Translations under genes and position numbers: made by a program
Assembly: GCF_027595985.1 (NCBI RefSeq)
Contig: NC_073305.1
Coordinates: forward strand, 171,946,172-172,010,171
Direction of reading: 5' to 3'
Source: Sorex araneus
Taxonomy: Eukaryota > Chordata > Mammalia > Eulipotyphla > Soricidae
DNA length: 64,000 nt
Part shown: piece after piece, positions 1 to 64,000 of the stretch
Layout of the letters: every line of letters starts with the position of its first letter
Numbering within the stretch: the first letter of the stretch is position 1
The notes under the pieces: generated by a model
What the model was told of the DNA's origin: nothing
Database searches by the model: none
Seen by the model: the letters and a program-made list of their open reading frames with translations, nothing else

Positions 1-655
1 ATTTGATCGAGATGCTGAGAACAGGAAAATTTTTATATTAATACAGTTGTATAGTATGTACTTGTCACAATGCAGCCCACTTCAAATTTTCTTATTCAAA
101 AAATTCTACTCTCTCTTTTGCATAAAAATAATCCAAAATAAAAATATTTTCTAAGGAATTACTATTCTGGTATCCTGGTTGAGGAAACTGGTACATGACA
201 TTTGCAAAGTGTTATTCTAGAATACAACTTTCTAACCCTCTTTATGTAAATGTGTACCTCTCTCTAACTTGGAATCAAGTGCTTTTGAAGAAGACCATGG
301 TTTCTTCCTCCCAGTCTCTCTCTATATATGCACATGCATTTTAGTAATGTATTGAACATCTTTTCATATCTTATGTTAGCTAATTAACATTAAAAATAAC
401 TCAAAATTATCTCAAAAGCAACTCCCAAATTACAGTAACTTTTTTTTAACTAAAAAATTAAGGAAGCAATTTGAAAGGCAAAATTTATTTATTTTGAATC
501 AAAGAATTGCAGTTCAGGGCCCATGGATTTAAATAGGAAAACTGAAATGCTCCCAAAGAGGGATAAAATTAAAAGTTTTTATAAAATATAAAAAAAGAAA
601 ATATGATCAGTGGTCAGAGGAAAATGCTGACTAGTGTTAACTGCTTAAACTAGTC
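1..655. other. AT-rich single-copy sequence
   Basis: I see no gene, exon or confident repeat here. The base composition is AT-rich with short poly(T) and poly(A) runs, as is usual for mammalian intergenic or intronic DNA. Confidence 0.5.
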
Positions 656-817
656 CTGGAACTGTGAAAGATAGTACAGTGAATAGGGTGCTTGTCTGCA
701 TGTGGCCAACCATATGGTACCTGACCCCCACCAGGAGTGATGCCTGAGTGGAGAGCCAGGAGTAAAACCTGACCACAGATGGGTGAGACAAGTACACTTC
801 CAAAACCAAAACCAAAT
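656..817 (+). mobile_element. SINE-A (SOR-type), diverged
   Basis: A degraded tRNA-like head (GATAGTACAGTGAATAGGGT) is followed by the body phrase CACCAGGAGTGATGCCTGAG and an A-rich end with repeated CCAAAA. Part of the centre is deleted relative to better copies such as 36248-36444. Confidence 0.75.
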
Positions 818-1039
818 GACAACAACCAAACAAGCTTAAATTAGTATTGCTTAATAGCTGCTTACTAATTCTTCCAACAGTATCAGAGTTAGTGATACTG
901 GAGCTCCCAGACTCAGTTGACTGGCCAAAAGTCAATCATCATCAGGGTTCTGGCGATTCAGGTAGTATTTCGAACAACTGCTTGCTTAGAGTAATAGCTT
1001 CTGGCACACCTAATGGTCTTTGAACCTACTCCAAATTCA

Positions 1040-2020
1040 AGTCGGTGGCCCCCACTGGTGGCTTAGGTGAGGCAAGAGGAGCGAGATGGTCACTTTCTCT
1101 CAATCCATCTCTTTCACCCCAGGACCAGCTGGGAAGACTAGGACTGGTAAAGTCTGCAAAGAGTCCCTTCGTAGCATGGGCCAGTGTCCCACCAGCTTCA
1201 CCAGGTGGCTGTCAAGCCACACGTGACATCAGCTTGGTCTTCCCAACATGGGAGTTGATCCCTGACACCCGATTTCTCGGGGAGCCATGGTCTCAGGTTG
1301 GAGGGAGGATTTGCACTTTGCAGGAAAGGAAGAAAAATCAATGCTAGGTCTTCCCTAGGGTTTCAGTGTTCTTTTCTTGCCTTGCAGAAAAGAATTTCAG
1401 GAGTAGACAAGCAGTGAAGTAAAAGCATCTTATTTGGAGGTTTTTAGGAAGGGGAAAGAGGAAGAGAAAGTGAGAAAGAGAATAACGCACTCAAGAGAGA
1501 ACATGGGCTTCTCCAAAGACAGAGAGAGGCCCTACACACATCCCAGCACTAATCTGGAAGCACGAAAGTGCACATCACAAGAGGGAAGATGTGTGCGACA
1601 CATGTGCTCAGGCACGACATGTGCTCGGGCACCACATGTGCTCGGCCACGTGGGTACAAGCAGCACATTGGCTTGGGAAACTAAGGAACAACCCTTCCTT
1701 TGTTCAGGTGCCATTTGTAGGGTTTCTCCAACTGACCCCTATATGGGGCTTCTACCTAGGTTAAGAGTCCGTTGCTAGGATGGTTGCCAAGGAGATTGAG
1801 TTGGGAGTGGTTGATGGCATTCTTTGAAATTCCTCTTCTGGTCTTTTGTTCCTGCTGGAGCTTCTCTCAAAGTAGGGTCCAGGCTTCTCTGGGTCTGTTG
1901 CTGATGCCAGGTGAGGTCTTATCAGGCCTTGGTCCTATTGATTTTATTACTTCCCAGAAATTTCATTACCATGGGGGCCTTCCCTGTCTGCTTACCTACA
2001 TCAAAATCAGACAGGTAATG
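1040..2020 (-). mobile_element. Probable endogenous retroviral LTR plus leader, degraded
   Basis: Read on the minus strand, this has an LTR-like order: a promoter-type region with tandem E-box repeats (near 1600-1650), a CT-rich stretch, an AATAAG polyadenylation-type signal near 1430, then an R/U5-like segment (near 1300-1420) whose wording recurs at 31860-32230 and 46030-46260 on the plus strand. No gag or pol reading frame survives. The exact ends were not found because no TG...CA termini with flanking duplication are obvious. The alternative is an unnamed dispersed repeat of non-viral origin. Confidence 0.55.
1599..1652. repeat. Three tandem units with CATGTG E-boxes
   Basis: Three successive units of about 17-18 bases, each with ACATGTGCTC followed by a GGC-type end, then a CACGTG palindrome close by. 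They lie in the promoter-side part of the probable LTR. Tandem enhancer-like repeats are common in LTR U3 regions; transcription-factor binding is inference only. Confidence 0.6.
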
Positions 2021-2055
2021 TAATTTTCTATGGCTCCCTGACCTCATTTTTTAAA

Positions 2056-2226
2056 TAACAGCAGGTAGGTACAGGAGGTAGGGCACCTGCATTGCATACA
2101 GCTGACCTGGGTTTGATTTCTGGCACCTCATATGGTTCCCTGAGTACAGCCAGGAGTGACCCCTGAGCATAGAGCCACAAGTAAACACTGAGCACTTTAA
2201 GGATGTGGTCCCTAAATAAAAACAAA
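2056..2226 (+). mobile_element. SINE-A, diverged
   Basis: Head (AGGTAGGGCACCTGCATTGC), B-box-like GGTTTGATTTC, body CATATGGTTCCCTGAGTACA and an A-rich tail are all readable, with many substitutions. It is followed at once by another old SINE at 2250. Confidence 0.8.
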
Positions 2227-2249
2227 CATCATGGTAATATTAATTTCAC

Positions 2250-2410
2250 AGGGTCAGAAAAGTAGCTTACTGGGTTGGAGAGCATGTTTTGCTTCCAAGA
2301 GGTCAGGTTCCATCCTGGCACTGCATAGTCACCTGAGTACTTCTGGAGAGACTCCTGAGCACTGAGTCAGAAATGTCCCCTGAACACTACCAGATGTGGC
2401 CAAAATAGAT
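2250..2410 (+). mobile_element. SINE-A, old
   Basis: The order head, B-box-like GGTTCCATCC, body (CACCTGAGTACTTCTGGAGA) and 3' end GATGTGGCC is kept, but divergence is high. It lies head to tail with the preceding SINE. Confidence 0.65.
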
Positions 2411-2424
2411 GTGGGGGAAGGGAC

Positions 2425-2518
2425 ATGGATACATTGGTGGTAGGAAATGTATACTAGTGAAGGAGCGAATGTTGGGGGGAAAAAAAGAAGAAGAAAAAAT
2501 AAATAAATAAGATTAAAA
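2425..2518 (+). mobile_element. L1 3' UTR fragment
   Basis: ATTGGTGGTAGGAAATGTAT and TAGTGAAGGAGCGAATGTTG match the end of the shrew L1 3' UTR seen in better copies (for example near 56620), followed by an A-rich tail. Confidence 0.5.
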
Positions 2519-2975
2519 AGATAACTTGACAGATGTCAACTTTTCACACTTTCTTCTTGTTATTACTATTCTTGTTATTATTTTCCACATTAGGAATAGA
2601 GTCCAAAGTTGTATACAGACAAGAAAGTGCTCTACTTATGAGCTACATCCCAGTCTCTCAATTTTTTATACATTAAACAGCATAATTTTTCTGTCCATGC
2701 CACGTGTCCACGTGGGTTCAATGATTGGATGTATTCCAGAACTCAGGCTGATGCAAAAGGCACCATTGTTCTTCAGCTTGCTTTGAGAGGTAGATTGTTT
2801 GGCAGAATGTAAAGTGGCTAAGGATATACACGCCTCACTGCTGATTGACTAGGCTTATCTAGTTATAGCTCTTTATGACTTTAAGTGGGAGTTTAATAAA
2901 CTATGCCTCTGGATATCCCAGTTATTAGATTTCATTCTCTTATTCTTAGTATGCTTGCTCTCTCGCTCTCTCTAC

Positions 2976-3594
2976 AATGCAAAGTCTCTTGCCCCCGCAC
3001 CTGGCTCTCTTCACCAGGGTCACTCAAAGTGGATAGATTGAGTTTCCCTCCCCACCCCGAGCAGAGCCCCCACAGTCAAAGACCTCCGGAACCCAGCCAC
3101 AGCCATGTTCAAGGCCCCTCTCCACATGCTCGGATGAGCCTCGTGCATAAAGGAACCGGCAGAGGAACCCAGGTATGTGAGACCTGGGGCTGAGATCTCC
3201 AAGCCTGCTCAGACCGGGACTGGGCCTCCTCCACCCAGATCCCCCATTTCCCAGTAGCTAGGTGGTCATACCCAGAAACTGTCCCCGGCATCGTGTAATC
3301 CCATCAATGGCCAACATCCAGAGACTATAAAACCAAGCTCCCAACATCTTGCAGCCTAGTTCTCCCTCTCAGAGAACCTAGAAGCTACGGAGAGTTTCCT
3401 GCCCACATGGGAGAGCCTGGCAAGCTCCCCGTGGCGTATTCCTATGCCAAAACCAGTAACAATGATAGGTCTCTTTCCTCTGACACTGAGAGTCAAACCA
3501 CTGGGAAAGACGAGTAAAGAGAGGCTTCTAAAATCTCAGAGCTAAGATGAATGGAAACGTTATTGAAACCACTCGAGAAAATTGACGATCAACG

Positions 3595-3658
<64 letters not shown>

Positions 3659-3659
3659 A
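2976..3659 (+). mobile_element. COMP-C composite retroelement, near full length
   Basis: It starts at CTCTTGCCCCCGCACCTGG, the same start as the copies at 57631 and 63418. A GC-rich 5' part of about 370 bases contains a CCAAT-like sequence and CTATAAAA (near 3326). A SINE-B-like middle (AGAGCCTGGCAAGC, then ATGCCAAAACCAGTAACAAT) follows, then a private segment of about 90 bases (CACTGGGAAAGACGAGTAAA). The last segment (3549-3600) is the RTE-type 3' end, running into (GAT)n. No reading frame is conserved between copies, so it is non-autonomous. No clear TSD was found. Confidence 0.8.
3596..3658. repeat. (GAT)n microsatellite
   Basis: About 20 GAT units forming the tail of the COMP-C copy. The RTE-type 3' end finishes in GGGATGA, so the tail looks like an expansion of its last bases. 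Confidence 0.95.
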
Positions 3660-5588
3660 TCTTGGGGCCCCTCCAGGATAAGAGGCAAGGGAGTACGGTT
3701 TGACCAATTTTCAAACTATCAAAATTGAATCATATTAAATGGTTGAAAAGAACATAGAAAGTAAATAAGAAGCTGAAAAATGAGTGAAGCATTTGCAACA
3801 TAGACATTTTAAGAGAAAATTAAAGTTCAGAAATGTTTAGAACTCGGTCCAAAAAAAAAAATCTATTGAGTCTTTAAAATGAGATTTAAAGGAATGTGAC
3901 TGGAGCTTAGGGAAGTAGATTTTGTCACAGAGCCAACTAGGAGGAGGGGGAAGAAATGATCAGCCACATCTGAATTTCCCTTTAAAATTTATTTTCCCAG
4001 ATACTTAAATTTTCTCATTGCACCAGGTTTTTGAGACGATTATCACCAAAGAAAATTACCTAATTCATAAATAAAACCTCAGCTTTGTTTCATGAGTATT
4101 AAATCAGTCCTTAACCCAAGTGCATAATTTTCAGCTTTTATTTTTGGTATTACATTTAATTACAGCTCTTCCTTGGGGTTTTAATTTAGCATATTTCTTT
4201 TTTCTTAGAAATTTTATTTTCAAGGAGAAAATGAGAAAAAAAATTAATACTATATATCAAGAAGTCTCAAACTGAGCTGTATTTTTTAGTATTCTGAGAG
4301 TAGGCTTCTATTTGCTCAGTTTATTAAAACTTCTCTCTCTCTTTCTATCTGTAGTCAGTAATTATGGAAGATTGTATTCTCATTTTATAAAATATTTTTT
4401 GCTTTGATCTCAAGGCTTCAGGTTTTCCATGAAGAATGCTAGACTTTTACTCACATCTTATTTTATGATTAACTTTCTTAGCATTAAATACTTTACAAAA
4501 GCAAAATAAATCAAGTTTAAATCTGGATCTTTTTCATCAAGTTTTTAAATACACAGATTACTCTATATATTTTTACTATGCAGTAACCCTATTGAAATGA
4601 AGGTGAAGTCTAGAAAGAGTGCCTGATGATACAACGTATCAGTGAACTACAAGGTCCAGCATGCTTTGCCATCCCCACAGGCAAAGAGGCTGTTTTTTTT
4701 TTTTCTTGTTCCATGGATAAGGGAACTAAGAAACTATTGCCTCATACATTAGATCAGGGAGGGTGAGTGTTAAAACTTTGAATTCTGGAAAGCACTTGGC
4801 AGTCACCAGTCTCACTGTGATTGCAGTCTCTAATCTGCCCTCTCATGTTGTTTGCCTTCAAGTAAATCCCTTTTCCTGTTGAAATAATCTAGTGCTTTTG
4901 TCTATTCAGCTCTTCCTAATCACTGATATTTGTTGTCCTATTGTTATTGTGGTTTCTCGTTTTATTTTGAAACAAATACTAGTGACTGTATTTATTTATT
5001 TTATTGAGATATCATTGTTTGCAATAGTATTGGAGTCATTATTTTTAGCTACAGAGATACTGCGCCAGCAATTTTTAATATTTTTATGACAAATTGTGGT
5101 ATATGAAAAACACGTGGATTATATAAAGATTTATTAATTTACTTTTAAATTTTAAAAATTATAAAATAATACCTTATTAGCTCTGGGATAATAGTATGAC
5201 TATATCAGTAAATGCATTATAATATTCTAAGGTCAAGAATGCGTCCCTGTATCTTATAATACATCTATAGATGTAGATATATTTAAGCTTAACTGGGAAA
5301 TGTAATTTATGAATAACACCACAAAATTCCAGTTCCACATAGTTGAAAACATTACTATGTATTTTGGAGGACATAGGCTAATTTCTCAAAATTAGAATTA
5401 AATATTTTATATAGAGAGTGTATATATATCTAATGCAAATATTTTATGAAAAGCTATTGTTCCTAAAACAAAACTTTGGGGTAAATAATATCATGACTTT
5501 AAATTTTGTATGTTTTAAATTTCATGTAAGTTATTTTGTTCCTTTTTTCTTTAGCAAAGCTAAAAAATCATGCCACTGGCTTTTGTTA
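3660..5588. other. AT-rich single-copy sequence
   Basis: About 1.9 kb without a recognisable repeat or gene. 4020-4200 reads as unique, non-repetitive sequence. Short open frames here are AT-rich and show no domain. Confidence 0.5.
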
Positions 5589-5590
5589 GT

Positions 5591-5634
<44 letters not shown>

Positions 5635-5797
5635 TTTTGGGTCACACCCGGCAATGCACAGAGGTTACTCCTGGCTCTTCACTCAGGAATCACTCCTGGC
5701 GGTGCTCAGGGGACCATATGGGATGCTGGGATTCGAACCTGGGTCGGCCGCGTGCAAGGCAAACGCCCTAGCCACTGTGCTATCGCTCCAGCCCCCA
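5589..5797 (-). mobile_element. SINE-A, young and nearly complete
   Basis: Minus-strand copy: poly(T) at 5589-5632 is the A tail. The body (GTCACACCCGGCAATGCACA, GGTGCTCAGGGGACCATATG) and head (CGCCCTAGCCACTGTGCTAT CGCTCCAGCCCC in two blocks) are close to consensus. A second poly(T) run follows at 5799-5823. The phrase TTGTTAGTG appears on both sides, so a TSD is possible but blurred by the T runs. Confidence 0.95.
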
Positions 5798-5929
5798 GTT
5801 TTTTTTTTTTTTTTTTTTTTTTTGTTGTTGTTAGTGTTTTTTACATCTTCAATATTAGTATTTCGTCAATTGTATGGCATGCAGATGTTTTCTATCATTC
5901 AGTAGGGATTTTTATTTTTTATTTTAGTG

Positions 5930-6045
5930 ATTTTTGAGCAATGCATGGCTCTGATTAGGGCTTACTCTTGCCTCTGCACTTAGGGAGCAGTCCTGACAGG
6001 CTTCAGCAACTACAAGAGGAGCTAGAGATTGAACCTTACAGCTAT
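5930..6045 (-). mobile_element. SINE-A, old 3' and middle part
   Basis: GAGCAATGCATGGCTCTGAT, a GCACTTAGGGAGCAGTCCTG body and a GAGATTGAACC B-box complement are readable. It adjoins RTE copy 1 on its left side. Confidence 0.6.
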
Positions 6046-6067
6046 ATGAGACTTATTGTTGCCATTG

Positions 6068-7850
6068 TATCATTTGTATTACTTGTCTTCCCGTTAATCT
6101 TCAATTTGCTTGAGCAGGTTCCAGTAACATTTCCATTTGTCCGTGTCCCGTGCTAGTGTAGCCTAATGACATCTGCTTGCTCCAGGAACAGGAAGAGCCT
6201 CAAACTATTCATTCAGGGTTTTAACGAAAAAGTCTGACCATCTCCTTGTTGGGCGGCCAAGGAGATGTCCTGTGGAATCCAGTCGGTAACAGCTCTAGTC
6301 CGGCAGTCATCTCTGAATCGAATTACATGTCCAGCCCATCTGATTTTCAACGCCTTGGCAAATGAGACAGCGTCACTGATTCTTGACTGTAAACGGAGGT
6401 CGGAACTCCAGATTCCTTCTCTTACTTGAGTGAGACAAGATATTCCTACCATAGCTCTTTCAATTCCTCTTTGGGATAGTTGAATAGCATTCTCATCCTG
6501 TTTGCATAGGGCCCAGGTCTCTGAGGCATATGTTAATGCGGGAAGAACAGTGGAATCGAAAAGATGTGCCCAGAGTTGAAGGTCCTTTGTCCTCTTAACC
6601 ACTTCTTTGACATTCTTGAAGGCATTCCACACTGCTCTCTTCCTCCTGCGCAGTTCAGGTGCCAAGTCGTTCCTCATGTTGAGTTCTCAACCCAGGAACA
6701 CATAGCTGCTGCATTCGGAGATGTTCGTTCCATTGAGAGCAAATGGAGCGTCAGGGACTAGTTCGTTTTTCATGAGCATTGTCTTGTTGAGGTTCAGCTG
6801 CAGTCCGACCTTTCCACACTCACGGTTGAAGTCAGCCAGCATTAGTACCACTTGGTTAATATTTGGTGTTATGAGAACGATGTCATCAGCGAAGCAGAGG
6901 TGGTGTAGTTGCCGACCATCTATCTTCACTCCCATTCCTTCTCATTCCAGTCGTTGCATGACATTCTCAAGGGTGACACTGAAGAGTTTCAGTGAAATGG
7001 TATCACCTGCCGAACCCCTCTCTTTACATCAATGATTACTTCCTTGTAGAATGGTGAGGTCCTGATGGTGAATCCATAATACAGCTTAAGGAGGATCCTG
7101 ATGTACTGAGTTTGAACACCCTGTTTGGCTAGGGCTTCAATGGCCGCCTCAGTCTCAACAGAATCAAAGGCCTTCTTAAAGTCGATGAATGTTAGACAGA
7201 GCGGCATCTTGAACTCTTGCAAAACTTCAATGAATTTGATCACTATGTAGATATGGTTGATCGTGCTAAATCCTTTTCAGAACCCAGCTTGCTCGCATGG
7301 TTGTCCTTCATCTAGTGTTTTGCCTATTCTATTCAGGATGACACAAGTGAACAACTTGTAGACGACAAACAGCAGGCAGATTGGGTGATAGTTGCTGATG
7401 TCATGGATGTCTCCCTTCTTGTACAACAGAACGGTCCTACTGGTTTTCCACTGGGATGGAAGCTTGCATTCAGACAGGTAGCTTGTGAAGAGCTGAGCCA
7501 GTGTATTGATGAGTACTGGCAGCAGATTCTTCAGGTGTTCAGGTCTGACTTTGTCTGGGCCGGGTGCTGTATGGGTCTTTACCGACGAAATGGCATGTTG
7601 GATTTCAGAAGGGAGGACGTTGGGAATGACATATCCATCCTGCGGAATTTGGTATGTGGGCAGGTGAACATGGCTGTCAAAGAGATATGAGTAGAAGTCG
7701 TGAATAATCCTCTCCATTACCTTTCTGGGAGATGTGATAGATCCGTCAGGACAACGGAGGGCAGTCATCCTGGTCTTGTAGTTGGTGAAGGACAGGCGAG
7801 CATTGCGGAAGCTTTTCCCGGCTTCAGCTGCATCGGCCAACACTGCTGCT
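6068..7850 (-). mobile_element. RTE LINE copy 1, 5'-truncated
   Basis: Minus-strand insertion of about 1.78 kb. The flanks are a 14-base TSD with one mismatch: ATTGTTGCCATTGT at 6054-6067 and ATTGTTGTCATTGT at 7851-7864. The 3' end carries the short repeat tail (ATCATTTGTATTACTTGTC as read on the plus strand). Truncation falls inside the linker upstream of the reverse transcriptase domain, so the endonuclease is absent. The protein wording is of RTE clade and closest to what I recall of strongylid nematode elements and of RTE1_Sar in shrew. Confidence 0.95.
6213..7850 (-). pseudogene. RTE reverse transcriptase ORF, broken (copy 1)
   Basis: The remnant encodes the middle and end of an RTE polyprotein, which in intact elements has an APE-type endonuclease then a reverse transcriptase. 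In order: linker AVLADAAEAG; the RT entry region (PGPDKVRPEHLKN, then NRIGKTLDEGQPCEQAGF); palm motif A (FIDFKKAFDSVE); palm motif C (LCFADDIVLI) with both aspartates; and the long C-terminal region with HLFDSTVLPALTYASETWA. It is dead: in-frame TGA at 7277-7279 and 6687-6689 and a one-base deletion near 7007 that shifts the frame. About 12 bases are also missing near 6268, in the segment corresponding to KRPRGRPP. No host function is suggested. Confidence 0.93.
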
Positions 7851-7894
7851 ATTGTTGTCATTGTGTCCTAATTAATTGTTTGCAAATAAGAATG

Positions 7895-7970
7895 CAACAG
7901 GGAAGTGTAGCTCAGTGGTCAAGCATTTGTCTTATATTTGTGAGACTCTGAGTTTGACTCTCAAATCCAA
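7895..7970 (+). mobile_element. tRNA-like short SINE, old
   Basis: GTGTAGCTCAGTGGTCAAGC resembles a tRNA D-arm/A-box region, and GAGTTTGACTCTCAAATCC a B-box. It resembles ID/B2-like tRNA SINEs rather than SINE-A and has a short A-rich end. It is too degraded to be a functional tRNA gene. Confidence 0.5.
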
Positions 7971-7993
7971 AATATGAGAAAAGAAATGCCACT

Positions 7994-8180
7994 ACAGCAC
8001 CAGAGAGATAGTACAGTGGGTAGAGCTCTTGTCTTTCTCATGGCCAACCTGCGGTGGAATACTGGCGTCCTTATGACTCCCTGAGCACCACCAGGAGTGA
8101 TTTCTGAACTCGGAGCCAGGAGTAAGCCCTGAACATTGCTGGTGTGACTTCACACCTCCACCCCTAACAAAAAGAAAAGA
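7994..8180 (+). mobile_element. SINE-A
   Basis: Head AGAGATAGTACAGTGGGTAG, body ACCACCAGGAGTGATTTCTG and tail AACAAAAAGAAAAG. AAAGAAATGCCACT occurs on both sides (left near 7982, right near 8177), consistent with a TSD. Confidence 0.88.
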
Positions 8181-8559
8181 AATGCCACTGATTTTTGTAT
8201 CTGATTTTGTGGTTAGTCACACTTCTGTATCGGTTTATTTATGTAGGATAACATAAATTTGTCCTTTCTGCCTTGCCACAGGGAGCTTAGGTTTATTGGG
8301 TTACTCCCATAACAGTGCTCTCATTTCTCTGTGTTTATTTGTAGCTTCTTTCTTTGTGCTCTGTTGACTTGTAAATATTGTTTTTCTCTTCTCCTTAAGT
8401 CCATTGCATAGTTAATTCAGAGTGGTGTCCTTTTTGTATAGATACAGGAAGACAGTTGATGCCATGCTTTTGTAACTTGGAAGTCAAATGACTCTAGATA
8501 ATATTACCTTTGGGGCATCTGTTCTCTTGACCTAAGTCTCAATCGCCCTTACTTCCTAA

Positions 8560-9412
8560 CTCCCTAAAAGCAGGATCCTGATGAGGACTGGATGGACCCA
8601 GGGCAAGCTGTGAGCTATGTGCTACCCTGGCATCGAAATGGGTCTGGCCAAAGTGCCATAATGCTTAACTATAAGTTAAGAGCTTGGTCATGAACAAATG
8701 CTGTTATGATCCAAAAAGTAATAACTAGATTTGGACCCTGCTAGGGTTAGGAATGATTAATCCAGCCTGAGCACTTAATCTGAATCTGTGGCGAGATGTC
8801 CCCAGGAGAGCCACTCTATAAACTCAACATATCTCTTACTATGTCCATACAAAAATTAATATTAAGATGTTAATTAAGTTATTGGACTAAAGAGAGCAGA
8901 AACACCCCTAAGTGCTATTTTGTCCTTGAGCAGAAGAAGGGCTTTTGATATGTTGATCTTGCTTTTGATTTTGGTGTAGTGGCTACCCCCAATGTGGGGA
9001 GTTGGAGAGAAAGGAGAGAGAGACCAGGGCAGCAAGATGTACCTTGGAGTGTCTAGCAAGGGAGACAGAGGAAGAAGAAAGTAGGGGAAGGATTCAGGAG
9101 CCGGCGTGTGGAGAGACTAAACGAGAGACGCGGCCGCGAGAGGGAGAGCGGAGAAATGAGCAGGAGAGACAGGAGGAGATGGGAAAGGGGCAGCGTGAGG
9201 CTAGAATGTGGAGCATAGTGAGAATGGAACAAGCGCATGGGGAGAATGGAATAAACGGCAACTGATCACCAACCAGCCTGATTGGTTTTCTCCTTTGTCT
9301 GCCCATGGCATTGGAGGGTCAGGGAAGGGGAGCATCGAAAGCTGGAGGGGAGAAGGAGAGCCACAGGGACACTCCCTAGCCGACTGAGATTACACATACT
9401 GTGTCTAACATT
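8560..9412 (+). mobile_element. Probable solo LTR (class II-like)
   Basis: The region moves from mixed sequence to a purine-rich GA block (9000-9240), then an AATAAA signal at 9250-9255. The R/U5-like region after it ends near CTGTGTCTAACA. This order fits a retroviral LTR with a plus-strand polyadenylation signal. The purine-rich block opens a frame of 87 codons (9002-9265), but it is compositional and not a gene. The 5' limit is uncertain and no internal viral genes follow. Confidence 0.5.
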
Positions 9413-9619
9413 TTTCTCGTGGGGTGTTTAGGGTTTTCTATTTTTATAACGTCTGCAGGTAGTGATCACTAACCTTTTCCAGTTTTGATTCCTTTTTCTC
9501 CTTTTTCTCTTCACTAATTGCTCCTGAGGAGGGGCTGTCTGCTAAACTCTTATTCCGTATCTAACAAACCAACAGCTCCCAGTACAATTTCCTTTTTTCA
9601 TCCTGACTTTTCTCGTAAC

Positions 9620-10240
9620 TGAGATATCACAAATATTATGAGGAAAAGAAAAGACCCAAAACAGGATGAAAATGAGACCCCATCCTGTTCAATACCCCTC
9701 TGGTACTTTTCCTGACCCATCTGGGTGATTCTATCCTGTTGATTACATCAGAGGCTTCTCCTTGAGGGGAGAGATCTTCAGAGACATTGCCTCAGAGGCA
9801 AAGGACAGTGCCAAAGGGGACACCGCCCCCCATAATTTTTTATCGTTGCTCCTCTATTAGGAGCAGTTTGGCTTGGCTCTGGTCTTCTGCTAGGCGGTTA
9901 TGCTAATTGAGTTACCTCCCCCTCCTTTGTCTCACCCCAGACTGTTTCCTTGGCTCAGGGACTCCCCAGGGCTACCCACAATTCCCTGTGCCTGCATTAA
10001 ACTTCTTTGTGCTACACTTTCCCTGCATTGTTTCCCAGTCAATCACCTCCCCCCCCCCACTCTCTGGCAGTCGCTCTAACCTATATGTAGTCTGTGGGAT
10101 TGGGAATAAAGGTTGCTGATTATTTTCTGGTGATCTGTCTGCACCCCATTCCTTGTCTAGCCTTGTCTATGGCAGGCAGGGAATGGTCTATCGCCGGGCC
10201 AGGGTGGACAGTGACTCTGACCTAGACACCATCCCTTAAC
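9620..10240 (+). mobile_element. Probable solo LTR
   Basis: Mixed-GC block with an AATAAA signal at 10105-10110 and a following GT- and C-rich stretch ending near 10240. Sequence differs from the neighbouring LTR at 8.6-9.4 kb, so these are two families or a 5'/3' mismatch. No primer-binding site or coding remnant was seen. Ends are estimates. Confidence 0.45.
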
Positions 10241-10357
10241 TACCTCAATAGGTAGAGCAGGAAGTAAAGAAACAAAGGTGTAGGTGATGTTGGTTCACTG
10301 GAAAGTATTTCTTTTTCTTTCTTTCTTTTCTTCTTGTTTAGTGTGTTTGATACACTG

Positions 10358-10745
10358 CTTTATTTTTTATTTATTTTATTTTTTATTAATTTATTCTTGT
10401 GTTGAATCATCATGTGGAAATTTACAAAGCTTTCAGGTTTAAGTCTCAGTTATACAATGCTCGAACACCCATCCCTTCACCAGTGCACATATTCCACCAC
10501 CAAGAATCACAGCGGCCACTCGACCTCATATCTCTTCATTCTCAGCAATAGAAAACAAATTATCAAATACTTCCTTTCCAGCAGGTCCTACTTTAGGGGG
10601 GAGAAACTCCAAACAATAATAGTGAGTTTTTTGTTGAAATATTGAATGTAATCAAAGTAAAGTGAAAGTAAAGTGAAATTTACCAGTTACACAGGCGGGG
10701 TAGGGGACTGGGGAGGTGGGGGATGGGGGCATACTGTGATTCTTT
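10358..10745 (-). mobile_element. L1 3' end with 5' inversion
   Basis: The left part (10372-10500) is the last portion of an L1 3' UTR on the minus strand. The right part (10500-10733) is the preceding portion of the same UTR but on the plus strand. The copy at 15066-15746 shows both in one contiguous order, joined at a GTGGGTTTTTT tract. This is the classic product of twin priming. A possible AT-rich TSD (TTTATTTTTT) lies at both ends. Confidence 0.75.
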
Positions 10746-10769
10746 TATTTTTTAAAGAGTTTTAATTTG

Positions 10770-10945
10770 TTTATTTATTTCTCTTTTGGAGGTAGGTCAC
10801 ATCCAGTGATGAGTAGGGGTTGCTCCTGGCTCTGCACTCAGAAATTACTCCTGACAGTGCTTGGGGGACCATATGGGATGCCGGGATCGAACCCAGGACA
10901 GCCACGTGCAAACACCCAACCTGCTGTACTGTCACTCCAGCCCCA
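10770..10945 (-). mobile_element. SINE-A
   Basis: GTCACATCCAGTGATGAGTA at the 3' side, CTTGGGGGACCATATGGGAT in the body and TGTACTGTCACTCCAGCCCC at the head. One short deletion before the head. Confidence 0.9.
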
Positions 10946-11871
10946 GGTAAATATTTCTAAGCCATCAAAGAGGACCTGTTGCTCATATTTTCCAACGTCT
11001 TCTAGAAATGAAAGAAATAAGAACCCTACCAAACAGTGTCTATGAAGCCAATGTTATCTTGATATCAAAAGCAGAGACATGGATTAAAAAAAGAAAGAAA
11101 ATTACAAACCAACATTCCTCATGAACAGAGATAGAGAAATCCTCAATAAAATTCTCGCAAAACAATTTTTTAAATAAAATTAATCATTACTACAATTTAG
11201 TTAGATTTTATGAAAGGATGATTCAATATACACATATCAATTACATGATATAACACATCAAAAAAACAAAACCATTTTATCAATTATCCAGATGTAGAAA
11301 AAGTGTTTTACAAAATGAGATACCCATACATGATAAAAACCCTTACAAAATGAGGACTGATGGAATTTATCCCAATATAGAAAATGCCATATACAATAAA
11401 ACCACGGTAAGCATCATAGTGGGGAATAAACAAAAGCCTTTCCTCTAATATCACACACAAGACAAGGATGTTCCCTCTAACTGCTATTATTCAACATAGT
11501 ATTAGAAGTCACAACAACTAGGTAAGAAAGAGAAATTAAAAAGACACAAACTGACAAAGAAGTCAGGCTATCACTATTTTCAGTTGGCATGTATTCATAA
11601 GACTACATACACACACAAAAATCTCCTAGAAACAATAAATCTTCATAGTATAGTAGCAGGCCACAAATCAATACACAGAAATCTGTTGCAGTCTTATACA
11701 TAATCAGTGATGTAGAAGAGAAAGTATTTTTCATGTATCCCATTTATGGAATTGTCAAAGATTCAAGTAACTAGGAGTCAGCCTGACAAAGGCAAAGTGT
11801 GTAGTTAGTGAAATAACACATTTCAATAGGGAAATTAAGGGAAGGGAATAAAAGAAGATACAAGGAAATGG

Positions 11872-12839
11872 TATTGACGTAAAGAGAGGGGTTCAGCAGA
11901 ATGATACCATTTCACTGAAATGCCAACCTCTTCAGTGCCACCCTCGGAAACATCATGCAACGACTGGAATGGGAAGGAATGAGAGTCGGCAACTACAACC
12001 ACCTCCACTTCGATGATGACATCGTTCTAACAACACCAAACATTAGCCAGGTGGCATAAATGCTGGCCGACTTCAACCATGAATGTGGAAAGGTCGGACT
12101 GCAGCTGAATCTCACCAAAACAGTGTTCATGAAAAATGAACTACTCTCTGACATTCCATTTGCTCTCAATGGAACGAACATCTTTGAATGCAGCAGCTAT
12201 GTGTACCTGTGTCGAGAACACAACATGAGGAATGACTTGGCGCCAGAACTGCTCAGGAGGAAGAGAGCAGCAAGGAACGCCTTCAAAAGCGTCAAAGAAG
12301 TGGTTAAGAGAACCAAGAACCTCCAGCTCTGGGCACAACTTTTCAACTCCACCGTTCTTCCTGCACTAACATATGCCTCAGAGACCTGGGCCCTATGCAA
12401 ACAGGAGAGAATGCTCATTACTCGGGTATCTCAAAGAGGAACTGAAAGAGCTATGCTTGGAGTATATCATTTCACTCAAGTGAGAGAAGGAATTCAGAGT
12501 TCTGACCTCCATCGACAATCAAGAATCAGGGATACTCTCTTGTTTGCCAATGCATCAAAAATCAGATGGGCCGGACATGTAATGCAATTCAGAGGCGACT
12601 GCTGGACTAGAGCTGTTACTGACTGGTTCCATGGGATGTCAAAAGACAGCTTGGCTGCCCACCAAGGAGATGGTCAGACTTCTTTGGCAAAACCCTGAAT
12701 GAACGATTTGAGGCTATTCGTGTTCCTGGAGCGAGCAGATACCATTGGGCTACACTAGCACACCACAGGGATGAATGGAGATGTTACTGGCGCCCATTAG
12801 AGCAAATTGAAGACCAAGGGGATGACAAGTAATACAAAT
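11872..12839 (+). mobile_element. RTE LINE copy 2, 5'-truncated
   Basis: 968 bases flanked by a perfect 15-base TSD, GATACAAGGAAATGG, at 11857-11871 and 12840-12854. The TSD belongs to the surrounding L1, so the insertion is shrew chromosomal DNA and not contamination. The 5' end is in the palm domain, just after motif A (the ATIDVKRGVRQ region). A degraded motif C follows; a frame from 12060 to 12698 covers the C-terminal region including YASETWALCKQ and IRWAGHVMQF. It ends in GATGACAAGT and a short tail. It encodes no active enzyme. Confidence 0.96.
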
Positions 12840-13513
12840 GATACAAGGAAATGGAAACATACCCCTTGTTCATGGAGTCAAAGAATCAATATTAGTAAAA
12901 TGACCACCCTACCCAATTTATTTTACAGGTTTATTGCAATCTTCATAAATATTTACCTGATATTCTTCAAAGACATAGAGCAAATATTTCTAAAATTCAC
13001 ATGGAACCATAAAACTCCCAGAACAGTCAAGTCATATGTAAGAAAAAAATGTAGGAGGCTAATTACATTTAAACTATGCTATAAAGCGCTTAAATGTAGC
13101 TATAAAGTATATCAAAACTGTGGCACTGGAATAAGGGCAAACTCAGATCAACTGAAATCGAAGTTGAGAAGCCAGGGGACAGCAAAGGGACTGATGCATA
13201 AAGTGAAGAAAGGCAAGTCCTTCAACAAAGAGGGCTTGGAAAACTAATTATTTTAGGTCAAAAAAAAAAAAAAACAAGTAGGCCCATATGCACACCATAC
13301 ACAAAAATTAATTCAAAATGAATTAAACACCTGGATACTGAAACTTTCTATAAAAAATATTGAGTCACACATAGGCAAAACTTTATATGCACCTCAGAAG
13401 AGTCTTCAATGAAATAACCCAACTGGCAAACAAAATAAGAAATTAACAGATTAGTAATATAGTAAACTAAAAAAATCCTGCACAATAAAAGAAATGAGGC
13501 CTAAAATAAAAAA

Positions 13514-13706
13514 ATACCCTCCACCCCTCTTGGAGAGCCTGGCAAGCTATTGACAGTATCGCGCCCGCATGGCAAAGCCTGGCAAGCTACCCGTGGCATA
13601 TTTGATATGCCAAAAAACAGTAACAAGTCTCACAATGGAGACATTACTGGTGCCCGCTCCAGCAAATTGATGAACAACAGGACAACAGTGCTACAGTGTT
13701 ACATAT
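13514..13706 (+). mobile_element. SINE-B, 5'-truncated
   Basis: The tRNA head is missing. The body (GAGAGCCTGGCAAGC twice, ATGCCAAAAAACAGTAACAA) and the RTE-type 3' end (CAATGGAGACATTACTGGTG to ACAGGACAACAGTGCTACAG) are present. It lies inside the old L1. Confidence 0.9.
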
Positions 13707-13986
13707 TGGGATAAAATATTTGCACATCATACATCATTCTAATATTCAAGACGTTTAAAGCATTCAGAAAACTCAACAATAGCATCAACATCAACAAAGC
13801 AACAAACACTGGGGAGAAGAGCTAAACATTTCTTTTTCCTCAAAGAAGACATAGCATATAAAAATATTGTTCACCATCACTGATTATCATGAAAAAGCAA
13901 ATCAAAATGGCAATTAGGTATCACCTCTTCCTAGCAAAAATTATTTGTTAGCAACAAAGTCCAGAAATTATTAGAGCTAATAGAGT

Positions 13987-14237
13987 TGTAGTGGAGTCAC
14001 AGCACAGTGGGTAGAGTGTTTGCCTTGCACGAGGCCAACCCAGGTTGATTCCTCCATCCTTCCTGGAGAGGCCGGCAAGCTACTGAGAGTATCCTGCCCA
14101 TGCACAGAGCCTAGCAAGCTACCCGTGGTAACAACAGTAACAACAAGTCTCACAATGGAGACGTTACTGGTGCCTGCTCGAGCAAATCGATGAACAACAG
14201 GATGACAGGACGACAGTGCGACAGTGCTACAGTGCTT
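13987..14237 (+). mobile_element. SINE-B, full length
   Basis: Head GTCACAGCACAGTGGGTAGA with B-box-like CAGGTTGATTCC, body GCCGGCAAGCTACTGAGAGT, and the RTE-type 3' end from 14154 (AATGGAGACGTTACTGGTGC), then ACGACAGTGCGACAGTGCTA repeats. It is one of the clearest plus-strand copies for comparing the SINE tail with the RTE tail. Confidence 0.93.
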
Positions 14238-14454
14238 ATCTACTGCATAAAGATTAAAGTCTGTCTCAGTGATTGGTAAAACAAAAAGAAACAGGGAAAC
14301 TAGGGAATATTTGAATAATGCAATCAACTTTCATTATTTTGTCAATATTAATGTAACTAGTCTTTATACCCAACAACTTTAATAGTTTTTGCAATAGTAT
14401 GTGAAACATCAGTGAAGTATTGACGATTTGAATATTTCATAAAAAGTCCCAAAT

Positions 14455-14627
14455 AGGCTGGGAAGGTAGCTTAGAGAGTAAGAATACTTCCTTTGCATGC
14501 TATAGGCTTGAGTTCAATCCTATACATGACACTACATGTATCCCCAAGGACACTTTCTAAAGTCTACAAGAAAAATCCGCTAGCACCAAACCAGCTGTAA
14601 ATCCTGAGTGGCCAAAAAAAAAAAATT
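14455..14627 (+). mobile_element. SINE-A-like, old
   Basis: A tRNA-like head (GGGAAGGTAGCTTAGAGAGT), B-box-like GAGTTCAATCC and an A12 run near the end. The body is poorly conserved. Confidence 0.55.
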
Positions 14628-15051
14628 ATAGTCAAAAAACAACAAACATCAGAAATTATGTTCATTTACCACAATGGTAAATTTGGTATCATGAATAAAT
14701 AAATATCTAGAGGGAGTATATATTTTATGAAATTTTAAGAAAAAGAAGGCACTATACCAGCTTGATAAAATACTGGTATCTTGAAATAGCTGGGAAAATT
14801 GATAAATATTTATCAAATATATTTATAAAGAAAAAAAGCAATGAATGAGAGATTTTATCACAGATGATGCATGTATATATCATTGTATCACTGTGCATAT
14901 TAAAATAATAGGATACTATACACTTTATGACAATTCAATAAATTAGATGGAATAAATGTCTTGAAATTCCTTGTACACACAAATTATCAACACGAGGTAA
15001 GAAATAGAAAATCAAAGCAGGCCCATATTACTTTAAGTTCTACCAATATTT
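14628..15051. other. AT-rich sequence, no feature
   Basis: Possibly the fading end of the old L1, but nothing can be assigned with confidence. Confidence 0.4.
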
Positions 15052-15065
15052 AAATAACAAATACT

Positions 15066-15746
15066 GGGAGGCACCGGCCCCTCCCACCGCCGAGATGTGA
15101 TTCCGGGGGCCGCACGCATGTGCGGCCTCTCCGCAGCTGCACAAGCGTGAATCCAGACCAAGAAAACCTCTTTTGGCATGGGCAACTCCTCGCGGAATGT
15201 CTCCAGCCTGAGAACTAAGCCTCGGCCCCGTGCCCGCCCTGGAGGGGAAAGGTATTTCTCTCTCTCGCCTCTTTCTCTCCGGGGATGAAGGGCGCGGTGT
15301 CCGCCATATTAAGACGACCACAGATTGGGTTTTCAAGCCTGCAATGATCCAATATCTGGAAGAAATCTCCCTGGACTTTGTGTCAAAGTACAGAAATTCA
15401 AAACCACGTGGCCGCAGTAGCGGCTGCGCAACCTTATTTGTCTTCACAGTAGGTCTGAATCTAGTGGGGTACTCCTAACAACAATAGTGAGGTTTGTGTT
15501 GAAATATTGAATGTAACCAAAGTAAACAGAATGTAAAATGAAACTTATCAGTTACAAGGTAGGGGGTGGGGGGGCGGGATGGGAGGTGTACTGTGTGGGT
15601 TTTTTTTTTTTTGGTGGTGGTATATGGGCACTGGTGAAGGGATTGTTGTTTCAGCATTGTATAACTGAGACCTAAGCCTGAAAGCATTGTAATCTTCCAC
15701 ACGGTGATTTAATAAAATAAAATTTTTATTAAAAAAAATAATAAAA
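15066..15746 (+). mobile_element. COMP-D composite, short subfamily, TSD-flanked
   Basis: 681 bases flanked by a perfect 14-base TSD, AAATAACAAATACT, at 15052-15065 and 15747-15760. The 5' 400 bases are CpG-rich (GGGGGCCGCACGCATGTGCG). A junction motif (GGCTGCGCAACCTTATTTGT) resembles the COMP-D copies at 27 and 55 kb. An L1-type 3' UTR follows (ACAATAGTGAGGTTTGTGTT, then GTATAACTGAGACCTAAGCC) with AATAAAATAAAA and a tail. No frame encodes a recognisable protein. It looks like an L1-mobilised, non-autonomous element. Confidence 0.85.
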
Positions 15747-15760
15747 AAATAACAAATACT

Positions 15761-16430
15761 ATTACTATGTAAAATCTTTCAGAATACAGGATATGGTATT
15801 TTGTAACTAATTTTTGAGTCAGATATATCAAGACAGTGACACTAAAATTCAACTAAGATATAACAAGAAAAAATACTTCTCAGATCATAGACTTTAACAA
15901 ATCATTGCTAACTACATATAATGTAGTATACTTTAGTAGAAAGTATCATAGCCAAGTGAGGTTTATGGCAAGATTACAAGGATTTTTTCATATTTTAAAA
16001 TAAGCCTTTCAGAATCAAGGAGAAAAACATCATAAATACAAAACAGTGCTTTGGGAAAGAAAACAGCATCCAATATATTATCTTTTTTTGTGTGTTAAAA
16101 ATAACATTCAGGCAACTTGGAAGTAAAATCTTTTCCTAACTGTGGAGGCATTATCAAAAAATTACAGTTGATATTTACTTTTACTGGTAAAACAATAATC
16201 CTATTTTCCTGAGACTGCAAAGCACAGATGTCCATACTTACCACTTCTCAACTGTCAAATATAGTCTTAAGATTGTAAAGTAGAAAATCCCATGAAATCT
16301 CCTTTAAAAGAATATTTTACAATGATTAAAATTTTAAATTTTTCAACACTATATATTGACATGCTCATAGAACAGCAAAAATGCTTAAACATTTCTGGTA
16401 ATGATGTAAAATAATGTGACTTATCTGGAG
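15761..16430. other. AT-rich single-copy sequence
   Basis: No repeat or gene recognised. Low GC with several poly(A/T) runs. Confidence 0.45.
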
Positions 16431-16540
16431 AATTATTTAGTAGTACTTTAAATTTTAATGTGTTTATAACCCAACAGTTTTATTCTCAGGTCACTATCAA
16501 AGAGCAAACAAGACCACATAATGGCTTATACATAAATTTA

Positions 16541-16855
<315 letters not shown>

Positions 16856-16857
16856 TG

Positions 16858-17018
16858 ATTTGGGAGTTACATCTAGCAATGCTCAGGAGCCTGATTCTGG
16901 CTCTGCAGTCAGAGATCGCTCCTGGAGGGCCCGGGGTACCACATGGGGTGGTGGGGATCAAACCCAAGTCAACAACATGCAATGCAAGAGCCTACCCACT
17001 GTGCTTTCTCTAGCCCAG
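16858..17018 (-). mobile_element. SINE-A with hugely expanded tail
   Basis: GTTACATCTAGCAATGCTCA, ATCGCTCCTGGAGGGCCCGG and CCCACTGTGCTTTCTCTAGC mark the 3' side, body and head. The tail is the tetramer array to its left. Confidence 0.88.
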
Positions 17019-17460
17019 TAAAATTTTCACAGCAGCTTTATTCACAATAGTCAAAACCAATCTCACTGTCCATGAAAAGGTGATGAGATGAGTAAATATG
17101 GCACATTCATAGAACTCAACATATCTCACCACTTTAAAGAAGTGAGCTATTAATGTGGCAACCTGGATGATTTTTGAAAACATTGCTTTAAGCAAAACAA
17201 TATCTACATAAAGTGTAAATATTAGATGACGGCATTTATTTATGTAGATAAAAAAGTAAAATCCATCTATGGAGATTGAAAGTCAAAAAGCAGATATTTA
17301 TGTTGAGATGAAATTGACTGAAAAATGTAAGGAGATCTGTTGAGATGATTGGCCACAAAGTTCTGTATCTTGTTTTTGTCTGCTGTTTATCTAGGTCAAC
17401 CGCCTTGAACATTTAAATTGTGTCCATTTTACTGTTGATAAAGTATATCCCAATAAACAA

Positions 17461-17927
17461 AGCCATAGAAAATGCATTATTTAAAGAGAAATTCTTTTTT
17501 TAAACGTTGCATCCACCTAATATCAATTTATTATACTTTCCTTAATACTTCATGTTTCTTAGTAATGTTCATTGGAATTATGAACAAATAAATAGTACCC
17601 ATTATGACAAAGCATGCGTATTATAATGCAAAATAATAAAAGACATTTTCTTTCATTTGCAAAATAGTTTCTTAATGTGCTAGAAAATTGCTCTTGAGAG
17701 ATTTTTATCTGTGTACATAATATGTTTGTTTTTTTTCAATTATCAAATATGTTGTCCTAGATGAGCTTATGTCCAATAAAAGTGGATGAAAACATTATGT
17801 GGAGATTTGTTTATAAAGAAGCTCCCTTTTATGCAAGACAATCCACTGAGTTGGATTTTCTTTTCATTGTTTTATGACATATAAAATATAGGGTGATGAT
17901 ATGTAACATAATATTTTTGTATATTTT
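17461..17927. other. AT-rich sequence, no feature
   Basis: No recognisable repeat or gene. Confidence 0.4.
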
Positions 17928-18830
17928 GGGGCAATGCCCAGCTCTGCTCAGGTCTTACTCTTACCTCAGCACTCAGAGATCACTCCTGCTGGGTTTTAGG
18001 GTCCATATGTAGTACCATATTATGTTCATGAAAAGCGAACTAGTCCCTGACGTTCCATTTGCTCTCAATGGAATGAACATCTCCACATCTCCGAATGCAG
18101 CAGCTATGTGTACCTGGGTTGAGAACTCAACATGAGGAATGACTTGGTGCCAGAACTTTGCAGGAGGAAGAGAGCAGCGTGGAACGCCTCCAAGAGCATC
18201 GAAGAAATGGTTCAGAGGACCAAGAACCTCCAGATCCCGGCACATCTTTTTGATGCCACTGTTCTTCCTGCACTAATAGACGCCTCAGAGACTTGGGCCC
18301 TATGCAAACAGGATGAGAACTCTCTTTGTGTATCCCAGAGAAGAATCTAAAGAGCTGTGCCTAGAGTATCACATTTCACTCAAGTGAGAGAAGGAATCCG
18401 AAATTCCTACCTCTGTCGACAGCCAAGAATTAGGGACGCTGTCTCATTTGCCAAGGCATCAAAAATCAGATGGGCCGGACACGTAATGCAATTCAGAGAT
18501 GACTGCAGGACTTGAGATATTACCAACTGGATTCCACAGGACGTCAAAAGACCGCATGGCCGCCCACCAACGAGACGGTCAGACTTCTTCATCAGAACCC
18601 TGAATGAACAGTTTGAGGCTCTTCCTGTTCTTGGAGCGAGCATATACCATTGGGCTACCCTAGCATGCAACAGGGACAAATAGAGACGTTACAGGCACCT
18701 GCTTAAGCAAATTGAAGATCAAGGGGATGACAAGTGATACAAGTGATGTAATACCAGGGATTAAACCTGGTTTGACTACATACAATACAAACACCCTACC
18801 CACTGTACTACCTCTCTGGCTCCATGGAGC
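17928..18830 (-). mobile_element. SINE-A split by RTE copy 3
   Basis: The 3' half (GGGGCAATGCCCAGCTCTGC to GGTCCATATGTAGTACCA) lies at 17928-18017 and the 5' half (ATACCAGGGATTAAACCTGG to CTACCTCTCTGGCTCC) at 18746-18824. Together they form one continuous SINE-A, which shows that this SINE was in place before the RTE inserted. Confidence 0.9.
18018..18745 (+). mobile_element. RTE LINE copy 3, 5'-truncated
   Basis: 728 bases flanked by an 11-base TSD with one mismatch: ATGTAGTACCA at 18007-18017 and ATGTAATACCA at 18746-18756. The remnant covers the C-terminal region of the polyprotein, from the thumb-side segment (MRNDLVPELCRRKRAAWNA) on. A TAA stop in the middle (near 18348) and further changes kill it. 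It ends in GATGACAAGTGATACAAGTG, the native RTE tail. It sits inside a SINE-A on the opposite strand. Confidence 0.95.
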
Positions 18831-19300
18831 ATAATTAAGTAGTAGTTATACATACAGAAGAAAAGTAAACAAAATTAATAATATTTCTTGCTTCACACCT
18901 ACCTCAATGGCTATCTATTTGAAATATAAAATTGAGCATGTTTAAACCTAAGAGATGCTGCAATCTTCAAGAAATAATAATTTTTTTCTTAGATTTTCTT
19001 TGATTCAGTTGAGGAAACTATTTTTTCTAGACAGTAATTCACTGAAAAGGCTGTTTTTTAGCATGAATGTGTGATTAGAGCTTGAATTTAGGCCATCTGC
19101 CAAAAGGCAGAGCTGTCTTTGGCAAGGAAGAGTGTCTTAGAATCCCTTCCAGTGATAAACCCATGGGAAATAGATGTGCATGTTACATGTATGTGTTACA
19201 CTTGTAATGAAAAAAAAACTTCTATACATTTCCTCTTCAAAATATATCTACAGGTCATTAGTTGATAGTGAGAGGGGAAAAATGTAATTGAGAGTTGAAG
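18831..19300. other. AT-rich sequence, no feature
   Basis: No recognisable repeat or gene. Confidence 0.4.
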
Positions 19301-19383
19301 AGAAAGATGATGAAATGCAAGAATTTGTCTTTCTCCTGCTTATTTCATTTAACATGACCCCCTCTAGGTTCCATTACTGCACT

Positions 19384-19636
19384 GTAGTAGCAGTATCACT
19401 GTCATCCCGTGGTTCATCTATTTGCTCGAGTTGGCACCAGTAACGTCTCCATTGTGAGACTTGTTGTTACTGTTTTGGGCATATCAAATACTCCATGGGG
19501 AGCTTGCCAGGCTCTGCCATGCGGGCAGGATACTCTTGATCACTTGCTGGGCTCTCCAAGAGGGGTGGAGGAATCAAACTGTGGTTGGTCACATGCAAGG
19601 TAAACTCCCTACCTCTGTGCTATCACTCCATACCAA
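19384..19636 (-). mobile_element. SINE-B, full length
   Basis: The RTE-type end (TATCACTGTCATCCCGTGG, CACCAGTAACGTCTCCATTG) is at the left, the body in the middle, and the tRNA head (CTACCTCTGTGCTATCACTC) at the right. Confidence 0.93.
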
Positions 19637-20340
19637 TAAATGTCAAGAGTCTTTGGAAATTGATGAATAAATCAAATACATGTTGTTAAAAATTAATACT
19701 ACTTGTTAGCAGTGGCTACTTCTGGGAAGAGGGAGATTTTCCTCTTTATATAAACTACCTTTGATAAATCAGGCTTTTGTTTTAGTTGGCTGAGACAAAA
19801 AGGAATTTCAATTTTTTCTTATGACCAAGTAGCATTCCATTGGATAAATGCATCACATTTTCTTTGTCATTAAAAACATGGGTTGTTTCCTTGTCTTGGT
19901 TAGTGCAATCTGAGCTATAATGAATATAGGGATGTGCATACTTTTAGGAATTTGCTTTTGTGGGTTTTTTTGTCTTGCAGACAGGGAGATTTGGGCTGAG
20001 GGAATCCTGGTAATGTAGGTGGAGAAAATCACTGCAAAACCTCAACCATCCCAAACACTTCAAGGTTTTTGAGACACAGGACTGATCCAAGGAGCCAAGT
20101 CTGTAAAACTCCTGAGATGCCAAATTCCAAGGCTAGAGCCAGATTGGACCCCGGGAGGAGGGGCTCCACTGCTGGAACATTCTAAGAATAGAAGACCAGC
20201 ATCAACTCTTGTCTGTCCCTTGGCAACCACTAGCAATGGACTTCGGGAAAACTAGATATAAATTAGGGTCTATTTCCTCATCCCAGGAAAGTACTTCCCC
20301 CTCCCCCAACTCTGGAGAAGTCCTCTTGAGTAACTCTCCT

Positions 20341-20351
20341 CTCTGTCTCTG

Positions 20352-20426
<75 letters not shown>
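20341..20426. repeat. (CT)n microsatellite
   Basis: About 85 bases of CT dinucleotides, directly followed by the 3' half of a SINE-A. Arg/Glu or Ser/Leu frames across it are artefacts. Confidence 0.95.
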
Positions 20427-20429
<3 letters not shown>

Positions 20430-20515
20430 CCCGCTGGAGTGATTCCTGAGTACAATGCCATGAGTAACCCCTGAGAACATCTGGGTTTTGCCCCAAACAA
20501 AACAAAACCCAAAAT
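20427..20515 (+). mobile_element. SINE-A 3' half
   Basis: GGAGTGATTCCTGAGTACAA to GGGTTTTGCCCCAAACAAAA. The 5' half is missing and the CT repeat takes its place. Confidence 0.8.
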
Positions 20516-21268
20516 TGTCTTCTTATACTTCACAGTTAGTTTTCTCCTAAAATTATTTCCTGTGAAGGAAAGCAACCGACCAGGAAATGCTTGGATAAGA
20601 CAGCACAAACTTCTATGCAAAGAAAATGTACAATTCTTCACTTCGGTCTGAATTCCATGGATCCCCAAGAAACCGGGTATTACAAGGATCATTTCCCACC
20701 CTGAGAACAAGCGTGACTCAAGTGCAGTTGGAGAACTGCTGGGGGGGGCGGGGGATTGGTGAGATATAAGGAGCTCAGAGAAGATTTAAGTCAGAAACAT
20801 CCCAGGCACTAACCAGGGGGACAAAGGTGGCTAGAGAAGGAAGCAAAAGACTCATTTCTGGAGGCAGTCACTCCCTGCTTCACAGAAGCCAGCCAGAGAA
20901 CCCTGTGTCCTTCTTGGGAAAGATTCTAAGGAGAGGAATTACTAGGTCAGATAATAGATCCGTTTTTAATATTATGTGCATTCTTCATATTGTGGAGAAC
21001 ATTTCAAGAAATAACTTTAAATTATTTATTTTATACTTTGCTGTATTCTAAAATAGTTTAAGCAGTTCTCTGACTCAAGTATTTCTTATCTCAAGTGTCC
21101 AATTACTCTTAATTCTGGAGTGTGTTCAGGGATTAAGACTGATTTTCATGGTTGGCAAAGCATTCGATCCTCTCCAGATGTTTGCCCTTAACATTTTATT
21201 TCTGCTTTTAGTATATATTCTGAAGAACAAACAAACAAAAAAGGATAACCTTAAGACTGTTTTTCTCA

Positions 21269-21425
21269 CTGTCAGAGATATAGTACAACAGGTAAGATGC
21301 TTGAGTCATACACAGCTACTCGGGTTTCATCCCTTGATACTTGCCAAGAATGATCCCTCAGTTCAAAGCCAGGAGAAAATCTTGAGCACTTCCAGTTGTG
21401 AGCCCCACAAAAGAAAAGAACAAAG
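21269..21425 (+). mobile_element. SINE-A, old
   Basis: Head CAGAGATATAGTACAACAGG, B-box-like CGGGTTTCATCC, body CAGTTCAAAGCCAGGAGAAA and an A-rich end. Confidence 0.7.
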
Positions 21426-21795
21426 AGAATCTGTCCCCCCTGATTCTGAGAAGGCCCCAGAATTCTCAGCCTGGAACAGTATACCTGGCATGATTTCTCT
21501 CAAATCTGTGATGCCGGGTCATTTCTCTACCTATAAACAGGTCTGGATATAAGCTGGCTGGGAAGAAGAGACTATGAGTGTTCATACACAGATAGAGATT
21601 TCCTTCATGATTGAGCAGATTTGACGGAAAGGAAGTTTTCAAGGATAATAGAAAGGCTAGTCTTTTTTTTTATAAGATTTGAGCATTGCTTTTCCCCATC
21701 TCATTGTTTTGAGGCCTTTACATTTCATAATTAAGGTGTTTTTTTCTTAATGAAGATAATATCCTAAGGAAGCAGAACACTAGTGGGTATTATAC

Positions 21796-21998
21796 TTGTT
21801 ATCACTGTATCACTGTCATCGCATTGTTCATAGATTTGCTCAAGCGGGTGCCAGTAATGTCTTCATAACCCTATTATGTGCTAGTGTAGCCCGATGGCAT
21901 CTTCTCACTCCAGGAACATGAAGAGCACATTTTTGTTATTGTTTTTGGCATATCAAATATGTCATGGGTAGTTTGCCAGGCTCTGCCATGTGGGGAAA
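21796..21998 (-). mobile_element. Chimeric RTE/SINE-B insertion
   Basis: Left to right on the plus strand it shows the SINE/RTE tail (TATCACTGTATCACTGTCAT) and the shared 3' end. About 75 bases follow that occur only in the RTE LINE upstream of the shared end (ATGTGCTAGTGTAGCCCGAT, TCACTCCAGGAACATGAAGA). The SINE-B body comes next (GTTTTTGGCATATCAAATAT to GGCTCTGCCATGTG). The SINE head is absent. The piece therefore joins SINE body to a longer RTE 3' end than normal SINE-B carries. Confidence 0.85.
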
Positions 21999-22019
21999 AA
22001 AAGAATTGAAAAATAAAAA

Positions 22020-22410
22020 TAAAGAGGTTGTGCGGCCACAAAGGCGGCCATGTGCTAGAGGAAAAATTGTGTTTCTCTCCTCAGGGAGCTTTGTTTTATA
22101 GTCTCTGGATCTTGGCCATAGAGGAGGTTACTTACCTGGTGAGACACCATGTAATACTTGGTAGTGAACATATTCTTCTCATCTCATGCATTCTTTCTTG
22201 GAAGCAATCAGATTGCCTCATATTGGTCAAGCTGTCCAGTTGTACTTGACTAAAAACTGCTTAACTAAAGAGACTTGGGGAGAGGGAGGACAGGAATTGC
22301 TCACTGCTTAAAGGGAGTTGGAAGAATCTAAGATTGGAACTGGACAGAATGTTTCCATAGAACGTAAAACTGCTAGATTACAAAGTCTCCAATAAAGTAC
22401 TTTTAAACTG
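22020..22410 (+). mobile_element. Possible LTR
   Basis: A block of mixed GC with an AATAAAG signal near 22391. Bases 22085-22128 (GCTTTGTTTTATAGTCTCTG, GATCTTGGCCAT) match the reverse complement of the TATA-containing part of COMP-C. Ends and family are not determined. Confidence 0.35.
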
Positions 22411-23110
22411 TATTAAGAGTTTAATAATTTAATAACATACTGGCCATGACACTTAATATAATATCTATAATAGTATACCAGTAGTTAATAACAGATTTTT
22501 TTTTTTACTTCTGTCAAGCCTATGGAAACATATGGTATGGAAAGAGAGCTCTACGGGCCAAAGTGATAAAATACTAGGTAATAAGTTAATGGCAAAACAA
22601 AAGCATTTGTCATTTATGGAGCACTTGCCAAGTATATATGGGTACCCATCTTTATGTCTTTATGTCTTACAACCATCTGTTACTTTCCTAAATTTATTTT
22701 TCAGTTGACTTGCTCTAATTTTAATATCAAAACCATAGTATTATCAGGATCTTCTGATCTTTTCAAAGTCCTGAAAATCGGAATGGCAAAGAGCAGGCTG
22801 CAAAGAATGTATAAGAATTATGGTATTTGCATGAGGTATACCCTAAGTTAATTGCTGACATGGTAGTTAGTCATTTGAATACCGTCTGGAGTAAGTCATG
22901 AACACCAGGGATGTGGCTAGAAACAAACAAACAAAAGCCAGCAAGACCAAGAGCCTTCTATACATGTGAATGTGCCTTTTAATAGTTTTATTATTTAATA
23001 ATATTGTCTATTATTCTTTCTGTTTATGGTCAAATTCATTTGATCTTAGGGTCTACCATGTGTTGGGCACAATGTTAAGGTTATGTGATAATTTTATTTA
23101 ATTCTATCCA
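22411..23110. other. AT-rich single-copy sequence
   Basis: No recognisable repeat or gene; a 65-codon open frame at 22654-22851 shows no domain. Confidence 0.4.
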
Positions 23111-23124
23111 TCTCAATGTGATTA

Positions 23125-23280
23125 ACACATTATTTGCAGGCAGGAGACTTGGGTTCTATCTCCATTACCACATAAGATCTCCAGATCATCTCCAGGAGCA
23201 ACCTACAGACATTGAGCTCAGAGTCGGTTCTGAGCACTGCCAGGAATGGCCCACCACCAAAACAAAAGAGAGATAAAATA
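23125..23280 (+). mobile_element. SINE-A, old
   Basis: GCAGGCAGGAGACTTGGGTT, GAGCTCAGAGTCGGTTCTGA and ACCACCAAAACAAAAGAGAG are kept in order. The first part of the head is lost. Confidence 0.65.
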
Positions 23281-23717
23281 AATGAACTATACTCCTCAAA
23301 CTGACTTAATATGAAGATTTTAAAAGTTTATTAACTAGACTAACATTATATAATTAGAGGACTAAGGTAAAATGAAGCTCGAGTCCTTTTATTTCATGTG
23401 CTAAGGTCTCCATTAATAAACTTTATCACATCTCAAGAGTTGTCAATTTACTTTTGAATGTAGTTTTGTGCCAGGAAGTAAGGCAGTGCTAAAAGAACAG
23501 TGGAGCCAGGCCAAAAGGGAATTAGATCCAATTTCCAAATCTGTGATTATTTAAGCATCAGATAAAATAATGTAATGTTAACAAAGATTAAAAGTTATTG
23601 AGTAAAATAAAAATTAGCAGATTAATGCTAATATAATTAATAAAAAAGTAAAAGAGAATGAAGGGGAGGATGAGAGAGTCACAATGCATATAGAATAATG
23701 TAATTAGGAAAGCATCA
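23281..23717. other. AT-rich sequence, no feature
   Basis: No recognisable repeat or gene. Confidence 0.4.
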
Positions 23718-23730
23718 TTTGGCACTCATA

Positions 23731-23967
23731 GCACTATCATCCCATTGTTCATCAATTTGCTCTAGCGGGTACAAGTAACATCTCCATGGTGAGACGTTGT
23801 TACTGTTTTTGGCATATTGAATATGCCACAGGTAACTGGCCAGGCTCTGCCATGTATGTGGGATACTCTCACTAGTTTGCCAGGCTCTCTGAGAGGGACG
23901 GAGGAATAGAACCCGGGTCAGCGGCGTGCAAGACAAACGCCCTATCCGCTGTGCTATCACTCCTGTC
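23731..23967 (-). mobile_element. SINE-B with TSD
   Basis: Flanked by TTTGGCACTCATA (23718-23730) and TTTGACACTCATA (23968-23980), a 13-base TSD with one mismatch. The tail is very short (GCACTATCATCCC). The head is intact, with GGAATAGAACCCGGG as B-box complement. Confidence 0.95.
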
Positions 23968-23980
23968 TTTGACACTCATA

Positions 23981-25690
23981 AGAATAGTAATATACTTTTC
24001 TTGGAACTCAGAAGAAAAGTAATACATTTAGGCAAGAATCATAAATCATATTAAACACTGTGGGAGAAAGTTAAGGAAGAATAGTATATTTGCATGGTTT
24101 CTGTGTTTTAGGGTAAAGAAAATGCTAGACAGGGTATCATACCAGTGCTAAGAGCTTCTCCTGCCCTATGCCATTGGTAAATGTTCACTGACTACTCAGA
24201 GCTTTTAGGATGTTTGAGAAGAGAACATCTGCTACACAGATTGATCATCTGAGAGCAGTTTGGTCTTAGGGTGGGGTGACAGTTTCTGCTACAATTTACA
24301 GGGCTGGCTTGCATCAGCCAGACCACAGGGCAGGAAAAACTAACCAAGTCCAAATCCTAACCACCTTCTCTCTCCAGTTTCCTCCTTCCTGGCCTAATAG
24401 GCCTTGCCTTATAAGAACAAGATGCCTCATGGAGACCAACATCACAGCCTGAAGCAGAACTGGAAACAGAAAACTATAAAAGTAGGATTGCCATCCCTGG
24501 AGATCAACAGTTGTTACCACTTGTGGTTTAGAAAAATAAGTCATACCATTTCATGTGCTCTAGCTCTGCCACGTTAATTCTTTTAGAGGTTGGCAAGAGC
24601 CCACCGGTTTGTAGTATATTCTGCTAACAAATGTCTTTTCTTTCAAGTTACTATTTATAGGGAGAAAGATGGTGATTTGTAAATGGAGAAAGCTAACAAA
24701 AACTTTCTAATTAGTGCTCAAAATAACACTGTTACAGAACTAATGGGCTCTGTTTGTCTCTTGATTTGTTTCTCTGATTACACTTAGGTTTGAACAAGTT
24801 TTCATAAATTTTTACCTGCTCAGATTTATCTGCTCATATTTTGCCCAATTTAGTATTTTCATATTTTTCTTATTGATATGTATTTCCTTATATTACTAAT
24901 TTTTATTGTTTATGTAGAATTTTTTAGTGTTTGCACAGATTTGTCTAAAATTTTTAATTTATTAGATGTCAGAATTAGACTGTAGACACTGAATCAATCA
25001 TTTAAGGCAAACCATTCATTAGCTGTGCTGAGTTAGGCCTAGACTAATTCTAAAGTTAATGCCATGACCTGTTTGGAGTCATTTCAAAACTGGCACTCCT
25101 CATCAATTTTTTGTCCTAAATTAAAATCAAAGCTTCCTATACTCGGATTAGAAAATGTGTAGTAAAAAGACTAGCAACTTGGCAATCCTGATAATTCAAC
25201 AAAATAATTCAGCTCTAATTTTATCCTTTGCTTCTTAGAAGACATGTTTAAATACGACTCCTAGCAAATTGATTATCTAACTTGTGGCTTTTAAACAATT
25301 TATGTCCCTCGTTTTACAAGTTCATGAAAGATTACTTGGCTTTAACATTAAACGTGGTTTAAATATGATGAGTTTATAATTGCAGATTTAAAGGGATCTA
25401 AGAAACCTGCTGAGTTATATTACAACATAAGCAGAGTGATATTTATTTTTCCTAAAAGATATAAATATAATCTATAAAAGTTGATGCCTACAACTTGAAT
25501 GAAGGTTTACAGAAGATAATAATGAACATCTTCCACTGTATTGCTAAATTAAATATGACACTAATGGGAACCATTTAGTGCAGTTCAGCTCTGCACCGAT
25601 GACCATTTTAATTGAATTGCCGCTGCTGTGGATAGAAAAGCTGCTGACAGTGTCAGAGGAAAGAGGCTTACACCAAAGTATCACCTAAGA
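23981..25690. other. Long unique stretch; possible conserved noncoding DNA
   Basis: 1.7 kb without recognisable young repeats. The part from about 24960 to 25670 is repeat-free and of even composition (for example ATGACCATTTTAATTGAATT and GCCGCTGCTGTGGATAGAAA near 25600), in contrast to the repeat-rich surroundings. That is what a conserved regulatory element would look like, but conservation cannot be seen from one sequence. No coding frame stands out. Confidence 0.35.
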
Positions 25691-25799
25691 GGATGTTGGA
25701 TTTGTTTTTGCATGTATTATTTGTAAAGTTCACTCACCATATCCTTCTTTCAGATTCAGTGGTTGGGCAGACACACAGCAGCCCATTGTCTGTTGTTAT

Positions 25800-25967
25800 T
25801 TTTTATTTGTTTTGTTTTATTGAGTCACATCCAGTGATGCTCAGGGGTTACTCCTGGTTTGGCGCTCAGGAATTACTCCTGGCAGTGCTCAGGGGCCATA
25901 TGGGATGCCAGGGATTAAACCAGGATCCACCACATGCACCCTAACCGATGTACTATCACTCTGACCC
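25800..25967 (-). mobile_element. SINE-A
   Basis: GAGTCACATCCAGTGATGCT, GTGCTCAGGGGCCATATGGG and GTACTATCACTCTGACCC mark 3' end, body and head. Moderately young. Confidence 0.9.
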
Positions 25968-26124
25968 TCTGACCCCTCATCTACTTTCTTGTTGTGGCTT
26001 CTAGATAGATGATTTGATTACTAGTGCCGTCTAACTACATTCTCAGGCCAGACTTCCTAAAGCTAACTCTAAGTATTCAATGAGAATGGAATGATAGATA
26101 AAAGTTTAAAAGAATAAAGTACAG

Positions 26125-26307
26125 GGGCTGGAGCTATAGCACAGTGGGTAGGGTATTTTCCTTGCATGCGGCCAACCAGCGTTTGATTCCCAGTATCCCA
26201 TATGGTCCCTGAGCACCGCCAGAAGTAATTCTTGAGTGCATGAGCCAAGAGTAACCCCTGTACCTCACTGGGTGTGACCCAAAACCAAAAACAAAACAAA
26301 ACGAAAA
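26125..26307 (+). mobile_element. SINE-A with perfect TSD
   Basis: Flanked by AAGAATAAAGTACAG at 26110-26124 and 26308-26322 (15 of 15). Head GGGCTGGAGCTATAGCACAG, B-box GTTTGATTCCC, tail with CCAAAACCAAAAAC. Confidence 0.97.
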
Positions 26308-26461
26308 AAGAATAAAGTACAGAAGTAACTCAGATACTAATAAAAAAAAAATATTTCCCTGAAAAACAGACAAACAAACAAAAAAACCCCAGTAACTTCT
26401 GCAAATCTTCATTTTCTTCCCACCTTTGTTCTCAATTTTTTTGGTTCTTTTCTTTTCTTGC

Positions 26462-26690
26462 GTTTTGTTTGCTTTTATTTTGGAGACAAGCCTAACTTTG
26501 CTAAGGGCTTATTTCTGCCTAAATTTTCAATGATCATTCATGGAAGTTCTCAGGATGTAGTGTTGAGGATTGAACCAGAGTTGGCCATATGCAAGACATG
26601 TGGTTTAACTCCTATACTTGATCTTAGCCCAAAGACCAAGAAGTGATGTGTTTTAACTCCTGAACTCTCTCTCTAGCTCCATTTTTTTAA
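26462..26690 (-). mobile_element. SINE-A, old, interrupted by a U2 pseudogene
   Basis: The body (GGAAGTTCTCAGGATGTAGT) and B-box complement (GAGGATTGAACCAGAG) are followed by a small insertion at 26614-26645. The head then resumes (GAACTCTCTCTCTAGCTCC). Confidence 0.75.
26614..26647 (-). pseudogene. 3'-truncated U2 snRNA retropseudogene
   Basis: On the minus strand about 33 bases match the 5' end of U2 snRNA, including GGCTAAGATCAAGT, the branch-site-proximal 5' region of U2, with several substitutions. The flanks are ATGTGGTTTAACTCCT (26598-26613) and ATGTGTTTTAACTCCT (26646-26661), a 16-base TSD with one mismatch. Short, 3'-truncated snRNA copies flanked by direct repeats are a known type of retropseudogene. 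The host sequence is a SINE-A, which reads through when the insert and one repeat are removed. It is far too short to be functional. Confidence 0.85.
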
Positions 26691-26771
26691 CCTTTAAAAC
26701 TGTTTAAAAATAGCATCAATATAAACTTGACGCATTACAAGATACTTTAGATTTCCAGCTATTATTTCTTT

Positions 26772-26978
26772 GGGGTTTTTTGCTAGTTTTGGCTTTTGGG
26801 TTTTTTGGTTTTGTGTGAAGGGGCTACACCTAGTGTTGCTCAGGGTTTATTTCTGGCTCTGAAATTAGGGATCACTCCTGGTGGGCTCAGGGGAACATAT
26901 GGGTTGCCATGGATCCTTGAGTGGGTCAGTCACACTCAAGGCCCAGCACATTTCCTGTTACACTATTTCTCCAGCCCC
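26772..26978 (-). mobile_element. SINE-A with TSD
   Basis: Flanked by TCCAGCTATTATTTCTTT at 26754-26771 and 26979-26996 (18 of 18). GGGCTACACCTAGTGTTGCT and CTATTTCTCCAGCCCC mark the 3' side and head; a stretch of the centre has diverged. Confidence 0.93.
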
Positions 26979-26996
26979 TCCAGCTATTATTTCTTT

Positions 26997-28302
26997 TTTT
27001 TTTTTTTTTTTTTATTGAATCACCAAGTGGAGGGTTACAAAGTTCTCAGGATTATGTCAGTTATACAATATTCAAATACCCCTTCCTTCACCAGTGCCCA
27101 TCTTACATTCCCAACCCCCCCAGTCTATCTGCCGCCCCCTCCCACCTGCCTAGTCCCCACCCTTATACGTGATAGGTTTCACTTCATTTGCGCTTATCTC
27201 GATTACATTCCATGTTTCAACACACAACTCACTACCGTTGCTGGGGTTTCCCCCCAAAAAGAAAAAGACAGTCCTATTGCCAATGAGGCATTTGATAATT
27301 CTCCATTACTAAGCATATAGAGATATTAAGTCCTGCTGTTTGTTACATAACTTTTCTTTTTCCCCCTTGCCCCGCGCCACCGAGTTCACGCCTGTTTAGT
27401 AATCGCCACGCTGTCTGACAAAGGGAAAATAAACCGAAGAGGATGGTTATTTCCCGTCATCAGCCGGCGTGGGGCTCTGGCTTAGTTGATAGTCTAGTAG
27501 AGTGTCTGGAAGCAGTTCCTGGAACCAAAGCTCTTGCGCTGATATCGGCTCCGGCTCGAGATACCACCAGCGTCCCGCTGGTCCATGTACCTAATTTTTC
27601 CCCTTATTTCCCATTCCCACGCCACCAGGTCTGTTTGCTTAATGGACATCACACTATGTTTGACACCACGCCACGTTTCTTCCCGAGAAAGAAGGATATT
27701 TCTTCTCAGCCAGCGTGGGGATATAGCTTAGTTCAGTCTAGAGAGATGGCTACCATTTTGATTGCCTTCAATATTTCAACAAAATACTTACTATTCTTGT
27801 TAGGATCACCCACAAAAGTCCGACCCATTAAGAAGGAACCATTACATACTGCTGATACTAAGATGACATTAAGTCGCGCGGCCGCTGCCGGTTTTGGGTT
27901 TCTGTCTAAAGTCCAGGGAGAAAGTTGAAGGAGAGAGAGAGAGAGATTTCCGCACGGGGGACCTGGCGGAAACTCTCAAGTCACATACTGCAGGTTGCTG
28001 GTGGGCTGCCGGTGTCCCAAGCAGCTCCGTCCTCTTCGTCAGTCATTCTGGGGGTGCGGGCGCGGAGAAATGGGAAAGCCCACGTGGCTGCACTCTCTTT
28101 AAGTGTCCGATGTGGGCGGAGACCGGTACTTCCCCGCCCTCGATTCCCCGCCAGCCGCGCCGCGCACTTGGGTGCGTCTCTCCATTTTGTGCTCAGAAGT
28201 GGGATAGATGCTGTGTGCAGGTTGCTGGTGGGCTGCCGGTGTCCCAAGCAGCTCCACCCTCTTCGTCAGTCATTCTGGGGGTGCGGGCGCGGAGAAATGG
28301 GC
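26997..28302 (-). mobile_element. COMP-D composite, full length, TSD-flanked
   Basis: 1306 bases on the minus strand flanked by CTATTATTTCTTT at 26984-26996 and 28303-28315. The 5' part (27890-28302) is CpG-rich and contains two near-identical blocks of about 83 bases (27987-28070 and 28218-28300). Next come a GCGGCCGC junction (27879), a moderately GC-rich middle, and an L1-type 3' UTR (AAGTTCTCAGGATTATGTCA region as read on the plus strand), with poly(A) as T's at 26997. A related copy lies at 54999-56375. Frames of 90-171 codons here differ between copies and match no protein I know. Confidence 0.88.
27987..28300 (-). repeat. Repeated 83-base block in the COMP-D 5' region
   Basis: The block (CAGGTTGCTGGTGGGCTGCC ... 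GTGCGGGCGCGGAGAAATGG) occurs twice with a spacing of about 231 bases. The copy at 55-56 kb shows related blocks in a similar layout. Repeated 5' monomers are a known L1 promoter style; a promoter role here is inference. Confidence 0.8.
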
Positions 28303-28591
28303 CTATTATTTCTTTAAATATTTTTTTGCCCATTAATTTTCTCTTTCAGTTTTTGAGGCTCATTTTCTTGATAACTCACCCAGGTTCTTTTCTCTTTTTC
28401 ACTGGTTAGTTGCTACTGCTCCTCTGCCTCATTTCTAACTGATCTGACTTTGAGTTCACTCTTTTTTTCCCACATTCAAGTTTTTGTCTAAAGGTTTCTA
28501 TTAAATTTGTTTTGTCATTCTTTAGGTGCTGGTTGTCAATATACCTAACAGTATATTCTTTTCCTCTAGGATTTCAGTTTGCTTATATATG

Positions 28592-28840
28592 TCACTGTCA
28601 CTGTCACTGTCATCCCATTGCTCATCGATTTGTTCGAGCAGGTACCAGTAATGTCTCTCATTGTGAGACTTATTGTTACTGTTTTTGGCATATCCAATAT
28701 GCCACGGCTAGCTTGCCAGGCTCTGCCGTGCAGGCGCAATACTCTCAGTAGCTTGCTGGGCTCTCCAAGAGGGGCAGAGGAATCGAACACGGGTCGGCCA
28801 CGTGAAAGGCAAATGCCCTACCGCTATGCTATCACTCCAA
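28592..28840 (-). mobile_element. SINE-B with TSD
   Basis: Flanked by CTTATATATG at 28582-28591 and 28841-28850. The tail is (GTCACT)n in plus-strand sense. Body and head are close to consensus, with GGAATCGAACACGGG as B-box complement. Confidence 0.95.
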
Positions 28841-28850
28841 CTTATATATG

Positions 28851-29940
28851 TATTCTATTTATTTATTTAACTTAAATTTTGTTTATGCACTGTTTCCCTG
28901 TTTTTTGTGTAGCAGTTTTATCTCTGTTAATTCGCATTTATTCAGTTTCCTTAAGTCTGTTCTTATTCAAATCACTGAACTCCATTTCTTTGGAACTGAA
29001 CACTTTACTGGAGACTTATAACCTTGATTTCATAATTGTCTTGCTTCTTTCTGTACCTTGCATTTGTTTCTCAAAGTTTGAAGAAGCGAACTTTCCTTCC
29101 AGTTTTAGCAGGCTAAAATCAGGTATCAAAGATCTTCTCTCGTCTGACCCCTAAGCTGAGGAGAGTAACTCCATAATTGAAGTCTTGCTTGTTAGTGCAG
29201 GTGATGAAATTGTACAGTGAAGTACATGGTTAGAAAATTTATTACAAAGACTCATAGTGGTGGGCATAGGACTTACTTGGTTCTTGAGCAAATGGAATTT
29301 TCGTTAGTATCTTCTTTAGTAGACATGAATCTATCTACTCCAGAGTCTGCAGTTGACTTTGTAGTAGGTAGGGCTATGAGTTCCTGAAGAGAACTGGTGT
29401 TTAGTTTAGTCACCGAATGGATCCTTGCATGAGCAGAACTGTCACCAGACAATGCAAGAAAATGACTCAAAACAAGTCTCTGAATTATTCCAGGTTTCAC
29501 AATCAAGGTCTGAGTTCTTCAGATCTGACTCTAGAGATATGGATGGGTATATCTGATCTAGATCCATGGAGAACCTAGAACCATGGAGAGGCGCAAGCTA
29601 GAGTTGAATATACAATGTTTTCTGAATCTCCTGAGGCACACTTATAGGCCACTTTTTTAAAAAATCAGCCTTTTAACTCTCTTTCTAAATACTTAACTGT
29701 GTGTGTGTGTGTTTAATTTCAAAAACTAGGAACTCTTAGTTCATGTAGTTCATTTCTAAAGACATTGCTTAGTTTAGTGTCTACTTTATTGGTTCTACAA
29801 CCAAATGGGAAAATCGATAAGAGAATCTTTGGATCAGGCATAGTCATTTTAGAAATTATTGAAAAACTAATTCTGAGTATACCACCATTCTTTGATTTTT
29901 TAAAAAATGACTAAGGCACTGTGAATTATAAAATTATTTG
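28851..29940. other. Unassigned sequence
   Basis: 28851-29150 is T-rich and could be an old L1 5' or ORF1 part on the minus strand. 29150-29940 shows no recognisable feature apart from a short GT run near 29700. Confidence 0.35.
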
Positions 29941-29944
29941 TAGT

Positions 29945-30060
29945 TGAGTTTCATGCATGCAATGTTCCACCACCAATCTTATCTCCAGTGTCAACTTCCT
30001 TCCACCACTATTCCCAGTTTTCCTCCCACCCACAGTCTGTCTCCTCGACAGGCACATTTT
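29945..30060 (-). mobile_element. L1 3' UTR fragment
   Basis: GTTCCACCACCAATCTTATC, CCTCCCACCCACAGTCTGTC and CTCGACAGGCACATTTT match the L1 3' UTR phrases seen at 39150 and 47170. Confidence 0.6.
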
Positions 30061-31650
30061 TAAGTTTGTTGTAGGTTAGATCTTATTCTTTTAGTTCTGC
30101 TGATTATATGGTTTAGATACATAGATAATTTATTGTACTATAAGTTGTATGGGTAGTTGTACTTAGTTCATAACTTTACTTCTAATCACTTCTTCAATAT
30201 CATTTGTAATTGACTACTTGTGAATAGTAACTGCTTATTTAAAATGCCAAGGGGAACTATTAAATAATTGAAGGAGTCTGACAGATAGACACACATTTCA
30301 TTGTATATTATTAAAACTCTATTTACATTTCTCTAACACTATGCAGATATGCAAATAATTTTCTCCTTTTTTTCAGATTAATCCGGGCTTTTTTACTATG
30401 TTGAATGTTGAAATAACATTCATAGCCAGAAGCCAAAAGCTGCTTTTTTTTGTAGAAAATATTTTTTATAAAAATTCTTTTAAAAACAAATAAAATCCAC
30501 TTTTTCTTTTTCCTTCCACAACAGAAAAGTAGCCATGGCAAGGTGACCATAGAAGCATCTAAGTTATTTACCAAATTCACGAGAAATGTCAGCAGCAATT
30601 TATTTTCAAATATGAAATTTTTACTTAATGCTAGATTTATGAATCTAATGACAGTATTTCAAAATGAGAATGCTACAGAAATTGCATTCACTTTCATCTA
30701 ATCCACTCTTACAGAGGTAGCCATTACATATGAAAGTGATAGTAAGAATTGTCTGATAAGGTGCTCTAATAAATGCACACACATGCATAAAAATTGTTAT
30801 GACTGAATTTCTTCTGACTAGAATTTCTTCCCCTAATGGCAATTTTGGAGCTATCAGAATAGCTGGGATAGCTGGTCAGGAGGTGTGAATGCATTGCAAA
30901 TAATGATAATGAATCAGAACAAATTCCTTAAGAAATAGAATGTGTCTAAAACGTAGGAAGTGATAATTGTCTTTGGTCATCATTGGCTTCAAACCTCCCA
31001 GGGATGGAGGAGAGCAATGTTCTCTAAGTGAGAATTCATCACCAACATTAACATATGTTAGAAAAGTATCAGAAATGCAGAAACTTGGAGCACATTCCCA
31101 ATTTACTGCATCAAAAACTCTGAGCAATAGATATAACTATTATAATAAGTCCTTCACATTATTCTACTCTATGCTCATTTGAAAATCACTGACCAGTCTA
31201 GAAGAAACAGTCATTTGCTAAAGGAAGGAAAGGGGAAGCTCAATGAAGTGCTCAGAGAAACAGAACCATGTCCAGTGGCAATGCAAAGTATGCCAATAAA
31301 ATATGACTTGGGGCTGAACCTAGGGTTACATTTAAGTAGTGTATTTTCACACTGAAAGTTTATGTAGCAGCAAAGTGTCTGGCACATGGTATCAACTTAC
31401 TGGATGAATGGATAAATGACTATAACAACTGACACATTATAAACTCACCAGTGTGTTGAGCTGTAGGAGTTTGGAGGGAATGAAATATGTTAAAATGAAT
31501 AGAATTCTGAGAAATCTTGCAGTAAGAGCGAGTGCCAGAGTGGGAGAAGAGTCACAACAGGGGACGTGTGATTGTTATGATGGAAGTGGAAGGAAGAGGA
31601 CGGGTGCCAGAGCACTGTAGCAAAGACAATTTCTCATTTTATTTTATTTA
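30061..31650. other. AT-rich single-copy sequence
   Basis: About 1.6 kb with no recognisable repeat. Open frames of 65-91 codons (for example 30323-30598) are Lys/Phe-rich products of AT-rich sequence and show no domain. Confidence 0.45.
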
Positions 31651-31654
31651 TTTA

Positions 31655-31790
31655 ACGTCTTTTTGGGTCATGGTAAGTGATGCTCATAGGTTACACCTGG
31701 TTTCTGCATTCAGAAACTACTCCAGGCGGTGCTCGGTACGGATACCAGGAATTGGTGTCGAGTACATGTGCCACCCACATCTCCTCGCTT
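31655..31790 (-). mobile_element. SINE-A, diverged
   Basis: GGGTCATGGTAAGTGATGCT, ACTACTCCAGGCGGTGCTCG and GATACCAGGAATTGGTGTCG are readable; the head end is lost. Confidence 0.7.
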
Positions 31791-31859
31791 GAAAGGTGAA
31801 CCTTCATGTTTTCTTGTCTAATGACAAGAGGTATATGAGGACTCTCTCTACCTTTGGAG

Positions 31860-32230
31860 AAACCTGCTCTTCCTCGAAATTTCTAAACCTGTTTCACTTC
31901 TCTGCACGTCTCCTTCTGAAATTCTTTTCTGAGAAAAAGGCCTGGGTAAGGTCTAGGACTGACTTTCTTGCCTGAAAAGAGCAATTCCTCCCTCCAGTCT
32001 GAGTTTACTGCTCCCCAAGAAATCCATGGTAGGGAACAATTCTTGTACTCCACAGAACAAGTGGATGTCAGAGGCAGCTTGATGGCTGGCTGCCTCGGGG
32101 GTGGGGGGCTGGCGGGACATGAGGTCCATGTCTTGTAAGGGTTCATCACGGACTTTATCTGTCTTAGGTTTCCTCAGCCGTTCCCATTCGTGGGGTGGCA
32201 GAGGTGGATAGAGAGAAAAGGGCAGATCCC
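31860..32230 (+). mobile_element. Degraded ERV-like LTR fragment
   Basis: CTTCTGAAATTCTTTTCTGA, then AATTCCTCCCTCCAGTCTGA and CTCCCCAAGAAATCC, follow the same order as the minus-strand reading of 1040-1420 and as 46030-46260. This supports one dispersed family with an R/U5-like segment. No AATAAA is clear here. Confidence 0.5.
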
Positions 32231-32525
32231 TTTCTCAAGGCTGCCGCTTTGTCCTCCCCACTTCACATGTCACCAGGGGACCCCTCCGAGCATCACTCAT
32301 AACTCAAACTAGTTAGCTAACTGATCAAAGAACGTTATTCTCCTTCTAATGATTTCTGGTTCAAAGCAATAAATATAAATGTGAAGAATAGGCAGGGCTC
32401 CCGCTAACAAGACTGTTTAGCCCTCTGACCACACACTTTTTATCTTATTTATGTCTCAGTTTCTTAATCCTCTGTGACACCTCTGTTTCAACCCTGTTCA
32501 CCTGGGCCATGCCCCATGAAATTAT
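32231..32525. other. Unassigned sequence
   Basis: Mixed composition, no recognisable gene; may be a continuation of the LTR-like repeat to its left. Confidence 0.3.
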
Positions 32526-32775
32526 CACTGTCACTGTATCACTGTCATCCCGTTGCTCATTGATTTGCTCGAGCGGGCATCAGTAGCGTCTCCATTGTGA
32601 GACTTGTTACTGCTTTTGGCATATCGGATACGCCATGGGGAGCTTGCCAGGCTCTGCTGTGTGGGCAGGATACTCTCGGTAGCTTGTCGGGTTCTGCGAG
32701 AGGGGTGGAGGAATCGAACTGGGGTTGGCTGCATGTAAGGCAAACGCCCTACCCACCACTGTGTTATCGCTCCAG
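32526..32775 (-). mobile_element. SINE-B, full length
   Basis: Tail TATCACTGTCACTGTATCAC, shared RTE-type end with CATCAGTAGCGTCTCCATTG, body, and head ending CACTGTGTTATCGCTCCAGG. GAAATTAT and GAAAGTTAT at the two ends may be a decayed TSD. Confidence 0.93.
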
Positions 32776-32909
32776 GAAAGTTATATACCCAGAGTAGAAG
32801 GATGTGTGTCACCCAAAAATGAAGTATCCTGAGCTGTCTCTGAATATATAAGGTATTTCCAAGCTTCCTTTTCAGGGGATAACTGGGCAAATAAAGATGC
32901 TACAATAAT

Positions 32910-33060
32910 GGGGCTGGTGTTTGTCTTTCATAGAAGCAGACCTGAGTTCGATTCCTGGAACCAATACAGTTCTCTGAGCACTGCCACAAGTGATACCTGA
33001 ACACAGAGCCAGAAGTCAAGCCTGGCACAGCTAGGTATGGCCCCCAAATGAACAAACCAA
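32910..33060 (+). mobile_element. SINE-A, diverged
   Basis: GGGGCTGGTGTTTGTCTTTC (head with a deletion), GAGTTCGATTCCTGGAACCA (B-box) and GGTATGGCCCCCAAATGAAC (3' end). Confidence 0.8.
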
Positions 33061-33164
33061 GGAAAGTGCTAAAATGTAGTCAAGAGAAAGGACTTTAGAT
33101 TTCAGTGATCTTCATTCAACGTCTTGTCACAATGTCTTGTTTCTGCTGAATTGACTTCCTTTTA

Positions 33165-33345
33165 TTTATTTATTTATTTTGGCTGGGGAACTGGAGAAGT
33201 TTGGGCTGCATCCAACCATGCTCATGGCTCATGCCTGACTCTGAACTCAAGAATCACTCTTGGTGGGGCTAAGGGGACTATTTGTGGTGCCAGGGATCAA
33301 ACCTGGGTCAGCTGCATGCAAGCTGGAGGACTAGCACACCGGCCC
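33165..33345 (-). mobile_element. SINE-A, diverged
   Basis: (TTTA)n at the left is the tail. GCATCCAACCATGCTCATGG, GTGGTGCCAGGGATCAAACC and CTAGCACACCGGCCCC follow. Confidence 0.8.
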
Positions 33346-35420
33346 CTGAATTGTCTCTTGATGGATATCTGATTTGGTCCTGAACTAAGGGTCAGGGTTG
33401 GCAGCAAGAACTTCATTTTTTTTTTCAGATCATTACTTGATTTTATGGCTTCTTGAAATTAATTTCAAGAGTACCCATGCCTCACTATCTACTTCAGAAG
33501 GAAAAAATGGCGAGAGAAAAGAGAAGCAAAGTGCAAAGCAAGAAGAGGTGCTTGAAGGAACAGGATGAGAGAGAAGAGAAAAGTCTTAGTGAAGCCTGGG
33601 AATAATCCAGGCAGTAGAGAAATGGGGGTCTGGTGGGTAGCAGGCGTGAACCAAAGGATCACCAGAGTCAAAGGAGTCTTTGGTTAATACACTCTGGGAA
33701 AGAAGTGTGGCAAACTATCAAAGGCAGTGAGTGAAAGGATAATGATGAGAAGGAGCTGAGCTTTAAGGAATATAAAAATAAGTGTCAGGGCCATTTTTAA
33801 AGTTTTAAAATCTGGGACAAAGCTAAATGAACTTTTCTAGACCATCATTAGTTTTTTTATTCCTGAGTAAGAAATTGCCTCAAATGTTAATGTCTAACCC
33901 CTGCCTTAAGCAGTAAAGTTTCACAAGATTAAAAAAAGAAAATTGCTAAACAGATACTAAAGAACATTGGAGATTTGGGTTACGGTGAAACTGTCTTCAT
34001 AAAGCTTGTCAGGATGAATTTATGACAATTGACATGTAATGAAATTATTTAAAGTGTATGCTTAATTTGGGTAATTTTAGGTATTCATAATAAATTAGGC
34101 AAAGTACCTGCCTTAAAGAAAATACAATCTCTGAGCATACAACCAAGAGTTTCCTGTCAAGGATTATGTAAGCCTGGAATAGTCTCTAAAATCAGCCACA
34201 TAGTTTAGGCAAATTTTATAGGTTTCTCATGTCACATTGACATAATGAGTGCAATTTGAAAAAAAAGACTTGCATAAATGCATATTTACTACAAGTCCTG
34301 CACACCTATGCAAAATATAAGAAAATTACCAGCTTTACTATAATTATAAAGGATTATCACAATTTAAAATTGTAAATCACAAGTTGAACTGAAATACCAT
34401 TTAGCCAGTTTTCTCAAGTTATGAGTCTGGAAGCAATTTTCTTTTACTAGTATTAAATGTTTTAAAGTTCTCTCAGCTATTATAGTATGAACTTTTGTTC
34501 AAATAAAATACATATTAATGTTACTAAAATTATGCTAAAAATGACATCAGGTCAAGAAGTTGTAGAAGTATACAGAAAGAATGATGTGTTTGATGCTTTT
34601 TTCATCGGTTTTTCAATATATACTAAGTAGGGCATATATTTATAAATCTAAACAGCTTGGAAGTTGTATCTAACCAGTTAAGTGGCAGTGATACTAAGAT
34701 AGTTATGTGTTTATTATTTATTATTCCCATTTAGAATTTAAAGCGTTTTCATTTCACTTGGAACTTAAAGCATTTACATACTTTATACATATATATGTAT
34801 ATCTAGATATATAACCCTTATGTCTTGAGATAACCTGCCTCATAGGAATGAGATCTATTATAGAATTTGGCAAATATCTAGGCATATTTATTAAGACATG
34901 CTAACCTTGGTGTATGTAGGTGTGTGAGAGTATATATATGTGTGTGTGAGTGTGTGTGTGTTTTCTGTCTCATCACACACAGTTGGGGTTGTTTTTTAAT
35001 TGCATGTGGAATGCAATGAGGGATATGTAAATTTGTATTTCCAGAATCCTGTTAATTCTCTATTCTTCTCCCTCCTGCACATGCCCCAGAAAGGTGGCTG
35101 CTGTGCAGTGCATCACACAGCCTCTTTTTGACTACGGTTTGCATTCAGACAATAAAGGGCATAGACAGGTGGACCAAATGGGCAAAGACAGTGAAGTTCA
35201 AGAACTGATTCCTTTGGCACTTTTAGTCTAGAATAAGACTATTTGGATGCATTCTCTAAAGAAGTGGTGGTTTGGGGTGAACCTTCTCTAACTGCTATGT
35301 TGCTCTCTTTGAAATCGTTTAACTGTTTCTATTTTCATGTTTGTTTCTCTAAATCCAACTAAACTCTCTTCAATTACCCATGTGAGTGGATCATTTTTGT
35401 TCTTTTCAGAGATCTTAACT
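33346..35420. other. Long unique AT-rich stretch
   Basis: About 2 kb with no recognisable repeat apart from a degenerate GT tract near 34910-34965. 35060-35260 is a less AT-rich unique patch (GCTGCTGTGCAGTGCATCAC). No coding exon is supported; the frames seen (60-97 codons) overlap on both strands and show no domain. Confidence 0.45.
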
Positions 35421-35424
35421 ATAG

Positions 35425-35535
35425 AACTGTGGCTGGAGCTCAGTGGTAGAACACTTTCTTTGCATTCGTGTGTCCCTGAGTATGTTCCCCAGAACCTCAA
35501 ATCAAACAAAATCAAATAAAACAAAACAAAACAAG
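35425..35535 (+). mobile_element. Short tRNA-like SINE (ID/B2-like)
   Basis: GGCTGGAGCTCAGTGGTAGA is an A-box-like tRNA sequence; a B-box is weak. The tail is (CAAAA)n-type: AAATAAAACAAAACAAAACA. It lacks the SINE-A body. Confidence 0.65.
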
Positions 35536-36230
35536 AGCTCCTGACAGCTGCAATTTCTGATAAGCATCTGCTGGGCACATCACAGCCAAAAAGACAATAC
35601 AGTAACAGAATCTCATTTCTTTCTTCTTTCCTTTGCCTTCTTTCAGAAATTCAGAATTGTTTGTATAAAAATGGCATGTCTAACTCGAGGCTTAACAAAC
35701 CAAAAGGAATACCAGGATAAAAATATTGACCCCTTTAAATCACTCAACAGCAAGATAAATCAAGGCAAGCCATCAGGTCTCCATCTACAGTACACTGTAT
35801 AGCTTATGAAAATATCTCACATAAATCATCTCACTTTAAAAAAATAAGTCCGGGAAATGAGGACGAAAGAAAGAAAAAGACTTCTTAATTTTGCAGCCTA
35901 AGTACGATATCTGTGTCTTTTGAGAATATCTTGTTCTCTATCTGTGAATATGGCCATTCTGGTGGATATGAAACTCATACAGATGTATATTCCATTACTG
36001 GGAAATAATAAACAATAGTTCCCTGCTCTAATTTCAAGAGAAATATCTACTTCTGCCATAGTATTGAATGGTATCTAAATAATTACTAGGATTTCAAATT
36101 TTCAAATAAGTGTTCTATGCAGAAACAGTTTGCCCTGCAATTGGGAGATAAGTCATGCACTATTTTCCTATTCATTATTTAAAACATGACCTCACTGTAA
36201 ACCACCATGTTTAAATAAAGGGGGAAATTC
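35536..36230. other. AT-rich sequence, no feature
   Basis: No recognisable repeat or gene. Confidence 0.4.
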
Positions 36231-36247
36231 AATTAAAATATCTCCTG

Positions 36248-36444
36248 GGGGCTGGAGCGATAGCACAGCGGGTAGGGCATTTGCCTTGCACACGGCCGAC
36301 CTGGGTTTGATCCCCAGCATCCCATATGGTCCCCTGAGCACCGCCAGGAGTAATTCCTGAGTGCAGAGTCATGAGTAACCCCTGTGCATTGCCAGGTGTG
36401 ACCCAAAAAAGCAAAAAAATAAAAAAAAAATTAAAAAATAAAAT
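36248..36444 (+). mobile_element. SINE-A, young, with TSD
   Basis: One of the best copies: GGGCTGGAGCGATAGCACAG, CGGCCGACCTGGGTTTGATC, CACCGCCAGGAGTAATTCCT, tail of CAAAAAAATAAAA type. Flanked by AAAATATCTCCTG (36235-36247) and AAAATACCTCCTG (36445-36457), one mismatch. An (AAAT)n run follows the right TSD. Confidence 0.97.
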
Positions 36445-36458
36445 AAAATACCTCCTGA

Positions 36459-36462
36459 ATAA

Positions 36463-36509
<47 letters not shown>

Positions 36510-36512
36510 AAT
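36459..36512. repeat. (AAAT)n microsatellite
   Basis: About 13 AAAT units right after the TSD of the SINE-A. Confidence 0.93.
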
Positions 36513-36544
36513 ATGACCTCAAACCTTAGTGACTTAAGAGAATC

Positions 36545-36710
36545 ATCAAGCTAGAAAAATAGTACCACTTTGCAAGACACCGACCATGGTTTGATCTTCA
36601 ACACTGCAGGACCACCAGGCGCAGTCACTCCTAAGCACAAAGTCAGAAATAACCCTGAGACCCCATCAGGAGGGACCCAGCCAACCCCGTACCACACCGT
36701 AGAAACAAAA
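36545..36710 (+). mobile_element. SINE-A, very old
   Basis: GACCATGGTTTGATCTTCAA (B-box region), CCACCAGGCGCAGTCACTCC and CACAAAGTCAGAAATAACCC remain recognisable. Confidence 0.55.
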
Positions 36711-36734
36711 TTAAATCAAAAATAGTCATCATTT

Positions 36735-37080
36735 ACCACTCTCCCAATTTCTGCAGGTTGGGAGTTTGGAATTCACTTAGACCAGCTCACTGCTGGGGGA
36801 GTCATCTTGCCAGATTGCAGCTAATGGGCCCACTTTTCAGATGGCACCTCACATGTCCCACGAGTCAGTGCTGGAAAATTGGTTCCTATCCATACAGAAC
36901 TCTCTAAAGGACTTCTCTCTGTCCCTATTATGTACCTCTCAAGTCAGTGACCTAAGAAAGCAAGGTTGAAATTGCAATGCCTTTATGACCTAGGATGGGA
37001 GTCACATGCTCTCGCTTCTGCCCTACTCTGATAGTTATCACGAAGGTCTGTCCTGATTCAGAGCGAAAACTGAATGCATG
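36735..37080. mobile_element. Ancient mammalian repeat, perhaps MaLR-type LTR
   Basis: TTTCTGCAGGTTGGGAGTTT at the start and CCTTTATGACCTAGGATGGG, GTCACATGCTCTCGCTTCTG near the end resemble an old mammal-wide LTR-type repeat as I remember it. The family was not confirmed. Confidence 0.35.
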
Positions 37081-37384
37081 TAGGTGCTGACATCAGGAGT
37101 TATTTTGGGTACTTGGTACCACAATCACCTAGAAAATCAATGAATAATGTGATTGGGTATATAAATGAAGGTTAAGTGAGGAGAATTAGAGGAAGAGTAG
37201 GAAAATCTGAAAGATCTTGGGGCACTGAATATGAAATGACAGGCATTGAAAATGTGGTGAGAGGAGCAAAGTGGGGAGGAGAACAAAATCTTTCCTGGGC
37301 AGTAGAGCAAAGCAAAAATGGCCAAGTTGAAGAGGAGGGCAGGTTAAGGGTTAAATTTGCTTTTGTAACTGCTTGGCTGCTTTG

Positions 37385-37757
37385 AAAGATGTTTTCTAGA
37401 CCTACCACTGGGCAGGAAACTGTCACCAAATGGGCCAACAAACTGCCCTAGGAACTGTAAACAAACATTTGCAAGGAAACTGTTAAGAGTCAACAAATGT
37501 TGAGATAAGCAAATTAAGTGGCACAGGTGTAATTCCCTTTGATCCAATATGTGTGATTTCCCCTTTTTTCTTCCAAAATGGTACAAAAACTGTTTGGTTT
37601 TTGGGTTCGGAACCTTCGGCTCTGTAGTTGTAGGGTCCCGGCATGTTGGCTTGAATAAACCCTGTGCGTTTGCAGAAAGAGTTGCCTTGGTCTCGTTCCT
37701 CTCTTCGTGCCTCCCCGGGTAGAGATCTGTTCAAGGTCTCTTCGACCTTAACAAAGT
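37385..37757 (+). mobile_element. Probable solo LTR
   Basis: An AATAAA signal at 37654-37659 sits about 30 bases upstream of a GT-rich segment, and the block ends CTTCGACCTTAACA. The order promoter-like sequence, polyadenylation signal and short U5 fits an LTR. A short repeat at the two ends was not found, so limits are estimates. Confidence 0.5.
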
Positions 37758-38113
37758 AAAGAGTTCCTGAGTTTGGTTGAAGGTGAGTAGTGGGGGGATC
37801 AAGAGAAAATAGGAGCCAAATAGGATGAGAATTTAATCCTTGAAGGCAACAGGGGGGGAATATAACTGACTTAACAAAAATAGCACCAGAAGATTAAACT
37901 AGTTGCAAATAACTTACCGGTATTATATAGTAAAAATACAACTGTCAGTCTCTTCTCTATCTTACCTACCCTCAACCCCACACAATCTTGTGGTTAATTC
38001 CAGCCATTGACCAGTCCTCCTAATCCCACTTTCCCAGGCCATGGATATTAGTCTTCTAATATTTGTATACATATTATATATTATACATATGTATATATAA
38101 TATACATATATAT

Positions 38114-38363
38114 TGCACTGTAGCACTGTCATTCTGTCCATTGTTCATCAATTTGCTCAAGCAGGCACCAGTAACATCTCCATTGTGAGACTTGTTACTG
38201 CTTTTGGCATATCGAATATGCCATGGGTAGCTTGCCAGACTCTGCTGTGCGGGCAGGATACTCTTGGCAGCTTTCCAGGCTCTCCAAGAGGGACGGAGGA
38301 ATCAAATCCAGGTTGACCACATGCAAGGCAAATGCCCTACCCGCTGTGCTATCACTTCAGTCC
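38114..38363 (-). mobile_element. SINE-B, full length
   Basis: Tail TGCACTGTAGCACTGTCATT, RTE-type end, body and head (CTACCCGCTGTGCTATCACT). Another element with the same 3' end starts 11 bases after it. Confidence 0.93.
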
Positions 38364-38374
38364 AATATATATCA

Positions 38375-38965
38375 CTGTATCACTGTATCACTGTCATCCC
38401 GTTGTTCATCGATTTGCTCAAGCAGGCACCAGTAACATCTCCATTCATCCTATTCCTGAGATTTTAGCAGCCTCTCTTTACTTTTCCTTCCCAATGGTGC
38501 CTCATTGGAGGGTCTTTCAGGATCAGGGGAATGAGACCCATCATTGTTACTGTTTTTGGCATATGGAATACGCCATGCGGAGCTTGCTAGGCTCTGCCAT
38601 GCAGGCAAGATACTCTCGGTAGCTTGGAGTATCCTGCCTGATAGAGGAAGAACTAGACAATAAGAGGTCTGGAAGCTTTGTTTTATAGTCTCTGGATCTT
38701 GGTCATTGATGGGATTACACAGCACCAGGGACAGTTTGTGGTGTGACTGCCAAGCTACTGGAAAAAGGGGGATCTGGGTGGAAAAGGCCAAGTCCCGATG
38801 CTAGCAGGCTTGGAGTGTTCAGTCCCGGGTCGCACACACCTGGGTTCCTCTGCCCATTACTTCATGTGTGAGGTTCGTCCGAGCATGTGGAGAATGGTCT
38901 TGAGCATGGCTGTGGCTGAGTTCCGGAGGTCTTCAGCTGCCTAAGACAGCCAAGTGTAGGGACAG
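38375..38965 (-). mobile_element. COMP-C composite, nearly complete
   Basis: Left to right: a (TATCACTG)n tail, the RTE-type end (CACCAGTAACATCTCCATTC), the private segment (GATTTTAGCAGCCTCTCTTT, CAATGGTGCCTCATTGGAGG), the SINE-B-like middle (GTTTTTGGCATATGGAATAC), then the GC-rich 5' part. That 5' part holds the reverse of CTATAAAA near 38680 and ends near 38960 in CAGCTGCCTAAGACAGCCAA. Its tail repeats are of SINE-B type and not (GAT)n. Confidence 0.85.
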
Positions 38966-38977
38966 GAGACTCTGACT

Positions 38978-38979
<2 letters not shown>

Positions 38980-39022
<43 letters not shown>
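38980..39022. repeat. (GT)n microsatellite
   Basis: About 21 GT units next to the 5' end of the COMP-C copy. Confidence 0.95.
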
Positions 39023-39025
<3 letters not shown>

Positions 39026-39061
39026 ATATCACAAATGAATGTGTCATTCTATATCTGGGCC

Positions 39062-39300
39062 TCTTTTTTTATTGAATCACTGTGTGATACACAGTTTACA
39101 AAGTTGTTCATGTCAGGTTTCACTCGTACAATATTTCTTCACCAGTGTACATTTTCTACCACAAATGTCCCCAGTTTCCCTCCCACACCCTGCCCCCCAT
39201 CCTATGTCTATAGCAGCACTTTTCTTCTTTCTGTCTGTCTGCCTATCTGTGTCTCTTGTTTTTTCTCTCTCTCTCTCTCATTCTCTATCCTCTTGCTCTC
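39062..39300 (-). mobile_element. L1 3' UTR, truncated
   Basis: TTTTTTATTGAATCACTGTG (tail and last bases), ACAGTTTACAAAGTTGTTCA, then the C-rich block CCACACCCTGCCCCCCATCC. A second L1 3' end follows directly. Confidence 0.75.
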
Positions 39301-39301
39301 T

Positions 39302-40141
39302 TTTTTTATTGAGATTTTATTTCCCCTTACATGTATATAAACACTGTGGTTTGCAGAGTTGTTCATGATAATGTGTTACAAATATTCAATACACCAACAC
39401 CATTCCCGGTAACACTGCACCATCACATCACAATTATTTCCAATTTTCCCAACCACCCCTTAAGCCTGCCTCCATAGCAGGCCCTCAATATTTTATTTCA
39501 TATTGCTTGTTATAAATGATTTGCTAAAAGAATGATAAAAAAAAATCTTTCCTTAGAAGAAAGCAAACATTGTTATGTCTAGTCATGGAGACATTAAGCC
39601 CTTGTATAAAAGATCCTAAGCTGTTGTTACAGGTTAAAGCCTTCTGTATTTATATTTTGCTCATCGAGATTGAGATTGGTTGCCTTCTCTGTTACATCCC
39701 ATCCAATCTGATCTGCTACTCCTGGTTTGTCAGTGTGTAGAGTTTGAGGTGTCATGATGGCACAAATGCAGACATGTGCTCCAGGAAGTCCAAATTTTTT
39801 TAACAGGGTGATACATCTGGTCTTAAATTTTTAACTGGGTAGCAGAATGGGGCATATGCATGACTGTTGGGGCTTTTGGAAGTATAGGAAGTACAGGAAG
39901 CCCATCCCACATCCAGAGGTTTCAGCCACAAAACTCACATACGTGAGTTTTCCAACAGATTAATTTCTGCATGAAGCTTGTTTGAGCACTGGAGTCCATC
40001 TCCGTTCGAGCATGTCCAGTTCGAGCACGGCAGCGAGTGTGGAGAGTGGAGGTGCTCAGCATAGTGGTCCCTTCTCTATCCTAGCTGCCCTCCTGCAGCA
40101 CCACTTGTGGCAAGCTTCCAAACATGGGTCATTCATCCTGG
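39302..40141 (-). mobile_element. L1 3' UTR, minus-strand half of a 5'-inverted L1
   Basis: Starts with poly(T) and ATTGAGATTTTATTTCCCCT, continues through TTTCCAATTTTCCCAACCAC and ends in a GC-richer segment (GAGCATGTCCAGTTCGAGCA to CTTGTGGCAAGCTTCCAAAC). At about 40141 the orientation flips to plus-strand ORF2 sequence. Confidence 0.7.
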
Positions 40142-40495
40142 CCCTGTTTCCACTGTCCTCAGATATTAGTATCATATCACATTGTTGTTGGGTTTTTCCC
40201 CCCATATGATTCAGCAATACCACTTCTGGGAATATATCCTGGGGACCAAACACAGTGTAAAAATGCCCTGCGCACTTCTATGTTCATTGCAGCACTAGTC
40301 ACAGTAGGCAGAATCTGGAAACACCTGAGTGCCCAAGAAAAAGATGACTGGATAAAGAAACTATGGCACATCTACCCAATGGAATTCTATGCAGATCAAG
40401 AGAAATGAAGTAATGAAATTTGCATATTAATGGATGGACATGGACAGTCTCCTGCTGAGTGAAATGAGTCAGAGGGAGAAGGACAGACATAGAAT

Positions 40496-43102
40496 CACTT
40501 GTATCACTTGTCATCCCGTTGATCTTCGATTTGCTATAGAGGGTGCCAGTAACGTCTCCATTTGTCCCTGTCACATGCTAGTGTAGACCAATGATATCTG
40601 CTCGCTCCAGGAACAGGAAGAGGCTCAAATTGTTCATTCAGAGTTTTGACGAAGAAGTCTGACCATCTCATTGGTGGGCAGCCATGCGGTCTTTTGACGT
40701 CCTGTGGAATCCAGTAGGTAGCAGCTCTAGTCCAGTGGTCATCTCTGAATCGCATTACGTGTCTGGCCCATCTGATTTTTGATGCCTTGGCAAACGAGAC
40801 AGCGTCCCTCATTCTTGACCATCAATGGAGGTCGGAACTCCAGATTCTTTCTCTCACTTGAGTGAGATGTGATACTCCTAGCATAGCTCTGTCAATTCCT
40901 CTTTGGGGTACCCGAATAGAGTTCTCATCCTGTTTGCATAGAGCCCAGGTCTCTGAGGTGTATGTTAGTGCAGGAAGAATGGTGGAATCGAAAAGATGTG
41001 CCTGGAGTTGGAGATTCTTCATCCTCTTAACCACTTCTTCGACGCTCTTGAAGGCGTTCCACGCTGCTCTCTTCCTCCTGAGCAGTCCTGGAGCCAAGTC
41101 GTTCCTCATGTTGAGTTCTCGACCTAGGTACACATAGCTGCTGCATTCGGAGATGTTCATTCTATTGAGAGCAAATGGAGCGTCAGGTTTTGAAAAACTA
41201 GTTTGTTTTTCATTAGCATTGTCTTGTTGAAATTCAGCTGCAGTCTGACCTTTCCACACTTAAGGTTGAAGTCGGCCAGCATTTGTGCCTCTTGGCAAAT
41301 GTTTGACATTATGAGAACGATGTCATCAACAAAGCGGTGGTGGTGTAGTAGCTGACTGTCTATCTTCACTCCCATTCCTTCCCATTCCAGTCATCGCATG
41401 ATGTTCTCAACGGTGGCACTGAAGAGTTTCAGTAAAATGGTATCACTCTGCCGAACCCTTCCCTTTACGTCAATGGTCGCTTCCTTGTAGAATGGTGAGA
41501 TCCTGGTGGTGAATCCACAATACAGCTTGCAGAGGATCTTGATGTACTGAGTTTGAATGCCCTGTTTGGCTAGTGTTTCAATGACCACTTCTGTCTCAAC
41601 ATAATCAAAAGCCTTCTTTAAGTCGATAAACATTAGACAGTGTGGCATCTTGAACTCTTGTGAAACTTCAATGAGTTTGGTCACCATGTAGATATGGTCA
41701 ATCGTGCTGAATCCTTTTCTGAGCCCGGCTTGCTCACATGGTTGTCCTTCATCTAGTGTTCTGCTATTCTATTCAGGATGACACAAGTGAACAACTTGTA
41801 GACAATAGACAACAGACAGATTGGGCAATAGTTGTTGATGTCATAAATGTCTCCCTTCTTGTACAACAGAACGGTCCTGATGGTTTTCCATTGAGACAGA
41901 ACCTTGCATTCAGACAGGTAGTGTGTGAAGAGCCAAGCCAGTGTATTGATGATTACTGCTGGCAGATTCTTCAGGTGTTTGGGTCTGACCTTGTCCGAAC
42001 TGGGTGTTGTATGCATCTTTAACAACGAAATGTCATGTTGGATTTCGGAAGGGAGGACACTGGGAACGACATATTCATCCTTCGGAATTTGGTATGTGGG
42101 CAGGTGGAATTTGGTATGTGGGCAGATCTCATGGCTGTCAAAGAATCTGAGTAGAAGTTTTGAATAATCCTCTCCATTGACTTTCTCGAAGATGTGATAG
42201 ATCCATCAGGACATCAGAGGACAGTCATCTTGGTCTTGTAGTTGGCGAGGGATAGGCGAGCATTGTGAATAATTTTCCCGGCTTCTGTTACATCAGCCAA
42301 CACTACTGCTCTTCTCCCTTTGAGGTCTTCATTTATTGCTTCTCTGCACAGCTTTGTGAGCTCGGATGTTAGCTTGTGGTTGCCTGAGGCTCCCGCTAAA
42401 CCACGTTGACGAATGAGCTTGAGAGTTTCCAAAGACAGGCATCTGTTTGTGGCTTTCTCACTCAGCATTCTTCACGGAGTCATGGAGGTGCTGAACCAGT
42501 CGACCATATTCCTTGTCAATGTTGTCAAGGATGGCATCTTCCCACATTGCTGCAATGGTGCCAAAGAGCTCCCAGTTGATGGTCATTCTGGGAGTTCCCT
42601 TCTTCAACTTAAATTTTGCAGACCATTCTCCCAGCTCTGTGAAGTAGAATTTTGCACGAAGGAGACGGTGGTCCGATCCCATTTGGAATTTTGGAACAAC
42701 AGCGACATCAGTCAGGCAAAACCTTCAATTGAATATGATGTGGTCAATTTCATTGTGGAACTGTCCACCGGGAGACTCCCATGTCCAGCGTTTAGCCTTC
42801 TGGAACTGTGAGTTACCATGGATGGTCTTGGTCGACCATCTGTCTCAGACAGATGTCTATCTGATGAACTCAGACAGTCTCTCACCCTGATCGTTCCATT
42901 CTAGGCCATGGGTCCCAATGTGGAGTTCTTCGGTCCACCTTCTTGGTCCTATCTTGACATTAAAATCACCAACATCTTGTAGAAGGTGTGGTCTTCTTTA
43001 CAGAACTTCTCCAGTTCCATGTGTGTAGATGACGAAGATAGAAACTGCAGGCAGTGAGCCACATCTATTCAAGCTTAATTGTCCAATTCGGGTTGTTAGG
43101 CA
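40496..43102 (-). mobile_element. RTE LINE copy 4, longest copy
   Basis: About 2.6 kb on the minus strand. The 3' tail (CACTTGTATCACTTGTCATC in plus-strand sense) is at the left. The flanking TSD is 12 bases with two mismatches: CAGACATAGAAT at 40484-40495 and TAGACAAAGAAT at 43103-43114. Both lie in L1 sequence that reads through once the RTE is removed. It is truncated inside the endonuclease, so neither a full ORF nor a 5' UTR exists in this window. A 22-base tandem duplication is present at 42084-42127. Confidence 0.95.
40534..43102 (-). pseudogene. RTE endonuclease-reverse transcriptase ORF, broken (copy 4)
   Basis: Minus strand, N- to C-terminal: endonuclease pieces RIGQLSLNRCGSLPAVSIF, VGDFNVKIGPRRW (the asparagine motif of APE-type nucleases) and MGSDHRLLRAKF (the Asp-His catalytic motif). 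Next come a linker with NWELFGTIAAMWEDAI and LKGRRAVVLADVTEAGK, the RT start (KVRPKHLKNLPAVIINTLA), motif A (FIDLKKAFDYVE), a degraded motif C (HRFVDDIVLI, with V in place of A), and the C-terminal region. The ancestral ORF end is QIEDQRDDK followed by a stop. The frame changes several times and a TAG lies nine codons before that end, so it is inactive. Confidence 0.93.
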
Positions 43103-43195
43103 TAGACAAAGAATAATTGCCCACATTTGTGGAGTCTAGGCCTCTTTGGAGGTGGTAAAGTTACAGTACCTTTGCACAACAAAACAAAACAAAAT

Positions 43196-43449
43196 AAAAA
43201 CAAAACATATTAATACTATTGTACCCATGATACTTAAATGTAATCATGATAAAAAATACACACACAAAAATAATAAGAAGAATTGTCAATTTTCTTATTA
43301 TATAAACTAGTGAAATTCTGGCCCTTGTTTACATTTCTTTCATGAAACACATATGTAATCAATGTAGATCCCAGAAATGGTAACTTTTAAAGCTGAGATT
43401 TAAGGCCACTGTGACATGACTAGCATAGCCCTCTAAGTAGTAATTCATC
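43196..43449. other. AT-rich sequence, no feature
   Basis: No recognisable repeat or gene. Confidence 0.35.
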
Positions 43450-44530
43450 CTCAAGCCTGTGAGTTCAAAATGTGGATGCATGATGTGTACATTCAATGGC
43501 TGAGAACCATCTTCCGGCCTCCCCAGAAGAGGAACAAATTGACAGGGGACTCATGGGGGCCCATTTAATGCAGGGCTGCTAGAATACTTGTAGAGCATGT
43601 GAAGGGGTTCAAAGTATAGGACTGCACATAGATGTGACTGATTATTTACAGAAGTAAAGCACTATGACAGAGGCAATTCTCTTGTGGGGATTAACTCAAG
43701 GAGACACTCTGTCTCCCAAAGACATCTATACCGCTTTTCTCTTTCCCTTTGGTCGTACATATTAAACAATTAAATTTACTTCCTATTAATACTTGCAGTT
43801 ATTTGGGTAAACACAGTACGAGATATAGATTCCAAACCTTAGTTCTCTGGGCTCAGAGGGTGAGTAAGGCTTTTACCATATATCCCAGACTAAATCCTCA
43901 GGCAGGTTCAGCTTGTCCTTGCCCTTGGGGATCCTGTCTCTTAAGTCATAATGGCTTGCATTAAAACCATGTTTTTATGATTTCTAGATTGTCCCATTTT
44001 GGTGCCAGAGTCACTCTACTGCCTGCCCCAGGTCGATCCAAGTCCCACAATGGGACCCCTTTTTTGGGGTTTCACAGCTGTGGCAGCCAAAATCTGAGTC
44101 AAGTAATTAAGACAGATGCCCAGGAATTGATATATTTCAGAATCAATCAATTAACTCCCAAATATTAGGAGAATAGCATTAAGTCTTTCTGTGTTTAAGC
44201 AAAGCACATTGCTCTATAGTAAAATATGAAAAGTTTATAGGGGAAATGGAAAAGCAGGTAATACACTTACTACAAATACAAAGTCCAGAGTTACCAGAAA
44301 GTTTGACTTATAAGTAACCAACACTGACTTGGGGAATTATGACAAGAGGTAAAACACAAAAGAAAGGTTAAAGATAAACTCATTGGGTTAGGGCTGCTCA
44401 TAAGAGTACTATAAGTTTCCCTGGGGTAATTCACTATGAAGTGTAAAGCACTTAGAGTTAATATCCAAAAAAAAGTCTTCTGAGCATAACAGGTCCCCAA
44501 CTCAAAGACAATATACATTTCAGCAGTTGG
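43450..44530 (-). mobile_element. REP-E dispersed repeat, copy 1
   Basis: Shares long stretches with 60425-61880, in the same order: AAGGAGACACTCTGTCTCCC, ACCTTAGTTCTCTGGGCTCA, TCAACTCCCAAATATTAGGA-like phrases and TTAGAGTTAATATCCAA. On the minus strand the repeat would start TGTTGGATATTAAC-like and end near GAACCATCTTCCGG reversed. This fits an LTR of about 1.1 kb, but no polyadenylation signal or viral gene could be placed with certainty. Orientation is tentative. Confidence 0.6.
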
Positions 44531-44583
44531 CAAGGAGTCAGGCAGGGCTCAGGATAATGAATTTATGGAAATACTGAAACCAA

Positions 44584-44693
44584 GGTATCACTGTATCACT
44601 GTCATCCCATTGTTCATTGATTTACTCCAACGGGCACCAGTAACGTCTCTATTACACTCATCCCTCAGATTTTAGCAGCCTCTCCTTACCTTA
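44584..44693 (-). mobile_element. COMP-C 3' fragment
   Basis: Tail TATCACTGTATCACTGTCAT, shared end CACCAGTAACGTCTCTATTA, then the private COMP-C segment CAGATTTTAGCAGCCTCTCC. 5'-truncated. Confidence 0.8.
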
Positions 44694-45111
44694 AACCCAA
44701 GGTAAGAGCTAAAAAAAAGAATCTGGTCTCTTACCATGTTGTTTGCAAGCCCTAGAGTGTGAAGGCTGGACACCCTTTGGAACTGAGGCCTGCTAAGACC
44801 TGAATGACACCAGCGCCAACCCACAGAAGGCAGAATCCCCCAGGACAGGGGAAACCAACAAAGACCAAATTCCATCATCCAATCATGAAAGCAGACCACT
44901 AAAAGGTCAAAGGCTTTTCCTTTAACAATGTTCTAACAAGTGCCTCAGCTTGGCATAGAAACCCCAAGCTTGAGGCAGTTTGTGGAAACCCACTGAGACC
45001 AAATTTTAAACACCAAGCAATACTTGAAGGATTAAAACATTCCACTTCTGAACAGCCCACATTTCCACTTGCAATACATCATTGCTTTATTTTCTGGGAT
45101 TTCCTCTTCTC
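44694..45111. other. Unassigned sequence
   Basis: Mixed composition. No coding support; possibly part of an old LTR, but no family is recognised. Confidence 0.35.
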
Positions 45112-45123
45112 TATGTCTTCTCA

Positions 45124-45689
45124 ATGGATGCTTCTGATGCCAGAGTACATGTGTTGAAGCGTCAAAGAAATGGTTAAGAGGATGAAGAACCTCTGGCTCC
45201 GGGCACATCTTTTCGACTCCACCATTCTTCCTGCACTAACATACGCCTCAGAGACCTGGGCCCTTTGAAAACAGGATGAGAACGCTATTTGGGTATCCCA
45301 AAGAGGAATCGAAAGAGCCATGCTAGGTGAATCACGTTTCACTCAAGTGAGAGAAGGAATCTGGAGTTTCGACCTTCGTCGATGGTCAAGAATCAGGGAC
45401 GCTGTCTTGTTTGCCAAGGCATCAAAAATCAGATGGGCCAGACACATAATGCAATTCAGAGACGACCACTGGACTAGAGCTGTTATGGACTGGATTCCAT
45501 GGGATGACAAAAGACCACGTGGCCGCCACCAATGAGATGGTCAGACTTCTTTTTCAAAACCCTGAATGAACGATTTGAGGCTCTTCCTGTTCCTGGAACA
45601 AGCAGATATCATTGAGCTACACTAGCACACAACAGGGACAGATGGAGACGTTACTGGCACCTGCCCGAGCAAAGTTGGATGACAAGTGA
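45124..45689 (+). mobile_element. RTE LINE copy 5, short
   Basis: Flanked by a perfect 12-base TSD, TATGTCTTCTCA, at 45112-45123 and 45690-45701. RTE homology proper begins at about 45159 (GCGTCAAAGAAATGGTTAAG). The 35 bases between the TSD and that point are not clear RTE sequence and may be filler or an inverted scrap. The remnant covers the C-terminal region (HLFDSTILPALTYASETWA-like, then RWARHIMQFRDDHWTRA) with stops, and ends GATGACAAGTGA without further tail repeats. Confidence 0.94.
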
Positions 45690-45701
45690 TATGTCTTCTC
45701 A

Positions 45702-46029
45702 TTCATATTTTCTTAATAAAACTATTACTTATGTCCCCTGAGTGTTTTATTTTTTACTTGCTCAATAACTTTTTGTTGATGGGAAGCTATACCCTTTTGC
45801 CTTTCCTCCACGGCTCCAGCAACTTATCTCAGGCTTGAGGATTTCAGGTATCATGCAGAGGAAGAGAAGCCTGAGGTCAGAGGTCACAGGCAGTGCCTGA
45901 GCATGTCAGGGCCTGCGTTTGACCTCCACAGTCTGGAGAGTGAGCACTGAACTGAGGTCCCACCTGGCCCTGGCAGCCCAGCTTAACCACAGTGACAGTC
46001 AAAGCCACGGTGATGTTCGATCAGCTTGC
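45702..46029. other. Unassigned sequence
   Basis: No gene. The GC-richer part from 45850 may be old SINE or LTR material. Confidence 0.3.
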
Positions 46030-46260
46030 AGACTCCTGAAATTCTTTACTAAATGACGAAGTTGGGTGCTCTGGGAGAAGTCAGGTCTGACTTTCCTTTC
46101 TGCCAAGAACAAATCCTTGCCTCAGCTTGAAAGCCGTGGATCCCCCAAACTCCCCCAAAACTCAGGTAGTGGAAATCTGTTCCTGTCCCCGTGGAGATCG
46201 AGGACCTCAGGTGTAGCCCCCCCTTCCTGGACTGGTGTGACCCCAAGTGACATGCGACAC
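46030..46260 (+). mobile_element. Degraded ERV-like LTR fragment
   Basis: CAGACTCCTGAAATTCTTTA, GACTTTCCTTTCTGCCAAGA and AACAAATCCTTGCCT follow the order seen at 31860-32100 and, reversed, at 1040-1420. Confidence 0.45.
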
Positions 46261-46940
46261 AGGTGTTCGTAGCAGACTTTCTCCCAGTGTTACAGGGGGG
46301 AGTTGGGGGCTGAGAGGGAACCCAGGTGCTTAAGTTCACTCAGTCAGTCATTTAAAACCTCACTTTCCTGAGCAAGCATTCAGGGTGGAGATAACTTAGG
46401 TGTAAAAAAGAGGGCCTGGGGAAAGGAATTTCCTTCCTGAGCCCTCAGCTCTCCCTGCATGGACAGCAGAGAAGCCGCAGTTCTCACGAACAGGTGCATG
46501 GCCAGAGAACAAGGGAAAAGCCAAAGGGACAAACAACAGAGGGAGGCAGGCCACAGGAACGCAGTGACTTGGATAACAGGTCTCAGACCGTGACCTTGAA
46601 TATGGAGAGGCGAGACCAGAATTCATAGATGAGACATTCATACTGGAGACTAAAGCCAATGGCAGAATCAAACTTACTGAAGCTGCAAAATAAAGATACT
46701 ATATGCAGAAACTATATACAGAATCCGAGATGCTGCGTGCCAATTTTATGCATGGTTCCCCGAGAACCCACCCAGAAGCTAGTCAGTTTGCTGTATCACC
46801 AGTACTAATCCGTCTTGGCACGTCACTGGTGAATAAAGCAGAAAGTCCAAAGCACTGTCGCTATTGAGACTACCACCTCCCAGGCTCCACCAACAATATT
46901 CATGAATAATTTGGATGGTTTTTTTTAAAGAAACTTATAT
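46261..46940. other. Unassigned sequence
   Basis: No recognisable gene or clear repeat. Open frames on both strands are short and without domains. Confidence 0.35.
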
Positions 46941-46949
46941 ATATATGGT

Positions 46950-47018
46950 TTCCCGAGCCCCAGGGAACCTGGATCTTCTGCATACAAGGCAGATGCCCTA
47001 CCCATTGTACTATCCTCT
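46950..47018 (-). mobile_element. SINE-A 5' fragment
   Basis: GGAACCTGGATCTTCTGCAT, ACAAGGCAGATGCCCTACCC and ATTGTACTATC match the head end of SINE-A on the minus strand. Confidence 0.55.
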
Positions 47019-47044
47019 GATTCTTGTGTGTATGTGTGCATGTG

Positions 47045-47285
47045 TTGTATTTTTTAAAAATTTTATATTAGTGAATCACTGTGAGGTAGAGTTACAGACT
47101 TACATACTTTCATGCTTGCATTTCAGTCATACAATGGTCGAGTACCCATCCCTCCACCAGTGCCCATTTTCCACCACCAATGGTCCCAGCATCCCTCCCA
47201 CTACCCCCACCCTGTCCCCTCCACCCCACCCTGTCTCTGTGGCAGGGCATTCCCTTTTGCTCTCTCTCACTTTTGGGGGGTGTTG
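47045..47285 (-). mobile_element. L1 3' UTR, truncated
   Basis: GTGAATCACTGTGAGGTAGA, TCATACAATGGTCGAGTACC, CACCAGTGCCCATTTTCCAC and CACCCTGTCTCTGTGGCAGG, in the order of the shrew L1 3' UTR. Confidence 0.78.
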
Positions 47286-47454
47286 TGGTTTGCTATATCC
47301 CTCTGATTCTTTTTTTGTTTTTTGGTTTTGGTAGTTTCTTTCAGTAAAGGAACTCAGTGCATAAAAGTATGGGTGAATTATCACTGAATTCTTGGGAAAT
47401 TTTCACGATTTATTAGTAAGAAGGCACAAAAATACCTTTTCAACTTGAATTATT

Positions 47455-47593
47455 TGGGGGGTGGTGGAGCATGTTGGAGAGCTATTTCTGCCTCTGTGCT
47501 CCAGGTCACTTGTGTTTGCAGGACCATATGTAGTGCCAGGGATTGAACCAAGATAGATTGCATTAAGGCGAGATTCTTAACTCTGGTCCCTCC
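47455..47593 (-). mobile_element. SINE-A, old
   Basis: GGACCATATGTAGTGCCAGG and GATTGAACCAAGATAGATTG (B-box complement) are clear; the tail end is replaced by a G-rich stretch. Confidence 0.65.
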
Positions 47594-47639
47594 AATTGAA
47601 TATTGCAGTTTTGTTTTTTGGTTTTGATGTTGCTATTGT

Positions 47640-47825
47640 TTTTTGTCAGGGGTCACAGTTGTGGTGTAACACAGTCACATACTTGTTTACAGAGCAAGAG
47701 GTCACACTTGTGGTGTGGTTGGTTGCATCCACAGTGTGGTCATACTCATTGATGTGGGATATTGCTGGGGATCAAATTTATGGCCTCACACATGCAAGAC
47801 ACTCTCCCACTGAGCCATCTCCCTG
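47640..47825 (-). mobile_element. Old tRNA-like SINE
   Basis: GGGGATCAAATTTATGGCCT and ACATGCAAGACACTCTCCCA CTGAGCCATCT (in two blocks) resemble the reverse of a tRNA-derived head of B2/ID style. The upstream part contains an imperfect duplication (GGTCACAGTTGTGGTGT and GGTCACACTTGTGGTGT). Confidence 0.5.
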
Positions 47826-47867
47826 CACACTTTGAAATTATTGTTTTGCTGGAACCAGATAGCCTAG

Positions 47868-48135
47868 TTTTCCCTTTTGGAGAACCTGGCAAGCTACTGA
47901 GAGTTTACTGCCCGCCCAGGAGAGCTTGGCATGCTCCCTGTGGCGTATTCATATACCAAATACAGTAACAATGATGGTTTCATTCCCCTGACCCTGAAGA
48001 GCCTCTAATGCGGCACCATTGGGAAGGACAAGTAAAGAGAGGCTGCTAAAATCTCAGGGCTAGGACAAATGGAGACGTTACTGAGCCCGCTCGAGCAAAT
48101 CATTGATCAATGGGATGACGTGATACAGTGATGGG
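47868..48135 (+). mobile_element. COMP-C, 5'-truncated
   Basis: Begins at GGAGAACCTGGCAAGCTACT and keeps the SINE-B-like middle, the private segment (GGAAGGACAAGTAAAGAGAG) and the RTE-type end (GGAGACGTTACTGAGCCCGC to GATGACGTGATACAGTGATG). Confidence 0.87.
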
Positions 48136-50030
48136 CAACTATCAAAAATATTCCTTTGTTGTTATCCTAGTGTCATGAAATGAATGATTTATCATTAAAA
48201 ACATTCACTAGGAAAATATATTTGCTAAATATCTACTTAAAAGAGTGGAGTCATAATTATATACAGTTTAAGTAAACAGGCAAAATAATATGGATGTTAT
48301 CATTTTGGGATAAGAGATGTGATAGAGGTAATAAGAATTCAGTTAAGTTTGAAAGGAGAAGGATGGAGTGCTCAAAATTCAAAACTTAAAATACAACATA
48401 TGACTACCAAGTTTAAAACATTTTGGTATGGAAATTTCTCACATAGATAGCATGCTGAAGCCCCGTGGCCAAAAATCATTGACCCACATATGTCAACTGT
48501 GTTGAATTTATCACTTTATACTCAGCCCAAAGAAGACACGAACTTTTTTTAAAAAAAAATCTAAACAGAATTATTTTAATTTATAATAACAACTTCCAGT
48601 ACATGATTCTATAAAAGTTCAATACTTTATAATGATAGTTGGCTTAATTTTCGTGTTAAGTGATCAAGAGATAAACAGGCTTAAGAGATAAGCATCTAAT
48701 AAACAGTTAAATCTAAGAAGACACGAACTTTGCTCAAGAAAATAGTGGGAAGTGAAGTTAAGGTTTAAATACATGACTATAATGTAATTTCAAAAATTTG
48801 TAAGTCTGTAACTGTATCTCATGATGATTCATTAAAATAAAAAATAAAAAATAAATAAATACATGGCTATGTGAGTTCAATATTCTGACTTTTACTTCAA
48901 AGGTAATAGAATAATAAGGAAATGGTTTAACCTCAAAAAAAAACCCACCCTCACAGATACAATGTTGGTATCTGTGATTTTGTCCTTTCTTTGGTCATGA
49001 TGACATACATGCCAGTGAGAGATTTTGCAGGGAATAGCATTATTTTGACTCAATACACAGCTGGAGATCCAAGTACATATGATTTGTACACATCCTGGGT
49101 AAATATCTTGAATAGGTGACTCTGAAATTTCACTGACAGCTTGCAAACCTTTTTAATCAAATGCAATTATATTGAGGGGAAAGGGAGAAAACAAGCAGAT
49201 AATTCACAAATGGGGCATGTCAACTGGTTCTGTAGATAACGGTGCTGTTGATGTTTCCATTTCACTGCATTCTAATCATCCTTATCCTTATTCTTGATCA
49301 CTGATTTTGATGCTGAACCTTTAATTGACTTCTAATCTTTTTAAAGAATGGGATATGATTTTTATTTTACCTCTCTCATGGATCCCAGAACTGTATTGAA
49401 TTTAATCAGAATTCAAAATGAAGAATTTGACTAGTTTGAGTCAAACTAGACTGAGGCATGGATTCTTGCTCATTTCTCATACACACCATTGCCTCTATCA
49501 GTAAGGAGCAATGCATAATTTCTGTCAGAATTGTCATGTTAAATAAATGAGCATCCTGTTGTACTTGTTATAGTTATAGGATGCAGGGAAATGTGTTTTC
49601 ACAATAGATGCTGAGATTTGCCTCTGACTGTTGCTAAGGCAACAGAATGAGAGGACAGCATCTGGGGACCCCACTGTCTGGCTCCCCTGGGGTCCTGCTT
49701 CTTTGAGCCCCACCTTTACTTCAACAACTGCTTCTACCTCATATTGTGAAGAATCCCATGACAATTTAAATATGGTGATAAATGCCAGGGATTGTTTTTT
49801 ATGCCTTATCAATTTTCTATTTTATTAGGGCTGACAAAATCAACAATGATGTTGAAGAAGCAATTAACATAAAAACAAGGCAATGCATAGAGAGTGAACT
49901 GCTCTTATTCTGAAGGTCCTATGCTGAACAAGTTTCATTAAAATGATGCCTCTACAAACAGAGACTAGAGATCATCTGCCTGAAGACTGACGTGAAGGAG
50001 AAAACATCATAAAGACTCCGTTGCTCAGGA
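48136..50030. other. Long AT-rich single-copy stretch
   Basis: About 1.9 kb without recognisable young repeats or coding exons. An A-rich tract near 48836-48860 (AATAAAAAATAAATAAATAC) may be an old retroelement tail. Confidence 0.4.
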
Positions 50031-50226
50031 ATTGGGAGATGACTCAGTGACTCAGATACCTTCTTTGCAAGCATCCACTAATGCCACCCTGAAGTGCTAA
50101 GCTCAATCCTCGCAGTTCTGTAGTCTGTGATCCTTGGCACAGTAAGCAGTGTCTGCTTGCACTGCAGCCAGGTGTGTAGAAGCACTGCAAGTGAAAGGAC
50201 ACCACTCTCCATAGAGTTTTGCCATA
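50031..50226 (+). mobile_element. Old SINE ahead of a GAAA array
   Basis: GGGAGATGACTCAGTGACTC and GCTCAATCCTCGCAGTTCTG resemble a decayed tRNA-like SINE head with B-box. The part next to the array is not clearly SINE. Confidence 0.45.
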
Positions 50227-50385
<159 letters not shown>

Positions 50386-50780
50386 GAGATATTCAAGCAC
50401 CACAATCAGGAGTCTGATCCCCAGACAGAACATGTGTGAGCATAGCACCATGTGTATCCTCTAGTGGACACCAAACCCAGAATACACACCAACACCACAG
50501 TGAATGAATTAGACCCCAGCGGGCATATGAACAAACACCACAGCTCAATCTTATTATCCTTCTGGGTGATCAAAACAGCTCCAGACCAACTTCCTACACA
50601 GGAATAGTCACTTCCCTGAACAGTTCTGGAGGCCCTAACGCCCCGGGCAGCTGGGCAGCCCCATCTTGCATAATAGACTTTTTGAGATGTGAACCTAGTA
50701 ACAATCCCTGTATCTCACAAACTCAATATGTGCAAATTAAGATCCCACATGACTTTCTGGAAGACCACCTCTCTTTTTAT
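50386..50780. other. Unassigned sequence
   Basis: No gene; CA-rich composition (ACACACCAACACCACAGTGA) with no family recognised. Confidence 0.35.
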
Positions 50781-50791
50781 TTGGAGAGGGT

Positions 50792-51026
50792 GGCGCTGTA
50801 GTGCACTATCGTCCTGCTGTTCATTGATTTGCTCAAGCAGGCACCAGTAATGTCTCCATGTGAGACTTGTTGTTACTGTTTTTGGCATATCGAATACGCC
50901 ATGGGTAGCTTGCCAAGATCTGCCGTGTGGGCGGGATAGTCTCGGTAGCTTACCGGGCTCTCTCCGAGAGGGACGGAGGAATCGAACAAGGCAAACACCC
51001 CACCCACTGTGCGCTGTCTCCAGTCC
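50792..51026 (-). mobile_element. SINE-B with perfect TSD
   Basis: Flanked by TTGGAGAGGGT at 50781-50791 and 51027-51037 (11 of 11). A short internal deletion removes part of the head, between GGAATCGAAC and AAGGCAAAC. Confidence 0.96.
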
Positions 51027-51037
51027 TTGGAGAGGGT

Positions 51038-51936
51038 ATGCTATCCTAATTAGTCCATGCTAATAAAAAGCACACACAGTCATTTATTCCAAGTTCCAAC
51101 TATAATTTCAACCTCTCCCCAAAGTTAGAATTTTGAATCAATTAATTTGCAATTTCCTGGTCTTTGGGATGAAAACACTCCACTGCCTCCAAGTAAGGGA
51201 AAGGAGTTTTTGCCCATAATATACTTTCTTTCCTTGACTTTAATATCCTTTCATTTGTAAAACTCCTCATGTCACCTCTTTGCTCAATGGGATACTGTCT
51301 GATTCACGAATCGTTTAATAAGACCAATTATATTGCTAAACTGATTCAGATGAATTTTTTTAACATAAGAAATAGACCTTTGGTCAGTCAAATATATTAT
51401 AGGCACTACAAATCCTTGGCTCACAGCCCCCAAGTCCCTGAGAATTCTAAAGTTTTGAAAGTGATAAAAATTAGGTTTTTGGAAGGAGAATATTTGGAAG
51501 CACCTAACTAAGGGGGTTGTTTACCTGGAGAAGGTGGAGAAATTCTAGCTTTTCAGGGAGGGAAGAAAAGCTCGGCTTAAATTCAATTGCACAAAACCCC
51601 AGTTATGATCAATTCTACCAAAGTGATAAAGCTAGGAGGGTTGAATTCAGATTGCAGACAGCACCATGCACCATTCCACAGGGCCACAGGGCCACAGCTG
51701 TGGGAAATCTGTGGACGGTCTGCGGATGAGAAACAGAGGGAATGACCTACACTTGCAAACTGTCTGTATTCTGAAGAGGCAGTTGTGAGAATATGTCATC
51801 TGTAGCTGGGTGGGCATAAGGAAGCCCAGGTAATAACTGGGGCTGCGTGGCATGGCGAAGTCACACACATACAATTGCTATGGAATCGAAGTTCTGTTCT
51901 GTGGGCAATAAGTAAAGGCATTCTTTCTGTCCCATC
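51038..51936. other. Unassigned sequence
   Basis: No recognisable repeat or gene. A short duplication GGGCCACA GGGCCACA occurs near 51680. Confidence 0.35.
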
Positions 51937-51947
51937 AAGAATGGGAA

Positions 51948-52129
51948 TACATGGGACTGGAGCAGTAACACAGCGGGTAGGACGTCTGCCTTGCACGTGG
52001 CTGACCCGAGTTCAATTCCTATCATCCCAAATGGTCCCCTGAGCACCGCCAGGAGTAATTCCTGAGTGCGAAGCCAGGAGTAAGCCCTGTGCATCACCAG
52101 GTATGACCCAAAAAGAAAGAAAACAAAAG
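51948..52129 (+). mobile_element. SINE-A with TSD
   Basis: GGGACTGGAGCAGTAACACA, GACCCGAGTTCAATTCC and AGCACCGCCAGGAGTAATTC; tail AAAAGAAAGAAAACAAAAG. AAGAATGGGA at about 51937 and at 52130 is the likely TSD. Confidence 0.93.
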
Positions 52130-52139
52130 AAGAATGGGA

Positions 52140-52972
52140 TAGCTGAGAATGATGAGCTCTCAAAGAGCCACTTCTGAAGAAACATCTACAAAACCAAAGT
52201 AGCCTTTCTATAAATTCAGTCCCCTACGTACTCCTAGATTCTTTTTTCTCCACTGTAGTTTCTTTCCTCCCTTTAAATTCCTGCATAGGTTATCCACCAT
52301 CACCCTGTGAAACATGGGATACCCTGTACCTCAGCTCTGCCCTCCTTCTTTGGCTTCAAACAAACTTTGAAGGACTGATAAATGGTCTATTTAACATCGT
52401 ATTAACATCTATGTCATCTTTCTTTCTCTGCTCCTCTCAACTGTCAACTCCTACGTGGATGTCAGACTTCTCCGAGCACTCCTTCCTCAACAGAAACTCC
52501 ACCCTGTCATTTCTCCTTGCTAACTTTCCAAGCATTGAAAATATCTTCCCCTTCTCTTGGTTCATCCAATTCCTACTATCTTCACAAGTTTTTCCTTTGG
52601 CTTATCGTTCTTTTTCTTAATGTCTTGTTTAGAAAGGTCTAGGTTATTGCCTACAGATTTTTAAGGATGTGTAAAGTCATGTTTCAAGGACCCCATTTGG
52701 TTCACTGTTTCCTCTTTCTACACCCTACTTTGTCTCCTCTTTCTTATGCCCTCTGCCCATTCACTTCATTCAAGCTGGGAAGGACAAAGCTGGAAAATCT
52801 TGGCCAAAATTATACCAGACTCGATACTGTTGCCAAAGAACTCCCTAGATAATTTACAGAGTAAGTTATCTGGGCAGCATGCAAGATTCGAGAAATTTAA
52901 AGTTTGCCCTCAAGGAATTTCAGTTTCATTTTTCGGAATAGAACAAAAAAAATGGAACGCATTCAATTCATT
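52140..52972. other. Unassigned sequence
   Basis: Pyrimidine-rich but not simple repeat. No exon is supported. Confidence 0.35.
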
Positions 52973-52986
52973 AAAATATGTGGTCT

Positions 52987-53142
52987 TGTACCAGAGAGAT
53001 AGTCCAGGGGTTAAAGCCCTTGCTCTGCATGAGCTAATCCCAGCTCAATTCCTGGCACTGTATATGGTCCCCTGAGCATCCCCAGGAGTTATCCCTGAAT
53101 ATGGCTGGGTGTGCCCCCCCAAAACCAAAAATAAAATCAAAT
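52987..53142 (+). mobile_element. SINE-A with TSD
   Basis: ACCAGAGAGATAGTCCAGGG head, CAGCTCAATTCCTGGCAC B-box, tail CCAAAACCAAAAATAAAATC. Flanked by AAAATATGTGGTCT (52973-52986) and AAAACATGTGGTCT (53143-53156), one mismatch. Confidence 0.93.
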
Positions 53143-53156
53143 AAAACATGTGGTCT

Positions 53157-54360
53157 GATAACTTGCAGGCTTCTCTTAAACCATAAAGCTGGCTTTTCTA
53201 TACAGTCTTTCACATTGCTTCCAGAAGGATGATCAGTTCCACTCTGACAAGTTTGGACATATTAAATCCATGGCTGCACTTGCTTCAGCTCTCTGCCACT
53301 AACACAGAGTCATAACCCATTAACACATAAATCCATGGACAGTGGGATGACATTTTTAGTTTATATCTTGCAACCCCTCGGTTCAATACATTTATTTCTG
53401 GTTATACCTGTGCCTGGAGTTTGGCATCTAAATCATTGGGTAAAGAATTGATTTCTGATCATTTATTTTCATTCCTTTCCTGCATGTAGATTTAATATTT
53501 GGGGCTCTGTGATGATGATGATAATGATGTAAATGACAATAATGACACCTCCCTGTTTGTGTTTCATTGTACAAAGCACTGTCGTGTGAGTTATCTTCTT
53601 TGATTCTAAAATGCACCTGCGAAGCTTACGAGTACTCTATTCTTGACTAAACCACTCCTAACTTAGAATAGCTTCTGGCCCTCCCACCAGCTGTGCTGCT
53701 GGCTCTCTGTAGGAGCTACATCCCCACGATCTGTTGCTCAGGTAACGCTCTAGGTTCCCAAGCCCATTTGGAACTGCTTTTGTGACCCTCACTGCAAAGC
53801 AGTTGATTTAGTGCCTATTCTTCTTGTCCACCTTCTCGGGTCTGCCTTCCTCCAGAACACAGACTTCCCTCTCTGCCGTGTGGCCATGAGCCATCACAAC
53901 CTCTCCCAGGTGAAGATCTAAACCTCAGCCTCAACCCTGTTCCTGCGGGGCTGGAAATTGCCAGCACAACTGCTCACAAATGGACTTATTGAAAACACTT
54001 CGTTTCGAGACCTTAAAGGCGTTTCTGTTTTCTCTCCACATCAATGCATGGCCCTATAGGACGATGAAGTCAGTACCTCTTTCTGAAGGGCGGCCATTGT
54101 TTTTGATGTAGATTTGATGCAAAAATGATGCCCGTTTTTTCAGAATATGTAATGACTTGAAACCATGATCCATGAGATTATCTTGCCCCATTTCACAATC
54201 TGGAGCTTCCTCAATGCTCTCCTTATGAAAACTTAATGGTTGCTAACCCACCTTTTGTCTTAGAAAGGACTAGAAAAGCAACTCCGGCCTTCTAAAATTC
54301 TTCGATTACCCAAATAGCATATTAGAGTACCTAGTGACTTGCAGAAATAAAATACAAAGC
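53157..54360. other. Unassigned, largely single-copy sequence
   Basis: 1.2 kb with moderate GC and no recognisable repeat; a short imperfect GAT run occurs near 53510. No exon is supported. Confidence 0.4.
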
Positions 54361-54362
54361 AG

Positions 54363-54530
54363 AGAGCTAGGTAGATGACTCAAAAGCTGGAGCCCAACAT
54401 ACAGCTGCACAAATGTATCCCTGAGCACTTGATCCTGAGTGCCACATAGTCCCCCAGAGCACCATTGTGAGTGTTACTCTCATAGTCAGTTTCACTGCCA
54501 CTAGAGTGCCAATCAAATTAGAGGCAAGGA
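54363..54530 (+). mobile_element. Old SINE, low similarity
   Basis: GAGCTAGGTAGATGACTCAA and CCCCAGAGCACCATTGTGAG are SINE-A-like in order. Heavily decayed. Confidence 0.4.
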
Positions 54531-54998
54531 GAAGGGTCCAGAAAGAACCTTGTTAGCAACAAGCCAGCAGATTGGAAGATGGCTCACTCATCTTCCAGTC
54601 TATCTACCCAGAAGGCCATCTCATTTGCATGGCAACAGGAATGGGTTTTTACAAGGAAAAGAGTTTTAACAGGACGAAAAGGTGGGGACCAGCGGCTCTA
54701 AGAATGAACAATGAAATCCCTCTGTTCACAGGTGCCCTGAAACACTTTTTGTCTGTAACCTGAACAAAGAAAGGTTTAGGTTTTGAGGAGAAGGCTGAAC
54801 AGAATAAATCACCGTTTCTTTAGATTTTGGGACAAAGATTTGTTTTTTCTGTATCGATCTTCATCCCAGTTTCAGGAGTTGCCTCTCACCCCCTACAAAA
54901 ACAAAAACAAACTGAAAAATTCAGAGACGGCAGAAAGTCTAATGGATGAGGATTCTATGCAGAGATGACGGGGAATGTCTTTAGCCTCTTACTATTTA

Positions 54999-56375
54999 TT
55001 TATTTTTTTTTTAATTTTTTTATTGAATCACCAAGTGGAGGGTTACAAAGTTCTCAGGATTATGTCAGTTATACAATACTCAAACACCCTTCCCTTCACC
55101 AGTGCCCATCTTCCATCACCAACCCCCCCCAGTATATCTGCCGCCCCCTCCCACCTCCCCAGTCCCCACCCTTGTACGTGATAAGTTTCTCTTCATTCGC
55201 GCTTATCTTGATTACATTCCATGTTTCAACACACAACTCACTACCGTTGCTGGGGTTTCCCCCAAAAAATAAAAAGACAGTCCTATTGCCAAGGAGGCAT
55301 TTGATAGTTCTCCATTGCTAAGAATATAGAGATATTAAGTCCCGCTGTTTGTTACATAACTTTTCTTTTTCCCCCTTGCCCCATGCCACCGAGTTCACGC
55401 CTGTTTAGTAATCGCCATGCTGTCTGACAAAAAAAAACCGAAGAGGATGGTTATTTCCCGTCATCAGCCGGTGTGGGGCTCTGGCTTAGTTGATAGTCTA
55501 GTAGAGTGTCTGCAAGCAGTTTCTGGAACCAAAGGTCTTGCGCTGATATCGGCTCCGGCTCGAGATACCACCAGCGTCCCGCTGGTCCATGTACATAATT
55601 TTTCCCCTTATATCCCATTCCCACACCACCAGGTCTGTTTGCTTAATGGACATCACACTATGTTTGACACCACGCCGCATTTCTTCCCGAGAAAGAAGGA
55701 TATTTCTTCTCAGCCGGCTTGGGGATATAGCTTAGTTCAGTCTAGAGAGATGGCTACCACTTTGATTGCCTTCAATATTTCAACAAAATACTTACTATTC
55801 TTGTTAGGATCTCCCACAAAAGTCCGACCCATTAAGAAGGAACCATTACATATTGCTGATACTAAGATGACATTAGGTTGCGCGGCCGCGCAGTTTGGGG
55901 TTTCTGTCTAAAGTCCAGGGAAAATTCTGTCTGAAATTCTATCACTACAATCTTTTACCCTTTTATGGTGCTCATAAGATGGGAAAACCTAGAGAAATAC
56001 CGGCCCCCCCGCACGGGCGGAAGTGGGAAAGCTCCCTTGTCCTCCTCCGTCATACTGGGGCTGCGGGCGCGGAGAAGTGGGAAAGCCCACGTGGCTGCAC
56101 TCTCTTTAAGTGTCCGATGTGGGCAGAAACCTGTACTTCCCCGCCCTCGATCTCCCGCCAGCCGCGCCGCGCATTTGGGTGCGTCTCTCCATTTTGTGCT
56201 CAGAGAAGTGGGGTGGAGGCTGTGCTGTGCTCAGGAGAAGTTGAAGGAGAGAGAGAGAGATTAAAAAAAAGAGAAACGCCGGGCCCCCACACGGGGGACC
56301 TGGCGGAAACGCTCAAGTCACATACTGCAGGTTGCTGGCGGGCTGCTGGTGTCCAAAGCAGCTCCCTCCTCTTCC
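54999..56375 (-). mobile_element. COMP-D composite, full length, TSD-flanked
   Basis: About 1377 bases on the minus strand, flanked by AGCCTCTTACTATTTA at 54983-54998 and 56376-56391 (16 of 16). It matches 26997-28302 through the 3' UTR, the middle and the GCGGCCGCG junction (near 55880). In the 5' part an extra segment (about 55920-55990, TTTTATGGTGCTCATAAGAT) and a (GA)n stretch are inserted or replaced. The two copies therefore share a master lineage but differ in 5' structure. Confidence 0.9.
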
Positions 56376-56477
56376 AGCCTCTTACTATTTAATAGTAAGT
56401 TGTTCCATATTTCTTGAGGGAATCCTGATTCAAATGCTTCTATTCACAGTCTAGAGCATGCAGGGTGTGCTTTTATT

Positions 56478-56745
56478 ACCATGTTATTTAAACAGAGACG
56501 ATTTGTTACAAAATTGACCAACACAATCACAAGCAAAGACATTAAAGTAGTAATTAAGAATCTCCCCAGGAATGGGGATTGGGGGGCTGGTGATGGGAGG
56601 GAAACTGGGGATACTGGTGGTGGGATATGTAACTGGTAAAGGGTTGGGTGCTGGGAAAATGTATGACTGGAACCCAATTATGAACAACTTTGTAACTGTA
56701 TCTAACGGTCATTCAATAAAATAATAATAATAATAAATTTAAATT
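56478..56745 (+). mobile_element. L1 3' UTR, truncated
   Basis: AGGAATGGGGATTGGGGGGC, ATGACTGGAACCCAATTATG and AACAACTTTGTAACTGTATC, then ATTCAATAAAATAATAATAA as polyadenylation signal and tail. Confidence 0.82.
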
Positions 56746-57630
56746 TTTTAATGGGAAAAACTAGGCTAACAACATTAAGAGCATGGTTTGCTTTTAGGAA
56801 TTGCAAGAAATATAAACTGAATTCTTTCCTTTTTTATGGTGACTATATATTCCCAGAGTTATTTCTTTTTGTGAGAAGAAAAGAAAATAGACACACACAT
56901 AATTTTTGGAAATAAGAACAATCCCTACAGAATGTTCTAAAGACAAAAATGTGCCCTGTTGAGGAAATGCACCCCTTTCCCACATGGTTTATACCCCTCT
57001 CCATGGCTGAGCAGGTTCCGTGCCAGCTGAGGCCATGTTAAGAGCACGTTGGTATTTCCAGAGAAGCTTAAGAAGAGTCTCAGTGAGTGGGTGAGCAGGC
57101 TGGAGTTTAGATAAGATTTCCCAGGGGTTTTAGCTGTTCTTCATTTATTTCCATTTGGCTTTTTCTTGGCTGCCGCCTACTTAGCTCTTCAAGCTTGTGC
57201 TACTATTCAATTTTCAACAGCACCAAATCCGGCAGAAATCAGTAAAACTGTAGAACTATGCCACACTGATAAGAACTGTCTTTTGATTTTATACCATAAG
57301 AATAACATAAGAATACTGGGGGCAGCAGAGATGCAGTCTATACACCAAATACACAAACAAATGAAAAAATTAAATTTAAAATGAGGACACGTTTTCACTT
57401 TGAGGATGTTATAATCACTAACTAAGTCCACTAAGATATTAAGCTTACCTTATTGCAATAGTTAATTTACTCATTCATGTAACAGGTAGTTATCGGGTGC
57501 CTCTCCCCTGCTAGGCATTGTACTAGTTTCTGGAAATCAAATGGTGAGCAAAACAGAGTCTCTATTCTCTTGGGGATTTCAAGTCTAAGGTAATCAGAAG
57601 AAGTTTCCTATGTCCCTTCTAGGAAATTCA
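56746..57630. other. AT-rich single-copy sequence
   Basis: No recognisable repeat. The 72-codon open frame at 57166-57384 shows no domain and no splice-site arrangement that would support an exon. Confidence 0.4.
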
Positions 57631-58289
57631 TCTCTTGCCCCCGCGCCTAGCTGTCTTCACTGGGGCCCCTCGGAGGGGGTGGGTTGAGTTTCCCTCCCCA
57701 CTCCAAGCAGAGCCCCGGCAATTGAAAACCTCCGGAACCCAGCCACAGCCATGCTCAAGGCCCCTCTCCACATGTTTGGACGAGCCTCATGCATGAAGGA
57801 ACCAGCAGAGGACCCCAGGTGTGTGGGACCCAAGGCTGAGATCTCCAAGTCTGTTCAGATCAGGACTGGGTTTCTTCCACCCAGATCCTCCATTTTCCAG
57901 TAGCTAGGTGGTCACACCCAGAAACTGCCCCTTGCCATGTAATCCCATCAACAGCGAACATCCAAAGACTATAAAACCAAGCTCCTGTAAGTGCGCAGCC
58001 ACATGACATCTTATATCCTAGTTCTCCCTCTTACAGAACCTGGCAAGCTACCGAAAGTTTACTGCCCCCATAGGAGAGCCTGGCAAGCTCCCCTTGGTGT
58101 ATTCATATGCCAAAACCAGTAACAATGATGGTCTCATTCCCCTGACCCTGAAAGAGCCTCTAATGTGGCACCATCGGGAAGGACGAGTAAAGAGAGGCTT
58201 CCAAAATCTCAGGGCTAGGATGAATGGAGGCGTTCATTACTGAGACCGCTCCAAAAAATCGACGATCAACGGGATGATGATGATGATGA
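57631..58289 (+). mobile_element. COMP-C composite, full length
   Basis: Starts CTCTTGCCCCCGCGCCTAG and keeps every module: GC-rich 5' part, CTATAAAA (57970), duplicated AGAACCTGGCAAGC / GGAGAGCCTGGCAAGC, ATGCCAAAACCAGTAACAAT, GGGAAGGACGAGTAAAGAGA, RTE-type end, and a short (GAT)5 tail. A four-base duplication (TTCA) sits in the shared end near 58232. Confidence 0.88.
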
Positions 58290-58720
58290 CCATAAGAATA
58301 TGTCACTGAAAATTGGCATTCTCTTAAATGCCTTTCCCTTTTAGCATTTCCAGCACCAATTGGTCTTTTTTCTTCTATTTTATAGGTTTTAAAAGATGGA
58401 GAACTGAGTTAATCAGTCTTGGGGCAAAACTTCTCTTCAGCAAGTATGTTGTGCTTTCTTTCTTTTTTTTTCCTTTTGATCCCCACAGCACAGTACATTC
58501 ATGAAAAAGGATGAAAAACTTCCCAGAAGAATAATTAAGTGGATTTCCTGGCCAGGGTGCCAATATAATTGGCTTTAAGTTGCTCTAATTATAGCAACTC
58601 AGGGCTAAAATTAATAAATTTCCATAACAATTTTATTCTCATACCTTTCTGATGTTTTCTAAAACCTGAGGAAATATTTTTCTCAATTGACTTTTGCCTG
58701 TTCTATCATCTTTTCTAAAA
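58290..58720. other. AT-rich sequence, no feature
   Basis: No recognisable repeat or gene. Confidence 0.35.
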
Positions 58721-58721
58721 A

Positions 58722-58850
58722 CAACACCTAATGATGGTCAGTAATTACTCCTGGCTTTGTGCTCAGGGATCATTCCTGGAGGTGCTTAGAGACCACACAT
58801 AAATCAGCTGACTCTACACCTGAATCCTTGCTGTGGCCACAAATGGGATG
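58722..58850 (-). mobile_element. SINE-A, old
   Basis: GTAATTACTCCTGGCTTTGT, GCTCAGGGATCATTCCTGGA and GGTGCTTAGAGACCACACAT mark the 3' half. The head is not recognisable. Confidence 0.7.
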
Positions 58851-58869
58851 ATCCACTACTCCAACTAGA

Positions 58870-60420
58870 CAGCCACAGTGCATTTGTCGCTGTGATACTT
58901 AGTCTACAGAATGATTGGCTACAGAATCCATCTCTTGGGTAGGTTTTTAAAACAGGCATACTATTCTTTCAAAGCTCTTCTTCCTCCCATGCAGTTCCTT
59001 ACCACTGAACATGAGAGTCTACTGAATCTACCTTACCAATAGAAAATGTGTAATATTCCTCAGATGAGGTGAGTGGAAAAGATTCTACTGGACTAAAATA
59101 TCCCAAAGATCATGCTATGTCATTCGATGAATAAAATACTTCTACAAGTATACAACTGTCTTTTACAGGTTATGAGAGAAAATTAAAAGCAAAGGCAGCT
59201 AGACATCTAGGAATAGAAACCGGAATCAAACTTTAAAAACTAGAAAAATGGTTGAAAAAAACTTTGATGTGCGTTTCCATAAGAACAATGATAAAACATA
59301 TAGCAAAAACATTTTTGAAAACTCCTGAGATTCCTCATATTTTAATTCTCCAACATGGCAGGGGGAAAAGGGAAGGGAAGTTCACATTTTTTAAAATACA
59401 CGCTAATTTGGAGAAAAAAATTGATGTTTCTCTAATGGATTTTATAAAATTCCCATTGCACTAAATATTAAGACCACTAATGTGGCAATATAATATTTAG
59501 CATTGTGTCTAGAAGAATGTATATTTGAGATGGCTAACTGAAATTGACTCATCTAAAAGCATTTAGTGTTAAACCCTCTGATTAATTTTTTATCCATTTA
59601 TGAAGTACAAATGTGAATGATGAAAAAAATTAGATCAGATACATTAAATATGATCAGGTAAACTAAAATAAAACATGAATAGTTAAAATACTAAAGAAAT
59701 CAAAATTTTTAAATAATCTTAAGTGAAGGTCATATTTCTTTTCTATGTTGTTGGCTTCTTACAAAAGAGAAATGGTAAGATATCTGAAATAAAAATTAGT
59801 CTTTAATTGCCCCATAACTTGGATGTGATCAAATCCTGAGAATCAATTCAAATACATATAATAAACTTTACAAATTATTTTCATATTCTCTTTTTTTTAT
59901 ACACACACATGTACATTACCACCTCAAACATGCAGACCAGCAATATTTAACATTTCTCTGTTTGGCACTAAGAGGACATACACTTTAAATTCATATTCTT
60001 TTCTCCTAAAAGTGCTTCATATCAAATGGAATAGGCCCATATGCTTACAATGTTCTGCAATTTCTGCAAACTGTTCACCATATGGTCCTACTGGAACCAT
60101 AAAAATTATGTTTTATCCTTGCTGCATTGATAATTTGGGAGGCTTGTGCCTGCTTGTAATTATGACTCTAGCTTCATCCTCTTCATTGATTTTTTGTATA
60201 TACTTTTAATGAATCCTATTTTTATATAACAGGTAAGGAACATTTGTTCAAAGAAATGAGGTAATTAAAATCTAGAAGTTGATCATGAATCTAGCTAGTT
60301 CCTGAACATTCGCTTAAGAAACTGATTATTTCAGCAATAATTACATGGGCAGGAGTTATGAAGTATATAGTTTATTAAAATAGTTCTACAATTGAATCTT
60401 CTGTGTCATACCTGTGAGTT
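58870..60420. other. Long AT-rich single-copy stretch
   Basis: About 1.5 kb without recognisable repeats or exons; a 70-codon open frame (59252-59464) shows no domain. Confidence 0.4.
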
Positions 60421-60744
60421 CACATAATAAAATGGGGAGTAGGGGACTGCTGTGACGACTCTTATTCATATGGTGGCCCAGAGCCGCCTCCCTACTCCCC
60501 AGACCTCCCCAGAAGAGAGACAGAGACAGGGAGATGGGGGATCACAGCCTGACGGTGAAAATGGCCCATTTAAGCAGAGTGGTATCATACTTATAGAACA
60601 TCTAAGAGGGGTTGAGGGAGGGACATAGGTGTAATTGATCATTTACTCAAGGAGACACTCTGTCTCCCAGGGACATCTACACTGCTGTTACCTTTCCCTC
60701 TAGTTGTATATGTAATCAAAACTTGCAGTTGTTTGAATAAACAC

Positions 60745-60994
60745 TGTCACTGTCACTGTCATCCCGTTGCTCATTGATTTGCTCGAGCAGGCACCAGTAA
60801 CGTCTCCATTGTGAGACTGACTTGTGTTAGTGTTTTTGGCATGTCAAATATGCCACGGGTAGCTTGCCAGGCTCTGCCGCGCAGGCGACATACTCTCGGT
60901 AGCTTGCCAGGCTCTCTGAGAGGGGCAGAGGAATTGAACACAGGTTGGCCGCGTGCAAGGCGAACGCCCTACATGCTGTACTATCACTCCAGCC
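60745..60994 (-). mobile_element. SINE-B inside REP-E, with TSD
   Basis: Flanked by TTTGAATAAACAC (60732-60744) and TTTGGATAAACAC (60995-61007), one mismatch. Tail (TGTCAC)n. An extra CTGA-type duplication near 60818 lengthens the body. Confidence 0.96.
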
Positions 60995-61614
60995 TTTGGA
61001 TAAACACAGAAATAATAAAAAATAAACAATAGAAATTAATAATAAACAAAGATCCCAACACTTAGTTCTCTGGGTTCTGGGAGCAAGCAAGGCTTTTACC
61101 ATAAATCCCAGACTAAGTCCTCAGGCCAGTTCAGTTTGTCCTTCTCCATGAGGGTCCTGTCCCTTAAGTTGGAACAGCTTGCATCAAGACCATGCGTTTA
61201 TGCTTTCTAGGCTGTCCCATCTCAAAGTTGGGGTAGCTTTGCCACTCGCCTTGAGTCCATCCAGTCCCACAGTGGGACCTTCCTTTTGGGGTGTTAGGAA
61301 CTATATATAGTAACTAAAGCCTGAGTCAAGTAATTATGACCAAGTAATTATGCCCAGGAGCAGATATTTTTTAGAGTCCATCAACTCCCAAATATTAGGA
61401 GCATAACATTATTGGTCTTTCTGTGTTTAACCAAAGAACCTTGCTCTATAGTAAAATATAAAAAGGCTATAGGGGAAATAGAAAAGCAGGTACAAATACA
61501 CAGCACATCAAATACAAACCAGTACAAATACAAAGTTCAGAATTACCAGAAAATTTTGACTCATAAGTAATCAAGACTGACTTGGGGAACTGAGACAATG
61601 AGAGGTAAAATACA

Positions 61615-61876
61615 AAGGAAAAGATAAAGATAAACTTCAACTAAATTAGGGATGCTACCAAGAGCAGAATAAGCTTCTCAGGAGGAGGAAAAGGGGCAAG
61701 TCACTGATGAAGCCTAAAGCACTTAGGGTTGATATCCAACACAAGGAAAGGTTAAAGATGGACTTTAACTTAATTAGAAATGCTAGGAAGAGAATGGTAA
61801 ACTTCTTTTCTCTGGAAGAAGGAAAAGGGGCAATTCTCTGATGAAACCTGAAACACTTAGGGTTAATATCCAACAA
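61615..61876. repeat. Imperfect tandem duplication in REP-E copy 2
   Basis: Two units of about 130 bases, each running from ACAAAGGAAAAG / ACAAGGAAAGG through GAAAAGGGGCAA to TTAGGGTTGATATCCAAC / TTAGGGTTAATATCCAAC. Copy 1 of REP-E has a single unit. Confidence 0.8.
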
Positions 61877-62092
61877 TACCTAAGCAAATTCTTTTTGAGC
61901 CTTGATGTTTTGTAAGTATTCTGGCTGATTTTACAGTTGTATCACTGTATGTGTCTTACAAATTCATTCACATTTCATCAATAGGAGATAAAACATAGTA
62001 AGTAAATAACGTTGTGTAAACGAAGAGTGTGTTCCAGTGGTGGGCGGCTTGAAGTTTGAACATTGAAGGACTCCGATAACTCTGTTGCCAGG

Positions 62093-62265
62093 GTCCAGAG
62101 TGATAGTACAGAGGGTAGCATTTACTTACATTGCAGGTGGCTTTGATGTCTGACATCCCGTAGGGTCCTCCGGGCACTGCCAGGAGTAATTCCTGAGTTC
62201 AGAGTCAGAAGTAACCCATCAGAGCATCACCTGGTGTGGCCATAAATCCAACAAACAAAAATTAA
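62093..62265 (+). mobile_element. SINE-A
   Basis: CCAGAGTGATAGTACAGAGG head, GTAGGGTCCTCCGGGCACTG body, CATCACCTGGTGTGGCCATA 3' end, A-rich tail. Confidence 0.87.
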
Positions 62266-62314
62266 ATAAACTCTTTTATCAGCAGCTTTGCAAATTACTG
62301 TAAAGAAATGCAAA

Positions 62315-62500
62315 CTTTTTTGGTGTGTGCTGGGGTGGGGGGGCTGAGGGTGCAGAGGAGGGTTGAATCACACCTGACTTGTTCCTCACTCTGCATGCAA
62401 GACCCACTATTGGCAGAGCTCAGGGAACAATATGGGATGCTGTGGATCCAACCTGGGTTGGCCACGTGCAAGGCTTACCTGCTGTACTATCACTCGCATG
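62315..62500 (-). mobile_element. SINE-A, diverged
   Basis: GAATCACACCTGACTTGTTC, CTCAGGGAACAATATGGGAT and GTGCAAGGCTTACCTGCTGT ACTATCACTC (two blocks). A G-rich insertion lies near the tail. Confidence 0.8.
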
Positions 62501-62828
62501 TCCCAAAAACTTAAAAAAGAAAAGAAGAGTGTCTTGATCTTGGGTCAAGAACAACCAAATATAAATCATGATATTTTGTGAAACATTATATTACACAGTC
62601 TCGTCCATAAAGCCTTAATTCTTTTCATCATGCTTTTTACTTAATATTGAATGACAAACCTTTTCTCTCTGATGTTCCATAGTTTGGGAGAAGTGATAAA
62701 GGAAGTTGTCCACTTACAGGTTTATAGATTTGGATAACTTTTAAACAAAATCTAGGGGAGAAGAAAATTGCAGGGCAATGTTGGAGCGAATTAAAGATGT
62801 TTATTTTACAATTTCAAGGACCTTTGTT

Positions 62829-63080
62829 AAGGAGAAAGAGCGATAGCACAGTGGTAGGACATTTGCCTTTCACGCTGCCGACCTGTGTTCGATTCCTCTG
62901 CCCCTCTCAGAGAGCCCGGCAAGCTACTGAGAATATCGTGCCCGCACGGCAGAGCCTGGGAAGCTACCTGTGGTGTATTCGATATACCAAAAACCAGTAA
63001 CAATAAGTCTCACAATGAGAGATATTACTGGTGCCAGCTCGAACAAATCAATGAGCAACGGGATGACAGTGATAGTGACA
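62829..63080 (+). mobile_element. SINE-B, full length
   Basis: Head AAGAGCGATAGCACAGTGGT, B-box GTGTTCGATTCC, body GAGAGCCCGGCAAGCTACTG and GATATACCAAAAACCAGTAA, RTE-type end AGATATTACTGGTGCCAGCT to CGGGATGACAGTGATAGTGA. Best plus-strand copy for reading both pol III boxes. Confidence 0.95.
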
Positions 63081-63417
63081 TTCTAAATAAGTTTAAATGT
63101 GGCAGTGATGATAAATTAAAAGGATTAGATTTTAAATAAAGATAAGACTAGATGGGCCAGTGTCATATCCACCATACTAACTCCAGCCCTAATAAAGATT
63201 CTTTTAGTGTACAAATTTTAGTTTATTTGTTAAAATAAATTAAATAAAATATAGAATATTGAATCACTATAATTATAAGGTGATATAATTTCAAATATAT
63301 TTTAATATAAACAAAATATCTAACAGTATACCTATTATATATTTTAGAATACTACCTTAAATAGATAAATCAAAATCTCTGCTTTAATAAATATGTGTTC
63401 TACTTTGTGAAGAAGAA
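63081..63417. other. AT-rich sequence, no feature
   Basis: No recognisable repeat or gene. Confidence 0.35.
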
Positions 63418-64000
63418 GTCTCTTGCCCACGCACCTGGCTGTCTTCACTGGGGTCCTTTGGAGGGGGTGGGCTCCAGCTTCCCTCCCCGCCCCAAGCAGC
63501 GCTCCCTCGACCGAAGACCTCCAGAGCCTTAGCCACAGCCATGCTCAAGGCCCCTCTCCACACGTTCGGATGAGCCTCGCGTGTGAAGGTACCAGCAGAG
63601 AAAGCCAGGTGTGTGGGACCTGGGGCTCAGACCTCCAAGCCTGCTCCGATCAAGACTGGGCCTCTTCTGACCAGATTTCCCATTTTCCAGTAGCGAGGCG
63701 GTCACACCCAGGGACTGCCCCCTTCGCCATGTAATCCCACCAATGGCCCACACCTAAAGACTATAAAACCAAGTTCCCAGAAGTGACATCTTATAGCCTA
63801 GTTCTCCCTCTTGGAGAACCTGGCTAGCTACCAAGAGTTTCCTGCCCACATGGGAGAGCCTCACAAACTACCCATGGTGTATTAATATGCCAAAACCAGT
63901 AACAATGCTGGGTCTCATTCCCCTGACCCTGAAAGAGCCTCCAGTGTGCCATCACCGGGAAGGATGAGTAAAGAGAGGCTTCTAAAATCTCAGGGCTAGG
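63418..64000 (+). mobile_element. COMP-C composite, cut by the window end
   Basis: Starts CTCTTGCCCACGCACCTGG and runs through CTATAAAA (63764), the duplicated CTGGCTAGC / GGAGAGCC region and the private segment to TCTCAGGGCTAGG at the last base. The RTE-type end must lie just beyond the window. Confidence 0.88.

Follow-up and report, generated by a model that had tools for sequence, protein, structure and literature searches.

A shrew SINE that appears to combine a Sor-type head with the leader and ORF end of an RTE LINE

Introduction

The window analysed here, the whole 64,000-nucleotide stretch of the Sorex araneus genome in which all positions below are numbered, contains at 13988-14236 a short element whose two ends resemble different retrotransposons, the first being a tRNA-like head found also in a second SINE and the last a stretch found also at the end of an RTE LINE. 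The locus raises the question of where the parts of this element came from, in what order they were joined and which LINE protein moved the product. A first-pass annotation, made from the sequence alone, designated the two families SINE-A and SINE-B and proposed that a resident SINE had captured the 3' recognition end of a horizontally acquired RTE and had thereby become mobile. The joining of a resident SINE head to RTE sequence is borne out by the results below; mere capture of a 3' end is not, as the body of SINE-B is RTE as well.

Structure and abundance of SINE-B

The finding copy (forward strand) is divided by consensus mapping into a tRNA-like head of Sor type that contains pol III A and B boxes (13988..14050), a body corresponding to the RTE 5' leader and bearing two small internal deletions (14051..14153), a 3' end equivalent to the last ~17 codons of the RTE ORF (14154..14207) and short tail repeats of the GACAGTG/CTACAGTG type (14208..14236). 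A clear target-site duplication is absent from this copy, and an Rfam search returned no match to it. For the family as a whole the modules measure ~64 bp for the pol III head, ~110 bp for the body and ~55 bp for the RTE ORF end.

BLAST with the finding sequence identified ten SINE-B copies in the window, nine with the head and one without; the family recognised in the first-pass annotation was thus confirmed, at ten copies rather than the "about eleven" given there. The headless copy lies at 13518..13698 and a further forward-strand copy at 62838..63074. The remainder are on the reverse strand, at 19393..19632, 23729..23963 (target-site duplication TATGAGTGYCAAA), 28599..28840 (ACATATATAAG), 32532..32774, 38116..38362 (immediately adjoining the tail of a copy of the X family described below), 50804..51022 (ACCCTCTCCAA) and 60748..60991 (GTGTTTATYCAAA).

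The 29-base junction inside SINE-B, AACAAGTCTCACAATGGAGACGTTACTGG, had 21,147 exact matches across the genome (65 contigs, 2.406 Gb) and its reversed control 0. This figure counts the internal junction, says nothing on the presence of the head and sets a lower limit; SINE-B copies are probably more numerous, because the observed divergence should have erased many exact matches. The change that had been called productive on the strength of the window copies was therefore so on a scale far beyond what the window showed. A search of viral contigs found nothing. Two genomic SINE-B matches 3.2 kb apart (L005 and L006), equal in score and identity, look like a local duplication.

A head shared with the Sor SINE

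Unedited majority consensus heads, built from 30 genomic SINE-A copies and 10 window SINE-B copies, were identical at 60 of 65 columns with one gap, and none of 1000 shuffles was as good; with CpG sites adjusted by hand, identity rose to 63 of 65 columns. Both consensus heads contain TAGCACAG and GGTTCGATTC, and pol III A and B boxes are present in both consensus sequences, single copies being mutated. The common tRNA-like head postulated for the two families is thus upheld. ARAGORN called one SINE-A copy as tRNA-Ala. There is no TTTT inside the SINE-B consensus. Beyond the head, the bodies of SINE-A and SINE-B showed weak similarity, 52 of 2000 shuffles scoring as high.

The shrew SINE known as Sor is a T-minus SINE according to PMC11240701, and primers and a probe for a Sorex SINE are given in PMC8608897. 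Each of these oligonucleotides had one mismatch to the SINE-A consensus and 7-10 mismatches to that of SINE-B; since they differ from SINE-A by one base each, SINE-A is, on this match, the published Sor SINE. The head of Sor as described in these two sources is the same as that of SINE-B, but the Sor body and the A-rich tail that follows it are both missing from SINE-B, and for this reason SINE-B is not classed as Sor. Copies of SINE-A in the window include one at 5640..5796 on the reverse strand, followed by an A-rich tail, and three on the forward strand with target-site duplications, at 36247..36445 (TAAAATAYCTCCTG), 26123..26319 (AAAAGAATAAAGTACAG) and 51952..52135 (AAGAATGGGA).

The RTE LINE and its origin

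The RTE is represented in the window by a broken element on the reverse strand (40494..43100), without the 5' leader but with recognisable endonuclease, reverse transcriptase and C-terminal regions, and by four 3' parts: 6063..7853 on the reverse strand (target-site duplication ACAATGRCAACAAT) and, on the forward strand, 11859..12846, in which an open piece at 12060-12695 matches nematode reverse transcriptases, 18022..18747 and 45158..45691. A Pfam search recognised RVT_1 in one of six RTE pieces, slightly below the curated cut-off. The C-terminal piece matched 879 proteins; for the 120 listed, identity was 52-75% and the named sources were all strongylid nematodes (Angiostrongylus, Nippostrongylus, Heligmosomoides, Haemonchus, Necator, Ancylostoma and Parelaphostrongylus), some sources being unnamed; the best 10 of 102 matches to the endonuclease region had 62-70% identity.

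Dunemann and Wasmuth (PMC6542046) described RTE1_Sar, an RTE of Sorex araneus that likewise has strongylid nematode relatives, and regarded it as horizontally transferred, most likely of nematode origin. They report no RTE hits in reads from star-nosed mole, European hedgehog and solenodon, and in the available portion of their text the word SINE is absent. The window RTE fits RTE1_Sar, as judged by its strongylid relatives. The supposition that this LINE was acquired horizontally agrees with that account, in which the transfer was already published (PMC6542046). Because the RTE fits an element published as a nematode-derived transfer, about three quarters of SINE-B is probably worm-derived by descent.

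Two unnamed proteins from short contigs, P0105 and P0113, had 75% identity to the RTE piece over 60-63% of it, above the named nematode proteins, and could represent shrew DNA in an environmental sample. Among the RTE matches listed genome-wide, most copies have stops in the matched part and some have none.

The 3' end and tail repeats

The 3' end of SINE-B and the end of the RTE were identical at 54 of 62 columns with one gap, and none of 1000 shuffles was as good, so that the near-identity of the last ~55 bases of SINE-B to the RTE 3' end, as first noticed, is substantiated. The common stretch comprises the final ~17 codons of the RTE ORF and is not a 3' UTR. The SINE-B consensus still reads WRRYWCPLEQIDEQRDD at this end; the RTE C-terminus is KWRRYWHPLEQIEDQRDDK in the consensus from the shrew and, in a protein of Nippostrongylus, EWRRYWRPLEQIDDQRDDR. 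Because the stretch is coding in the RTE, the "recognition end" of the first-pass annotation is, as read from these alignments, the RTE ORF end plus the repeat tail. Short tail repeats follow both elements, as had been stated, those after SINE-B being of the CAGTG/TGATACAG type and those after the RTE of the TGATACAA type; an A-rich tail is absent from SINE-B. In total the shared stretch occurs at 21 sites in the window, of which 5 belong to the RTE, 10 to SINE-B and 6 to X-like or other RTE derivatives. A conserved RNA hairpin within the stretch was considered and dropped, as folding scored no better for the three consensus tails than for shuffles (z of -0.05, -0.07 and 0.84).

The body of SINE-B

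The body of SINE-B is common to the X family, an element of ~640 bp with no tRNA head, in which a peptide-like stretch, SHSPDPERASNVAPLGRTSKERLLKSQG, is joined directly to the RTE C-terminal end. Some RTE-type proteins, from Haemonchus and metagenomes, are extended by read-through ahead of the conserved start AICTFNARTL; these leaders nearly match this stretch, for example NGPHSPEPEGAPNTAALGRTARERLLKSQGQNRLPKRRRTKM in P0225; Necator proteins have a more distant version. A profile of ten nematode and metagenome leaders, from which window sequence was excluded, was run against the six-frame translation of the window and matched the X family in four of its five copies, three at E<=1.7e-5 and one at E 0.027, with nothing further in the window below E 1 (best value 1.2 in one shuffled window). 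The fifth X copy, at 2985, was missed by the profile and was found with the P0225 leader alone (E 0.043). The Haemonchus leader P0226 matched the SINE-B copy at 13518 at E 8e-4 (RPHGKAWQATRGI-FDMPKNSNKSH against TPHVRAWQATRWVLFTRQKNSNKNE); its matches to four further SINE-B copies, in the same register, had E values of 0.11-0.38 and were no better than the shuffled best of 0.16.

First-look candidates for the RTE in the genome numbered 51,732 with a 244-residue query comprising the leader and the start of the endonuclease; scoring was applied to 150, all of which matched. The top 30 of these all began at query residue 6-8, within the leader, and continued into the ORF. The SINE-B body (unedited consensus) aligned directly upstream of the RTE ORF, at 77-93% identity, in 28 of the 30; of the two exceptions, L038 aligned in part and L016 not at all. 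SINE-B therefore does have a body other than that of SINE-A, as the first-pass annotation had it, but one that is traced to the RTE 5' leader. Upstream of the leader, 26 of the 28 loci share a common RTE 5' UTR ending in ...gccgccctaaaag or a close variant, from which L018 and L031 differ. SINE-B carries the Sor head in place of this UTR, and head and leader meet at the end of the B box, with GGTTCGATT on the head side of the junction and CCTCCG on the leader side. Since the RTE leader and ORF end account for SINE-B past the B box, its sequence beyond that point is, to judge from the alignments, RTE (5' leader plus 3' end), and a third source is unneeded.

From these results SINE-B is interpreted, with a probability of about 0.9, as a chimeric non-autonomous retrotransposon composed of a Sor pol III head, the RTE leader, the RTE ORF end and an RTE-like tail.

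The shrew RTE leaders examined (L009-L038) are of at least two types, AAAAAC and AACAAC. Descent of SINE-B from a single leader type was rejected, both types being equally close to it (0.887, n=5, and 0.890, n=19, respectively; four loci unassigned). Pairs of loci share between about 110 and more than 400 bp of RTE 5' UTR upstream of the leader. At L018, one of the 28 loci, the A-rich tail of a SINE-A adjoins the leader exactly where the head/leader junction of SINE-B sits, which is perhaps a clue to the 5' end or the switch point of the RTE RNA.

The X family and other RTE derivatives

The X copy at 2985..3656 on the forward strand (~640 bp) consists of a 5' part, the RTE leader, the RTE ORF end and a GAT tail. 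Others, recognised by the leader profile or a leader match, lie on the same strand at 57631..58290, 63416..64000 (cut by the window end) and 47859..48130 (5'-truncated), and a copy on the reverse strand at 38370..38941, recognised by the leader profile, has a core and tail of the SINE-B type. The 3' end of an X-like element was found at 44589..44689 on the reverse strand. A third RTE derivative, at 21803..22131 on the reverse strand, combines an X-like 5' fragment, a core resembling that of SINE-B and ~135 bp from the end of the RTE ORF, and differs in its internal junction and its longer ORF-end piece. The X internal junction had 3,049 exact copies in the genome (control 0).

The 5' part of X contains TATAAAA. 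A simple composition of X from the RTE 5' UTR and 3' end was rejected, as X 1-379 has no full match upstream of the leader. X ~98-190 matched the RTE 5' UTR at 67-78% identity, with E<1e-3 at 8 of 28 loci; L022 was left out of this comparison on account of a separate X copy at that locus. The X 5' part is thus probably, in part, RTE 5' UTR. When X translations were compared with full nematode proteins by simple local alignment they did not stand out; in a single frame the score exceeded that of the shuffles, over a proline-rich stretch.

The RTE would so have produced several internally deleted, "bipartite" derivatives, of which SINE-B is the one with a Sor head, and X and the element at 22131-21803 would be sister examples. 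A different relationship within this group is possible, at rather less than even odds: one of SINE-B and X may have arisen from the other through a swap of 5' parts and not directly from the RTE. The X copy at 38941-38370, with its SINE-B-type tail and a core equally close to X and to SINE-B (0.772 and 0.773), points in this direction, but the internal junctions of the two families differ, X retaining ~80 bp more leader, and the tree of the cores is weakly supported.

It is unlikely that the bipartite RTE part was formed in the nematode donor and transferred ready-made, with the head swap alone taking place in the shrew. The leader is recognisable in nematode proteins, and the endings of X and SINE-B (IDDQRDD and IDEQRDD) are at least as similar to IDDQRDD of Nippostrongylus as to the shrew RTE ending, IEDQRDD; against this, the leader of SINE-B is ~89% identical to shrew RTE leaders (5 and 19 loci), and such deletions are frequent in RTEs (PMC7245038).

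Age of SINE-B and the RTE

Half the mean pairwise distance among window copies with CpG sites masked was 0.092 for SINE-B (bootstrap 0.079-0.107), 0.087 for the RTE (0.070-0.107), 0.111 for X and 0.203 for SINE-A. Distances to a CpG-adjusted consensus were 0.046-0.089 for SINE-B (n=15) and 0.047-0.087 for the RTE (n=5, all from the window). Measured to the unedited majority consensus, they were 0.055-0.117 (mean 0.086, n=15) for SINE-B, 0.047-0.090 (mean 0.067, n=5) for the RTE and 0.008-0.403 (n=111) for SINE-A. The sample for the consensus distances consisted of the window and loci fetched with a SINE-A 30-mer, and was thus unselected for SINE-B and the RTE and biased to less mutated copies for SINE-A, the head start of which was located in 18 of 30 loci; L048, which overlaps L047, was included for the CpG-adjusted distances and left out for the unedited ones. 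Half the pairwise distance among 28 leader-bearing RTE loci, which are the least mutated of the 51,732 candidates, was 0.028, compared with 0.053 for 19 SINE-B copies.

The order of age of SINE-B and the RTE is mixed, depending on the measure, and their ranges overlap in small samples. Taken together, these data do not make SINE-B clearly older than its supposed LINE partner; it may be slightly older, as it is by the unedited consensus, and the RTE side is represented by five unselected copies. The age range of SINE-A is far wider than that of either SINE-B or the RTE. Divergence from the consensus among SINE-A copies L039-L068 extends from 40% down to 0.8%, and because it reaches so low a value the L1-type SINE-A (Sor) seems to have been active very recently.

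Insertion signature and mobilisation

Of the nine headed window copies of SINE-B, four had a clear target-site duplication at the tail; swapped flanks gave 2 of 72 and random pairs 18 of 3000. Among 18 genomic SINE-B copies there were 8 with one (controls 3 of 306), and five window and ten genomic copies had no clear duplication. Duplications starting with AA numbered 9 of 13 for SINE-A (10 genomic and 3 window; A5590 omitted because of its poly-A) and 1 of 12 for SINE-B (Fisher p 0.0036, a criterion picked after looking at the data). An AA start is the signature expected of L1 for Sor, and is missing in SINE-B. SINE-A is followed by an A-rich stretch, in agreement with the A-rich, L1-type tail ascribed to that family.

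Because SINE-B is without the AA-start signature, an A-rich tail and an internal TTTT, the best reading is that it was moved by the RTE protein. The proposal that the RTE mobilises SINE-B gains from an insertion signature that sets this family apart from the L1-type SINE-A, and stays conditional as regards use of the RTE itself. Pol III would transcribe SINE-B from the Sor head, and the RTE protein would recognise the shared 3' ~55 nt of the RNA and reverse-transcribe it where the target has been nicked.

L1 uses pol III transcripts in other mammals, and Sor copies cover the same age range as SINE-B and beyond, so L1 was available; nevertheless, that L1 still mobilises SINE-B, the RTE sequence merely hitchhiking, is very improbable given the missing A-rich tail, the disparity in AA-start duplications between the two families and the narrow ages of SINE-B, unlike those of Sor. 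Mobilisation by the RTE thus remains the preferred reading.

Order of events

One internally deleted RTE derivative would have received its Sor head through a template switch, or by recombination, at the B box. This route is probably the simpler, because everything beyond the B box is RTE. The reverse order set out in the first-pass annotation, in which a full Sor SINE kept or took another body and gained only the RTE 3' recognition end, can claim the real common head and 3' end and the weak similarity between the SINE-A and SINE-B bodies, but is scarcely credible and, on the alignments, already refuted for the body, which matches the RTE 5' leader over its full length in 28 of 30 loci and a nematode leader in one SINE-B copy (E 8e-4), while the Sor body primers mismatch SINE-B and fit SINE-A; its rescue by treating the leader as a SINE-B insertion inside the RTE is countered by the presence of the leader in nematode RTEs.

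Relation to known SINEs

Chimeras of the kind proposed here, a deleted RTE that has acquired a Sor head, have counterparts in several hosts. The AviRTE SINEs of birds (ManaSINE1 and others) have a bipartite tail from the 5' and 3' regions of their LINE (PMC4844689), as does SINE-B with its body from the LINE 5' region and its tail from the 3' end, and AviRTE is an RTE common to vertebrates and nematodes by horizontal transfer, as here. The head of ManaSINE1 is tRNA-derived; that of SINE-B is tRNA-like and comes from an existing, long-lived Sor family. They differ in RTE family and hosts, and the 3' part of SINE-B is ORF end and not 3' UTR. For hagfish SINE1-1_EBu and the related SINE2, PMC7245038 sets out an explicit model in which an internal deletion comes first and the chimera forms afterwards, the product being, as in SINE-B, a bipartite RTE derivative joined to the 5' part of another SINE; the hagfish heads are 7SL or other tRNA types, and the available part of that source has no horizontal transfer.

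In other mammals, Bov-tA and Ped-2 combine a tRNA-type head, which in Ped-2 is that of the ID SINE, with a tail from Bov-B, an RTE (PMC3747384). They resemble SINE-B in this arrangement, and ruminant Bov-B was horizontally acquired, Bov-tA being treated in PMC8620236 as dependent on the horizontally transferred RTE/BovB; Bov-B is not an RTE of the strongylid type. For Bov-A2, RTESINE1, MAR4 and RTE1-N1_LA, PMC3747384 gives the promoter as "(5'-end of RTE)" together with an RTE tail, and the X family likely belongs to this class, although these elements derive from other RTEs and the X 5' part only partly matches the shrew RTE 5' UTR.

No shrew pair appears in the available mammalian part of the SINE table of PMC3747384, and a full-text literature search found no description of a Sor-head/RTE pair in shrews; SINE-B may already be catalogued in Repbase or Dfam. 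The type of chimera is thus known from birds (AviRTE) and hagfish, and the shrew SINE-B/RTE pair is a new example.

We lean slightly towards a wider reading, in which one transfer of a parasitic-worm LINE equipped a mammal with a second functional retrotransposition engine, onto which the common SINE head of the host was rebuilt. The head would then have run both on L1, as the long-lived Sor with its very recent activity, and on the worm RTE, as SINE-B, in a single bounded burst shared with the RTE. Each SINE-B copy, of tens of thousands or more, would be about three quarters worm by descent. The mixed comparison of SINE-B and RTE ages weakens this reading. If true, it would be a second case, after AviRTE, of a nematode-shared RTE spawning a SINE in a vertebrate host, and a clear mammalian one. 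As one head would run on two engines in one genome, the shrew would permit the effects of the LINE partner alone on insertion site, lifetime and copy number to be compared. SINE-B insertions would be expected solely in shrew lineages that received the RTE, and would provide a testable marker that helps to date the transfer.

Other features of the window

A pair of ~940-bp repeats at 26985-27922 and 54990-55924, 93.6% identical, was the best-preserved long pair in a self-comparison of the window. The reverse strand at 45901-46025 matched the Rfam snoRNA ACA64 at 36.4 bits (threshold 35). At 61615-61875 a 134-bp unit is present in two tandem copies with 78% matches, near which the sequence at 61050-61739 resembles that at 43827-44468.
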